Below are positions 1 to 64,000 of a DNA stretch of 64,000 nucleotides, piece after piece; positions within the stretch are counted from its first letter, which is position 1; each line of letters starts with the position of its first letter. The DNA lies in the NCBI GenBank assembly GCA_018902385.1, contig JABSSW010000024.1, forward strand, positions 310,001-374,000, given 5' to 3'. The notes under the pieces are model-generated. The model worked only from the letters and a program-made list of their open reading frames with translations, was not told the origin of the DNA and searched no databases. The DNA comes from Physcia stellaris (Eukaryota > Ascomycota > Lecanoromycetes > Caliciales > Physciaceae). The position numbers and the translations under genes are program-made.

Positions 1-1597
1 TACTGACCAGATTGCTATTAGGTTCCCTCCAGGCTTGTGGAAGTCAAACTTCAGAACAAGGGAGACGCAACACTTTTTGATTCCCCGACGATGCTTCCAA
101 GGAGCAAGCAGCTGTTGAGTATGACGTCGAAACAAAGAGTACGTATGTACTTTTAGCTTCCGGGGGGGGCGCACTAGACGCATTTGAGCTAATATGCTAC
201 ACATCGGGTTAGCACGGTAAGAAAAGAGGATAACTAGCACAGAGGTAGAAGGGCACGAGATCAGGGCCCGATACGGTCAATAAATGAGTGTATGCTCCTG
301 GTTGTAAGGTGGGTTAATTATCACTATCTAGGAGGGTGCTACAGGCGGTTTTGTACAAGGTCGAATGCCAAGCATTTAAGGCTAGTCACGTGCCACATGC
401 AATATGGGCCAATTACCAGTTTCTTGTTACTCCCCTGCAACATGGTATCAATTGAGGGCTTGACTACAATCCGAAAGGAGCTTCGCTGAAGACTCTTGGC
501 TTCGCTGAGCCCGCGACATTGGATTCGAACTCGTGAAAGCTGGAAACGAACTCGTGAGTTCGTAAGTTCTGTCAGAGTTTACAGCGAAGCCCACGGCCCT
601 CAGCGAAGCCGAGAACTTCGCTGAAGTTCTTTGGTTTCGCTCGAAGTTCTGTCACCAACTCACGATACGACACACATCCGAGATGCTAAAATGAAATGTA
701 TACAACTTTGGGTGGGATTAAAGGCTTGATAACGAGATGGTTCACACCCTTCTTTGACAAACCTTGACCTGCGAGCTGTTCTGTTAATCACATTTATACG
801 ACAATGATGAGACACTTCAAGTCCCGAATCAAAGCAAGCTCAAAAAGCCCCGAAAACGCCCTAGCAATCAGAATTGAAAGAGTTCTCGCGACAATTCTGC
901 TCACATCGGCTTGTCATGAGATCACGTGGTTTGTGTCTCTCCCGCTACCTATCTCAAACGCAGCTCCCTTTCTAGAGCCGATCAGGTAGAATTTTTTCTC
1001 CCTATCAAAGGCAGTATTATTAGCGCCGCAGAGGTTGTCGTAGGCGACGGCACTCAACTTAACCGCAAAGGTAGAATAATACAACATGGTCTTGGCGTGG
1101 GGATGATATGTCCGTGAGATATGCACGGTTTTATATGCGGCATCTTGACGTTTGGAGACGAACTGCACTACGGAATGACAGCAACCCGTTGGCTGTAGCA
1201 CCAAATCCTGTGATGCGCTTAGATCTTCACCAATTGGAACCATTCCTTCAGCAACGTCCCGAGCCCACTTTATATTTCCGACGCGCATATCACGGACATA
1301 AAACAGCCGAGTACGAGAATAGAAGCGATATCTCACTTTCCGGCCAACGGCTGGATACGAAGTTTTGGCCAAGTCGTACATTGAGCCGACTGGTTCCCAA
1401 TGCTCAACGAATATCGCACCGAGCAGCTAAAACTGCAGGCCACGTACGATAAGGTGAAAAAGCGTTTCATTCGAGCTCTTAAAAAGCCTCGACTGACGCC
1501 ACTCCGCTCTACCATGCAACACATATCTATTGAAAGCCTCTACATTATTCACTATTCCTAACTACGATGTTAGACCCTGGTTCCAGACCTTAGCTCG
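1..1597. other. Intergenic region with short mirrored motif cluster, no supported gene
   Basis: No gene is supported here. Between about 479 and 646 a short motif, CTTCGCTGA, and its reverse complement recur six times (about 479, 498, 582, 600, 614 and 633), mixed with repeats of GAACTCGTGA, so this stretch can form hairpins. Two overlapping ORFs on opposite strands (914-1381 minus, 1108-1452 plus) show no domain I recognise and neither looks clearly better than the other. Confidence 0.5.
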
Positions 1598-3206
1598 ATG
1601 AGTCTAACATTTCGAGTGCTCTGGCTCTTGATATCCATATCAGTCACACATGCGTATCCAAATCAAAGAAACGTGCTTCAGCAGCCAACGTTCCACATCG
1701 AAAAGGATCCGAGAAAACCCCTATGGCGCAATGTAACATCGCAGCAAGTCTTCAGTCTCAAGACCAACCGCATCAGAACTCAATGGCACGATAACCTCTC
1801 GCTACTCAAGAGAGGGGCTCCAGATGCGGTGTCTATCCATGTAGATCCACATCACCTCTTCGCATGGACGCCCATCAAGCTGGGTGGTCAGTCTGATCCC
1901 CCTATTCGATGCAACATAGCTGACGTAAGTCCTGGCAACAGTGCAGCAGCTAGGCCTAATGCTGGACATCGGATCAACCCAATTGTAATAACCCCCACCC
2001 CCTCCGCCCCATCGTAATTACAGTGGAACAATGAATTGATATCCGAACCACCAGCTGGGTATTCGCCTCGCAGAACGATTCCATCCAACCCTCCGGCCTG
2101 CTGCCGTACACGCAACTCTACGTCCCCGGCAACAGCCCCAGCTGGCAATCCATCCCGAACGCCACCTTCTCCTCGAGCTACATGGCCGGCTTCACAGCCA
2201 CGGGGATCGTGGGCACGGAGAGCTTGACCGTGGGCCAGCTGCCGCCGGTGAGGCAGCACGTGGGCGTGATGTGGTACGACAAACCGGTCATGGACCCGCA
2301 GCAGATCCAGGGGATATTAGGCCTTGGGCTGTCCTCTGATGGGGTATCTGGGAGTTAGTTTGCACTGCACTTCACTTTTCCACCCACTGCCTCTTTGACG
2401 CATATCCCCAATCAAGCCAAAACAAGTCCTAATGCTAAATCCCGGGACTTTATAGCAATGGGCACCCCAACCTTCCTCGAGCTCCTCACCCCGCAGCTAC
2501 AAGCCCCGCTCTTCACGATCGCGCTCGACGAATGGGGAACCGGCACCTGGGACTTTGGCCACGTGGACGCGAGCAAGTACCGGGGTTCATTACGCACAGT
2601 ACCCGTCGACGACGGCTGCAACGTGGGCGGATCGTGGAAAGTCTCCGGCATCAGCGTGATGTTCCCGGAAGGCAAGATGGCGCCTGCGAATCCGTGTGGG
2701 ATGTTCGGTGAGACCCTTCCCTTCCCTTCCCTTCCCACATTCCTACTTTTTACATTATTAAAGTTTCTCCTTACTTACATCAGCGATACCAGACACAGGC
2801 TGGGACCTCATCAACCTCGACCCCTCCCTCGTAGCGCACTACTACGCCGCCGTCCCCGGCGCGACCGCGGACCTGAACCCAGGGACGTGGACGTTTCCCT
2901 GCTCGGCGCCGCTGCCGGATCTGGTGCTCTCGATCGGAGGCGTCGATGGTGTGATTATTGGGGGAGGTGGTTGAATTATCATCCCTGGGAGGGGAGGCGG
3001 GTTGTGAGTTCGACTCTTTTCTTCCTTCCCCCCTCAACCCCCCAAAAAACCACAAACTAACCCCCTCCTTAGATTGCACCGGCGCCCTGCAACCAACCGC
3101 CCCCTCCGGCCCCGCCGTCTTCGGACAGGCGTTCCTGATGGCGCAGTTCGCGGTGTTTGATATCGGGGGACGGAGGATTAGTTTTGCGCCTGTTGCGCAT
3201 GTGTGA
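1598..3206 (+). CDS. Pepsin-family (A1) aspartic protease-like protein, possibly inactive
   Basis: This is a secreted aspartic protease-like gene. The first exon starts with a signal peptide (MSLTFRVLWLLISISVTHA). Later exons show family landmarks in order: a flap-like stretch ending in TGIVGTESLTVGQ, GILGLGL, GTPTFLELL, the second catalytic motif PDTGWDLINL, a Cys-containing stretch (TFPCSAPLPDLVLSIGG), and a C-terminal FGQAFLMAQFAVFD. Likely introns are 2342-2457 and about 2707-2784, plus one whose acceptor is at about 3071 and whose odd GTGGTT donor is at about 2970. The N-terminal catalytic region is unusual: the expected DTGSS-W is DIRTTSW, and an in-frame TGA (2032-2034) sits just before it. 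I found no clean splice from exon 1, which may end near 1924, into that frame. It could be a non-catalytic homologue, a pseudogene, or carry a sequence error. The fold assignment is fairly sure; activity is not. Confidence 0.65.
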
Positions 3207-4300
3207 ATTGCTTTGAGATGGGGAGGGGAGAGGGTTTTGGAGGGGGAGTTCGGGGAGGGGATTTTGCGGAGGGGCATTCTGGGGAGGGGAGTTGGAGGGG
3301 AGTTTGGAGGGGAATCTTGGGGAGGGAGTTTGGATATGGGGATTTTGGGAAGAGGGAGTTTGGGAAGGGGAGTTTTGAAGGAAAAGTTTTTGAAGGGCCA
3401 GTTCAGAATTGGGGATTTTGAAATGGGGAAGTTTGGGAGGGAGAAGGGGGAGGCAGCAATGGGGGAGTTTTTGAAGAGGGAGTTGGAGATTAAACTCTAT
3501 ATACAAGCATGTAACTCTGATTTTTTGATATAAGATCTTTCTGATTGAAGAAGTTGTATCGTTTTGATCGTTATCTAAAAGCGCGAGAGATAAAGAAAGG
3601 GAAGATGAGTCGATGAGAAGATAAAGAGAAAAGAAATAGAAAAAAGTGATTTATTTTTGATGGTTTGAGTTGTGAATAATGTTAATAAAAGCGAAAGGAA
3701 AGAAGACACAAGACAAGAGAAGAAGAAGAGAGAAGAAAAAAAAGCAACGAAACTCAAAACTTGAACCCCCTTTTTTTCTCAGAAGTCTCTTCTCCCAAAC
3801 ATCACTTCTTCCCTAAAAGATAGCCAACCTCCCATCCCCCTCCCATCTCCCCTCCTCCCCTCCTCCCCTCCCCCTCTCCCCCTCCTCCCCCATCTCCCCA
3901 CAATCCCCCAATTCACAACCACGAAATCCCCAAAACAGCTCTTACACCTCCTCTCCAAACCCCCACCCCACGAGACACTCCGAAAACTTTATATCATGAT
4001 TGGAAAATGACATTCAGGAGCGCTGTATATGAGGAATGGGAATGGGGATGGGAATGGGGGAGTGGTGTTTGACCTGGAGGACGTGCCTGATCTCTTCCTG
4101 TTATTGATGATTGATCGGATTATCTAGCCTGATCCTATATAACATGCAGGGATTTGGATATGGCCATGGGAGATCGGCGAGGATGATGATTGGATTCAGA
4201 GATCTATAGCTTCGATCGCTGCGCGATGAGGGAGTAGGAGCGGGGGTATGACTCTGTTATGTATGAATTAGTATCTGCTGAACGGAATGTTGCCTTCGTA
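3207..4300. repeat. Intergenic G-rich purine tract followed by C-rich pyrimidine tract
   Basis: No gene is supported. From about 3213 to 3480 the plus strand is almost pure purine-T with repeated GGGGAG, GGGAGTTT and GGAGGGG units. From about 3770 to 3970 the plus strand is C-rich (repeated CTCCC/CCTCCC). ORFs called inside these tracts are low-complexity artefacts. The tracts lie between two genes that end towards each other, downstream of both stop codons. Confidence 0.7.
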
Positions 4301-5849
4301 TCACCCGGTCGTGTGTTTCTCTCGTAATGGAATCGCACGGGCGGGCTCGGATGGAGGTGTAATTAAAGAGAGAGAAGGAGAGAACAAGTCCATGAGAAAA
4401 CCACACAAAAACATACCCAAAACCCCCTTCTCCGCCATCTGCCCCACGTTCTGAAACCCGGCCACATTCATCAAGATATCGAAATCCGCCAACAAGCTCC
4501 TCATAACATGCCTCACGCCCACCTCACCCATAATACTAAGCCCCCAAACCCACAGCCTGCCAACCCAAACGAACTTTGCGCCCAGCGCCAGCGCCTTGAG
4601 GACATCGCTCGCGCCGCGAATGCCGCTGTCGTACATGATGTAGATGCTGTCACCCACAGCAGCGACGATATTCTCCAGGGCGTCAAGCGAAGCGATAGCG
4701 CCGTCGACCTGGCGGCCAGCGTGGTTGCTCACGACGATACCATCGACGCCCAACTCGACGCATTTGCGCGCATCGGATACGCTCTGGATGCCTTTGATGC
4801 AGAACGGGCGGCCGCCGCTGATGCGCTTCCAGGTGTCGCGCAGCCAGGGGATCTTTTCCCAGCTCCAGGCGCGGCCGTGCCATACGTTGTCGATCCATAA
4901 CGCCCCCGCCCGCTCTGGCTCTTTCTTGGGATCTATCCCCTCCAGCTTCAACTTCCGCTGGAAGACGGGATCGCTCAGCCCTAGATCGGCGCCGATTCCG
5001 CGATAGAAGGCGTAGTTGCCTGTAGCGATGTCGTCGTGGCGCCAGCCTAGCTGCCAGGTGTCGGTCGTCAGGATACAGGCATCGAAGCCGTTTTCGAATG
5101 CGCGAGTTAGGAGCGAGATGGTTAACGCATCGTCGTGGGGCATATAGAGCTGATAGAAGCGTGGGCCGGAGGCATTGGCTCTGGCGACGGCTTCGATGGG
5201 TTGCGAGCCGGCGGTGGAGAGGGCGTAGGGGAGGTTGAGCTCGTGCGCGACGCGGGCGACTGGGAGTTCACCGGCAGGGTGGTAGATTTTGTTTATTCCA
5301 ATTGGGGCGAAACCGATGGGTGCGGCGACTGGATAGGAGTTGGTAGTCAGCGAGCGGAGCGTGGGAACTTGTCAAGGGAATGGGAATGGACCTTTGTGGC
5401 CGAAGATGGTGATTGCGCTGTCTCGGACATTGGTGTCGACGAGTTGGCGAGGGATGATGCGATGGCGGAAAAATGCTTCGCCTGAGTTTGTAAGCCTTGA
5501 TATCTAATCGACGGATGTTGGGTTGATCATACGGTTCGCGAGATGTGTATAGGATTGACCAGCATTGGACGAAGCGTAATACCTAGAGGAACACTTAGCA
5601 AGCTACAAGAACGCAATGGCATGGATATATGGTACCAGCCTCCCTCAGTAAGCTTCTCTTTGGCCAGCTCCTCCAGCTTGCCGGGCTCTGTCCCCTGCGT
5701 CAATAGAGGCTCGGATGATGCGGAGGCCAAGACAGACCCGTATTGAATAATGGCACCTCTCCTGTATTAGGCTTCCAGAAGTTCTCTCGTTGGTACATGG
5801 CAAATTGAGGAGTAGACCTCAACTTGCCATTCGGAGCCTTCGGATCCAT
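4301..5849 (-). CDS. FMN-dependent alpha-hydroxy acid dehydrogenase / lactate 2-monooxygenase-like
   Basis: This enzyme family oxidises L-2-hydroxy acids such as lactate using FMN in a TIM barrel. Spliced from the minus strand, the protein reads through MDPKAPNG..., FAMYQRENFW, KLEELAKEKL, YYASSNAG, EAFFRHRIIPRQL, GFAPIGINKIYHPAGELPVA, YALSTAGSQPIE, RFYQLYMPHDD, DTWQLGWRHDD, then the FMN/active-site segments FCIKGIQS and VVSNHAGRQVDG (His and Arg of the SNHGGRQ motif; the first Gly is Ala here) and YDSGIRGASDVLKALALGAKFVWVGR. Likely introns are about 5692-5748, 5585-5640, 5480-5520 and 5331-5390. The start ATG (5847-5849) is chosen because the family N-terminus begins about there. The last residues are uncertain: a GTATGT donor near 4415 suggests a short final exon replaces the open tail. 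A retrotransposon sits 238 bp upstream of the start. Confidence 0.85.
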
Positions 5850-6082
5850 GTCGAGCCTTTCAAGCAGGGAGGCCAATGAATAATGAAAAAGAAGATCTCG
5901 AGGTAGATTCTACGGTGGCAGCCAACAAAAGAGGGAAAGGGTTTCAAGGTTGAGAAGAACAGAAAATGATGAAGAGAAGGACATCTTCACTTGGGTCAGA
6001 ACATGGATATGGACGGGTCGAATGAATTGATAGCGATGACTTCATTCTCTCGCGACTGAAGAGCGGCAATTGGTGATGGATG
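5850..6082. promoter_or_regulatory. Truncated 5' flank of the FMN oxidoreductase gene
   Basis: These 233 bases separate the start codon of the minus-strand oxidoreductase from the target-site duplication of the Ty3/Gypsy insertion. Base composition is ordinary (GG and CC are common), so hypermutation has not spread into it. I see no defined promoter element. Any more distal promoter sequence now lies about 8.6 kb away, beyond the element. Confidence 0.4.
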
Positions 6083-6087
6083 GGAAA
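6083..6087. repeat. Target-site duplication, left (GGAAA)
   Basis: GGAAA directly precedes the 5' LTR and recurs at 14686-14690 directly after the 3' LTR, the 5 bp duplication expected of Ty3/Gypsy integration. Because GAAA-like sequence also occurs at the inner LTR edges, the LTR boundaries carry an uncertainty of a few bases. Confidence 0.7.
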
Positions 6088-6310
6088 TGTTGGCAGGGAG
6101 GAGTGCGAAAATGGCTGGGCAACGAAAACTAAGATCGATAGGGTTAGACCTTATTGACATGACATTCGGCTGTTTATGAAACATCTTCATGAAATATGCA
6201 GTTTGTACATACTTTCATTCAAATATCTATCACTCAATAAGATTATTCTTGAAGGCATTACATCATACTATTTCGTACGTTTTGACGATGTGCTAGTGAG
6301 CCACTTTTCT
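6088..6310 (+). repeat. 5' LTR of the Ty3/Gypsy element
   Basis: 223 bp, beginning TGTTGGCAGG and ending CACTTTTCT (a non-canonical 3' end; the TG...CA rule is not met). It aligns without gaps to 14463-14685. The outer 85 bases keep many GG pairs that are mutated in the 3' LTR, so this copy is close to the ancestral sequence. Four sites are mutated here but not in the other copy. Confidence 0.9.
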
Positions 6311-6479
6311 GAAAATTTTGTCAAGATAATTCGAACGTCAGAGCAGATCGCTGTTAGTCGTTTTTTGACAAAGATATCGAAATTGTAAAGTGGCTCATTT
6401 CAGCATTTCTACAAAGGAATTCAACGCACATCAGGTCATGAGATATTAAAAACAGTATTCAGTCATTCAGCAGTCAGAA

Positions 6480-7010
6480 ATCACAGTATTAACAGACGAG
6501 AAACGACGTGCAGTTCAAGTCATTCAGTATCAGTCGACGAAAAACAACGTGTCGTTCAAGTCATTCAGTATCAGCAGACGAGAAACGACGTGTCGTTCAA
6601 ATTATTTAGTACAGATCGTGAACAACGTGTCGTTCAAATCAGTCAGTATCGTGTGTTAGTAAATCTGAAACAACGTGCCGTTCAAATCAGAAAATACAGC
6701 GTGTTAATAAATCGTGAACGACGTGTTGTTCAAATCATTCAGAAAGTTCGTGAACGACGTGCTGTTCAAAACAGAATCTGTGTTTACAGACTAAAAACGA
6801 CGTGCAGTTCAGATCATTCAGCGTAAAGTATCAGCAGACGAAAAACGACGTGTCGTTCAAGTCATTCAGTGCGAATACAAGCAGACGAGAAACGACGTGT
6901 CGTTCAAATCTTCAGAACAAAATATCAGCAAACAGAGAACGACGTGTCGTTCGAATCATTCAATATCAAACGACGAGAAACGACGTGTCGTTCAAATCAT
7001 TCAACAGTAA
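6480..7010 (+). repeat. Tandem leader repeat with hairpin core AACGACGTGTCGTT
   Basis: About twelve imperfect units of 36-48 bp lie between the 5' LTR and gag. Each carries a core AACGAC-GT-GTCGTT, whose 6-base arms are perfect inverted repeats around a 2-base spacer, followed by TCAAATCATTCAGTATCAGC or variants. Core positions are near 6497, 6547, 6585, 6624, 6671, 6719, 6753, 6796, 6844, 6891, 6939 and 6978. ORFs across this stretch are only repeat translations. The location is the untranslated leader, where packaging or dimerisation signals usually sit in LTR elements; a role here is inference. Confidence 0.85.
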
Positions 7011-7354
7011 CATCGATATCAGCGAATCAAATCGTTAAAAAATTTCGTTACGTTGTGAATATCAGATGTTATCGAAACATCATCAAAATCAGAAATAATT
7101 CATATTTACTTCACGACAGTGTCAACATCAGTCATTCATACAACTATTTGACAAAGAATTCATCAAATGTGTTTCGTACGAGTTTATCATTCGAATAACT
7201 AGTGTCAACGAGCTAGTGAGAAGTAACGACATACGCATATACTTGAAGACTCTCAAAAAAAATTTGCATTTAAACTTTTTAATATTCGAAACAAGAATTT
7301 GATCTGCAAAAGCTTCTGAGCATTATCATTTGTTTTGATACTTATTACTCAAAA

Positions 7355-8830
7355 ATGTTTTCATCTAAGAAAGAAATCGTGATTTCATCATTTACTGTTT
7401 ATCGAGAACGTCAATTTTTTACATCGTCACTTGATACGAGTCGAACTAGTAATTCTGTTCACTCGAACATTGATTCGAAAAATCAACTGTTCACTACGTT
7501 ATTTGAAGAATACATTCATCAGTCACATAGTTTTAATCCTGCTCAATTCATAAGAGATTTTATAAAACAAAAAGACTTCGTTCATTCAGAAAAATCAATT
7601 AGTTGAACTAGCAATATCGTCGATTTTCTTAGCAGTCTAGTACAACAATCATTCATTGTTCAGAGTCAGTCAGTCAAGCTTATCAAGATGAAAAAGTTTC
7701 AATTGAATTATTTCACTGAAAACAAATTTGCACGACGATGACTTCAAAAAATCAAAAAGACACTCGACGATGATTTTGAATCAAATGAATGAATTGCAAA
7801 AATCGAGTCAAAACTGAAAAACGAAATCGAGTCATGAACAAAAAAATCATTCACGATTCAGCAAATGATCAAAAAAAATGTCGAAACTAACATTGTCGAC
7901 AAAAATATTTTCGTGACATTGTTGTTGAAGCGATTTCCAAAAAGAAAAATCAAACAAAAAACTCGAAAGAATTGATTTGACAAATTGAAAGCGATTCAAC
8001 AGCAGAAAAATGAGACTTTGAACGATTATTACGAACGTGTGATTAATTTCTTTCGTGCAGTCGAAGAAGTCGATGATAAAAATGATATCATTATGAATGT
8101 AATTATTGAACAATTTGTCGCAAAACTTCACGATTTTGTTTTACGACGAAAAATCAAAACGAAATATGTAAACGTCACTAAAAACTTTCAAACGTTAAAG
8201 AATGTTTACGAAACGATCGAAAATCAATTTGCAATCTTGAAATCGAAGAAGAAAAATCGAACGAAGCAATTGAGAATGAATAATGACAAAAAACTTGTGA
8301 ATCTACGAAATGCAATTAATTTCTGAAAATCGAATATGCATTATCAAGCAAACGAAATCAAAGAAATTCAAATACGACTGATCAAGTTAGAATTCGACTT
8401 GAATAGCTTCGCAACAATATTTCGTTTTGCACGTCAACTACATCGTATAATCAGCAAAAATCGTATACAAAATGTTATTAACACGAAATTTATTTCAATT
8501 TTGCAACAATATTCAGAATATTCGTCGCAAAACTCGCGTGATCAGCAACAATCAATTGTACTCGTCGCAACAGTTAATGAAACAATACAATTTCGTGAGC
8601 GACGTCAATCCGAATCAGCTTTGATTATACGTCAGCAGCAAAAAAATCAAACGTTCTGATTTATTCGATGAAATCATTACAATCGAATCATCAACGATTT
8701 TCTTGAGTATAATCGAGACAAGCATGATAAAATTTGCATACGATGCGATGAAACAGAACATATACTTCGCGAATGTACGATGAATGAACAGAATCGTTTA
8801 AAATATGCAGTCGCACGTTTGTTAAAATGA
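7355..8830 (+). pseudogene. Degenerate gag with CCHC zinc knuckle
   Basis: The gag-like polyprotein starts at ATG 7355 and is interrupted by several in-frame TGA codons, for example in 7740-7980. A Ty3-type capsid stretch is visible around 7985-8200 (LNDYYERVINFFRAVEE...IEQFVAKLHDFVLRRKI). A zinc knuckle lies at 8735-8776 with spacing C-x2-C-x4-H-x4-C intact (CIRCDETEHILREC). The Gly residues normal inside this motif are now Asp/Glu, as expected from GG to GA mutation. The 113-residue stretch at 7985-8326 contains no Gly, Pro or Trp. Confidence 0.8.
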
Positions 8831-9694
8831 TTGATTGACATAAAGATTTCTGTAACATTCGAGAAAATTGCTCAGACGAAATTGAAGCGATCTGTTGACT
8901 TATTTGTCTCAGCGACATCATTTGCACAAATAGCAACAATAACGAGTATATCATTCAACACTCAACAGTCTGCGATAAATGCGATGTACTATACATATGA
9001 TACAGAAATTGAGAATGAAAACAACAATCAGCATGTTTTCACGACGAAATACGACGAAATGTATAACTCGAACAACTTTGTATCAAAAATGAGAAAGTCA
9101 ACGTCAAGATTAGTACAGATGAAAAAATTCGACTCAGAGAACGAAAAATCTGAAATGAATGAGATCGTCATTCAACGTTTTCTTGCAGTGAATTCAATTA
9201 CGATATTCGCAAATTCGAAATATAACTCGAAATCAAATGTCGATCAGTCAGCGAAAATCTATACGATAAAGACTCGAAAAAAAAAAAGACGAATGAAACA
9301 CGACGATGAAACATTTGACGTAAAAAAAGAATTTGCAGCGAAATCATCTGAATTTATCGAAAAAACATCAGCAACAGCATCTGTCAAAAAGAAAAAAAAA
9401 AAAATCAAAAAGAACATTGACAAGCTCAAGAAATTGAAAAAAATCAATGCTTTGAAAAACAAGCTTTCAATTAATGTTCAGGAAATTCTGAAAAGCAATA
9501 TTATAATCATGACAATTATTCAACTTTGTGCTATTTCATTTTTCTTTAAAAATGAGTTCAAGCGATTGATTTTTGCTTCGCGCAAATCACGAAAGAAACA
9601 AATCTTTACTAACACTGAAATTTCTAGAGTAAATTTGATTCAAGTTGATTTGTCAACGTTGAAATCAGACATCAAAGAAATGACAAAGAAATGA
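8831..9694 (+). pseudogene. Lysine-rich gag-pol linker region of the retroelement
   Basis: A 287-residue open stretch in the polyprotein between the zinc knuckle and the protease. It is Lys/Ser/Asn-rich with several poly-Lys runs and has no Gly, Pro or Trp at all. It has no recognisable fold and reads as a mutated disordered linker rather than a separate gene. Its openness reflects that few Trp codons were present to become TGA. Confidence 0.6.
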
Positions 9695-9699
9695 ATCGA

Positions 9700-10340
9700 A
9701 ATTAACAAGAATTTCACTGCATTCGAAGTGCTCGTTGTATTGCAAAAAGAAAACGACTCGACTCGTTATTCGTTTGAATATCAACATGTTAAAGCGAATC
9801 AAGATTTTGATCTGATTCTCATTGACAGCAAGTTAACTCATGACATGAAACTGAAAATTCATTATACGAGCGAATTCGTCAAGCATCAAATAACAATGAC
9901 AGTGATTAACGAGCAACGTAAAATTTTAAGTCATTGAATTATGCTCAACATCAATGCGAAGAGTATCAAGCGTCGTTTTTTCGCATTCGTGAATTCACAC
10001 GCAATGAGTACGAAACTTCTATTAGATTTCTCGTGACTCAAAGCAGTGAAAATTCAGCTGAATATTGCAGTCAAAATTATCACGATCGATGACAAAATGC
10101 TGAATAAGAATTCGATTATCATCAATTCTTTCGAGATTGTTGAATTCGCGTTGATCAAAAACATAATAAAAACGATCAAGAAAGAAAACAAGCGAGTCAA
10201 GAAAATAATGAATGACCACCTTAAAGAAAGAGAGAAGAGTGAAAAGAGCTCGTTTGACGAAACGAATTCTGATATCGACGAATCAAATGATAACGACTCG
10301 AACGATTTTAACGATGTCGACGACGACGAGAATTTTCAAT
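9700..10340 (+). pseudogene. Degenerate retroviral-type protease region
   Basis: The retropepsin C-terminal signature, normally LLGLPWL followed by a strand, appears near 10015-10060 as LLLDFS, TGA, LKAV. Gly has become Asp, Pro has become Ser and Trp has become a stop, each explained by one CC to TC or GG to GA change. The catalytic D-S/T-G is not recognisable to me. The region ends in an acidic stretch (10255-10340) that closes with TAA, a rare non-TGA stop that marks either a frame change or further damage. Confidence 0.55.
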
Positions 10341-10470
10341 AAATTTTGCGAATGATCATAAAAAACGCCCACGTGTTAAAAAGAAAATTGAAAAACATAT
10401 TGATATTAATAATGAGAAGACGGTCGAAGAAGCTGTTTCGAAATCGACATTTCGAATTTTCAAAATAGAG

Positions 10471-11900
10471 TTGAATGAAGTCATTTTTTACGAAATCAGT
10501 TCGACGTGTCGTTGTGATATCGAATACGCTTGTTTAAAGCATCATGAGACGAATGCAAATTTTCATGAGTATCGTACATTGCAAATTCAAGCGATTCTGA
10601 ATGATAAAGAGGTGAAATGTGAATGTTCTGAAAACATAAAATGTTTACTACATTGAGATGAACAGAAAAATCGTATGAAGACAGAAGAGAACGAAAATGC
10701 AATCGAGAAATTTCACGTCAACAATACAGTTTTAGACACTGATGTTATCGTCGATAATCTCACTTTTACGTCATTTTTTATTCAACGACGTCTTATTCGA
10801 CGAACTATTGACGAGTCACAATCATTGAAATTTCTGAAAGAGTGAAACAAGACTCAGAAAATCGAAATTGAGCGCGACATATCGAATTCAAAACGATTGA
10901 AATTTTTACAATTGATTTGAATTTATCGTGATGTAACAATCAACGATATCGTCGAAGTTTCTGTTACAGATTTAATTATTCATCGAGTTCATTCACGTCA
11001 AGATCTGAAATCGTACGTAACACGACAGTCACGCTTGATCAATGATAGAAAATGAAGACTTCGCGAAATCATTCAGAAAAGCATTGATGCGAACATATAT
11101 GAAAAAACAATGACAACAAATGATCGTACTTCTCAGTTCAGTTTTTTATTCAAGTTGACTTCGAAGAAAAGTGAAAAAAATCGTTTGATTTTCAACTATC
11201 ATTACATTTATGAGAATTCACAAAAGAATACGATGAAGCTGTTCAGAAAAATACAAGAATTGATATCGAATTCGAAGTGAAAAATGTTTTTCGAAATCGA
11301 TATGAAACATGAGTATTGAGAAGTGTCAATACATTCAGAAAATCGTCATTATTTAACGTTTCACATATCAGAAATAGATCAATTGCAATCAACGAAAATG
11401 TCGCAAGAAACTAAAACGTCGTCGTTCACGTTCACGAAATTTATGAACATATTATTGAAAATCATTTTTGCGTTTGATTCGAAATCATCATTGTTACATA
11501 ATGCAGATGAATCAGATTCGAATGCTGAATTTTATATCGATGACATATTTGGCGAATTCGAAATTTGACAACAATTATACGACTTTCTAGTACAGCAATT
11601 CTTCTCGCGATTGATGTGAAATAAGATGAGAATATTTTTCGGCAAATTACGCATTGAGATATTGAATATCAAGTGTTTAAATCAGATGTTCAATATAGAG
11701 AATTCACTCAACATCAAGCAAGAAACAATAGACAAAATACGCAATTGATTTGTGTCGCAAGACAAAACGAAAGTGAAAAATTTCATGAAAGTAATCAATG
11801 TTACACGCAGATGAATATTAAATTTCGACGAAATAACGAGATTTTTTCAACGTTTTCAGAACAAAACAGTCGAATGAAAGTGAATTGAATTCGAGAATTT
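10471..11900 (+). pseudogene. Degenerate Ty3/Gypsy reverse transcriptase
   Basis: RT landmarks occur in order. FEIDMKHEY at about 11290-11315 corresponds to the D-x-K-x-G-Y block with Gly mutated to Glu and a TGA in place of the following Trp. KMSQETKTSSFTFTKFM at about 11395-11445 corresponds to the M-P-x-G-x-x-x-S-P-x-x-F block with both Pro changed to Ser and Gly to Glu. YIDD at about 11533-11545 is the catalytic motif and is intact. Several TGA codons interrupt the frame (e.g. 10654-10656, 10842-10844, 11278-11280, 11566-11568). No functional enzyme can be made from this copy. Confidence 0.85.
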
Positions 11901-11937
11901 GACGTTTTTGACACTCAAGAAATTTGCGATTAACGTC

Positions 11938-12420
11938 ATGAACATGTTCGATCATGATTTTAATTTTTCAGTTGAAACATTTACAGACGCATCGAAATGA
12001 AACATCGAGATATACATTCGGCAGTTGCAAAACGATGAAATGAGATCTATTTTATTCGATTCGTACAATTTCACATCAACTCAACGCAGTTACGACACGT
12101 ACAAGAAGAAGTTATTCGCAATTGTTCATTTCACTGAGAAGCACGAGCATTATTTCAATGCAAAGAACATTTCAATTATACACACGAATCACAAATTTCT
12201 TGTTGAATTCATGAACGTCAAGAAGCACGAGAATATTTATGCACGTTGAGTCAACAAACTCAGAATGCACAATATCAAATTGAAGTATATCGAGAGCGAG
12301 AAAAACGTCGTTGCAGACGATTTATCACGAATCATTTACAACGTCGAGAATTGTGAGTCAAATCAATTCGTCAAAAATTTGTATCAGAAAGCGATCAAGC
12401 ATGTGAACGATAACGAGTGA
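11938..12420 (+). pseudogene. Degenerate RNase H domain
   Basis: RNase H features follow RT: FTDASK then TGA (usual Trp) at 11980-12000, STQRSYDTYKKKLFAIVHF at about 12076-12135, IIHTNHKFL at about 12175-12200 (TDHKPL with Asp to Asn and Pro to Phe), and a C-terminal KNVVADDLSRI at about 12303-12335 (normally N-x-x-A-D-A-L-S-R). A TGA at 12247-12249 replaces the Trp after an Arg. The order and spacing match Ty3-like elements. Confidence 0.82.
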
Positions 12421-12783
12421 TTTTGAAAAACAGAAAAAGAAAAATATCGTGACATGCTCAAGAAATTGTCAGACGAAAATCGAAAAAAACGAATTGAAAA
12501 ATACGATGACAAGTTCGTTTCGAAAATATATCATACGATTTGTTATGAGAGAAAAATGTTTTCGACATGTTTTGTTGATTGAATCACATTCAAGAAAAAC
12601 GTATCATCGTTCGAGTCTGATGTACAAAAAGTTGAGAAAAATGCATCTCGAAATTTATTAACAACAATAACGATCAGTGACGAGAATGAGACGATTGAAT
12701 CAGATTACATCAATGACGAGTGATATTCGAATATTTACAAATATTACGCATGAAATCAAGCATCTGAAGTAAATAAAACGACA

Positions 12784-14118
12784 ATGACAACATTTAAACG
12801 CAAAGTAAATATTTATCGATACGACGAAACGAGTAAACGACTATTGCACAAGTACAAAGATGAATACTGCGTCTGCTTACAGAAAAACGAAATTGCGTCA
12901 TTGCTACAAGAAATGCATGACGAAGCAGATCATTTTTTTACTAATATAATATTCGCTCGTATTAAAGACAAAATATATTGATTTTATATGATTTCGAACG
13001 TCAAGATTTACGTACAAGAACGCATGAAGTGTGTTTTATGAACATCAGTAATGAGAACAGTATCGTTGAAATCAATTCAGACGTATCAGTCGTATGATTT
13101 ATTCGACATTGATTTCATGAATTTGTCGAAATTTTCAAAGTACGATTACAAGCATATTTGCAACATGATGAATTATTTTTCGAGACGTTTATTTTCATAT
13201 TTTACTATCAGCATTAAGATCGAAAATGTAAAACAGACGCTCGAATATCATAAAGTTAATGATCATTTTATGTCAGCTGCAGTCTATTGGGACGTCGATA
13301 CAGCATTCAAATCGTCGAAAATGATCGAAACAATCAAGAATTTCAACATCGTTTTTATTCAAGCATTCAGTCAATCACATAAGTCAATAAAAATGATAGA
13401 ACGAATCAATAGAATTTTACGTGTTGCGATGAACAAAATGAAGAAAAAAAACGAGAATGTCGTTGATATATTTCGCCGAACGATCTCTGCATGCAATGAG
13501 AGACATATCGAACATTTGAAATACTCATTTGACGAAATCATTTTCGGAGTCGAGTCACGTGCATTCGCAACAGTCAATCTCGTTCAAGCAGTCATTCGAG
13601 ATGAAAAGATCGTGTTATCGACGTTCGAGAAAATGATTTCGCTCATTTGAAATCATATGACACGTCGTGAGAAGTTTCGTAAAAATGTTGTCAAGCGAAT
13701 TGATAAGGCGAAGCAGAGAATGAAAAAACGATATGACGTCGACGTCAAGCAACAGAAATATTTCCTCGAGCAAATTGTATTTCTTCGGAACTCAAATCCA
13801 ATACACAATAAGACAGAATCACGTTGGAATGAATCGTTCGTGATAGCAGAATTCGAAAAAGAACACGAATCAAGCTACAAACTCAGAATTCTCGAAAACA
13901 AATCAGCATCAAATACACATCATGAAAATCAATTGCGAGTATTTCGTGAACGTACTGAATATTTGCGCAAAGCCAACGAAGAAGATCTTTCGATGATGAA
14001 AAACTTGAGAAGAACACGTCGTAAGATGATGAAAAGAGCGCGTAAAGAAACAGCGAAAAACAGACGTTTCGAGACTTCGTTTACGAGAAATTTGGTCGTC
14101 GTTAAGATTTTCTGCTGA
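12784..14118 (+). pseudogene. Degenerate integrase, including C-terminal domain
   Basis: The HHCC zinc-binding domain begins at about 12915 (MHDEADHFFTNIIFARIKDKIY, then TGA at the usual Trp), with Cys residues of the second half near 13028. The catalytic core shows D (FDIDFMN, about 13100), D (YWDVDTAF, about 13284-13307) and E (MIERINRIL, about 13393-13420), so the D-D-E residues survive. The C-terminal domain (RYDVDVKQQ...VFLRNSNP...ESRWNESFVIAEF, about 13730-13860) ends HENQLRVFRERTEYL. This part keeps more Gly, Pro and Trp than gag or RT, so hypermutation is slightly less complete here. Confidence 0.85.
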
Positions 14119-14452
14119 CGAGTTAGAACACGTATTCGAAGCAGGCAATTGTCTCGACATCATACAAGATCAAATAGAACGAAATAACGAGAACTTCGAA
14201 GCATAGCATGATTTCGACAAAAGATTGTTGCGAAACCGAATACAATGTGACTGATCATTGAGCAAAAAGCTGAACTTATTAAGTTGAATTTTCAGTCATT
14301 TCATACAACGCTTGAATTCGATTTTGCTTTACAATCACATCACGTTTTGTTTTGCCTTATTCTTGAAGTTCATGACGCATTGTCATACACTGATTCGCAT
14401 AACGTGTTAGTAAAACGATTTGTTGTTGTTGTCGAGAACGACAACTTGTTAT

Positions 14453-14462
14453 GAGAGAGAAA
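14453..14462 (+). other. Polypurine tract of the Ty3/Gypsy element
   Basis: GAGAGAGAAA lies directly before the 3' LTR, the position and composition expected of the plus-strand primer site. It supports placing the 3' LTR start at 14463. Confidence 0.75.
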
Positions 14463-14685
14463 TGTTGACAAAGAGAAGTGCGAAAATGACTGAACAACGA
14501 AAATTAAAATCGATAAAGTTAAATTTTATTGGCATGACATTCGACTGTTTATGAAACATTTTCATGAAATATGCAGTTTGTACATACTTTCACTCAGATA
14601 TTTATCACTCAATAAGACTATTTTTGAAGGCATTACATCATACTATTTCGTACGTTTTGACGATGTGCTAGTGAGTCACTTTTCT
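14463..14685 (+). repeat. 3' LTR of the Ty3/Gypsy element
   Basis: 223 bp, gap-free to the 5' LTR. Nineteen of the 23 differences are mutated in this copy, all C to T or G to A. Its first 85 bases have lost almost all GG pairs still present in the 5' copy. Confidence 0.9.
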
Positions 14686-14690
14686 GGAAA
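14686..14690. repeat. Target-site duplication, right (GGAAA)
   Basis: Exact match to 6083-6087, immediately after the 3' LTR. Confidence 0.7.
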
Positions 14691-14995
14691 TGTTCCGAAG
14701 TGCGCTAGTGGCTCCTTGCCCTGATTCTGGCTTGGCGTTGACGAAAAAGGGGGTAAAGCAGGGAGATTGGGGTCGATTCGAAGAAGAGCAATAATAGTCC
14801 CTAGAGTATGGGAATTTGTTTCATGTATCACCTGAATCTCTTCAATGTCATATGTTATACAAAAAGCATTCTAGCCAAGGTCTTAAGGTATGTTAGGTGT
14901 ACAGCATGCATGAGACTTCCAGGCGCCATGCAATCATCCTCAATCCTCATGCCTCCCAAAGTCCGGAAATCCAACGCACTGTCCTATAAAACACT
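14691..14995. other. Intergenic, nothing recognised
   Basis: Ordinary-composition DNA between the retroelement and the 3' end of the TCP11 gene. No gene or repeat is recognised. Confidence 0.5.
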
Positions 14996-17812
14996 TCATG
15001 TCGTCGTCGAGGCTGCAATCTCGTCATACCATTTGCCATGAGCTTCACGATCCACATCGGCTACTTTTCTCAACTCCTCAACCAGTGACCCGACTTGACC
15101 GACAATTTCGCACAAGCCACCCGAAGCTAGCACTTCACTTGCGGTGCTACTCGCTTTGATACGTTCATCTGCACTCGCAGCTGAAAGATGAGTGAATATG
15201 TGCGTCTTGATCTTCTGTAGAAGAACCTTCATGACCGGGTGAGTCGCTTGCCCGAGCCTCGCATCCTGTAAAACACGATCTATAGTGCCCAACAGTGCTG
15301 TTTTGGTGGTAGGCGGCATTGCCTGAGGGAGGGTGGAAAGGAAGGCTTGCGGGTCTTCGTATGGCAGTTCCCACATGCGCTGAGCTTCTGTTTTCCATTG
15401 TGAGCGCACATCACGTTTGAGGAGATTCTTAGCAGTGAGGAGAATAGCTTCGACGGTAATCATGCGGAGGATTTCAGATCTGATCCGCTTCATCCGATCT
15501 TGGTCCAATTCAAGAGTCTCTGGCAACTCGGAATCCTGTACTTCTGTCACTGCCACTGCGAGATCGACCAGCCCTTGCATGTAGATCTTATTTGGCGTGA
15601 TCCTAGTATCGGGCCTTCCAGCACCGTTGCCAGACCGCCTCGTAGCGTCATCTTGTATCCTATCATTTGCTTTCCTCCACCACTGCATAGTCTTCGTGAG
15701 TGGCTTGTTATTGAATAGTTCTGCGAAGCGATTATATTCGTAGCTGGCAACTTGTTCCAACAACATGGGAGCATTCATTTGTAGTGTGAAGTTGGCATTA
15801 TCGAGCGACAACAAATCGATCACATAATTCAGCTTGGCGAATCGTTCAATGGGATCGTCCATTGAATCCTCAGCCCATGCTTTGACCTCTGCATCTCGGA
15901 CTGGCGCACACAGCTTTGGTAAGATCTTGTTGAAGAAGGAGAAGAACCGCTGATACGAGAAAGCGCCCATCTTTACTTGATTTGCTATGACCGATGGATC
16001 TAGTGCCTCCGATATCAAATGGTGGAGAGATTTTCCGGGCTGGACAAGACCAAGCAGCTTATCACGCACGGTTTGAGCCATTGCAACTATCCAGACATCA
16101 CCTAGTCCAGAGCTGAGACCTTCTCGGAGGTCCTCTGAAACGGCTTGCAGAATGTCTTCTCTCGAATCCGCTCGTCGGGTAAGATCGATTCGATACTCCT
16201 GATTTATCGCAAGTTCATGCATGATCGTTCGGTTATCCGGTAGAGATGAACTTGCTCTTCTGAGTTCCTGGGTATGGCGAGACCAGTCTGGTGATTGAGC
16301 GTCAGATGTAGAGCTAGAATCCTCCAACCTGCCTTGCGACAACATCGAAACATTTGAGGCAGCTCGAGGTCTGGCCTCCTTTGCAGGCTTAACTTTCTTC
16401 TTCCGGGACTTTGCTCTCCTCGCTTCTTGGACAGCATCTTTTACTGCTTTCATAGCTTCACCATGCCCCAGCAGTCGCTTGAGTCTGACAAGGATTAAAG
16501 TCTGATTCTGTTGAATCCCTTCTCTGTAGTCACTAGAGACGCCTCCGTCCGAATCGTCCTTGACAGACTGCCATATTGCATCCAATTCCACAAATTGAGC
16601 AATCATAGTTCCAACCAAAACAGAGGAATCATGGTCTTTCCAAGCGGCAAACGCAGATCGGAATGAAGAGTATGCTTCCAGGAAGGAAGCTCGGTGTGTA
16701 TGAAAGAATGAAGTAGATTGAGGACTCGAGATCATAATCTCAAAGTCGTCTAGTAGAAATTTTGCCTTTGCAATCAAGTCCTGCTCTTGTATGCCGTCTC
16801 TACTCAAGACTTGTTTAGGATGTCCTAGGATCAAGAAGGCGCTTAAAAACATCCGAACTGCGGCCCTGTCTTTTACTGCGTCGTTCTCGGTATCATGTAG
16901 ACCGCAATTCCTTAGCATATGAGCCGTGCATGTAAGCACCCTTTCCTGGCTTAATAATAAGCTAAGGTCATCGAAGTTCATCCTTCGAACGGTCTCCACA
17001 CTCAAGCCGAGGTCTTGGAACGTGGAGGATATTCTCCGCCATTGTCTATTTTTCCAAGCTCTTTGCAGCAGCACTGCGGCTTCATGCTCATTGGGAGGCT
17101 TCCAGACATATGGCATCACCTTCATCTCTTCGACTGGTGCGAGATGAGAATTGTTCTTCGTCCGCCTCAGGTTTTGCTGATAAACAAGTCTTCTCCTTTC
17201 CGCTTCAGCAAGCCGTTCTTCCATCTCACCCTTTAACCGCAGGTGTTCGGCGGCCTTCTTCTCTCGGGTGTCTTCAGCCACCCTTTTTGCGCGTTTGACC
17301 TCCTCATGACAGTTTGCTGCGACTTGGGCTAGATATCTTTCCCTCGCTTGTTGGGCAGCCAGCGCACGCTCTTCGCTATTCGCGTTTACTCGTGGAGCAG
17401 CTTTGGCCATTGCCGCTCGAAGGCGGACTTTCTCGGCATGAGCTGCCTTCTCCGCCAACCTTGCTTTGCGGCTTTCTAGGAGAGATGCTCGGCGTAGATG
17501 CTGGGCGATATGAGTACTCTGTGGTCCACCATGAGAAGAGCGCGCGGATCTACTTGAGTGATGGGAAGACATGGAGTTGCGACGAGATGAAGCTGCTGAG
17601 GACTTGCGGCGGGCGGTATTTGTTGAGGATCGACAGAAGCGTGCTTGTATACGCGGTGGTAATATGTAGTCGCCGAGACCTTCACTGTCAGAAGACATGA
17701 TGGTATCTCTATCGGGGCCAGGCATGGTGCCTGGTGGATGTTCAACAAAGAAGCTGATGGTTCCGGAGAGCAAAGAGTGGCTGGTATGACGAATCAGGAG
17801 CGTCACATGCAT
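14996..17812 (-). CDS. TCP11 (T-complex protein 11) domain protein, SOK1-like
   Basis: A single open frame of up to 938 residues. Residues 45-110 are Ser/Arg-rich and disordered. Residues about 110-215 are Ala/Glu/Arg-rich and probably coiled coil. An IQ-like helix follows near residue 245 (EAAVLLQRAWKNRQWRR). The TCP11 domain occupies roughly the last 600 residues, with stretches such as IVAMAQTVRDKLLGLV, ALDPSVIANQVKMGAFSY and FAKLNYVIDLLSLDN. Yeast SOK1, a suppressor of protein kinase A loss, belongs to this family, so a cAMP-related signalling role is possible but inferred. The first ATG (17812) adds 29 hydrophobic residues that look out of place; the ATGs at 17725 (MPGPDRD) or 17698 (MSSDSEG) are more likely starts. 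No intron is needed. Confidence 0.85.
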   Translation of the reverse strand: MHVTLLIRHTSHSLLSGTISFFVEHPPGTMPGPDRDTIMSSDSEGLGDYILPPRIQARFCRSSTNTARRKSSAASSRRNSMSSHHSSRSARSSHGGPQSTHIAQHLRRASLLESRKARLAEKAAHAEKVRLRAAMAKAAPRVNANSEERALAAQQARERYLAQVAANCHEEVKRAKRVAEDTREKKAAEHLRLKGEMEERLAEAERRRLVYQQNLRRTKNNSHLAPVEEMKVMPYVWKPPNEHEAAVLLQRAWKNRQWRRISSTFQDLGLSVETVRRMNFDDLSLLLSQERVLTCTAHMLRNCGLHDTENDAVKDRAAVRMFLSAFLILGHPKQVLSRDGIQEQDLIAKAKFLLDDFEIMISSPQSTSFFHTHRASFLEAYSSFRSAFAAWKDHDSSVLVGTMIAQFVELDAIWQSVKDDSDGGVSSDYREGIQQNQTLILVRLKRLLGHGEAMKAVKDAVQEARRAKSRKKKVKPAKEARPRAASNVSMLSQGRLEDSSSTSDAQSPDWSRHTQELRRASSSLPDNRTIMHELAINQEYRIDLTRRADSREDILQAVSEDLREGLSSGLGDVWIVAMAQTVRDKLLGLVQPGKSLHHLISEALDPSVIANQVKMGAFSYQRFFSFFNKILPKLCAPVRDAEVKAWAEDSMDDPIERFAKLNYVIDLLSLDNANFTLQMNAPMLLEQVASYEYNRFAELFNNKPLTKTMQWWRKANDRIQDDATRRSGNGAGRPDTRITPNKIYMQGLVDLAVAVTEVQDSELPETLELDQDRMKRIRSEILRMITVEAILLTAKNLLKRDVRSQWKTEAQRMWELPYEDPQAFLSTLPQAMPPTTKTALLGTIDRVLQDARLGQATHPVMKVLLQKIKTHIFTHLSAASADERIKASSTASEVLASGGLCEIVGQVGSLVEELRKVADVDREAHGKWYDEIAASTTT

Positions 17813-18590
17813 GGAGAACGTGATTAGTCAGCATTCACGAACATCCTTCATCCATCCGGCAATGAAGGCTCGAAGGATAGACATTGCCCAGAATGATGAA
17901 GGTTTACGTCTACAATATCAGACACTTTTAATTCACTATAATCCTCGTTACCAATGAGCACACTTTCTATTAATCTAACCGTAGTGATAAAGAAACTCAC
18001 CCGTACCATCGAATCATTAAACCCCGAGATCAAAGGACATAAGTTACATTGATTGGCAGATGGAGTTTCATAACAGTTGGTAGGACGGTATCAGCAACAA
18101 AACAATGATTGGATCCTGCCAGACGATGAAAATCTACACAGCCGGCCCGAGCGATGAAGGGAGTCAAGGCTTCAACAGTAAAGCTTGATGAGAGCATTTG
18201 GAGACATTGATCAAATACAACATCTAGTTTGAAGATTCTGCTTGCCACGCTATGCACACCGTGGCCCCAACCCAACTCCCCGCCATGCCTGCTGGTCACA
18301 CACTCGTTCGCTCGCGTAGGAGGTATGCATTTCAAGCCATCAAATGCCGTCAAGCGACCAGCTTTAGTCTTCTCATAAAGTGCTCAAGCGTTTGCCCACG
18401 GGGTATATGTTTTGCATTGCTCGCCGTATGCTTTCCAAGGGTAAAAAAGGGGTAGATGGTGAAGGCTAAATATACAAGAATGAACAGATACTGAATTTTT
18501 GATGAAGCTCTAATCCTGCCTGAGAATCGAGTCGCCTCAAGTATCAAGACCAGTGCGCTCTGCGCAAACTTTGAGAAGAGGATTCACCCT
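17813..18590. other. Intergenic, nothing recognised
   Basis: 5' flank of the TCP11 gene and 3' flank of the secreted-protein gene. ORFs here are short and without recognisable domains. Confidence 0.5.
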
Positions 18591-19759
18591 CTAGTAGCGC
18601 ATGTAACCGCCTGTTGGCTTAGCTGTGAAACTGGCTGATGGCTTGGTGATGAAGCCAGTCGAGGCGCACTTTGTCTTGGTCTTCTTGGGCCGATCAGTGT
18701 TGGTACCGTTGCCGAATGGGGCGGAGCCACTGATGGATGGGATAGCTGTCTCGATTGGTGAATTTCCAGCAGTGTTTGATCCTTCAGGGCCAGCAGTCTA
18801 AAATCTATTAGCGGTATGTACATGTGGTCTTCACCAAGGGAACCTACGACTGTGACCGTCTGAGCGGGGCCGGTAACGGTAACAGTGACTTGTGGCTTGC
18901 AGCTGCCGCCGGCACCTCCTGCACCAGAGCCACCGATCGGGCTGTTACCCTCTTGGACGCCAGTTGGGCTGGAGATGGGCTGGACTGTGATAACCTTAGT
19001 GAAGGTTGAGGTGTGCGAAATCGTTGTAGTAGGTTCGCCGGCGCCTGATCCACCAGTTGCCTCGAGACCGCCGGTAGAAGTACTCTCGGTTGCGTAGACG
19101 GTCTGTTTAATGTTAGCTAGAAGCCGATGTTAAAAGAGTGCTATATTGCGTACCTCGACTTTGGTCTCGGTGGAAGTGTGTTTGATGGTTGTGGTTACGA
19201 CGGTGGTGGATGAGCCAGAGCCGAGGGTGTAGGTAAGAGTTGTGTCCGAGGTCTTGGTTTCAATTGGCCCAGGAGCAGTTGTGATCCCAGAGCCACTTCC
19301 GGTACCAGTACCAATGGGACCTTGAGGGACGCTTGAAACCCCTGTGCCAATTGGGCTATTGCCCAGGGTGGAACTGACACCTGGAGTCTCCGAGATAGGG
19401 TAGGGAGCAGAAGCTGATCCGGTGCTCGCAGAAATGGGCACGGTCTCCGAGCTGGAGACGCCAGTGCTTAATGGAATAGTAGGGACGACCACTGAGCTTG
19501 AGAGGACCGATGTGGTGGCTACACCAGTACTGAGGTTTGGGAGAGATGTGGTTCCAGTTCCCGCAATCTCAGAGGTAGATACCGAAACAGTGCTGGCGGG
19601 TGAGCCTGGGATTGAGGTTGAATTGTGGTGAGGCTTGGATACATGAGAGTGTTTGTAGCTCTTGGGGCCATAGCCTCCATATCCACCATATCCTGGAGAA
19701 GCAGCTTGCGCGGCGGCTGCCAAAGCCACAATAACGCTGACGGAAAGCTTGGTGAACAT
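18591..19759 (-). CDS. Secreted Ser/Thr-rich mucin-like cell-surface protein
   Basis: The ATG at 19759 opens a clear signal peptide (MFTKLSVSVIVALAAAAQA). This is followed by a GYGGYG segment, a His-rich patch (KHSHVSKPHHN) and a long Ser/Thr/Gly/Pro-rich region typical of heavily O-glycosylated fungal wall proteins. Two introns are supported: about 19105-19154 (joining KVE to TVYATEST) and about 18797-18842. The final exon ends ...KPTGGYMRY, stop at 18591-18593. I see no hydrophobic GPI-type tail, so it may be secreted or wall-associated. No enzymatic domain is seen. A TTG-initiated extension upstream to 19777 is ignored because the signal peptide begins exactly at the ATG. Confidence 0.75.
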
Positions 19760-21348
19760 CTTGCTGTATTGATGCAATAGGCTTGGAGGATTTCAGATGT
19801 AGGTATTGTGTTCGTCCGAGTGTATTTGCCTTGTAGGGGTAAAATCCTATGCTTGTACAATGCGCTTGTGCTTTTGAAGTCGTGAGGGCTAAAGAGCGTG
19901 GGGCGAAATCTATTCGCAAAAGAGTGACTGAGAACTTTGAAAGAGTGTGCAGTCTCAAGGACCGAAAGCGACAAGATGCAAATGAACGTGGTGGAGAGGA
20001 AAGGAAAGGAAAGAGAGACAAAGGAATCAGGAGATGAGGGCGATATGGGGGAGGCGGCGCAAGGAAATGAGCATCAGGAGGTGATGCCAGGATTGGCCAG
20101 ATCGAGCTACATCGTTAGTCCTTTAGCTGAGACAGGAGAAGCGAAATGCAGGTACACGGTCATGTCGAGGGTCTGATTGGCTCATCTCCTCCCCGCTACG
20201 CATCGAGCAGGGGGTCAAGCGGACCAAGCAAACATCAAACACCGTAATCCCCTTTGCAGATGGCGGATGTTGCTTTCCATCCTGTGCCTGTTTGGGACTT
20301 TGGAGGATTGTTGGGGTCTGGAGAGATCAATCGTGGGGACTCATGTTGCATTCGCCGCTGGATTGTAGGTTCATTTGCTGACGTGTTGAGCATCTTCTGT
20401 TCCCGGGTGACCTGCAGCTGAGGCCTGACGGTACGACAGAAGCCATGTGGTTGTAATACTTCGGAGAATTGGCAACCCAATGGTTTGCACGTAGTCGAGA
20501 TTGGACTGCGGCAACACGTCTTGGTACGCATGACGAGATGAGCAGACCAAGTCGTCGAAGCGCTTGGGTAGCAGCGTGTTGTCCAGGCAGACCAGTCTTA
20601 TTCAAGAACACTCGTGCTCTGGTCGTCCTCTGTTGTGCTATCAGCATGTGGTAAATCTGGCTCTGTTGGTGACAGCAGCTCGACCAGAGGCAGCAACTCC
20701 ATGTCGAAACAAGTGAAGTACTCGTACCTGTCCCAACTCCTTTCGATGGCCCTCCCCCTGGGATGGCTCGGGTGGATGGCAGGCTAGCCAAGCCAAAGAG
20801 CGGTTCGAATCTGGTCGAGAACGGGAGCGGCGATGGCGAGTTGTCCTTAGGCGGTTTCACGTGGAAATGACATAATTTGAGCCCCATTCGATAGCTAACC
20901 GAGCAACAATCCGATTGTCCCCGCCCCCACAATACAATCATCTTTTCTGTAGATCAATCCACAGTGCTTTAGAATTCCGACATGCACTGCTTCATATCGC
21001 CAATGAAGCGAAGATTGACATGGACGAAGCATTTGCCATTCTTGAGGCAATTCCTATCATAAACGCGATCTGAGACCGAGGAGGTAGGCACGAAGTTTCG
21101 AGTGTCTCTCAGCAATGGACCTCTCCAAATTCGTGAAATCGGACAGTCGTGATTACATGCGATCGCCCCGAACTCGTGAAGTCGGACAGCTTTGAGTTCA
21201 TTTGGTTGTCCAGCTTCGTGAATGCGTGTAATGATAACATACTGCTACCTAAAGTATCTGACCACTGTCTACTACCTTCACCCCACATTCTCCCTGATCC
21301 ATATTGTACATGTTCTGACAAGGCAGCTATCGCAATGAGGATAGTACC
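19760..21348. other. Intergenic, no supported gene
   Basis: Contains the promoter side of the secreted-protein gene. A 204-residue minus ORF (20327-20941) has no recognisable domain and overlaps other ORFs on both strands. Near 21128-21195 short repeats of TCGTGAA(G/A)TCGGACAG recur, loosely resembling the 480-650 motif cluster. Confidence 0.45.
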
Positions 21349-23447
21349 ATGTTTTCTTTCGCTCATCAACTATCCCAGCTCGAGCATACTTTGGAAGCCA
21401 GAGGCCTCAAGCTTACAACCAATTCTTCCATAAAACTCTCTTCCCCGCATGATATCTTTTCCTCAAGTCTTCCACCATCAAGCCAGCTTTCCAGCCTGAT
21501 CTCTGCAGGCGTCTGGATTAGCAGAGGCAATGGGCTCATCTTCTACTTTAGCTTTGATACAGCAGGTATATCTATCTCATCGTCCGATCGGATGAACTTA
21601 GTGGAGACTCTTGGTGTGATAATTAGGGATGCAGAGGTCCTTCTTCATTCCTTACTATAGATATTTCTGATATACTGAGTATGACTTTGCAGCTCTGGAG
21701 CCAGCTTGGCTTGAAAGCAGCGCTCACTTTTCCTACCAACTGTACCATCTCCTCCAGGAAGCAGCCGGACTTGCTTTTGAAGTTGAGCCATCTTGCTTTT
21801 CAACAAGGCTTCATACAGTCTAGCAAAGCAGGAGGCGATTCCTTTGTGACAAGAGACACGATCCCTCCGAGAGGAGTTCTCGTCGCTCACCTCGAGGAGG
21901 TCGCAATCACATGGAGATTTTCCCTGCCACCTGCTTCTGCCCTTGCCAAAAAACGAAAGGTTGACCGATCATCTTCCAGTCTCGCGGACGAGACGTTCTA
22001 TGACATAGCTGGGGATAGGAATGACATGATTCTCCTAGACGATTTGTCGTATCATCGCTGCCCGCATCAAAAGGTCCCCAGATACCAAGCATCCGAACCT
22101 GCAGCTACAGACATCCCTGAATTTGGGGACAACTTCATGCTGGATACAGACCACTCATCGCAAGAATCCATTGTCTCCTCAACTTTCTCACAAGGACTTA
22201 ATTCGAACGGCTCAACAAGTAGCTCTTGTATGCTGTTGCCTGAAGACAGCACCGTACCAAAGGGGACCATCCCAGATTACAAAGTTGTAGTTGACGATTG
22301 GGCAAAGCTGGTAGATTTATCTTTTCGCTCTTTGATATATAGCGACAAGATGGCTTCAAAGGGGACTAGCCGTGATCGGCGCTCAATTGAACCCAAGCTT
22401 GCAGGAATATCACCGCCGTTATTCAGCCCCGGTTATCTGCCTGTAAGTTTTTATCTTGCAAACCATGTACGTGTATATAACGCTGACAATTTCTTTCTAA
22501 AGGCAATTGCACACCGTAATGCACATATTTCCAGCGTTGCCCAGAGTATCACTGCAGTCTACAATCGTTCAAAATCGCCCGCCTTCAGGTTAGAAATCGA
22601 GCAAATGACCAGTCTTTCCTTAGAAGAGCGTCTTCACATGCTTCGTGATGGGTCAGGCACTGAAGCAGACAACCAACCTAGTTTGGTTATGACATCTGCC
22701 ATCAAGCTTCGTCTGTGGCAAGTTTGTCAGCGCATACTCTTCGACTCAGCTGCTGCAAAGCGCCTAAGTCCATTGAAACTCAGTACGGAGCGGTCTGTAG
22801 CAGACACTTGCATCTCTCAGGTAATGCTCGATGAAGAGGACCCTCGCTGCCCAGGCGAAAGAGTATCAGCTATGATGGAGAGTGGGAATTTGATTAAGAA
22901 GTCGGTATATCAAGATCCAGGCGCCCAAGTAGATTCGCTGCAAGAATTTAGCCGGGATACATTGTTCGAAGGACCTGATAGTCTTGATCACCAAATCCTT
23001 TTCATTGACAAATGTAGTTTCGAGGATGACCTTTTCTGCGATTCCTGGATTCAAGACAACGATTTGCATCTTCCTGATGTCTTACCGGATGAGCTCGAGG
23101 GTGATGAACTGTATGATTCCTTGTTCACAGAAGACACCTCGACCTTCGAAGACGACGGTTCGCACACATCCGAGCGCATAGACGAACTGGCCAGCGAACC
23201 ACTACCCTCTCTTCGTATTTCCGTCCACAACGACGAGTCATGTCTCCTCAATGGGAATATGTCAGACGCCGACTCTGAGAATACTCCTTGCCAGAACCAC
23301 GGCATAGAAGACAAGAACGTGAAGGATACCAAAGTTGGTGACAGCTACGACATCTCTGACATTAAGCTTGAGGCTAGCGACCAAATGCTTATAGACGACG
23401 AAATGGAAGGCATTGGCCTCCGCGAAGAGATACTTCTATTAGACTAG
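21349..23447 (+). CDS. Hypothetical protein, acidic C-terminal half
   Basis: I do not recognise this protein. The main open stretch (21681-23447, up to 588 residues) starts near a Leu/Ser-rich section, has a basic KKRKVDRSS patch that resembles a nuclear localisation signal around residue 90, and becomes Asp/Glu/Ser-rich after residue 400. A perfect intron-like block (GTAAGT...CTAAAG, 22443-22502, 60 bp) is in frame and stop-free, so it could be spliced out or retained. An upstream ATG at 21349 opens 103 residues that may be the true N-terminal exon, joined by an intron ending at the TTTGCAG before 21711; the donor is unclear. The length and unbiased open frame support a real gene, and the nuclear signal suggests a nuclear protein, but no function can be given. 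Confidence 0.55.
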
Positions 23448-24865
23448 TATTGGTATGAGTCATCAAAAAGATAAAATATAAGACAAGGCTCCTGTCTTGG
23501 TCACCTGCTTCCAGATCTCGACATTGACCCCATTCACCCTACTCATTAACCCCTTCTCTCCTCAAGTGTCATAGGTCGTCCGTCGCCCAGCGAATCAGCT
23601 CATGCCCCTTCCATTAATACAACTTACGAACGAAGTAGGCCATTTCACCAATACTGCGTCAAATATCGCAATCAGGTTGAGCAGGCATAGTTCCCTTCTT
23701 GCTGTCCTTTAGTTCTATTGCTGTTTCGGATACGGAGTACTCCATCCTACGTCTCGTCAACGCTGTCACAAGGGATTGGGAGTGAAAACATCAGGCGGGA
23801 CACCGACCTTCACTCCTGGGAAGCCCTGGTCTGACTGTCATCACTTCATATAAATTCTCCGTACTCAGTCGTCACTACTGGGATCAAGTGTAATTACTCT
23901 TTTCCCATCCTTAAAAGACGGCAGAGTCTGCTACGAAATGACAAAGCCAAGATGTATGGATTGACCCCGAATGAAGAGAAGAAAAGTAGGTCCACCAAGG
24001 TTGATATTGGAAGATAATTGCAAGGAAGTCTCTATTCCTTACAGCGAAGAGGAGACAATAAAATGAGCGGTATCGAAGATGAATGAGGGACGCTCTCACT
24101 TCATTATTGACTGTATTACTTGAAGATATACCTACCAACATCTCGTCATATCTTTCGTAAAAGTAAAGCAGAAGGAGTTAGGTACAGCTGCACCTTCTCG
24201 TCCGGATCATGCGACCATCGAGTACAATTCGTAAGTACAAGTCGGCAAAACCTTCCGATCATGCATGCACTCACACTCACTAGGCGAACCAAGGTTGCTG
24301 TGCTGGAAACTCTCAACCTGCATTTCAAGCGGTCAATTTTGCTTACATTATTCTCGATATTCAGGTTGCTCTTGCATAAACTAATAGTTACGAGCATTCA
24401 TCTCTCAATCGATTTGACGTGCATATATCATTTGGCTCTTCAATTTTAGCCGAGTACAGCGGGCCCGCTGACACACTATCTACAGGCAACTGTGGGGCTG
24501 TGGAATATGCAAGACCCACCATCGGCAATACCGTCTCACTCGTCCGCGCATCAAGCGTGGGTGGGGTGGGGTCATCGTCGGATCTTTGCGTACAGCCTGA
24601 TCAACGACAAAAAGTGCCTTCCTTAAGCATCATTTAGTTCTTTCATTGTATCCTACTCCTAGGCCATGAGCTAGGCTGACTCCTGACAGAAATCAAATCG
24701 CTCACTTGCTCCTGCTATTCTAGTAGACATCTCCTTAGTACAGGAGCCGGAATTGTCTGGATTATTAACAGGTGCTTCAGGATAAGACAAGACTCTCATA
24801 ACGCAGACTTGACGTTCACGCTTGCTCCTCGCTACGAATGCGTACCCGCTGCCTCATAAATCAAC
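23448..24865. other. Intergenic, nothing recognised
   Basis: About 1.4 kb with only short ORFs. It is the 5' flank of the NLR gene. No repeat or RNA gene was recognised. Confidence 0.5.
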
Positions 24866-27800
24866 ATGCTCCCAAATCTCTGGGACCTTGCTGTGAAATC
24901 ATTGGATCCTGACTTAAGGCAGCTTATCGATTTTGAACATACTCAGGATCTGGATGCCTTGCGAGAAGTCACACGCTTAGCCGAAGAGAAGAAGGAACAG
25001 TGTGTCCGGAGCCGAATCAGAATTCGGAGAAAGCGTGGTGAGGTCATCATCGTCAGGGATGTCTTGGAAAAGATTATCAAATATGTCCAAAAGTTCAAAG
25101 AAATCGGAGATGTAGCAGTGCAATACGACCCCATTCACGCCTCCTTGCCATGGGCTGGTGTACGGTTGCTCCTCCAGGTAAGACCGTTATACGCTGTCCA
25201 AGGGCAGCATATTCGCCAGCGCAAATGTCATGTTCTGAGCATACTATTCGCTGACTAATGTTAATGCATACAGTTTGCCATTAGCGAGACCCAGACCTTC
25301 GGTTTCATGGTGGAAGGACTTGGCCAAGTCACAAACCTGATCACTCGCTACGCGATCGTTGAGGAATTGTATTTGAAGGAGCAGACAAATGCTACATACC
25401 AGCTTCGAGCTTCCCTAATCCAGCTTTATGCCGCAACCCTAGTATTCCTTGGTAAATCCTACCACTTTTTTGGTCAAAACGCCACAAAGCGCATTCTCAA
25501 AAGTGTCTTTACCCTTTCCGAAGATGGTATACAGCATTTATTACAGGATCTTACGCACAAACAAGCTCACGTTGATCAAGCCGCGCTTCTCGTTCAAGGG
25601 GATCGTCAGCAAATAATGGCGGCTGGCGTATCTGAAACAAATATGCAGGCTCTTGATATCAGTCAAAACCTGGATGCTCTTAGTAAAATGGTGCTTACGG
25701 ACAATACAGCCATTCAGAGGGATGTAAGTGTCTTGCTTCAGCTAAACTCTGAATTGCAGGTACCCCTGCATCGTATCGCGTCGCAGCTTTCTGAGATTGA
25801 CGACACATTGGATGCTTCCTCACGTGCTAATATCTTGTGTTGGCTATCCAAAATTCCATATGCACAACATCACGAAGACTCGCGTAAAGGCCGCCATCTT
25901 GGCTCTGGAATATGGCTCCTCCAAAAGGGAGAGTACAGAGATTGGAGAATCTCGAGCTTTTCGTCCATTCTTTGGTTGCATGGTATTCCTGGTTCCGGCA
26001 AGACCACACTAGTGTAAGCAAATATGGTACCATAGGAGGTTCTATAACTCAATGTACGGCAGATCTCTCATTATCGATGAGCTCTCTCGAGAGATTGCAG
26101 CAGGGCCTGACTCGCCTCCGATTGCATACTTCTATTGTGCGAGGGATAGTGCGGAGCCAGAGCGGTCGAAACCCGAAGAAGTCCTGCTTAGTATAGCTAG
26201 ACAGCTATCGGGGAAAGACGTGAATGTACCTATTCATCCCGCGACTAACGAGTTATATTTCGCTCAAAAGACCACACCTAGGAGAAAACTGACACTGCTG
26301 GAGACTGTTGACCTTATTCTTGCCATCACTAGCGATAATCCGATCACCATTGTATTGGATGCTCTGGACGAATGCGACGCATTACATCGACATGAGCTCC
26401 TTGAGGCATTCGACGTCATCATTCAGCAATCGACAAATATCGTGAAAATCTTCGTGTCAAGTCGCGAGGACAATGACATCGTTTGTCGACTTGAGCGCTC
26501 GCCCAACCTCTACATCTCCGCCGATGATAACAAGAAGGACATTGAAAATTTTGTTCGCGTGGAAGTAGATGAAGCGATCGCGAAGAAGCGATTGCTTAGT
26601 GGGAATGTCTCGCCACAGCTTCGACGGCGCATTGTGGATACGCTTGAAAGAGATGCGCAAGGAATGTAAGGAAGCTGACAGACTAGTAAGTTGTTCGCGT
26701 ACAGATCACTGATGCTGTTGATACAGGTTTCGCTGGGTCAGCCTACAGATTCAAAATCTATGTAACCCACAGCGAATGAAAGTAGAGGGAGACGTAATCC
26801 AAGAGCTCGGAAAATTACCGAAATCTCTATCAGACCTTTATGCTGTTATATACGATCAGATTCGGGATTCCGGCCCAAGCAGTAAAAAGATGGCTGAGAG
26901 GCTGTTACAGTGGCTTACCGTCGCTCAAAAGCCTTTGAGTGTAAACATGGCTATCGCAATAGTCTCGAGGGCCAACCCAGATGGTCTTACTCCTTTTGGA
27001 TATCGTGATCTGCTCAATATTACCTGCAATCTCATCGTTATTGACAGAAATGTCGTCCGCTTTGCTCACCTATCTGTTCGCGACTATCTGGAACATCGTG
27101 AAGAGTTCAATAAAGACGAAGTCCATATGCACGTGGCAATGACATGTCTCGAAGAATACATATATCTGGAGCAATCTGACCAGCGACTTAGTGGCTCCAA
27201 AGCGTCTCTAGCCGGGCAGCTGGATGTGAAACTCAATATAAGAAATTACAGTTGTTTTTTCTGGCCAACTCATGCCGCGCAGGTCCGCGCCGAACCCCAG
27301 AGACTTCGGCTGAACGACATACTCCGCGCAGGCCTATTTCGCTTCGTCGATGCGTCGCCCTCCTTCAGAGATTGGAGGCGAGATGTCAGTACTGGTAGTT
27401 TGATTTCTCGTATACCTTTCAAAACCAAGATAGAAAACAGTGCGGCCAGGACTCCATTTCTCGCGATATGTATCTTTGGGTTCTCGAAACTGTTAGAATC
27501 ATACAAACCATCCGATTTCTTAGCTTGTTGTCAGACTCAAATGCCCATTTACGAGGGCAGGTATGCTGGAATGAAAGGTCATCACATCACGATCTATCAT
27601 GGCCATCGAGATTGCACAAAGACACTGCTAGACCAAGGGTTTGATGTCAATGAAGCTACAGCTAGTGGTGAAACTTGTTTACACATTGCAGTGAGGAAAG
27701 AACGAAAAGACTTGTTACAACTTCTTGTCGACTATGGTGCAGACACGGATGCTTTGACTCTGACTTTCCCAAAAGAAGAAGAGGACACTGAGATGCCCGA

Positions 27801-28554
27801 AGACATCCCTGACAAGGGTTTACTATGGGAAAAACCATCTTCCCGACTCCGATCAAGCCTGGGCTTCCGGAACGGTGCAGGTAGCATTAATAGCGCAATC
27901 GATGAACCCGCGGAAGCCCCTCTTCACTACGCAGCTCTACATGGATCTGTTGCTTGTGTATCCGAGCTCATTCGTCTCAATGTCAATCCTAACGTACGGA
28001 ACTCACTAGGAGATACGCCATTGCTGAAAGCCTTAGAAGGCTGGCACGACCAAATCGTGCAGATGCTACTTCACGCTGGAGCCGACGTCAACCCACGTTC
28101 CCTGTACGGTCGGACGCCTCTACATTTCGCCGCTGCATCGGGCCAGTATGAGACGGCAATTTCGCTTGTGCGATATGGTGCCGATCCTCACTTGCAGGAT
28201 TCTCTTGGCTCCACACCCATTGAGACGGCGAGGCGCTATAACAATGACCGACTTTGCTTGTCGTTGGAAGCCTTGGCCGGTGGCAGTCAGGTCAATACAG
28301 CTCCACAGGGCCCGTTCATGCTTGAAGCAGAGATCGAAGCCGCAATCGGAGCTGATAGCAGTAATGAGTCGCCTCCTGTACCGCCTACTGACCTCAAATC
28401 CCCAGACAAAGTGTTGTCAGAATGGAATAATCTTCTAGGAAGCAAAACCAGACACTCCAAATGGGGTCGAACAAGGCTTGGAGACTTTCTTCGCGGTACT
28501 CCAAAGTTAAGGAGAAAATTGGCGACGGGGCCTTTAGGCGAGCAGAAGGGGTGA
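24866..28554 (+). CDS. NLR-like STAND protein: helical N-terminal domain, NACHT, ankyrin repeats
   Basis: Four exons (24866-25177, 25274-26013, 26063-26665, 26727-28554) give about 1,160 residues with all junctions in frame. The N-terminal 300 residues are helical and resemble the domain preceding NACHT in many fungal NLRs (YDPIHASLPWAGVRLLLQ...LITRYAIVEELYL), possibly DUF7708-like. The NACHT part has Walker A GIPGSGKTTLV at the exon 2/3 junction, Walker B TIVLDALDECD, a sensor-like KIFVSSRED, and GMFRWVSLQI. A winged-helix-like region follows (FAHLSVRDYLE). The C-terminal third has about five ankyrin repeats (for example GETCLHIAVRKERKDLLQLL, LYGRTPLHFAAASGQYETAI). Fungal NLRs of this plan act in non-self recognition and programmed cell death; that role is family knowledge, not shown here. 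The gene ends about 0.5 kb from a transposon-rich island. Confidence 0.9.
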
Positions 28555-29438
28555 CGTGGTTGAGTGCAAGGCGTCGACGGCAAGGCTGTGACCAAATCCG
28601 TATTTGGCGATGTCCATCTAATCAATCACAGCAGGAGATCAAGGTAACAACGATAAGCAACGTACCTTGTAGCATGTGAGCATGTAATTTGCTTATAGTT
28701 TTCATGGAGCTGTAGCGAACAAAATATCCTGGACAGAAGAATTTAGCGTAGCAGAAGGTTGTGTCGGCTTCGTTGCGTGACAAGCCAGCTACTGTAGGAT
28801 CCGGACGACGGGTTATGTTTGTCTTGTGGTGGGATTAGGCCAGGAATCATCATGCCCACATTAATAAGGGTCGCAATCATCAGCCATGCTTAGTATGAAA
28901 TTGAAAGAAGTAAGAAGCGACAATGACAACGAAACAAGGCAAACGCCTGCAAACTGCAACAGCGCTTTATTTTAGGGTTGGGGTTATCAAATATCGTGGC
29001 TTTCGCCACCTAGCATTATCGCTCTGTTACCACCACCACCACCGCTCTGTTGTACGAAACACCACATTATTGACAATTCACGATTATACGTTGAGGCGTT
29101 AATAATTTTGCGTTCGAATATACACATGATTACGTTCAAATCGCAAAAATCGATCATTTATTCAAGCAGTTGACAGTTGACTCTTGACTGAATTTTTCTG
29201 TTGCAATTGCAATTGCAACATTGTTGCAATTTCTATTGCAATTTCTTTTGCAATTGCAATTGCAATATATATACAAGAATTCTTTTAACGTGCATTTCAC
29301 ATTAGCGTTGTTGAGCACGTTAGCGTTGTTGAGCACGATTATCGCATATCGTTAATACATCAATGCGTATTGCGTCAAGAATTTCATGATTTCGAATCGT
29401 TGTATTCGTTTTTAACAAGTTTTCATGTCATTTTTCAT
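28555..29438. other. Intergenic transition into the second AT-rich island
   Basis: Normal composition to about 29060, including a short CCA/CCG microsatellite at 29030-29045. Beyond about 29070 GG and CC disappear. At 29199-29268 a palindromic TTGCAA/CAATTG repeat occurs, and at 29306-29338 an 18-base unit (GCGTTGTTGAGCACG core) is present twice. No gene. Confidence 0.6.
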
Positions 29439-29447
29439 ATTAATTTG
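29439..29447. repeat. 9 bp target-site duplication of the MULE, left
   Basis: ATTAATTTG, repeated exactly at 32178-32186. A 9 bp duplication is the hallmark length for Mutator-like elements. Confidence 0.8.
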
Positions 29448-29537
29448 AAAAGTCATTATTCGCACGTGCGATTCGTATTTGCACGTGTCAAGACTGTCCG
29501 GATCGCGCTTTCGATAAAACAGAATTCTGAACATTTT
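29448..29537 (+). repeat. Left terminal inverted repeat of the MULE
   Basis: Begins AAAAGTCATTATTCGCACGT and matches the reverse complement of 32088-32177. It keeps a TCCGGA that has become TTCGAA in the other arm. It also contains the palindrome CGCACGTGCG. Confidence 0.88.
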
Positions 29538-29784
29538 TAAAATTCGATATGTTCGAATCAATGTATGAAAATCAAATGCTCGTTTTTCGATCATTTTGCA
29601 AACAGACATTGATGTTCTAATTTCTACATACATTTGATCGTGACGTCATCGAATTTTGTATGAGAATTTTCGTTCATTTGACTTATTTGATTTTGTTCGA
29701 TCAATCAAAAATTTTCTTGATCGCAAATCGACGATTTGCACACTTTTTTCTTTTCGTCGATTTTTCGCTTTTCATATCAGCTTT

Positions 29785-30231
29785 CTAGTTCGTTTTTTTT
29801 GCTCGTTTGATATTATTCATAGTGTTGTTGTTATTTGTTCGCTTGCGATCGATTGTTGAAAACGTCGTCGAAATCATCGTTGAATTTGTGAACTCGTTCG
29901 AATACTGAATTGTAAACATGCTGTAGAATTGACTTGAAGAAAATGACATAATCGTGTATTGATTAGAAGACGATTGATTAGAAAACATCTGAATTTCGTT
30001 TTCGTTAATTGTGAAATCAATGAACTGCGCATATTCGAAAATCGAAAAATTTCGTTGTGTAAATTGTTTCATCGTTCGAAAACGTTGTTCAAAACGATTT
30101 TGATCAATAGTTGTTTTCGATCGATTAAATGCATGTCTTGAACGATTTTTGTTTTTGATCTTTTTCGAATTTTGTATATCGAGTAGTGAATCATGTGTAA
30201 ACATTTTTTTCACTGTAATTTCAATCTTCAC
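29785..30231 (-). pseudogene. C-terminal remnant of the MULE reading frame
   Basis: A 148-residue Ser/Asn/Gln-rich open stretch downstream of the transposase core on the same strand. It is compatible with the tail of the transposase. There is no recognisable domain and it is not an independent gene. Confidence 0.4.
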
Positions 30232-30276
30232 GAATTCTATTGATTCAACGAAATGACGTATCGATTTGTAAAGTCG

Positions 30277-31890
30277 TCAGTGAAAATTAACGTCGTTGAA
30301 TTTCAAAATTTTTTCATTGCTGACATCGATCATACGTTTTTGAATGATGTGAACGCAAAACAAATTCATGATGTTTTGAAATCGCTTTGAACAAAAAGAC
30401 AGTTCGACGTTGTTATCGCGAATATTCAACAGTATATCGTATTGCTCTTTGATCTTAATGAATGCAAATGATGATATCAGAATTCGAAAATCTCGAAATA
30501 TGACTTTATTGAAACGATCAAGAAAATTCTGACGAGCGTAAATTAAAACACGATTGTATTCAGATCGCTGACGATCGCAAACATCAGAAACTCGTTTAAC
30601 AACGATATCAAAATCGCTTTGAAAATTACGTAATGCTGTTTTCAAAATAACGTTACTGCTTTTTTCACGAAAGATGATGTGATTGTCAAAATGAAAATAT
30701 TCGTCGATTCATGTTCTACATCATTTATGTTTTTTCGATAAAATTTTCGTGTTCAAATATCGAGATATTGCGACGTTGATTGACTCGTAAATGCGTTGAA
30801 TTTCTTGTCAAACTTTCTTCATCTTTTTTTCTGTTGCTGCATACAATAACTGTTGAAAATGCTCGATAATTGATGATTCGATCTTTTTATCGCCGAAAAA
30901 TTGATGTCACAATTTCTTGAAATTCGTACGATCTCGAAAATGTTTGTGACAGTTGATTAATACGTTTTGCTCTAAATGTCAACAACATAGAAAATGTAAA
31001 ATCGAAAACGAAATCTCTTTAGCAATTGCAATAAGAATATTTGATTCTTCATTCGACAATCAAATCTGAAATAAAAATATGTTCAATTTTGATACAACTT
31101 CTTAATGAATCGAATAAGTCGACAATAATTCTTCGCTTTTTTTTTTCATGAAACACATGTCGACATAAAAGAAAATGTTCAAGCAAATGATTTCTGTAAA
31201 TACAATCAAAAACATGTGATAACGATTCGTCTTGTAAATACAGTTCACGATGAGAATTTTTTCATTGTGTAACAACATTTTCTTCGATGACTTGTTGCAA
31301 AAGAATAAAAACTTCATTTTTTGTGACTCGAAATTCAACTCAATCTTAACGAATCAATCAAAATCATTCTGTAACTTCAAATTGAGAATTTGAATGAAAA
31401 TTTTATTGCTCAAGCGTTGAATTTTCAACTTCGCTATGTAGTTGAAAATATTCTGTACTTCGAGCAACGAATTATTCGAATCGTGATCGTACTTTTTCTG
31501 AATGAAAATGAGAATTTCTGAAAATATAACGGAAATATCGAGTTTGAATCTGATATTCTTCTTTATCTCGTCAGTCATGACGATTCGAACGTGCATAAAC
31601 ATGAATTTCTCAATATCGTCAACATGATTATGCTCGTCATTCAGAATTTCGATAAAACTTCACATGTTGATGTTTTCGTCAAGTCGCAAATTGATTTTGA
31701 AAAAACATTGAACACGTTTGAATTCGATCGCAAATTTGATCTGTGAATCTTTTTTATTGCGAAACTTTTTTTTCTTATTGCATTGTAAAATAATCTTATT
31801 TTTCACTTTCAAAAACGATTTTCGAAAATTCTCTGTAACGAGAACGTAATCGAATGATTTGACGATTTTATTGACTTTTGCAATGATCAT
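30277..31890 (-). pseudogene. Degenerate MULE transposase
   Basis: Reading down the minus strand, 31890-31600 holds a FAR1/FLYWCH-like DNA-binding segment (a Cys near IILQC, and a terminal W-x8-HNH-like NMWSFIEILNDEHNH in which Trp is a stop). The catalytic region begins near 31250 (ILIVNCIYKTNRY), where family members have D-C/G-T-Y-K-T-N-R-Y; the catalytic Asp is Asn here. Near 31030-31060 the second catalytic Asp is also Asn (SNEE in place of T-D-R/K-E). A following CxxWHxxxNV block (LHFLCC, stop for Trp, HLEQNV) is the MULE zinc/His motif. Stop codons interrupt at 31099, 31352 and elsewhere. The 122-residue stretch at 30277-30645 has no Gly, Pro or Trp. Confidence 0.78.
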
Positions 31891-32087
31891 CTGACTGAAA
31901 AATCATGTTTCTTTCAAAAAGACGACAACAACGCGTTCAACGACGTGAAAAATTCATATTCGTTAACAATGAAAAACGCATTGATCGTTATGAAAAACGT
32001 CGTCATTTGCAAAACTTGTAAAACAATAAATGAAAAAAATGAAAAAGATGAAAATTCGATGTTTTCAAAAATCGAAAGATGTAAAAT

Positions 32088-32177
32088 AAAATGTTCAAAA
32101 TTTTGTCTTATCGAAAACGCGATTCGAACAGTTTTGACACGTGCAAATACGAATCGCACGTGCGAATAATGACTTTC
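32088..32177 (-). repeat. Right terminal inverted repeat of the MULE
   Basis: Reverse complement of the left TIR with 8 substitutions and no gaps. Confidence 0.88.
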
Positions 32178-32186
32178 ATTAATTTG
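32178..32186. repeat. 9 bp target-site duplication of the MULE, right
   Basis: ATTAATTTG, identical to 29439-29447. Confidence 0.8.
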
Positions 32187-32630
32187 TATTGCAAAGTATT
32201 TTCACAATTGTTCAACAGCGACATCAACAATAAAAACGAATGATGTGTTTGCAATAATTTCATGTTCTGACATGAATTCATGTCAAAACATGAAATAACT
32301 GTAATTGTCAATGTTTCATTGTCAATGAAAAACATTGAGCAATATTTCTGATTCGATTGTTCATTTTGTATGATAAATCGTATGATAATCAAATCATTCA
32401 ACTTGAAAATTCTTTCTGAATTTTCGTCTTATCTCAGAAATTCTTAGACGAAATACGAAATAAACTGTTTCGAAATCAGATTTATTCGAAAATCGTGCAT
32501 CTCACGTTAAAAAATAATTTTTGTATTGAATTAACGACAATTGACGTATACAGTTCAACTGAACGAAAATATTGCTAAAAAATGACTGTGTTATGAATGT
32601 TTGTGTTAATGAAATATGTTTTTACAAAAA
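32187..32630. other. AT-rich hypermutated DNA, no recognised content
   Basis: GG/CC-depleted like the rest of the island. It contains direct and inverted copies of TCATGTTTTGACATGAA-type sequence near 32258-32295. Nothing else is recognised. Confidence 0.45.
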
Positions 32631-32829
32631 CTATTAAAAGAGTTATAAATAATTATCATTTTATTGCTTTGAATTTCGTTTTTCTGTAACATACATACAA
32701 AATGAAAACACAAAAAATGTGCGAATGTCAAGACATTAATTTCAACAAAAACGCATTAATTTTTGTTTCGTCAAATTATATCAATTGAATTTTGATTGCA
32801 ACACATTTGCGAAAATTGTATTTTCAACA
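32631..32829 (-). repeat. 199 bp direct repeat, copy A
   Basis: Gap-free match to 35837-36035 with about 15 substitutions, all C/T or G/A; about 11 are CpC/CpT-type and 4 are CpA/TpG-type. Confidence 0.85.
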
Positions 32830-34218
32830 CTTTTTCACAACAATCGTTTGTGTTTTTTGTTCTGTATTTCAACGAGTTTAATCTGAAATTTTCGTGCAAG
32901 TTTTTTCAACGATGAATTTTGATATCAAAAATTCTTTCAGAACGATAAATTCTGAAATTTTTTCAACGATGTGATTTTTTCAACGATGTATTGCTTGAAG
33001 TTTTCGAGCAAGTTTTTTCAATGTCGAATCATGTATCGATGCGAAAATTGCAAAAACGAACGAATCAAGATTCGATGAATTTGTTGATTTCAAACATGAC
33101 GTAAAATCGATTTGTAAAACGTGCGATCGAGCAACTGAAAACGTTTTGCGTTTTTTCATGAAATAAAACATCGATGTAAAATTCGATATTTAGAATTGAA
33201 TGAAAAATACATCATAAAACAAGTATCAATTGTTTGAATAATGCGATATTGACGAAAATGCGAATCACATCATGATTTGATAACATCATTGTGAATTTCA
33301 AAATTTTTAGATATTTCTTGCGACATCAATGAATCGATCTTTATGTAATTTGACTGTAAAAAGTTCATAAAATATGTCGATGCGATGCGAAAAACTGAAA
33401 ATGATCGAGAAATCGATATGAAAAATGATGCATCGAATGCGAAAAGTGCAAAATCGAACTTTTCTGATTTGACTAAGATCTGTCAGAGAATCAGATCGAT
33501 TAATATGCGAAAAAATCAAATATTTTCAGTTTTTTTTGATCGAGTTTTTGTTTTGCAAGATCGAATATGTAATGATTGCATAATACGTTTTTTCGAAACG
33601 ATATTATGTGATTTCAAGTCGAATTTCGAGTGTGTAATGACTTCATACAATACGTTTTCTCGAAACGATATTGCATGATTGTATAATACGTTTTTTCGAA
33701 ATCGTATTATTTAGTCTGTTCATTTTTTTCTAACAATTGTTCGTACAACACGTCAAGTACGCTTTTTCGAAACTGTATTGACAAACGTATTGTCATTTTC
33801 TTTTTCTCGTATTTATCGAACGACTAAGTTTCAAAAATAGTAAAAAAAAAAACGATAATTAGTCGTGTTAAATCAAGACGAAATCACAAAGATAAATTTT
33901 TATCATGTTCGTTAAACAATAAAACAAAACATACAAACTTTCAAAACTTTTTCAAATCGAAATAAAACGAAAAAAACGAAACATCGAATTCATTAAAACA
34001 ACAACAACAACAATTTTTAGTTTTCTCAAATCGATCAACGATTAATAAAAAAAACGAACGAGTAAAACAAATAAACAACATGTTAATTTCTTCAAAATAA
34101 TGACTTTTTCAAAAAAGAATCAATACTTTTTCAAAGCAAAATGAAAAGAAACGAAACGTCAATAACGCATTTTCATGAATATTTCATTGTTTTCAATTCT
34201 GAAAACATTTGACACGAT

Positions 34219-35124
34219 TCAATCGATAAATCGATAAATGACGAAACGTTCTTTGCAATGTTTGCAAACAGAAATTGAACGAAAAATTTTCGAAAATCGA
34301 AAAAAAAAAATGAATGAAATCGAATGTTGCGAAATCGAAAATTGACGCGAAACGATTTCGCGAACATGAATTGATACAAATGTTTCAAATTTGATCGATT
34401 TGAAAACAAATAAAATCATCGCATGAAAATATGACGTAATGCGACTTTGTATGAAATTATGATTGTTTTTGTTTTTTGAATTGCATTTGTCAAAATCGCG
34501 CGAAGAAAATGAGCGCATTTGATGTCGTTGCAAATCAAATGAATTCGACTTTTCAACAAACATGCGAAACAAATCGTTCACGATCAAATAGAATTTCGAT
34601 GATGTAAACGTTCGAAACGAAATAAACGAACAAACAAAATTTGCATTTTTCAACGATTTGCACATCGATTTGAATGTCGCAATCGAAAGACGAGAAAATT
34701 TCGACGCAACGATTGATTTTGAAACAATTTCTGTTCAAAATATCGATTTTCTTGATGTTGCAATCGACAAAAAATTTGATGAAAATTTTGAAAAAATAAT
34801 TGATGATTCGATTATTGATTTCGATAATACGTTTTTTGAACGTTCGCGTACAATTTCTGATGTAAAAATCGAAAAAAATAAAAATTTCGATGACGTTGAA
34901 AATGAAAAAATTATCGATTGAAATGACGAAACAAACGAAATAAAAAATGAAATCACATATTCAACAAACTGTTGAGCAAATTTCGATTTCGAAATTTGCG
35001 AAACAATTGATTTCGACTTTTTCGCGTGTCGAATGCGAATATGTTCGTGCAATTTGATGTTGTTGTCAAATTTGATCGTTTTGCAACGTTTGCACGTATA
35101 TTTTTTTGTTCGTTTTTTGATCAA
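34219..35124 (-). pseudogene. Degenerate ORF with C2H2 zinc finger inside the repeat-bounded segment
   Basis: The minus-strand frame open from upstream of 35124 encodes a C2H2 finger near 35020-35105 (YTCKRC...KLHEHIRIRHAKK; Cys pair and His pair intact), followed by a Ser/Phe-rich tail to 34735. After stop codons it continues as a similar Ser/Phe-rich stretch at 34219-34665. Gly, Pro and Trp are absent from the latter 148 residues. Fingers of this K-L-H-x-H-I-R type occur in repeated fungal gene families, so this is probably transposon cargo. The surrounding ORFs on the plus strand (34658-34921) are antisense shadows. Confidence 0.5.
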
Positions 35125-35836
35125 ACGAACTTTTTTTTTTGTTTTGTTAATTGTTTCATTTTTTTCTTGAATTTGTTTTTGATTTTCAATTCATGCTTTC
35201 GTAAATGATAATTTTCTTGTGTTTTTTTCGTTTGAGTGAATCAATTGCATCTCAAAGTTTTAACATTTTCAATTAGATGCATGTTATACAACGTTTTCAA
35301 ATTTTGCGTCATTGAGTGATTTTTTTCAACGTGATCGCAAAGAACAAACGAAAAAAATAAAAAATTAAATTCGAAAATGAAAAATACGAACGTCGATTTG
35401 AACGTGATCGCGAAAGTAAAAATAAATGCGAGTGCGAAATTCGCATAGATTGTTGACTTCGTAAAAGAAATAGAAATCGTTATTCTGATCGAGTGATAGA
35501 ATTCGCGTAAATATTTCGACATCGTATTCGTAAAAAGATTCGATAAATAAACGAATTCGTGAAAAATTCGTAAAAAATAGATGAATAAATGTTATCGACG
35601 TAATTGAAAATACTGAATGTATTGATCGTGTGTATCAAAATATTGAATATTGTTCGATGCAATTAAATCGTTTTGATTTGACTAGATTGAATATTTTCAA
35701 TGAAATTGATTATTGTTGAAATATTGCAAATCGATTGCTGTATTGTCTGACGACTAGATATTACGTGCGTTGCGTTTTATGACATGTTGTAATTGATATT
35801 AAATGTAACGAAAATTGCTAATTCGATTTTCATAAT

Positions 35837-36035
35837 TTATTGAAAAAATTATGAATGATTATCATTTTATTGTTTTGAATTTCGTTTTTTTGTAACATAC
35901 ATGCAAAATGAAAACACAAAAAATGTGCGAATGTCAAGACATTAATTTCAACAAGAACGCATTAGTTTTTGTTTCGTCAAATTATATCAACTGAATTCTG
36001 ATTGCAACACATTTGCGAAAGCTGTATTTTCAACA
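35837..36035 (-). repeat. 199 bp direct repeat, copy B
   Basis: Partner of 32631-32829. It retains more C and G residues than copy A at most differing sites. Confidence 0.85.
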
Positions 36036-37148
36036 AAAACGTTTCATCAAATATTTTTTTTTTTTTTAGAAACAGCAATTCAACGTGTCAACATTATCAA
36101 CGTGTATTTTCGATTTTGTGAATGATACATTTCGACAAAATGGTTTCAGGATAATCAATTTCCGATTCAACTTCATAATGGGAGTTGTCTCAGCTACTCA
36201 GACCCCTGCGACGCTTCGGCTACACGGCCCGAGACAAAATGGGAGGATGATGAAAAACCCATCCAGATCTTCAGTTTCTGGTATGGTGTTACTCTCCATA
36301 TTCATCACCTTTGTAAACTCTGTCTATATCAGCCGAGACACCCTGCCAGCTCCTCATTCAACTGTAATCACTTCATATAAAGTCTCCATTCCTCCACTTC
36401 CCTCATCCAATTCCCTTTACTCCCCCTTTTCAAACCTCTCTTCAAAGCCTCAATCAAGTCAGCCGCATCAAACATCTCAAGCACAACAATCTTCAGTCCC
36501 TCGCGCTAATCGTCCCATCTAAACCAACTCTCAGCCAAATTACTGCGCGAATCAATTCAAATTATTCTATTCCTTCCTCAGGAAGCCTTAATTCGCACAC
36601 CAGGTGACGAAGCCAAGATGCCCGAAACTTAAGCTGGAGGAAGAGAAGGAGGAGAGAAGAGGGGAAGGTCTACGAAGAGCGATCGAGCTTTATTCGAGAT
36701 CGATCATGCTAGCTTCATTGTTCGATTCCAGAAGAGAAGATCGCTGGCTCCCATTAATTTTACCATCATGAAAACCCCCCAAAAAATCAGAAAGCTCCGA
36801 GATTTTCTTGTTAGAAAACTGATGCAGTGATCCCGCAGTCGGCAGTGTCAGCGTTCGAAATCTCCGTTATCAACTAGCCAGGAGCCAGGAGTGGGTTTTC
36901 CCTAGGGGTCTTAATAGTACCTGAGAAGTCTATTTATGGTGAAAAGCAGGGGTGTCTTGTCTTGGGCAAGACGGACCGCTACCGTTATCCTGTGATTTTT
37001 GTAAGCTCCTTGCCCTTTCTTGGACGCAATCGCTGAGCCCAAGTCGGTCCGCTGCGATTCAATACGCCTATCAGTACAAGATCAGTCCAATTTGTTCATT
37101 TTCAGCACTTACACATCGCTGATGGTTTCCCACAGCTCTTCAAAATAC
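36036..37148. other. Island edge and intergenic DNA, no supported gene
   Basis: GG and CC reappear from about 36145. A Ser/Pro-rich plus ORF (36085-36522) straddles this edge and is not convincing. The rest is the 3' flank of the F-box gene. Confidence 0.5.
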
Positions 37149-38798
37149 TCAGCTATAGCTCTCACAGCAGCCACACTTCGCACAATCTGGCGGCACCCTT
37201 CTCCCAACATACGGATCGAAGACCCAGATATCCGGCCGTTGACGCCAGTCGGGTCCTGTTTCCAACGCGTACTTGTCCGGCGCCTCTGGAAAGCTGATTT
37301 CGTGCAACAGCTGATTCCTGTTGGTCAAAGTATGCACATCGACGCCATACCTGTTCCCTGCCGCAATAGCGCCTTGGAAACACAATTCTGTCCTGGCGTC
37401 CTTTTGCGGCCTTCTATGCTCGATTTCTTCCAGATAGACAGCCTTGAGCGATGGGTAGTTGCCGTCCTCGATAAGCTTGATGATCGCACGTTCGATTAGC
37501 TTCGTTTCATTTGGCTTATCACCTGCAAGACCGCTTCCCGTCTCACCCCATAGAATCAAGCATTCCATGTCCCCTGGTAGGTATTCCGCAGCGTGTCGGA
37601 CATAGGCTTCCTCATCGCTTTCTCCATCCTCGACATATTTCTCCATATAGAAGCCAAATGATGCGATGTCCTGGACATTTATACTTACTTGCGCCAATGG
37701 ACAACAGTGATAGATTTGATCAGGTTGGTATGCCGCACATCGATAACCATGGATCGTATGCCATCTATCTCGGCCAAAGTCGTAGAACATGAGGCTCTTC
37801 AATGAATGCTGCTCTTCTGGAAAGCCACTACCCAACTGGTCTACATCTTCGAGCCTAGCGTCTCCTGAGCGAAAAGACGCTGTCAGAAGTGAGCGTGGAG
37901 CTCTGTAAAGCGCTTCCCTGAGATTCCAAGGCATGTTCTCGCCGTCGCAGTTGTCTAGAAAGAGGTGCTCCACGGAAGAGCAGCGCGGAGGTATGTCCTT
38001 GACGTACTCGTACTCATCGTCCCAGTCCCCGCAGAGGTTTTTGTAATAGATTGATGTAATATTGGGAAGGCGGAGAAGGCGTACGAATATATCCCATGAG
38101 GGATCTCGCGAGCGGTTGTCCATCCACGTATCTGAAGGAACCCCGATTGCCACATCGCGCAGACTAGCCAGACCCGAGGGCCAGACTATACCAGGGAAGG
38201 ACTCTGAGGTAGATGAAATACAGTTGGAGATGATCGTTGTAAGCCAACGTAGACATGATCCTTCGTCGTGCATCTGTGTGATGAACTTCAGATTCTCGAT
38301 CCGTGGACAATGGGCAAGCAGCAGCGTCTTCAAAATGCCATCATGACCACTTTCAGCTTGAGTCCGCGCCGTTTCGTATTCAATCCCATTGAGTTTGTGT
38401 CCTAACGTGTCAAGGCAGTCTACTACCTCATCATCTTGAAGTTTGCGTAGAAGGTTGTTACTTTCTGGATCGTCGTGTATTGGCGTTAGAAAGCTATAAG
38501 TCTTCCATTCGTCCCAGCTCGTCCGATCGCGCCATACTTCGAGAGAGCGCACATGCCAAGCTGGGATAGGATCGTCCAGACCAACGGTACTCCTCAGCAG
38601 AGTTGGAATTGTAGCGGGATCCAAATCGGATGCAGCTCGATATTGTTTATATGCCTTTCGATGACGCTGCAGGACATTGGATGAGCATGCTGCAATATGT
38701 TTACAGGTACAAGCAAAATTCAAATGAGCCGCTGGGGGGATAAGATCGATGATCCAGAGAATGAGCTCGACGGAGAGCCCCGTAATTGAGCATGTCAT
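37149..38798 (-). CDS. F-box domain protein
   Basis: About 549 residues without an intron. The start is the ATG at 38798 (MTCSITGL...); the seven residues before it use a TTG codon. The N-terminus fits an F-box (LSVELILWIIDLIPPAAHLNFACTCKHIA), which in family members binds Skp1 and recruits targets to SCF ubiquitin ligases. The remainder has irregular leucine-rich segments (ILKTLLLAHCPRIENLKFI, CSSVEHLFLDNCDG) typical of fungal F-box/LRR-like proteins, and a C-terminal Cys cluster (CAKCGCC). Substrate unknown. Confidence 0.8.
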   Translation of the reverse strand: MTCSITGLSVELILWIIDLIPPAAHLNFACTCKHIAACSSNVLQRHRKAYKQYRAASDLDPATIPTLLRSTVGLDDPIPAWHVRSLEVWRDRTSWDEWKTYSFLTPIHDDPESNNLLRKLQDDEVVDCLDTLGHKLNGIEYETARTQAESGHDGILKTLLLAHCPRIENLKFITQMHDEGSCLRWLTTIISNCISSTSESFPGIVWPSGLASLRDVAIGVPSDTWMDNRSRDPSWDIFVRLLRLPNITSIYYKNLCGDWDDEYEYVKDIPPRCSSVEHLFLDNCDGENMPWNLREALYRAPRSLLTASFRSGDARLEDVDQLGSGFPEEQHSLKSLMFYDFGRDRWHTIHGYRCAAYQPDQIYHCCPLAQVSINVQDIASFGFYMEKYVEDGESDEEAYVRHAAEYLPGDMECLILWGETGSGLAGDKPNETKLIERAIIKLIEDGNYPSLKAVYLEEIEHRRPQKDARTELCFQGAIAAGNRYGVDVHTLTNRNQLLHEISFPEAPDKYALETGPDWRQRPDIWVFDPYVGRRVPPDCAKCGCCESYS

Positions 38799-39313
38799 TA
38801 TGGGGTTCAGAGCTGTCAAGACTTATCTGAATGATCCAGCCTTTTTGCATCGTCGTGCTCGCGGTGCATCTGCGACTACCTTGGTGTTTGGCGACTATAG
38901 CTTACTAAGATACATCGTCTTGATGAAGAAAGAATTGATCGGTCGTTGAAGATGATAGAAAATATCTCGCGAAGTAAGACTGGCAAACGTTGGTCATATA
39001 GTGATTGTGGAGTGGGTGGTGGGCTATGCCGACATCTGGCCTTTTCATGCAGAGTGTCAGCACTGGGGCACAGCGGGGACACAAAGGGTCCATCTCTTAC
39101 GCAGATTCAACAACGTTCGAAGACTACCTTGATATCACGAACCAGTGTCAGCATCTCCAACTCCTTTCGAATTTTCCCTAATCTGTTGGATGGGCTAATT
39201 ATCCGAGTGTATTGGTCAGCGCGACATCTACTTAGGGGTCTTACCACGTGTGGAGCGGTACTTCGTGACAAAGGATGGGAGCCTTGGCTCGAGGCATCGA
39301 AAGTGCAGCGAAA
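38799..39313. other. Intergenic, no supported gene
   Basis: 5' flank of the F-box gene and 3' flank of the small secreted-protein gene. A plus-strand ORF at 38946-39428 has no recognisable domain and runs antisense into the neighbour. Confidence 0.45.
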
Positions 39314-39809
39314 TCAAAACGATGCATATCCGCATTCACCTACCTTGCTATCCCCCGTAAGAGCGATACCCGGATCACCAGGCTTGATTCCGCCAACACC
39401 GGCTCCGATATGGGTTGGTACATCCTGAGGAGTATCAAGTCTGGACGGTGAATCCCTCGGCCTCACGCCCGGAACATCGGGTTCCAAATTTAGTCGAACG
39501 CTGGGTGACGCTACGGGTAAAGGCAGTATAGAGCTCCGTTTGTCCCAGGCCGGGGTACCTGGATGTTCACACTGATACTTTTCCGGCGGGAGGAGCGAAT
39601 CTGTTGCAACATAGGGCTCTGGGTCAGTGGCAGCTGTTTTGAACTTTGGAAAGGACCTTACCTGGACAGATTATGACTGGATGAGTTATGATAGGATGGC
39701 CATACCGCTTTGAACTGACTGATACAGAAGCTAAAGCTCTCGAATGAACCGGAGTGCCGAGACTATGGATGGTGGCGGCTACTAGAGCAAGCTGTTGGAG
39801 TAAATACAT
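39314..39809 (-). CDS. Small secreted protein, candidate effector-like
   Basis: The ATG at 39809 opens a signal peptide (MYLLQQLALVAATIHSLG). A short intron (about 39634-39662, GTAAGG...AACAG) joins VIICPA to ATDPEPYVATDSLL in frame. The mature protein is about 120 residues, Pro/Asp/Ser-rich, with a few Cys (ICPA, YQCEH, ECGY), and ends ...GDSKVGECGYASF at the stop 39314-39316. A GTAGGT after GDSK could be a donor, so the last residues are uncertain. The 28-29 bp intron is shorter than usual, which lowers confidence. No known domain. Confidence 0.5.
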
Positions 39810-41966
39810 ACTGAGAATTCGGGGAGGCTTCAAGGTCGGAATAAAAGTGACGACTCGGAAGAGGATGAAGAGCAGTTAATTGCTAAGTTATGAGTCAGTA
39901 AAGGTCTGTAGAAGGACGGAGAGGAAAACAAGATGGTTGTAGATGACCGTATACATATTGTTTTTCTCTCGTTTGTACCAGGTAGACAATCCTTTGTATA
40001 CGAAGTGTGTCGTACCATCATCCAAGGCTAACCCGCAATAGTCTCGAATCAACAGCCCTGCTAAAGCGTACAGCGATATTATGACTATTATAATTTATCT
40101 CCGCCAAGAGAGAATACTCGAATGTGTCGGAAAACCAGACCCCCAACAGCGAAAACCGCAGATATACACAGTTCATCACTATGACTCTTCGTAAAACATG
40201 CGCAATCACGATTGTCAAGATAAATGGGGGGAAACGCCACAGAAGCTGAGGAGCGGCTGACACCGTCAGCATACTTGGTCTGTCATTGGTCCAGTAACGG
40301 CCGTTGATTCGCTTGCTAGACAACAAGGTCTCCCAGTTTCAACCGCAGAGTGGACATTCGAAGACTCCGGTTGCTCCTCTTGCATCAGCTTCTCAATGGC
40401 ATGATTTGAGTAGGGAGTATTTGGCTTGAATGACAATTGTAATAATGTCAATCCCTTCCCACCTTCTTTTTAGTCGTGGGAAAATTAGCTCCCTTCCCCC
40501 GAATTGCTATTTTTGTACTATGAGATTGAGTGAAAGGTAGTCAGAGCGACTGATTGAGTGAAGTGCGAACCGAATTTTGGATGTACTTTCCTGTATCGCC
40601 TTCCGGCTGCCAAGACATATTCCTGCAGATACCGTCTTATGTGCAGCTTCCTTGGCACACGCTCACGAATAAGAATGTAGAAGACAAGCAAGGCGAAAGG
40701 AGTCTAAAACAGTTGGTCAATCACGAGCTTCCCGCATTCCTCTTTGCCAAGGGCGCTTCAGTCAGTCTTGAATCGAACCAAGACCGACATGTCTGTTGAT
40801 GATTGGCAGTTATCTCCAGTTAGAACGCAGACATTGCTTTATGGCATGTTCTGACCATTGCCTTGATGCCGCACGATTAGCAGATTATCAGGCTCTCTGA
40901 ATGGATTGGATGCAGCGGCACCAACGCTGCATGCACTCTTCGTGTAAGCTGACCTGGTCTTGGCTTGGTAGGAGCAGTACTCGTACGACACGAACTACTT
41001 GACGAATGTTGAGACGCTCACCTTTGTGGCTCAAATATCCTTAAGTATCTTCTGAGAGGTGTCTTGGCTGCTTATGGGATCTCCTCTAAGAGCTTTTTGT
41101 TGTGATGGAAATTTGAAACGTTAGGGAAGCTAAACGACCAATCACAGGGTTCCTGATGCTTCCTGGGTATTAGGCTATGCTATGGAATGACACGGATCCA
41201 AGCTGGACCCCACAGACGTGCTTGGAGAGCCGTGCTTATATTGGAGTATCTTTCATAAATCAGGTTCGGGTAATTTGTACAGGGATAGCTGGCAGTCCTC
41301 AACCCGAAATAGTCATCTCCGTAGCTATTCTCAACCAGTTGGATCGGAAGTTGATTGTCCTGAGACCATTTTGCCGAGATGTACCATTCACAAGGCCGAA
41401 AGTACACGTTGATATTGTTGACGCGTTGAGCTGCTGTTTCTAAAGCAGAATAAGTATTTGGTGAAATGTTCTTGTAAAAGCATATCTCATTACAACAAAC
41501 ATCCTTAAAACAGTCACCTCGTAGCAGTATCTCCATTCAGCTGAGCTGTATACATCAATTGTTCTTTCGTTGTCAATGTCTTTTCTTGCTTCTCCCACTA
41601 AGTACACAATGTTGTACGATACCACACACAACTCTGAGAGAAAAGAGCCAGAATTTTCTGCGAATCTCCGATTATTTCATGAGAATTTCATCGGCAGCTG
41701 AAGAACCCGTGGTGCCCGAACACACGCGTCGATGTGTCCTACCGCACCTCTTTCGGGCAAATCTCTCGCGTTCCAGGATTTGGAAGGATCAGGCGAAGAG
41801 TGTATAGACTCGCTCAACACGGGTTTGAAAGGCTTGTACAGCATGCTGTGCGATACGCTTGTTGATCGCTTCTAGGCCTATATCGCTTTCCGTCTCGGGA
41901 AGAGACGGGCAACAATGGCCGGTCAACCGTGGCAGTTCCACGGCTAGGTATGCCATCGGCCTATGA
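39810..41966. other. Intergenic region, no supported gene
   Basis: About 2.1 kb. A 118-residue minus ORF at 41180-41536 (NVYFRPCEWYISAKWSQDNQ...) has a plausible protein-like composition but no start context or domain I recognise. Others are short. Confidence 0.4.
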
Positions 41967-44900
41967 TTATGTGAGATCGATGATATGAAGCTGGGTTTGC
42001 TGGCCAGGCCGAGGGTGCGAAAGTGAGGGTTGGGCCTTCGCACCTCTTCTTGCGCTACGCAGCTCGACGATAGTTTCATACATTTCTCCCAGGACGTTCT
42101 GTAAAGCCTTTTGATCGAAGCTCTGGATTTGCTCTTGCGCCCTGGCAAATCGTTTCTTCCATTCCGTGTGCTTGCGATCTGAACTACTAGAGGCTTTAGT
42201 GACGACGAGGGTGTCCCCACGATATCGATCCGTTTCGTGCGAATGTCGCGTATCGTTGAGCATCTCGTGCAGATGATGTCTTCGTGATTTGGAGACTGGG
42301 AAGTCTCTCGACTTTAACTTGGGGTCGACCAGAAATTTGTCGAGAGTGTGGCAGTCGGAACATCGACCACAACCTTCACGGTCGCGAGATAAGTTCGCTG
42401 CGGGCGGCTCTATCTGCACGTATCGGCATATATAGAGGGACAGGACTCTGCTAAAGAGTGGTCGATAAATCTCCAGGAGGTTGGGCTGGGCGTTTATCCT
42501 TGTGATCAAATGTTTCAGGAGGAGAAGATAGAAAGCTTCGAATGCCATGGTGTCGCATGTCTTGGCTTCGGCCAGCAGCTGTTTCATTATTTGAAGTAAC
42601 CCATTGAGCATGTCTTTGGCGTTGAGTTGATACATAAGTAGATCAACATCGTCTGCATTCGTGAGACACTCGACATCGCCAAGTTGATCTGTTCCAGGCT
42701 CCATCCTTTTCGAATATTTTACACATTCCACGGAGAAATTTTGGCATAATGACTGAAGCAGCACCTGGTGTGTTTCGTTTGCTTGTTGCTTGTCAATCTT
42801 GCCTTCCTCGTATGCAGACATGAGTCTAGTGGCAAAAGCTGTGACGAACGCCGTGTTCTTCATGGACGGCTCAGCTACGTTCAGGCAGCTAAGCAGTCTT
42901 AGTAAGCTGGTGACCACAGTCTATTGTATTGAGACTTACTCGCTCAATTTGATGGTTTCTGGCTCCTTCCTTGCTAGGTCCACCATAGAGATTCCATCAT
43001 CCCTAATGACAGTTTTCATAGTCTGGAACGCGTCTATACTTCGGCCCCGTACCCATGCTTTTAGATCCTGGACTCTCGCATCATCCATTAATGTATGCTC
43101 TCTAGCTGCCTGCTCGAAACCTTTCTCGATACCCGTTAGAGCACGGAACCGTGCGTGGAAGGCGCTAAGATTATCTATGAGACCATTGATGCTGTAGACG
43201 CTGATTAGCCTTTGCACGGTAGTGATTTCATCGAAAACGTGGAAGATTGCTAACTCACGTAGGATCTTTGACTTGAAGTTTGAAGATGAACATTGCAACA
43301 CCGATGTGCTGATAGACCTCTAGAGAGGCCGTGAATTCCTTTATGATAGCTTGCTCAAATAACGGCAGATCCGCAAGTAAAATACTTGCCCTAATTAGCA
43401 ACGAGGAATCTGGAGCTTGGAAAATCTCGTTTCCATTGGTTCGGAGGTAGATATCTGCACCCGAGGCCTTCGCAGGATCTCGAAGAGCAAAGTGGCAAAG
43501 CTTGGCAAGATCTCGCCTGGAAAAAGAGTCATCAGGATAATTGGTTACACTGTCTATCAAACCAAGAACCCAGCCACTGAAATTGACGTCGCCCCTACGT
43601 TGAGGAATACTGAAGAGAGATTGGCGGCCCGACAGAGGGACGAGGACCAAGACCTATATTAATGTTAATGTATGGACTAGTCCGTCACACGATTGCGCTT
43701 TTCTCTCTCACAGTATCATGGTACCAATGAGTGGCAGACGCCCCTGCATTACCAGTATAACCCTCATAGTCTTCATGATCTGGGTCCCTTCCGTCGAATG
43801 GATCTTCTTCAACAATATCTTCCTCGTTGATAGCAACATTGCGAGCAAGGAGATGACCATGGAGATCAACAACTCGCTTCAGTGAGAGTTCCTCTTCGAT
43901 AACATCTTCGAGGGTATGGTGATGTGCAGAATGGTCTTCATCGCTATCGTCGTCGTAAAAATTATTTTCAACGCTACCGTACTTGGTATGTTCCATGCTG
44001 GCGAGGTAAAAACAGACACCAGCCTCAGCGCATGTTTCACGGAGGTATTCGGCTTTTACTCTGTCTTCGCCTTTGAGGGCTTGGAGGCTCAGGCTGGCGT
44101 CGGTGTACTGATAATCCAAGCTATATACCAGAGACTTGGGCACTCCGTTTCTACCTTCCTTGCTGGCCTTATGCCACGATCGTAGCACATTTCCAAGCGC
44201 ATTTTCTCGCCAACAGTAAGCGCAGCTGATGGAGAGGATACATGCGAATCCTGGATCAGATTGTATACCAGCACTAAGCGATATCCTGACGTGATTGGTT
44301 TGACTTCGTGGGTCACATCCGCGTACCTATCTCAACTGTCAGCCGCAGAGCAAGCTGGATCTGACCACATCCTCAATCGCACAGCTTTTATTTGATAAAA
44401 AACCATCAAATACATAGGGAGCACCGTATGAGCGGCAGGATTTGTAGACGCCCGTCAAACTACAACGAATAGGATCGCCGGCTTCATATTGGCCTGCACC
44501 GAGGGGTGATGACAAATCTACAGTTTGGTGCGAGCCTTGATGAAGCAGCAAAACGCCGTTGAGCCAACGTGGAAATGATACTGCCAAAGCGAGCAGTAAG
44601 CCGCACGTTTTTCATGTCACCCTGGCACTGAAGTGCGGAGGTATCGAAGGCCAAGCCAGACCGTAACATATAGCATTGTCTCAAACTCCAAAAGAAAAGG
44701 CCTTACCATGACATGTAGGAGTGAAAAAACTCTGGCAACTCGATTTTCAAGGTCTTGGATTTTGCGCAATGTGTTGTTACCACAGCGCCGCCTTGATACT
44801 CGGATGGGAGACAAATGACGAGCGTGCCGTACATTCCAGGTTCCTTTTCGGTATCTTTGTGAGGCTTGAACATTGCACCCTTCTCGTAGAGCAACAGCTT

Positions 44901-45272
44901 GTAGAGACTAGCCCTCGATGTGACTTCAGGTGCACATCCGAGCTCTCTCGACGCTTTCTCGGTGATTTGGTTGACAATCGAAGGCCAGGAGGGATTGCAT
45001 AGATCGAATTGTTCGCTATTCAACTCCCAAGTCTTTCGTACAGATTCGTCAATCCTTGTCTCACTGCCTTTGCCGAACGGGGCTTGATGACACACGTTAA
45101 TGACTTCTTTTGCCTGGTGTTCCAGGAGTGGGAAGGCGATGCGTCCGACGCCATGGACGGAGAGACCGGTTGAAACATCGCCTGGGACCTTTCCTGATGT
45201 TGCGAAAGACCCAAAGACCTTCAGCCCTGAAAGGCTCTCCTCAAGCTTGCGCTTGATGATCTCTGCGGCCAT
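41967..45272 (-). CDS. Large fungal protein with N-terminal 2OG-Fe(II) oxygenase (prolyl 4-hydroxylase-like) domain
   Basis: Begins at ATG 45272 (MAAEIIKRKLEESL), just before the conserved family N-terminus (FGSFATSGKVPG, GLSVHGVGRIAFPL, QAPFGKGSETRIDESVRKTWEL). The oxygenase core has YKLLLYEKGAMFKPHKDTEK, whose H-x-D is the Fe(II) site, GTLVICLPSEYQGGAVV, and then after introns THEVKPITSGYRLVLVYNL with the distal His and the 2-oxoglutarate-binding Arg. The remaining ~700 residues are helical and unannotated, with a Cys-rich CGRCSDCHT segment near 42370. Introns occur around 44590-44700, 44330-44390, 43650-43690, 43210-43260 and 42905-42945; I have not fixed every junction. Family members are around 1,000 residues and their substrate is unknown. 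An alternative upstream start needs an extra exon beyond 45400. Confidence 0.78.
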
Positions 45273-47465
45273 ACTAGCGCTGTTCTTGCTAAATGTTTTC
45301 GCAACTATATCACGTTCCTTCGTACGTAAGAGGTACAATCTAGCATCTGCTTGTATGGCTGAAGGCAGTTTTAATGAGCAAGAATATTCAGGAGATTGAT
45401 TTTGTCTTGATCGACCTTAGACAACGCGACCTTCATCACGCTAAACGCGCATACAAATTACAAACACGCTACCCGCTAGTCCTAACACGGTCAATAGGAT
45501 AAGGTAGTAATAAGGTAACAGGATCCTGGCAATTGATACATGTAGTCAGATCCTCTTGTTGCTGATGAGGTCGTCAACGTTTGCAGGGGTTACTCGGATT
45601 CATCGCTTCATTCGCTAGGGCATTGTATACCTTGACTGTACCAAAAGGGATTTAAAAGCGGACATTACCACCTACAGGCCAATATCGAAATGCCTCACTG
45701 CCCCACATCCTGTCAGGATGTGGCCTACACCTTTGTTGACATAATGGACAGTGCCAGCGATACCAAACCGAACAGAAATAAAGTAATTGACGGCAGTACT
45801 GACAAGTTGTGAAGCCCAACACTTGGATCAATGCTCTGAAACGAAACATGCCGTGGCCTGCAATGGCATCCCGAGCGGGAGAACCTCCATGAACTGCCAG
45901 AGATAGTCCGGCCAAATCTCGACGGCAACGCAACCCAAAAAGAAGCCTGTTGCTCGAGGCAGCGAGTACAAGAGAAAAAGCTGGCAATTGACGCGAATTT
46001 TCAATCAACGGACTCAAAGCGGAGAAAGGAAATCCAACAATCAGGAGAATGTAGATGTAGATAATTGGCCTGATTCCATGCCGAGTTGATGAGGATCAGG
46101 CCCCTAACACCTGGACTACCACGGGACGTTCAGGAAACGAGGACGTTCAGGAAACGAGGACGTTCAGGAAACGAGGACGTTCAGGAAACGAGGACGTTCA
46201 GGAAACGAGGACGTTCAGGAAACGAGGGCATTCCCATCCCTTTGAGAGAGCTCTCCTTTGAAGCGTGTTTGAGCAAGGGCGAGATCAGCGACAGATGCCA
46301 TCGTCGCCTCGATCGTTGGAGCTGACAGTGTGAAATAGTTCTACTGGAAAGCGTGCTGTCAGCTGTGCTCGACGCACTACAGACCTCAACCCGGCTTCAA
46401 CTCCACTCCTAGCAGTCTGGTCGTCTGGTCATAGATTCTCCACTAGAAAGCGTGGCGGGCCTTTGTCGATTTGGGTTGCGAAGGGTAGGCAGAACGCCGA
46501 TAACATCACGAAGAATCTCAACTCCAGCATCAAGCTAGAATTTCAGAGCTAATCCAGATGTGGTATGGTGTTCCGGTCGTTCGTACAAGTACATGTATGC
46601 TGGAAGATCTGATCTTCCGACGCCCGAGAGAAATCACACCTGATGCTCCTCGTTGCAATCGATAGATCCCTCATCTACTGGATGCCAGTCGAGGAAACCC
46701 AGGAGAGTCTCATGAGATTCAATGTAAAGCCTGGATGTTTGGTTTAGGTTAAGGTTTAGATTTACCTTAGATTTAGATCCAGATAAGTCTATCCGGATGT
46801 TGTTTGGGGGGGGGGATCGCTAATTATTCTATCATACCTCATTCATTCTATTTAATCCATCTATCTCGTCTGTTCATTTCGTTCCTTTGTTCTATTTGAT
46901 TCATCTCTTGAAATGGAATCTGTGTATGCGATCTGCTCTTTGTCCTCTGCCGTACGAGATGTAACCTCGATTCAAAAGTCGGATTTCTGCTCTACACCCA
47001 ACATGCCACCACCTAACATCCGGCAGAATATGGAGAACATTGTTCCATCGTTCTACTGCTGGTCCTTTCGTTGCTGTTTCCGGTTCCTGGGAAGATGATT
47101 ATCTGAGGATTCGGTTATGGCTATTGCTACTAGAGTGATATTACTGTTGTAATGATATCGCTTCTACAACCATACCACAGATAACAACCATCCAGCTTTG
47201 GCATGCTCGTACCAAAGTGGAGTCTGGAGACCCCCCCCCCAAAAAAAAACTTATCACGAGTTCGAATAATTGAAGCTGTCAAGAAATCCTCGATATTGGT
47301 CATCCTGATAACTAAAGAAAAACATGTTTACGACGAGTCTTTTGCGCTCGCCCTCATACACGCCAACTATCATCGTAAAGCTCCATCCACACAAGCAGTT
47401 CCAGACAGCAATACCCCAGACAAACCCACCTTCCACCCTCCTCACCGCCCCCAAAACAACCAACC
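45273..47465. other. Intergenic region containing a 17 bp minisatellite
   Basis: No gene is supported. A 121-residue minus ORF (45652-46017) lacks any recognisable domain. The region includes the tandem array at 46125-46226, a short GGTTTAGGTTAAGG-like stretch at 46740-46760, a G9 run at 46806 and a C9/A9 run near 47233. Confidence 0.5.
46125..46226 (+). repeat. 17 bp minisatellite, six perfect units
   Basis: Six consecutive copies of GACGTTCAGGAAACGAG (starts 46125, 46142, 46159, 46176, 46193, 46210). The unit is not a multiple of three, so the ORF across it is incidental. The copies appear identical by eye. Confidence 0.95.
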
Positions 47466-47811
47466 TCAAGTCCCCTTTCGCGACGAGCTCCACGCATTAT
47501 GACTCACAGCCGTCGACGAGCCCCCACTCTGCGACCTCGAGCATACATAACCCTCCCCAGCATACGCCGCCGCGTCGCCACTGGTGCGAGTAGCTTTGGT
47601 GTACGATCGCTCCGTGGTCGTGGTATACGTCTGCCCTGCTCGGGTTTCTGAACTCTGGATGCCATATCCATGGTTAGCAACAGCATGGGATAGAGCCTGG
47701 ATGGTCCCAGGGTGCTGGACTTACCTTGGAGACACTCCTGCCTGCGGAGATGGTCCCTGCTGCGGCGCTGACGCCTGCTAGGCCGAGCGCGGCGATCTCG
47801 AGGCCGCTCAT
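47466..47811 (-). CDS. Small hypothetical protein, two exons
   Basis: The ATG at 47811 starts MSGLEIAALGLAGVSAAAGT, a short Ala/Gly-rich helix like the very N-terminus of many fungal NLR or ankyrin proteins. An intron of about 70 bp (about 47653-47722, GTAAGT...ATCCAG) joins GRSVSK to a Ser/Thr-rich tail (SSETRAGQTYTTTTERSYTK...) that ends ...NAWSSSRKGT, stop at 47466-47468. About 90 residues in all. No domain recognised. A longer ORF in another frame (47504-48013) is a shadow. Confidence 0.5.
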
Positions 47812-48294
47812 TTCTGTTTCTTGGGGTGGGGTCTGGTGGTCGGGATTGATGATGGGTGACTTCTCGGGCCGCTCTCTCCCTTCTTGATTTGAAACAACGA
47901 CTTTGACCAGAGGGAAAAAGGTTTGAGGGATGGAGGATTCTGAGGTTCACAGGTATGAGGGAAGAGGGAAGAGGAGAAAAGAGAGAAAGGGAGATCGAGA
48001 TGCGGGGTGTCAAAGGTGGGTGTTCTTATCTACAGAAGCAAAAGCAACCATCGTCTCAATCCAATGAGAACTGTGCTAGATGAGAGCAGGATCGTAGCCT
48101 TGCTGCAACGCCAGGCTGGCGGTCGCACGTGATCGTAGCCTTGTTGTGAGAATGCTGGATAGGGAGCCTTAAAACTTGAAGTTCAGAGAAATCCCCCTCT
48201 TTTCACTCACCTCTCCACTTTTTGGGCCTCCTGAAGATCTGTATACGGTTGAACGCTTCGAGAAGTTCCAGGAACAACAGCGAAGAACGAAATC

Positions 48295-48657
48295 ATGAGT
48301 ATACGCTGGAAAACCGCAAACGGGGACACCAAGTGGGCCTTCTCAGCAGCGGACCAGAGGGCGGAGATGACGAGAGATGAAGCAAAGTAAGACCCCAGCT
48401 TGATTTCACCTTGCTTGAAATATGTATATTAATAAGCTACCCGCAGAAACGGAAACAAGTACGAGGTCAAGGGACACGGATCCGCGATGCCCAGCCGTGG
48501 TGAACGACTCGACTTCACGCACACACATGGGAATGCGAGGGCCAGCGCTGGGGATGGCGTTGCGGTTGCTGATGCTAGGGATGGGGGCAGGGCGGTGGCG
48601 GCCAGTGGACAGCCGGGGAAGATTCGGTCTGCGCTGGAACGCTTTGGGGGACGTTGA
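48295..48657 (+). CDS. Small hypothetical protein, two exons
   Basis: Exon 1 is 48295-48386 (MSIRWKTANGDTKWAFSAADQ) and exon 2 is 48446-48657; the GTAAGA...CCGCAG intron is 59 bp and keeps frame (EAK/NGNKYEVKGHG). The product is about 100 residues, hydrophilic, with Gly/Ala/Arg-rich C-terminal half ending SALERFGGR. No signal peptide or domain. Clean splice sites and consistent composition across the junction support a real gene. It is arranged divergently from the 47.8 kb gene with about 480 bp between starts. Confidence 0.6.
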
Positions 48658-50608
48658 GAGGCGGGGATTAGATACACCTTCATTTTTACTTAATTCGTAC
48701 GGGGAATGCGTCGTTTCTCTGTGGCTATAGACACTTCTAGCTGCAAGGATGGATCGATTTTCTGCTCTTTGTGCTCGCTCTACCGAAAGGAGATTGGTCG
48801 GCGCGGCTGTTTAGGTTGGTCTTTGGGACAGACTGTGGGGATTCTTTTCAAGACACCCGCTCGAATTTGATGGAGGATGGGAAATGGGATAATACATAGG
48901 ACGAGATGACTCCCTGCGTTCACACGCGTGCTTCATCCCTCCTATGAAGCTGCTATGCTTCTGGCGAGGCTTCGAGAGGCTCACGGCCGGAGGTGTCTTT
49001 CACCTCTCATTAAGCACGGACTCGGCCAGAAAAAGGATTGATTGCCTGTAAATGCTCGACTTTCAGGGATCGGCAACAGCATCTTGTTTACAAAGTCTGC
49101 ATTGAGAGAGCGAAGTTTTGGAGTTAAGACGGAAGGTATGGGTATCTAGCTCCTCGGACAAACTTTGCCATGGTCAAGCAAACGGGCCGTTGAGGGCGAT
49201 ACTCCGATCCATATATACACGCGGTAAAAGGGATATCCCTGATCAGGCGAGGTTGATCATATATGGAATGAAAATGTACCTCTGGACTCTGAGAAACAAT
49301 GAAGATATATACCAAGCAGGAATGCACCAAGTCGACAGCGCAGACCCAATCTCCTTCGTCTCAAGCCCAGTTGACTGTGTACAAGTCATAGACATTGTTG
49401 TAACTCCACGACTGTGGCCACAATGGTGCAAATGCTTCCCAGAATGACCAGTAAAAGAATGGACCGTTCTGAGTAGTGGCGAGAGGGAGCGATCCAAACA
49501 ATGTCCGAAAAAAGACGATGCTCGAAGTGCCTCGTGAAACTAGTGCTGTGAGTGTTCTTCACTACATAGTATCTTGAGCAGCTTTGGTAGACTGTTCCCC
49601 GAACAGGTGATCAACAACTGCATCGAAAGCGGCTGGTCGCATGCGCTACACCAGTGACAGCAAATTGCCGGACTGCTATGCCGGTAACCAGTGAGCTGAG
49701 AAGTCGAGTCATGTCGCCAAGCAATTTCTCATTTTCGATCTCGTGTCCAGTCGCTACTGCAAGCGCACAAGCTGGTATAAGGCAAGGCTGTCAGTGTGGC
49801 AGTGCTACAAAGGGCCGATTCGAACAAGGCTGCAACCCGAGAAAGCTGACTCCGATCCACGGCTCCGCAGCTCAATGCTCGTGCGGCTGAACCTCACCCA
49901 CTAGTCTTCCTCATCTGAAAGATGACTGAAGTGAAACATCTGTGAGTAAGCCAGATGTCTGCGCCTTTGAATATACAGGATAGACGAGACTGCATCTCGA
50001 AACCCGACAGGGAAATCATCCAGCAGATCGTTGGGGCAAAGCTTGCATCTAATTGACCGGGTGTAATCCGGGCATACGACTATGTCAGCCCCTTGACTCT
50101 GAGCAGCTCCAATGTTTGGACACCCTGTCTCAAGACTTTTAGTGCTCGCTCTCGAGCCTCGTTCTCATATGTAGATCTTAGATCTTGGGTGCTGTCATGA
50201 GGATTTAAGTGGAGCCCCGGCATCAGATCCTCAAGGATTGGTATGCGGTCCTAAAGGATGTTCGGTGATTGACCAGCTGCCTTTGCTTGCGATCCTGCAG
50301 CAAGGATACTGCGAATATTTTGCAAGTCGAGACGAGCAGGATCCCGGGGATAATGCTCAAGTTCATCTGAGACAGCGTAAGCGGGAGCTTAAGACAATAT
50401 CTTACTCGCTAAATAGTACTGCTGACTGCATCTGCTTACTGCATGTGCATGTGGAGAGTTCACCCTCAGAACGGCAAGCGGTCGTGTTTCCTTCGGATCT
50501 GGTCAAGGATTTCCATCACCCCGCAAAGATCCTTTCCTCTTGCGTGGCGTGGACCGCATCACCGAGGAGGTCATTATGCACGTCTGAGAACGTGACGCGA
50601 CAAAGTAC
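48658..50608. other. Intergenic, no supported gene
   Basis: About 2 kb with several short ORFs (49118-49447, 49654-49890, 50238-50744), none with a recognisable domain; the last overlaps VFA1 antisense. Confidence 0.45.
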
Positions 50609-51354
50609 TCATCCCAGGCTACCAGTTGGCACAGACGGAAACAGATTGGGGCTCTTGAGGCGCTCACGGTTCCTCTTCGCAATCTCAGCATTGCGTATCC
50701 GGTCGATTCGCTTCTGGAAAAAGACCCTAATGAGTAATGGTTAGTCTCCGGAGGATACGGAGCTAAATGCTGACTGATGTGGAAGGAGTACTTCTGGAGT
50801 GCATAGATACGAGGAACTTCGTCAATTACTGCTGCCGGAGTTTGACCGCTGGTGATCGCCTTGATCTGTATGACAGTCAACAATGAAAGTATCGGCACGG
50901 GCAGCGATCGTATCCCACTTTTGCGTCTCTCTCTTGCTCCGCTTCAGCGACTTCATCCTTGTTCTTCTTTTCCTCAGCATTTGCCTTGTCTTCTTCCTTA
51001 TCTTTCTCGGCCTTCTTTTTCTCTTCCTTTTTTGACTTTTTTTCCTCAACTTCTCTTCATACTCTTTCTTGATGGACTCAATCTCTCGATCCAACGCCTC
51101 TTTCTTCGCCTTGGCAGCAACGTCTGCCTCATCCACGATAGGGGAAGCGAATCCGCGGTCTTTGAGATGCCCCTGACATATGTAGAAGTAATCCTGTAAT
51201 CAGCTTAGTCTCAATGCTAGCATGATACTTTAATCATTCCTACCTTGTTATCGGGAGCAATGAGAACACTGGTTGTAGGTTTGTAGCAAATATCGCAGGG
51301 CTTTGCAGATGGCTCTGCAACCTTACGAAGGTGCCATACATTGACTAGAGCCAT
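50609..51354 (-). CDS. VFA1: VFA1 / DUF1742 protein (Vps4-associated protein 1)
   Basis: Starts MALVNVWHLRKVAEPSAKPCDICYKPTTSVLIAPDNK, then an intron (GTAGGA...TTACAG, about 51192-51244) and DYFYICQGHLKDRGFASPIVDEADVAAKAKKEALDREI. The CxxC pair and the Cys/His that follow fit the zinc-binding N-terminus of DUF1742. A Lys/Glu-rich coiled coil follows (about 50930-51100). The C-terminus is diagnostic: VPRIYALQKY, intron, FFQKRIDRIRNAEIAKRNRERLKSPNLFPSVPTG, stop 50609-50611. In yeast VFA1 binds the ESCRT-disassembly ATPase Vps4 at endosomes. An additional intron near 50870-50930 is needed to move between frames. Confidence 0.85.
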
Positions 51355-51710
51355 GCCATAAGCAAAAATGTGATATTGAGCAGGAAGCTCAGAATTCGTG
51401 CGCGGCTGTCGAGGCTGTGAAAATCAATGATCGAGTGAGGAGGGGAGCTGGTATCAAGCGGACATCGCTCCATCAAAGGGTAAGGCTTTCCGGGCCGTCT
51501 CACCGCAAGCGTTGCCCCTTTTCCTTGTAGAAGGGAAGCGAGTGAAGTTATGATCTTGGTATTGTCTTGACATGATCTAATCGCGAGTGCCCCGCTTCAG
51601 TTAATAAGCAGCCAGTAGGAGTATCATCGAATAGTTGTTACCCGGAGCGGGGGACTCGCGGTTACAATGTTCCGAATATGGCGTCGCCCCAGTCAGAGTG
51701 TAGCAAATGT
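51355..51710. other. Short intergenic region, nothing recognised
   Basis: Lies upstream of VFA1 and downstream of the thioesterase gene, which is on the same strand; it holds the VFA1 promoter and the thioesterase 3' flank. No element recognised. Confidence 0.45.
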
Positions 51711-53661
51711 CTATTCAGTGACTCTGTCCAACTTCCCATCATCACGAGCATGTGCTCTTCCATCATTCTCCTCCAGCCCCTTTATACTCGCGCTCACTCT
51801 TTCCGCTCTCCGCCTTGCGTCAACCCATATCATGAACTCGGAGTACGTCCTTGGCATGACCTTGATATCTTTTGCGACCATAAAGGTATAATTGAACTGA
51901 CCGGTAGGCTTCGTCTCGCCATGTTCTATGTTCCTTACCTTTGAGTCAATTCGAATCTGGACTCTGGTATATTTTGATATGGAAGACTCGTCTTGGATTT
52001 GCGATCGTACGGCAGACGAATGATGTACAGCGTCTGAAGTGGTGACAAGAGGTGGATCAGTGTAGGCCACAGTGGCGGTCAGGTACAAGACTGATCCTAC
52101 AGGAACAGGATTTTCAAATGTACTCGGGTCCAAACTAACAAAAGTTGGCCGTGAATGGGAAAAGGCTGCGGCGCAGCAGAACGCCAGCTCAAATGTCTGT
52201 TTCAGCAGGAATCCACCAAAGATCATGAAATTGTGGCGGTTACGGTACTGAGGCTGCATGATTTGCGAGGATTGCATCTTCGTATTTTCCATGTATATCA
52301 CATTGTCAGGCCTTCGGGCTGGGTTGTTTGGATCTGCAATGATTGCTTGGTCAGCATATTGACAGAAAGCAGCATTTGTGGAACCACGCAGAATAATTGT
52401 ATGGAGTAAATGTGCTAGGCGTTCTGATGATCGGTCGGTTATTAGGCGAGCAGCCCCAATCGTCCAACGTACTAGGCTTCCCACGGACAAGTAGACGAAC
52501 TCCGCAATCTACTTACCGTGATACTCTAACTGACGAAGCCACATCGCATGTATCAAGTCGCTCTCTTCGTCGTTGGGCGTCTGCTTACGAAGTGCCGTTT
52601 TGGCTAGAGCTTTCTTCGCATTCGAGTTCCTCTCTCCTAACGCGAACATACGTTTCTCCTCTTCTGTCTCAACCAACACAGGGCTGATTTTCACGGATCT
52701 AAATTCAAGGTTCAGCGTATAGAAATCATCGAATACCAAGTAGGACCCATACTTTTTCGTAGAAGGATCCAAAGACACCTGGTCGCAGAATCTATGTTAG
52801 CTTAGATAGACTAACGACCGGGACGTATATCTTACCATAGTAAACGCACAAGTCATCAGCACATCCTCTTTTTCAACTTGGCCGCCCGTTCGAGGAGCTT
52901 TTGCAACTTGTAATGATATTTCCATGCTGCTCCGACCTGTGGCGAAGGTGACTTGGCCGGAAAGCTCTAGGTCACAAATTTCCTTAAGGGGGTGATTTAT
53001 GGTAATTCGGTCCACAGCAGCAGTGACCGTGGTAACAGACTCGCCGGTGTGCTTGTACGCAATAACTCCTGATAATGCGTCCAGATCCATGAATATTGTG
53101 CCTAATCTACCCTTGGGTAAGACCGCACCAGAGTCGTCAACTGCTGGCTTAGGCTCACCTTATATGCCCATTGGCATTAAGGTAATCATCATTGAGCCAA
53201 GGGTCCTGGGCTAAAGGTATCACCTAGTCTGATTAGTTAGCTAGGCAGTAAGGTCTTCTCTTGACTATACATACTACGCGGTGGTAGCTATCGGACATTT
53301 TCTTAGGAGTCAGGTCACGATCTGGTGGAGTTGCAGGCTTATCCGATTTCCTTCTAGGATCAATACCATCCTCTTGCTGCTTTCTTAGTGCTTCGATCCA
53401 AGGCGTCTTTACGCGCATTTCTGTCAATGCGGTGTAGACTCCATCTGTATTGCGGATGGCGGTGGTATGGAGGCTGCGTATTCCGATCTGGTTCGCCAAC
53501 ATCGACTGATGACCACGAACGTATCCAAAGAATCTCAAGGACATAGACGGCCGCATTTTGATAGGCCTCGCTTGTCCGACAATTAAAGACCTGCGATCAG
53601 AATGGAAGTAGAGGGCAGATGTCACAGGTTGACGTTGCGAGGCTTTTGGTGTGTAGGCCAT
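51711..53661 (-). CDS. Mitochondrial-type acyl-CoA thioesterase (double hotdog, ACOT9-like)
   Basis: Family members hydrolyse acyl-CoA to free fatty acid and CoA. Exon 1 (from ATG 53661) has a basic N-terminus with ATGs at 53661 and 53556, compatible with a mitochondrial presequence (MRPSMSLRFFGYVRGHQ), then TPWIEALRKQQEDGID. Later exons give the first hotdog (GRLGTIFMDLDALSGVIAYKHTG...GQVTFATGRSSMEISLQV), a linker (SVKISPVLVETEEEKRMFALGERN), HAMWLRQLEYH, and the second hotdog (NTKMQSSQIMQPQYRNRHNFMIFGGFLLKQTFELAFCCAAAFS...VLYLTATVAYTDPP). Introns lie near 53215-53275, 53093-53160, 52780-52835, 52335-52515 and possibly 51896-51940. The start is only 211 bp from the divergent POF1-like gene. 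Confidence 0.85.
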
Positions 53662-53872
53662 CTAAATTCCGGAGATATCTCCGGGGGACCGAGGCTCATT
53701 ACTGGCTCAAAGCTTAGACGACAGCTCCTATCTTCCATTGCGAGCTTGCCTCTCTTGTGTACAGACCTCTATCGTACGCAAGACGTATGCTTGATTCTAA
53801 CGACGCTCTTAAGAAATCTCAAGACAATCGATAGTAACAAAGTGAACGTCTAGCGGTTTGAGAGTGCCCTCG
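53662..53872. promoter_or_regulatory. Shared divergent promoter region
   Basis: The 211 bp between the start codons of the thioesterase (minus) and the POF1-like gene (plus) must hold both promoters. No TATA-like or other defined motif stands out to me. Confidence 0.5.
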
Positions 53873-54751
53873 ATGAGCACCTCCGAACGGTTACGATATC
53901 TCGTACCGACGTTCCGTACAGCTCTCGAATCATTTGCATCATCCAATTCGTCATTTCAAGTCCTCCGATCCACTCCATCGATTGCGTCAACCCCGCCGAA
54001 AACGTTATATGTGCTTGATTCGTCCTTTAATCCTCCCACACGTGCACATCTTCGCATTTGCCTTACAGCCATACTCGAGGATGAGAAAGCAAAGGTGGAG
54101 CCAGTAAGACGGCTGTTGCTGTTACTTGCAACACAAAATGCAGATAAAGCACCCAAGCCAGCCAGCTTCGAGCAGCGACTGACAATGATGTCGATTTTCG
54201 CGGAAGACTTGTTGCACCGTGTGTCAGAGACCAAGAACCAGCCGAAGGGGTTCGAGACCTTGGTAGTTGAAGTAGGCGTAATCAAGAGCCCACTCTATCT
54301 CGACAAGACGTCTGTGATAGATCAGTCGGGTCAGTATGGCGAGGCGAATGCAGGGCCAGAGCAAGTACATCTTACTGGTTTTGACAGCCTGCTTCGGCTT
54401 TTTGATACAAAGTATTACCCTCCCAACCATTCTCTTCAGCCTCTACAGAAAATGTTCTCCAAGCATCGAATTAGGGCAACCAGAAGGGTAGGAGATAAAT
54501 GGGGAGGACGGGAGGAGCAGGATGCCTATTTGCAAGCTTTGGCAAACGGCGACCGCGAGAGCGAAGGCGCAAAGAAGGATTGGGCGTCGAAAATAGATTT
54601 AGTTGACGGCAGATTAGAAGGGGAAGAGGTCATAAGTTCGACCAAGGTGAGGGATGCTGCCAAGAAACAAGATGGCGACGCTTTAGGCATTTTGGTAACC
54701 CATGGAGTGAAGGATTGGATCTTGGAGCAAAAACTGTATCTTGATGATTGA
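53873..54751 (+). CDS. POF1: Nicotinamide-nucleotide adenylyltransferase-like protein (POF1 family)
   Basis: An intronless frame of about 292 residues. The start is ATG 53873 (MSTSERLRYLVP); the reading frame before it lacks an ATG. It has both hallmark motifs of the nucleotidylyltransferase superfamily: SFNPPTRAHL (the H/TxGH-like ATP site, about residues 55-64) and ISSTKVRDA near the C-terminus (ISSTxxR). QNADKAPKPASFEQRLTMM is also typical. In yeast POF1 is an ATPase linked to protein quality control, and related enzymes make NAD from NMN and ATP. Which substrate applies here is inference. It is convergent with YVH1, with 21 bp between the stop codons. Confidence 0.85.
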   Translation: MSTSERLRYLVPTFRTALESFASSNSSFQVLRSTPSIASTPPKTLYVLDSSFNPPTRAHLRICLTAILEDEKAKVEPVRRLLLLLATQNADKAPKPASFEQRLTMMSIFAEDLLHRVSETKNQPKGFETLVVEVGVIKSPLYLDKTSVIDQSGQYGEANAGPEQVHLTGFDSLLRLFDTKYYPPNHSLQPLQKMFSKHRIRATRRVGDKWGGREEQDAYLQALANGDRESEGAKKDWASKIDLVDGRLEGEEVISSTKVRDAAKKQDGDALGILVTHGVKDWILEQKLYLDD

Positions 54752-54772
54752 AACACAACTGTTGATCAGAGG

Positions 54773-56063
54773 CTAGATTTTCTCAACTATTGTATCGCTT
54801 TGACGTTTTTCAGGGACCTCATCAACTTTGGCTCGCGTAATGCAAATTCCGGGTACGACCCATTCGCCACAACTACACTTCATTCCTTGCCAGGCGTATT
54901 TCCCAACGTTCTGTGTGCATTTGACATTTGGACACTCTAATCGTCCCGACAACAACCCTTTCTCTAACTCTGGACGCATCCAAGAAAGTGGGTCGAGGAA
55001 GAGGTGAGCGCAACTAATAGAGCTGTCTGATAAGGGCGGGGAGGAGCTAGAAGCTTGGGTACTTGGTCTTTTCAACATAGCGTCCTTGGATGGCCGAGGC
55101 TCGTGTGGAATCAAGTACGCTGATGTGGCGAGAGGAGTACGGCATCGACGACATCGATACGTTGACTGTTTGTCTTTTGAAAGTGATCCTTCACTAGGAC
55201 GCTTCTCTCGTGAAGATAAATCACTGAAATGTATGTCTTCAGCAACAGGAGCTACACCACACGCATTACTGACATCAACATTTCTTTGATAGAGCCAGTG
55301 TTGGTAGATAGGCTGAGAATCTAAATCACTTGGACAATGCATCTTGTGGTATAGCTCCAGCTGAGACATGAAACCTGAGTTGGGCTCTGCGAAGGGTCTG
55401 CTGGAGCGTATCCGGCTCAGAGCGTTGCTAGGATTCAGAGAGGGATCCACTGACAGCAAATAGGCTATCAACACACTCGTAGACCGTGATTTTCCCATTG
55501 CACTTAAGCGTACGTCAGCTTGGGAGTCACAGTGGCTGAAGAAGGGAAAAGCTTGTAAGATCTGGGAATCTGTCATGCAAGGCTCTAGGAAGATACTAGC
55601 CTTGCAGCAACCGTTGTGATAGTGATAAGGATTCATTCTGCATCCATACCTTGCTGTCCCAAGAGGTGGATAGGGGCGTGAGATTGACAGCTCCGCAAGG
55701 CCGTTGGGAAGATTGGTTGACGAAAGAGAGCGCTGCTGTTCACCTACCAATGTACGATAACTCCCCCCTCCATCGAGACCTTCCTGGATGAAGGCGTTAC
55801 TGGTTGGGAAATACTGCAGGATGTTCTCGTCTTCGACATCATTCACTTCGATCACAAGATGTTTGTAATCCTGGAATAGATCCACATCGAGAGGCAAGCA
55901 TAGCACGGAAACCACGTGCGTGATATTAGCTTTCCTCATGGCATCCCTGCGTCGCAAGGAGAAAAGTCTGGATCATGCGGTTAGGCCAAGCTATACGAGC
56001 GGTGTGCATTACTTACCCTCCGATGTACAGGTCCGCATCTCCGGCCACGCGATCTAACGACAT
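54773..56063 (-). CDS. YVH1: Dual-specificity phosphatase YVH1, with apparent frameshift
   Basis: Exon 1 (ATG 56063; MSLDRVAGDADLYIGG) joins across GTAAGT...ATCCAG to LFSLRRRDAMRKANITHVVSVL. The catalytic loop appears as VIVHCAMGKSRS when an intron with donor at about 55749 and acceptor at about 55506 is removed, giving H-C-x5-R. To stay in frame from FIQEGLDGG into VIVHC, one base fewer is needed in the six-C run 55763-55768 (plus strand). The C-terminal zinc domain is complete: YRCRRC, CAHLFLDPLSWM, GRLECPNVKC, KCSCGEWVVPGI, KVDEVPEK. YVH1 acts in pre-60S ribosome maturation (release of Mrt4) as well as being a phosphatase. Either the run is mis-sequenced or this copy is broken. Confidence 0.85.
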
Positions 56064-58963
56064 GGCGTACCGATTTTTGAGATTTGTGGCTGGCTTGACA
56101 GGGCTGGCACTCGTCTTCGATCGATGTTTGGTTATGTGTCGACTTGGGCCCTGCATGTGTGTATTCGGCAGTGGAGTTTAAGGTTTATGAGATGCTGAAA
56201 AAACTTCTTGGCTGATTCACTATCGACTGACAATTTGGCCCTCACTGAGTCATTGGACGTGGATGTGAAAGGTCCGAATACAATCGAAGACGACTTCCTT
56301 CAGTGAGATTTTTTAAACTTCACTGCCCTTGAACATCCATCGTTCGACAACACCCCACACGACGTTTCAGTTCACAACATTACCCCCAAATCTGCAAGAC
56401 AAGTGGATCTGACCATATGTCCGGATGCATCTGAGCATCTTGATCGATATTCTCAGCGGCTGAAAAGCTTCAGCTAAGGAGGCTGTATTTTCTCGCCTCA
56501 TCTTGCCCCCTGAGCGGCGAAAATTGCTAGCTTGCCAAGATCTCTCCTCACCCTGCAAGCATCATCTTCTCTCTGCATTCTCTCCGTAGAGTATCAACAA
56601 TTGTACGCCAATGGTGAGTTTTTATACTTCTCGTTCTCGTTGCTTCGCAGAAAGTATGTTCAGTCTTCTGTCCATTTTCAGAACAAATCAAAAGACCCTT
56701 TCGTAATTATTCGATGACAATAGACCCGAGGAAGTGCCGCCAGCGTGCTGGAAATATCAACTGACTATCGTCATAGTCTGAATAATAGGAAGGCAACATC
56801 TACCACCTTTTTGTCGTCTTTTCTATTGGTCATGATATGAGCGTAGTGATAGCTGCAGATCAGTAAGTGCATTGGCTGTTTGCAACCCCACCTAGTCTCC
56901 CGTTCGTTGCTCGCAGAGGCAGGAAATTACTCCCTCATAGTTTTGCACGGAATTGCCAACGAGTACCTATGGCAACACTCGCCTTGCCCTTATTCATGTA
57001 TCACGTTCCTTCGGTAAAGTCTATGACCAAAGAATGGCTGGTCGTTAAACAGATCTTCTTCAGAGTGTTGCCATTCGCTGGTAATGTTCCGGAGAGACCA
57101 TCTGCCGAGAAGGTTGCCAACGGCAGATCGGCTTCTAGCGAAGGATGATGGGCGATCACTTCCATCACACCCGGAGGTTGTATTTCACCACTAACTCGCG
57201 AGCCTGCAAGCTCAAGCAGCTTGCGAATGATGCAGCGGGCGGAGCACTATATCAGGAAGTGATCGCTCCATGCTGGCTGCTCAGTTGTGGGTTAAAGACA
57301 GTAGCGTGCATCACTCGAGCCTTCAAAGGCTGATAGCTCCTTTGTATTTGTGCTTGACCAAGTTTGCTACTTCCTCAATCGTCTACGAAGACTTGGATTG
57401 ACTCTGTGTGCACAGACACTGCCGGGATTATCAATGAGCACGGACAGCACATTGGTTGGTATCGCCGCCATTACGTTTGATTTAGCTGAGAGTCCTATTC
57501 TGTCGCTCTCTCGGCCACATCCAGCATGACGTACGGCAGCAATCTGCGATGTGGTCCCGTACGAACCCTTGATCCGGTATTCCGAACCCCAATCCCGCGT
57601 CAGCATCTCTTCGGTAAAATCGAAAGCGAGGTAGCACGAGGCGTAGATTTAGTAAGCTGAGCTCGCGATGGATTGTCAGCTCAAGGGTTGAAAAGGTAGC
57701 GTGTTTGACGGAAGGCGAGACCCGTCTCGAACCAATTGACGGATGGGAGTGTTTAGTGACATGCAGGACAAAGTCAGTTGGACTCGTCGCTCTGACATAC
57801 ATGACTATTCAGAAGTAGGGTCAGACTAAAGGGTGTTCAGTCGAACTTCGCCTTGAAGTTGCATTCAAGGAAGGTAAAGTACCAGAGTAGCAGGTCCTTA
57901 GTGAAGTGCTCTTAGGGCTTGGGCTGAGTAGTTCGAGTCTTGGCATGAGGGGTCCTGGGACAGCTCGCTCACGTTGCTTGTCACCGCCTTCCTGCTGCTT
58001 GAGGGCGTCGTCCCAACTCTGGAGCGCTGTTGATCTACCAAAGGTGCCCAAAGTACACTGCTTGGTGCGCAACGGCGAGCATTCATTCCTTCAGTCTCAC
58101 CATCCGTGTTACACCAATTCCTGTTGCTCATCCACCACTGCTCCGTCCGTTGTCTCTCAGTCCTATCCCTACGCGCATTCCCAAGCGAGATAGATCCTTC
58201 TGCCTCTTGGTGGGTCTGCTGTTGTTGTCTTGCCGTTGTGCTAACCTTCTCGCCTTTGGGACCACGTCTGTCCTTCCTGCAGAAACGATCCCATCTGTAT
58301 GCAAGCTGCACTTTACACCCTGTAAGGCGACCCGTTGAAATGCTAGCCTAGCTCTTCCCTACCGCTCATACATGACACGCCGGGTTCTATGAAGAAGCTT
58401 GCAGTGCCCGCAGACCATACCATTCTCTTTAAATCGTGTGGATCCCGTTGTGTTGTTGCCGCATCGTAAGTAAGCTTGAATTGTCCCCGTATCGGTGGTG
58501 GGAGGTCGGCTGGCACACCGTACTGTAAGACAACCTGCGGTTCGGGAAGAACAGAGTAAAGAAGCGAAGGAAGCCAGCAAGGAAGCTTCGAGGCGTAGGG
58601 CTGACACCCCCAAATCACGACTTGCCCGCATTGGGATCCGCCCCGCCGTCCTCGCTTTTTTCGTGGTGGACTCGATCTTTGGCTTTGGGACGCTTCCTTC
58701 AACTGTGTATGCTATCTTTTGCTTGTTTCCAACATTTTGCTTTGCATTTGCGGGTTTCCAATGGTTACGACGTTCTTTGATTTGGGTATTTCTGGTTATT
58801 TCATCTTATTTCCCCAATTCTTACTTTCGGCGCTGCCGAGTGGTAGATTCTGTTTTCTATTCGCGCCCCTTGCCACCGCCGGCGTTTCTTTGCAGCATTT
58901 CAGCGCATTTACGACGTACTACGAATTTTGATTTCAGCTTGTGGCAAGCCTGCCCTCTCCAAA
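56064..58963. other. Long intergenic region, no supported gene
   Basis: 2.9 kb between the YVH1 and C2H2-regulator starts, two genes transcribed away from each other. ORFs on both strands are short and overlap. The last kilobase is probably promoter and leader of the regulator, as long leaders are common for fungal regulators; that is inference. Confidence 0.5.
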
Positions 58964-61602
58964 ATGGATATCCCACGCGTCACCTCGCCCCCTTCGATAC
59001 ACCTCAACGACTTCCACAGTATGAACGGGCCGAATCGTTCGTCAAGTCGATCAATCGCAAACCCATTCAACAGAGCGCAGCGTTCAATGGATATACCAAA
59101 CTCGCCAGCTGAGCATTACGTTCCACCTCCGTTGCCTCCGCCGAGATATATAGAAGAGGTCGCCGCTGGCGGCGATCAAGGGATACAATGGAGGAACAGT
59201 TTCAATAGTGCCAGTATCGAGAGTGGTGGATCTGTCAGTTCACGGTCGAGCTTACGTGGGAATTGGGATCAAAAAATGGCAGGAGGAGTGGGCACTCGCA
59301 GGCCCGACTATGCCCGGCGCACTCGTTTAGCTTCTAGTCTACACTCACAGCCTGAGGCGGATACGAAATACGATTACTTTGGACACGTGGACGAGGGGTA
59401 TCATAGCCTGTCAGGCTCGAGCCTGATCAATCAGTCAGTACCAAACCTCTTTTCTTGGGGTTGCGACCTCTCACCTGCTGAGCAACAGCAAACGCGGTGC
59501 GATGGAACATCCGCCTTCTCCTGATCCACTGTGGGCCTCCACGCTCCTTTACGCCGTGCACAATGCATTCCACCCATCTGCTCATGGACCTGATCGCAGC
59601 TAACCATTGCGTTTCTGTAGATTACACAGCGAACGCCATTTAGGACAACGGCATATTGAGAGCTCTTCCCAGGCATACGACAATAAACTCCTTTCGAAAA
59701 TCGGTAAGCCGAAAACACCTCCTCACGGCTCGGCATCCAGCAGCTTTGATGCAGCATCGCCTACATCGAGCTTGTCCTTTTATCCAAATGGCAGACAGCC
59801 GCATCCGCTCAAGTCTCTCTCAATATCGGAGGGTATGAAAGGCGCACCGGTAAATTCGCCTTTCAAGCCAGGCTCCCCGTTCAGCAGTCAGGGTGGAAGT
59901 CCGCGATCGAGAGCCATCTCACCAAGCTTGATATCGTCGGCGGCGAGCGCCAAGAGCTACATGGACATCCGGAGTCCAACGTGGGATAGCAGCATTCCAC
60001 CGTCAGCGGTAGAGCGACAGCCTCATCAGCAGCGGCATTACTCATCCCCGAACATACCGAGGCAGGTCCGATCACGTTGTTCTGGGAGCGGATCGGTATT
60101 CTCCAATTACGATGAGTCAGCAGGAAGCTCAATTAAAAGCGAGCGGGAAGGGCCGCATATGATTCGCCCGATTAAGCGAGCTAGTCAGGACCAATCAATA
60201 TTTTCGGAACCTGACTCGGCGGAATTCTCAATGGAAGACACTGGAGCAAGCAACACCACCGCTTTGCGACAACTCCATCTTGAAGACCCAACTCCGCCTG
60301 CAAGCTTCGAAACCTCGCCCCACCACTACTTCTTGCAAGATTCAAAGTCCTCAGGCATGAAGAGGGGCGCGTCATCGCCGCCGCCCGAGGCGTCGCGAGG
60401 TGACAAGGTACCAACCCATTCGGTGGGGGGCAGTAACGATCCCTACCAGCGCAACCTCTCTTCACACCTTACCACAAACAACCGCTATGCACAGCCTCAC
60501 GGCTCAGTCTCTTCCACATCTTCTCAAGGCCTCCATAACGGGTCGTACGCCTCGTCCGCTGCGTTATCGGCCGGCAACAGCAGCATCACCAGCATCTCTT
60601 CCCATGAGCGACTTTCGCCGCGAGGTCTTTCTCCATCATCAGAACACCCTCAGAACATCAAAAACGAAGGCCCTTACTATAATCAACAACCAATGAACCC
60701 CTCTCCTCAAGAAACATTCCCGCATATCCACCAACGAACGCCATCCGATCCCCAATCCGCCGCAGCTATCGCACGGAAGATGTCGAGTGATCCGCCAGCC
60801 CAGCGAAAGCCTAGCGCACCTAGCTTGCAAGCTCATGTCCATATCTGTGGCTGCTGTCCCAAGAAGCCGAAGAAGTTCGATACTCTGGAGGAGCTGAGGT
60901 AAGCTTGTTGTGCCCATTCCCATTGATCTGACTAATTCCAAGCCATAGGATCCACCAATCCGAGAAGCAATACTCCTGTCAGTACTGCACCAACAAATTC
61001 AAGAACAAGAATGAGGCAGAACGACATCAAAATTCTCTTCACCTCCGCAAGTACTCCTGGTCTTGTGCAACTCTGGCGAACAACTACGAACGAGCATTCC
61101 ACCCCTCAACAGCCATCCTCTCAAACAACCCGAATAACCCTAATAACCAGCTCGGTCCCTCGAATTCGATAATCGCCGATGCAGACATCTGTGGCTACTG
61201 CGGTGCTGAATTCGAGAATCTTCCCAGCCCGACTGGGAAGCCCGCGGGCGCCATCTTACCGAGGTGCACAAATTCGGCGAATGCAATCAATCCAAGAAAT
61301 TCTTCCGCGCCGATCATTTCCGGCAACATTTAAAACATAGCCATGCAGGTACAAGCGGGAAGTGGACCAACATGCTGGAAGGGGCGTGTATGAAAGAGGA
61401 GCCCCCTATAATGAGTCAAGAAGCAATGATGGGAGGACAACATTTGCAAGCTCAAGCCATGGGGATGCCGGTACCTCAGGGAGCGCCTATCGCTAATATG
61501 AGTGCTATGCAGCATATGCAGGCTATGGCGTCGCGCGGGATGCAACCTATGCCTGGCGGCATGCGGGAGGGCCGTATCCACGAGATGCATGAGGGGCTAT
61601 GA
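58964..61602 (+). CDS. C2H2-type transcription factor, with apparent frameshift
   Basis: Starts MDIPRVTSPPSIHLNDFHSM. The first ~600 residues are Ser/Pro-rich and disordered. Introns are about 59437-59621 and 60903-60949 (joining FDTLEELR to IHQSEKQYSC). The C-terminal part is conserved: CQYCTNKFKNKNEAERHQNSLH (C2H2 finger), ICGYCGAEF, then HLTEVHKFGECNQSKKFFRADHFRQHLKHSHAG. The frame breaks between ICGYCGAEFENLP and the HLTEVHKF part. Adding one C to the CCC at 61223-61225 would give a continuous reading (LPQPDWEARGRHLTEVH), which matches the usual spacing of this family. As printed, translation would stop soon after 61240 and lose the last finger. The tail is Met/Gln-rich. Target genes are unknown. 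Confidence 0.82.
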
Positions 61603-63457
61603 CACTTGCGAGGCTTATCTAGGGGCATACGTACCGAAATTATTCGTTGGAAGCTTGACTTGCTCGTGCGAATCGGTCATTACGGCCGCGAAGGCGTGGG
61701 AAAATTCACTAATTGGGCGAAATCACTTCCGAAGCTATACGAAATCTCGTAATCCGGTTGGCTACCGAACCTGTCCTCGCCACCCTGTGGGACCGTTTTT
61801 AGTGTTGGCCACCTGTGTGCAAAGCGACCGCATCTGCATTTTTGTAATTTCTAAAAAGGGACACTGATGCTGCTGACAGGCGGGCATATGTGTGTTCCTA
61901 TTGTACGGCTATCATGATGATTGACGCTTACGAAAAGGCGTTCTTGTGCTTTGCTTTCAGGGCAAGGGGCACCCAATTTGCCACCCGGGGACTAGAGCGA
62001 TATCCATGTCTCGCAGAATGTTTTCTTGGATTCGCATCCTGCCTGCCCAACTCCATTCTAAGTTGTGCAGAGAATGTACGCAAGTAAACGCCGTGAAAGG
62101 TTCTTCGTGAGATTGCATTACGTTGCTAATGCATCGACGCAAATCCACTTCCTTCTTGCTATCTACATCAAAGCCAAAGTAAAAATCCATCCGCTGCCAA
62201 CTGTAACTGTAGAGATTCTACTTCTTAGCCCGTTAGGAAATGGAGTGCAGTCGCCGCCAGCATGCAGAATTCGTCCTTCCATTCTCCGGAACTCCCCTCT
62301 CATAAAAATGTATTCCTTCAACACCCGTCGCCACTCGAATCTCCACGTAGCATAGTTCTATCCAAGTCTCAAATCTCAAGCCTCCAGGCCAAATCTCAAG
62401 ACTCTCTATTCTCACTCGGGATCCAGAAGACCTATCGCTCCCTCTCCTTCTCCTTCTCCTTCCTCTTCTCCTTCCCCTCCTCCTCCTCCATTCCTTCTCC
62501 CCATTCTCGCCTTCGACTCCATCCCCTATCCACTCACCATCTCCATATCTCCGAAAAGAAACCAAAGGCCCAAAAAGGTACGTAAATCAAAAGAAGCAGT
62601 AGCCCCATCAACACAATTTCACAAAGACAAAACCATAAACATCCGCCCTTTCTTCCGCTCTGGTTTCCGGATATCCCCATCCCCATCCCCATCCCCATCC
62701 CCATCCCCATCCCCATCCCCATCCCCATCCCCATCCCCATCCCCACCCTCGCCACTCCCCACACTACACCATAACTTCAACCACCCCCTCCCCTGAAGCA
62801 TCGTGCTCGTATGCTTAGAATACGTTCCCTCCCCTCCCCTCCCCCTACCCCTAGCCCTAGTCTATATCTCACATCGCATGTTCCACTTGCTCGGAAAGCG
62901 CGGGGGTCGGCGCTGGGATTGGTGCTTGGTTCTACGATAGGGGGAGAGGAGAGGGGAGGAGAGGGGATGATGGGGGGATGTAGAGAGAGGTAGGGAATGA
63001 AGGGGAAGAGGGGGATGGGGAGCGGGAGAGGCAGGGCAGGGAAGGGAAAGGTGGGGAGAGGAAATATATCTGGGGCTAAAACTGAGAGCCTATCTAGTCT
63101 TGGGATCGATTGCATATCTAATACGCTAGAGATTCATAAAAAGATAAGGTAATATCCCTTTTTTTGTTTCGCTGGGGGCGGGGAGATGGGGGATTGATTG
63201 GATCTGTAGTTGGGTTCGGAGAGGGAGCTTGAGTGATGACAAGTACATTGCTGAACGTGAAGGGGCTTCGAACATGTGGAATGGGTAAGAGTATTCTCCC
63301 AAGGGCGGAGGAATCTCCTGGGGGTCCGGGGAAGTAGAAACCGTCTGAGAAATGCGCAAGAAGAGAAGAGAAGAGAAGAGATAAAAGCTCGGACACACGT
63401 ACTCATCCGCCAATCATCAGGTATCAATTCCCAAGAGGTAAGCCTCTATAATGGATG
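61603..63457. repeat. Intergenic region with CCCCAT hexanucleotide array and purine/pyrimidine tracts
   Basis: No gene is supported. About 12 perfect CCCCAT units run from about 62675 to 62745. Around them lie CT-rich (62440-62510) and G/A-rich (62940-63060) tracts, and GAAGA repeats at 63358-63380. ORFs here encode only repeat translations (GMGMGM, GDGDGD). Confidence 0.75.
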
Positions 63458-64000
63458 CTATGCCTCCTTCCCACCAGCCACCATCCTCGCAGTCCTAATA
63501 ATCCCCTCCTCAATCCGAAAATCACCCGCATACGGCTCAAACGCATCCACCATTCTCCCCAACCCCTCTCGAAGCTTAATGCACACCAGATCCACATCTT
63601 CGCTGCCCCTCGCGCCTTCTGCATCCGTCCAATGCGGCTGCATCCCCTCCACGAACCTTTGCAGGGCATCGAGCACGAGGATATAAGTCTTCATGATCCC
63701 CCCAACATCATACGCAACCTTGCCGTAGGGATCCTCCTTCAAACTCGCCACAGCGAGCACGCTCAGCGCTTCAATCGCATTGACAATGACGAAGACATCG
63801 CTGTATCCACTGTCAGTACCAAAAGCAACGGCGTTGACGCGATCGGCGAAGCGTTGCCGGAACGGGTAGCCGAAAGGGGAGCGGATGAAGGCGAGAAGGT
63901 AGGTATTGGCTTTTTCTTTCAGGCTTGCAGGACTGAGGTTTTGTTGCGAGCCGGGAGCTTGGGTGAGTAGTTTCTGGCCTGCTGCGTTGCTGAGCTGTTT
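63458..64000 (-). CDS. NDC1: Nucleoporin NDC1-like, C-terminal part (5' end outside the window)
   Basis: An uninterrupted minus-strand frame from the window edge to the stop at 63458-63460. It reads LSNAAGQKLLTQAPGSQQNLSPASLKEKANTYLLAFIRSPFGYPFRQRF, then VFVIVNAIEALSVLAVASLKEDPYGKVAYDVGGIMKTYILVLDALQRFVEG and ends RMVAGGKEA. The short helices around EALSVLAVASLKEDPYG fit the conserved C-terminal region of fungal Ndc1, a membrane nucleoporin that anchors nuclear pores and spindle pole bodies in the nuclear envelope. The transmembrane half is not in the window, so the call rests on the C-terminal pattern. Confidence 0.75.
   Translation of the reverse strand, partial: KQLSNAAGQKLLTQAPGSQQNLSPASLKEKANTYLLAFIRSPFGYPFRQRFADRVNAVAFGTDSGYSDVFVIVNAIEALSVLAVASLKEDPYGKVAYDVGGIMKTYILVLDALQRFVEGMQPHWTDAEGARGSEDVDLVCIKLREGLGRMVDAFEPYAGDFRIEEGIIRTARMVAGGKEA

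Follow-up and report, generated by a model that had tools for sequence, protein, structure and literature searches.

Transposable elements of Physcia stellaris are probably (at roughly 0.85, judging from sequence comparison) subject to a RIP-type defence which would convert C to T wherever a pyrimidine follows on the 3' side, with CpC changing faster than CpT. In the sampled sequence, C-to-T changes governed by the 3' base affect both strands of elements belonging to several families, after their insertion. An earlier note on this DNA had proposed a RIP-type process with a different sequence preference, and the proposal is borne out by C:G to T:A changes on both strands, a 3'-base rule favouring CpC over CpT, undepleted GC-rich neighbours and the presence of RID-family genes. 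The features discussed below lie in a single stretch of 64 kb, hereafter the window.

Table 1. Coordinates of features in the window
Feature	Position	Strand	Remarks
5' LTR, Gypsy-type LTR element	6088..6310	+	less mutated LTR of the pair
Long frame 5' of pol, at the gag position	7283..10342	+	open with 12 TGA read through; 0 TGG
Pol frame	10312..14187	+	open with 23 TGA read through; 2 TGG remain
3' LTR, Gypsy-type LTR element	14463..14685	+	23 CpC/CpT transitions vs 5' LTR
GC-rich genic DNA	14686..29000	.	mostly within the 47.5-kb in-window control
Element with 89-nt terminal inverted repeats (TIRs)	29449..32176	+	compared with three C47 pieces
Second LTR element	32621..36035	+	LTRs 32621-32829 and 35827-36035; many genomic copies; CpC nearly gone

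The two LTRs of the Gypsy-type element (223 bp each) form a gap-free alignment with 23 differences, all of them transitions. Read in the C-bearing copy, these are 11 CpC and 12 CpT, with no CpA and no CpG, and the 65 unchanged C/G sites comprise 33 CpA, 15 CpT, 14 CpG and 3 CpC (Fisher p = 2.3e-10), which excludes chance as the source of the CpY bias in this pair. At 19 sites it is the 5' LTR that retains the C state and at 4 the 3' LTR, which means that mutation reached both of them after insertion. Realignment thus reproduced what the earlier note had read from the pair, namely C/T or G/A substitutions without indels, a mutated C always followed by C or T, and mutation in place after integration. 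Its remark that TGG codons had become TGA agrees with the frames: under the standard code the longest open frame of the element spans 287 aa, and reading TGA as Trp opens two frames, of 1019 and 1291 aa, which together contain 35 TGA, 2 TGG and 106 CAA/CAG codons. Since these two frames are free of TAA and TAG by construction, it is their length, not the absence of stops, that serves as evidence. In the pol frame, Pfam matches follow the Gypsy order: reverse transcriptase (weak), RNase H and the integrase zinc-binding domain (weak); three pieces of the upstream frame gave no Pfam match, and its designation as a putative gag follows from position. ARAGORN and Rfam searches of the window returned no match.

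Copies of this LTR family were compared with L010, the least-mutated copy, pooling both strands; L012 is the window copy, only the matching pieces of L015 and L017 entered the counts, and L013, L014, L016 and L018-L028, with partial or diverged matches only, lay outside the alignment. C-to-T changes at CpC, CpT, CpA and CpG amounted to 729/893, 414/1087, 48/1167 and 46/952 in L009, to 770/894, 508/1090, 52/1172 and 42/949 in L012, and to 853/893, 961/1074, 79/1167 and 43/949 in L011. Over the copies, losses ranged from 82 to 98% at CpC and from 38 to 93% at CpT on both strands; CpA and CpG losses were 4-7% and 4-5% in L009, L011, L012 and L017, and reached 18% and 11% in L015a and 12% and 9% in L015b, both more diverged fragments. 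The tabulation by 3' base that the earlier note had called for, carried out on samples, therefore ranks CpC above CpT and is not dominated by CpA; even with 12-18% CpA loss in L015a/b, the CpA preference of classical RIP is absent from the Physcia repeats sampled. C and G targets were lost at similar rates, indicating that both strands are affected, and the base on the 3' side imposed a strong rule, with little effect of the 5' neighbour. The CpC/CpT rate ratio was 3.5 in L009, 3.2 in L012 and 1.4 in the near-saturated L011. CCA was mutated more often (93% in L009, 91% in L012) than CCC (65% and 66%), the outcome predicted for a process that reads the 3' base at the moment of mutation.

The LTR pairs of the mutated copies gave the same picture: transitions fell at CpY in 17/17 cases in L009, 23/23 in L012 and 25/26 in L011 (the exception being one CpA; one of its LTR matches lacks 16 bases, and the comparison covered the remaining columns), that is 65/66 in total and without a single transversion. 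Such CpY transitions unaccompanied by transversions imply that mutation was fast relative to ordinary substitution. The un-hypermutated L010 pair shows 11 substitutions, with 2/7 transitions at CpY and 4 transversions. L010 appears old, given these transversions and several broken frames, yet it escaped hypermutation, an observation counted against the preferred reading. A regional strand bias was seen in L012 (84/123 vs 84/217, p = 1.7e-7, the region having been picked after inspection of the profile), and in L009 and L012 neighbouring targets did not run in streaks on the same strand; RIP clusters in Neurospora are described as strand-biased (PMC7296669).

The CpY pattern extends beyond the Gypsy-type element to several unrelated element families. 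When the TIR element was compared with its three related pieces, the differing C sites numbered 14/14 at CpC, 154/210 at CpT, 18/704 at CpA and 1/645 at CpG, and the same spectrum as in the first LTR family was found in this element, in the second LTR family (5 copies sampled, 36/291 candidates scored) and in a Copia copy. Stops inside RVT_1, RVT_2 and DDE_1 matches, tallied over scored candidates (150/527 for RVT_1, with 1 of the 150 rows missing, and 150/165 for RVT_2), comprised 694 TGA, 137 TAA and 6 TAG. As TAA has no direct CpY route from a sense codon, ordinary mutation, or weak mutation at CpA in old copies, must have added to the stops to account for its 137 of 837. Several long reverse transcriptase frames elsewhere, among the scored RVT_1/RVT_2 matches, are intact, which was likewise counted against the preferred reading, as were the TAA share, the raised CpA losses of L015a and L015b, the missing streaks and the lower rate ratio of L011. 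In other assemblies, 31/36 relatives of the mutated Copia ORF are devoid of Gly and Pro over the aligned stretch, in a protein-level comparison whose mutated query favours mutated matches; a scan of viral contigs found no relatives of this ORF.

The genome examined comprises 43.97 Mb in 147 contigs, the published assembly 46.57 Mb in 184 scaffolds (PMC7513301). Per kb and strand, AT-rich 500-bp windows (74.5 kb sampled) contained 0.18 CC and 12.5 CT, vs 56.2 and 66.6 in GC-rich ones. CpA (65.2 vs 68.0) and CpG (55.0 vs 54.2) hardly differed, and decay of methylated CpG was rejected on the latter figures. The earlier note had named CC/GG loss in single-copy non-repeat DNA of similar AT content as one of two findings that would refute a repeat-directed process; none was found in GC-rich DNA, the 47.5-kb in-window control having overall O/E values of 0.957 for CpC and 1.076 for CpT and 39/40 GC-rich windows (one fixed offset, ten contigs) being undepleted, these controls being GC-rich rather than AT-rich single-copy DNA. 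The boundary of the Gypsy-type element at 14685 is abrupt, CC/GG rising from 1 per 150 bp inside to 22 outside. The left edge of the TIR element at 29449 is blurred, AT-rich, CC-free DNA extending about 300 bp further left, a point against the preferred reading. The unmutated GC-rich DNA and the sharp edge would fit a restriction to repeats, the blurred edge less so, the AT-rich DNA having been shown to be repeated only in part. Standard RIP indices, which are based on CpA, place the mutated DNA on the non-RIP side.

The genome carries two RID-family genes (L033, L035) and one gene (L034) which we take to be DIM-2-like, types among those that the earlier note proposed to search for. L034 has ENV in motif VI, with PF00145 and DUF7893 and no BAH match in its 1118-aa frame (Pfam). 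L035 (P0001) combines PCQ in motif IV with EQT in motif VI and has no BAH match; L033 combines PCQ with EET, its lack of BAH being judged from the relatives P0128 and P0125, not from spliced L033. Both are of the Masc1/RID type, for which EQT or EET, as opposed to ENV, is described in motif VI (PMC6709928). In a quick tree of 65 rows (63 of 239 proteins plus translated L033 and L034), L033 grouped with RID proteins (SH-aLRT 97 on the branch) apart from the long-branched DIM-2 row, within its own 14-row clade (support 100) separate from the lichen RID clade. A PDB sequence search with P0001 returned DNMT1 and bacterial methylases as distant relatives only, giving no clue to specificity.

The putative mutator would deaminate C to give T, whether or not the C is first methylated, would need a 3' pyrimidine and process CpC faster than CpT, and would work on both DNA strands of transposons, driving CpC in heavily mutated copies near zero. 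Duplication would presumably be the trigger and the sexual cycle the period of activity; the sequenced culture was raised from ascospores (PMC7513301), which was counted in favour of the preferred reading. The mutator may be a RID-family methyltransferase, with the EET-type paralogue L033 as leading candidate and the EQT-type L035 or the DIM-2-like L034 as alternatives. In Neurospora, RIP at native duplicates drops by 81.8% when DIM-2 is lost (PMC11969663), so DIM-2 stays in play.

Slow decay, in which non-CpG 5-methylcytosine laid down by DIM-2 in heterochromatin deaminates passively, with no dedicated mutation step, could draw on the DIM-2-like gene and on the CpT preference of Neurospora DIM-2 methylation given in a 2026 review (PMC13297926). 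It is nonetheless improbable, as the mutated LTR pairs show 65/66 changes at CpY and no transversion, against 4 transversions among 11 substitutions in L010, and the top target is CpC rather than CpT. Editing of retroelement cDNA or single-stranded DNA by an AID/APOBEC-like deaminase would agree with the predominance of C-to-T and with the eight PF00383 deaminase-fold matches in the genome. AID/APOBEC enzymes read the 5' side, whereas the 5' neighbour had only a small effect here and neither a 5'-base rule nor a one-strand pattern was seen; with similar rates at C and G targets and a mutated TIR element, this explanation is very unlikely. A C64 deaminase-family match with 4 TGA was rejected as a CpY-mutated gene, its DNA being GC-rich with normal CpC.

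If Nanopore base calling had misread methylated C and polishing had not corrected this within repeats, the errors in the raw reads would be expected to be strand-specific; the losses here, however, affect C and G targets to a similar degree. The published assembly does derive from R9.4.1 reads processed with Canu and Racon, but it received two polishing rounds with MiSeq reads (PMC7513301), and the Copia-ORF relatives without Gly and Pro occur in other assemblies, for which the read type is not given; a sequencing artefact thus has little credibility. Ultraviolet damage in a sun-exposed lichen is close to negligible as an explanation: CC and CT are indeed dipyrimidines, but so are TCA and TCG, mutated at 2-7% in L009, L011, L012 and L017 (25% and 10% in L015a, 9% and 7% in L015b) vs 85-97% for TCC, and GC-rich genic DNA is undepleted.

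Several known systems offer the nearest parallels to the preferred RIP-type reading. Neurospora crassa RIP (RID/DIM-2) likewise changes C:G to T:A on both strands of repeats, in a sexual fungus that has RID-family and DIM-2-like genes, but follows the order CpA>CpT>CpG>CpC, and the spectrum of Trichoderma reesei, which also departs from that of Neurospora, is reported as CpA~CpG, then CpT>CpC (PMC5496416). The dinucleotides depleted in Stagonospora nodorum repeats include CpC, and CpT is mutated to some extent, although CpA to TpA is dominant (RIPCAL paper, PMC2621366). CpT, also mutated in Physcia, forms a signature in Botrytis cinerea, Sclerotinia sclerotiorum and Magnaporthe oryzae, where it was tied to a motif in their RID proteins (Amselem 2015, PMC4352252), as well as in Colletotrichum truncatum and in Anisogramma anomala, which has two rid copies (PMC10998396), like Physcia with its two RID-family genes. 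In these fungi CpT occurs together with CpA or in its place, and the passages of the open-licence literature concerned name no CpC signature for them (PMC4352252, PMC10998396, PMC6180176); the link with the RID motif is weakened by C. truncatum, reported without a RID orthologue (PMC6180176). Hypermutation in Microbotryum and rusts likewise produces C-to-T changes in transposons, but at CpG and with a Masc2-type enzyme (PMC4352252), whereas Physcia spares CpG. One paper describes CpT to TpT as dominant in RIP-capable fungi (PMC7882544), and a 2025 survey presents CpA preference as common to RIP-like defences (PMC12543289); 'CpC' in PMC5602860 was rejected as a dinucleotide, being a strain code.

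RIP-type target choice can thus be inverted: the CpC/CpT rule is nearly complete, CpA is largely spared and CpG stays near background, and the dinucleotide ranked last in both Neurospora and T. reesei (PMC5496416) comes first in Physcia. Even very strong mutation of repeats can therefore go unnoticed by CpA-based indices. For mapping specificity, the genome provides a pair of RID paralogues. It is possible, though we hold it tentatively, that the second, EET-type paralogue took over repeat-induced mutation in Physciaceae, its CpY rule (CpC > CpT) replacing CpA RIP; the CpT signature of C. truncatum without a reported RID orthologue and the contribution of DIM-2 to Neurospora RIP make this less likely. 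If true, mutated products would keep their frames open under genetic code 4, TGA being the stop that is created, and CpY systems in other fungi could be overlooked, since CpA-based indices would place them on the non-RIP side.

Between the two LTRs of the window element (6088-14685, L012) the only differences are 23 transitions, and at 23/23 sites the base after the mutated C in the C-bearing copy is C (11) or T (12), bearing out both the count in the earlier note and its claim that only CpC and CpT (CpY) were hit. The 65 C/G sites identical between these LTRs comprised 33 CpA, 15 CpT, 14 CpG, and 3 CpC. Across three LTR pairs of mutated copies, 65 of 66 transitions fell at CpY, with no transversions, so CpY mutation is fast relative to ordinary substitution. 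The observation is confirmed, and it extends to the other repeats sampled.

The LTR was searched against the genome (43.97 Mb, 147 contigs; the window occupies C24:310001-374000), yielding 37 matches, from which 20 stretches were taken. Copies were polarised against L010 (GC 0.485), the least mutated among the long copies. The resulting spectrum was CpC > CpT. It was not CpA-dominated, in line with the CpY target proposed in the earlier note.

C-to-T changes relative to L010 by 3' neighbour of the mutated C (changed/total sites)
Copy	Strands	CpC	CpT	CpA	CpG
L009	pooled	729/893 (82%)	414/1087 (38%)	48/1167 (4%)	46/952 (5%)
L012 (window copy)	pooled	770/894 (86%)	508/1090 (47%)	52/1172 (4%)	42/949 (4%)
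L011	pooled	853/893 (96%)	961/1074 (89%)	79/1167 (7%)	43/949 (5%)
L017 (fragment)	pooled	305/312 (98%)	422/455 (93%)	22/442 (5%)	15/376 (4%)
L015a (fragment)		384/400	443/485	95/519 (18%)	49/429 (11%)
L015b (fragment)		247/263	241/281	42/337 (12%)	24/274 (9%)

L015a and L015b are more diverged than the other sets, and old copies may carry a small CpA component in addition. Rates on the top and bottom strands agreed within about 6 points, except for CpT in L012 (0.54 vs 0.43), and in the comparisons with L010 the 5' neighbour had little effect. The estimated CpC/CpT rate ratio was 3.5 in L009, 3.2 in L012, and 1.4 in L011, which is near saturation. CCA was mutated in 93% and 91% of cases in L009 and L012, respectively, and CCC in 65% and 66%, the latter probably being lower because conversion of the second C leaves the first in the slower CpT context; the 3' base thus seems to be read at the moment of mutation. 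Within stretch 4800-7800 of L012, CpT was lost at 84/123 sites on one strand vs 84/217 on the other (p = 1.7e-7, for a region picked post hoc), and same-strand streaks among neighbouring targets were otherwise not found. Strand-biased RIP clusters have been described in Neurospora (PMC7296669).

In the second LTR family (32621-36035), represented by five copies and ten pairwise comparisons, CpC was almost absent (8 cells vs 1646 CpT, 7107 CpA, and 6282 CpG), with 73% of CpT, 13% of CpA, and 12% of CpG cells differing. The TIR element (29449-32176) differed from three pieces on C47 at 14/14 CpC, 154/210 CpT, 18/704 CpA, and 1/645 CpG. In the Copia copy L043, CC was missing from both strands over 2001 bases. 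As a check against a sequencing artefact, a mutated Copia ORF (184 aa, natural frame), a query that favours mutated matches, was searched for relatives. At a cut-off of E up to 1e-10 it retrieved 36 (34 from ENA), of which 31 lacked Gly and Pro in the aligned parts, three had one or two, and P0257 and P0269, apparently unmutated, had 14 and 16; Gln, His, and Arg were kept in nearly all 36. The Gly/Pro loss fits the CpC rule, which destroys GGN and CCN codons. The AT-rich blocks on C39, C41, and C47 are probably stacked mutated repeats.

Locations of elements, frames, and host-type genes
Feature	Location	Description
L010	C11:416800-425800	LTR-element copy; diverged LTRs, several short frames, no CpY hypermutation
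Reverse-transcriptase frames	C5:1166521, C12:60312, C39:289506, C8:902437, C42:398640, C7:889944	stop-free, 833-1624 aa
AT-rich blocks	C39:444200-453900, C41:442300-452000, C47:10000-19500	25-26% GC
Degenerate repeat	window 6487-7001	~41-nt units, leader of LTR element
FMN-dependent dehydrogenase	window 4301-5371	host-type gene
Tcp11-domain protein	window 14996-17827	host-type gene
Ankyrin-repeat protein	window 26722-28554	host-type gene
Dual-specificity phosphatase domain	window 54773-55972	host-type gene
Fungal C2H2 zinc finger	window 59604-60902	host-type gene

Composition was compared in 500-bp windows from L009-L028, loci picked non-randomly around the LTR family: per kb and strand, 149 AT-rich windows (74.5 kb, GC 0.266) held 0.18 CC, 12.5 CT, 65.2 CA, and 55.0 CG, vs 56.2, 66.6, 68.0, and 54.2 in 161 GC-rich windows. 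As CA and CG densities are near-equal while CC and CT fall, C loss is nearly all at CpC and CpT. In ten 2-kb stretches taken at a fixed offset, CpC was normal in 39/39 GC-rich windows and one AT-rich window was CpC-free. By the cut-offs of 0.89 and 1.03 (PMC10998396, PMC6180176), neither TpA/ApT (0.43) nor (CpA+TpG)/(ApC+GpT) (1.39) would indicate RIP in the AT-rich windows. CC/GG counts per 150 bp rise from 1 to 22 across 14685, and change gradually across 6088 (15, 11, 2), owing to the low mutation load of the 5' LTR; the change is spread over about 150 bp at 36035, and CC-free DNA continues about 300 bp past the TIR at 29449. Relative to the middle, the terminal 250 bp of three copies showed lower CpT loss at 6/6 ends and lower CpC loss, clearly or slightly, at 5/6.

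L010 is an exception to this pattern: its LTR pair shows 7 transitions, two of them at CpY, plus 4 transversions, it lacks long pol-gag frames of the window-copy kind, and it looks like an old copy that escaped hypermutation. Open, stop-free reverse-transcriptase frames indicate that some elements are untouched.

The published P. stellaris genome derives from an ascospore-grown culture, assembled from Nanopore reads and polished twice with MiSeq (46.57 Mb, GC 43.3%); no RIP analysis of this species was found in the available text of that paper (PMC7513301). The CpC > CpT order, with CpC on top, differs from those of N. crassa (CpA>CpT>CpG>CpC) and T. reesei (CpA~CpG, then CpT>CpC) (PMC5496416). 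Mixed CpA/CpT signatures have already been described in fungi (PMC4352252, PMC10998396, PMC6180176), a survey of 1,239 species reports CpA preference as common to RIP-like defences (PMC12543289), and strong RIP is reported in Cladonia, with no dinucleotide breakdown in the accessible part of that paper (PMC12542154). In the open-licence literature searched, CpC was not described as the main target in any fungus. The process in P. stellaris acts like RIP and RID-family genes are present, yet the CpA preference of classical RIP is missing; a RIP-type mechanism is well supported.

The search for RID/DIM-2-type methyltransferases advised by the earlier note returned three PF00145 genes. L034, which we take to be DIM-2-like, has a 1118-aa frame with ENV and Pfam matches to PF00145 and DUF7893, and no Pfam match to a BAH domain. 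L035 (P0001) is RID-like, with SPPCQ, EQT, and PF00145 as sole domain. L033 combines SPPCQ with EET and aligns to a 524-aa Heterodermia protein over the full domain, with two short inserts that have GT-AG ends and contain the in-frame stops. A quick tree placed L033 in a 14-row clade (support 100) separate from the lichen RID clade that includes P0001 (99); the long-branched DIM-2 row lay outside both (97). Motif VI of the Masc1/RID family occurs as EQT or EET. The Rid protein of Botrytis cinerea is an example of the EET form (PMC6709928), and a CpT signature is known from this species (PMC4352252). Combining these two facts from two papers, the shared EET form favours L033 as the leading candidate mutator. 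Two observations weigh against this choice: CpT signatures occur in Colletotrichum truncatum, which reportedly has no RID orthologue (PMC6180176), and in Neurospora RIP of native repeats depends partly on DIM-2 (PMC11969663).

Under the standard code, the longest frame of the window element is 287 aa; reading TGA as Trp opens two frames, of 1019 and 1291 aa, the second of which has an RNase H match and weak reverse-transcriptase and integrase zinc-binding matches. Given the genetic code, the only sense codon that CpY mutation can turn into a stop is that of Trp (TGG to TGA); Gln (CAA, CAG) and Arg (CGA) codons are exempt. The two read-through frames hold 35 TGA, 2 TGG, and 106 CAA/CAG, which fits the TGG-to-TGA conversion described in the earlier note. 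Stops within matches to RVT_1 (149 rows from the best 150 of 527), RVT_2 (137 rows among the best 150 of 165), and DDE_1 (10 rows) numbered 694 TGA, 137 TAA, and 6 TAG. TAG holds an ApG target, from which CpY mutation would give TAA; apart from that route, ordinary or CpA mutation is required for the TAA share of 16%, the CpY rule alone being insufficient. With genetic code 4, in which TGA encodes Trp, the CpY-mutated stretch 7283-14187 reads open. Gene callers with automatic code choice could mislabel contigs of CpY-mutated elements.
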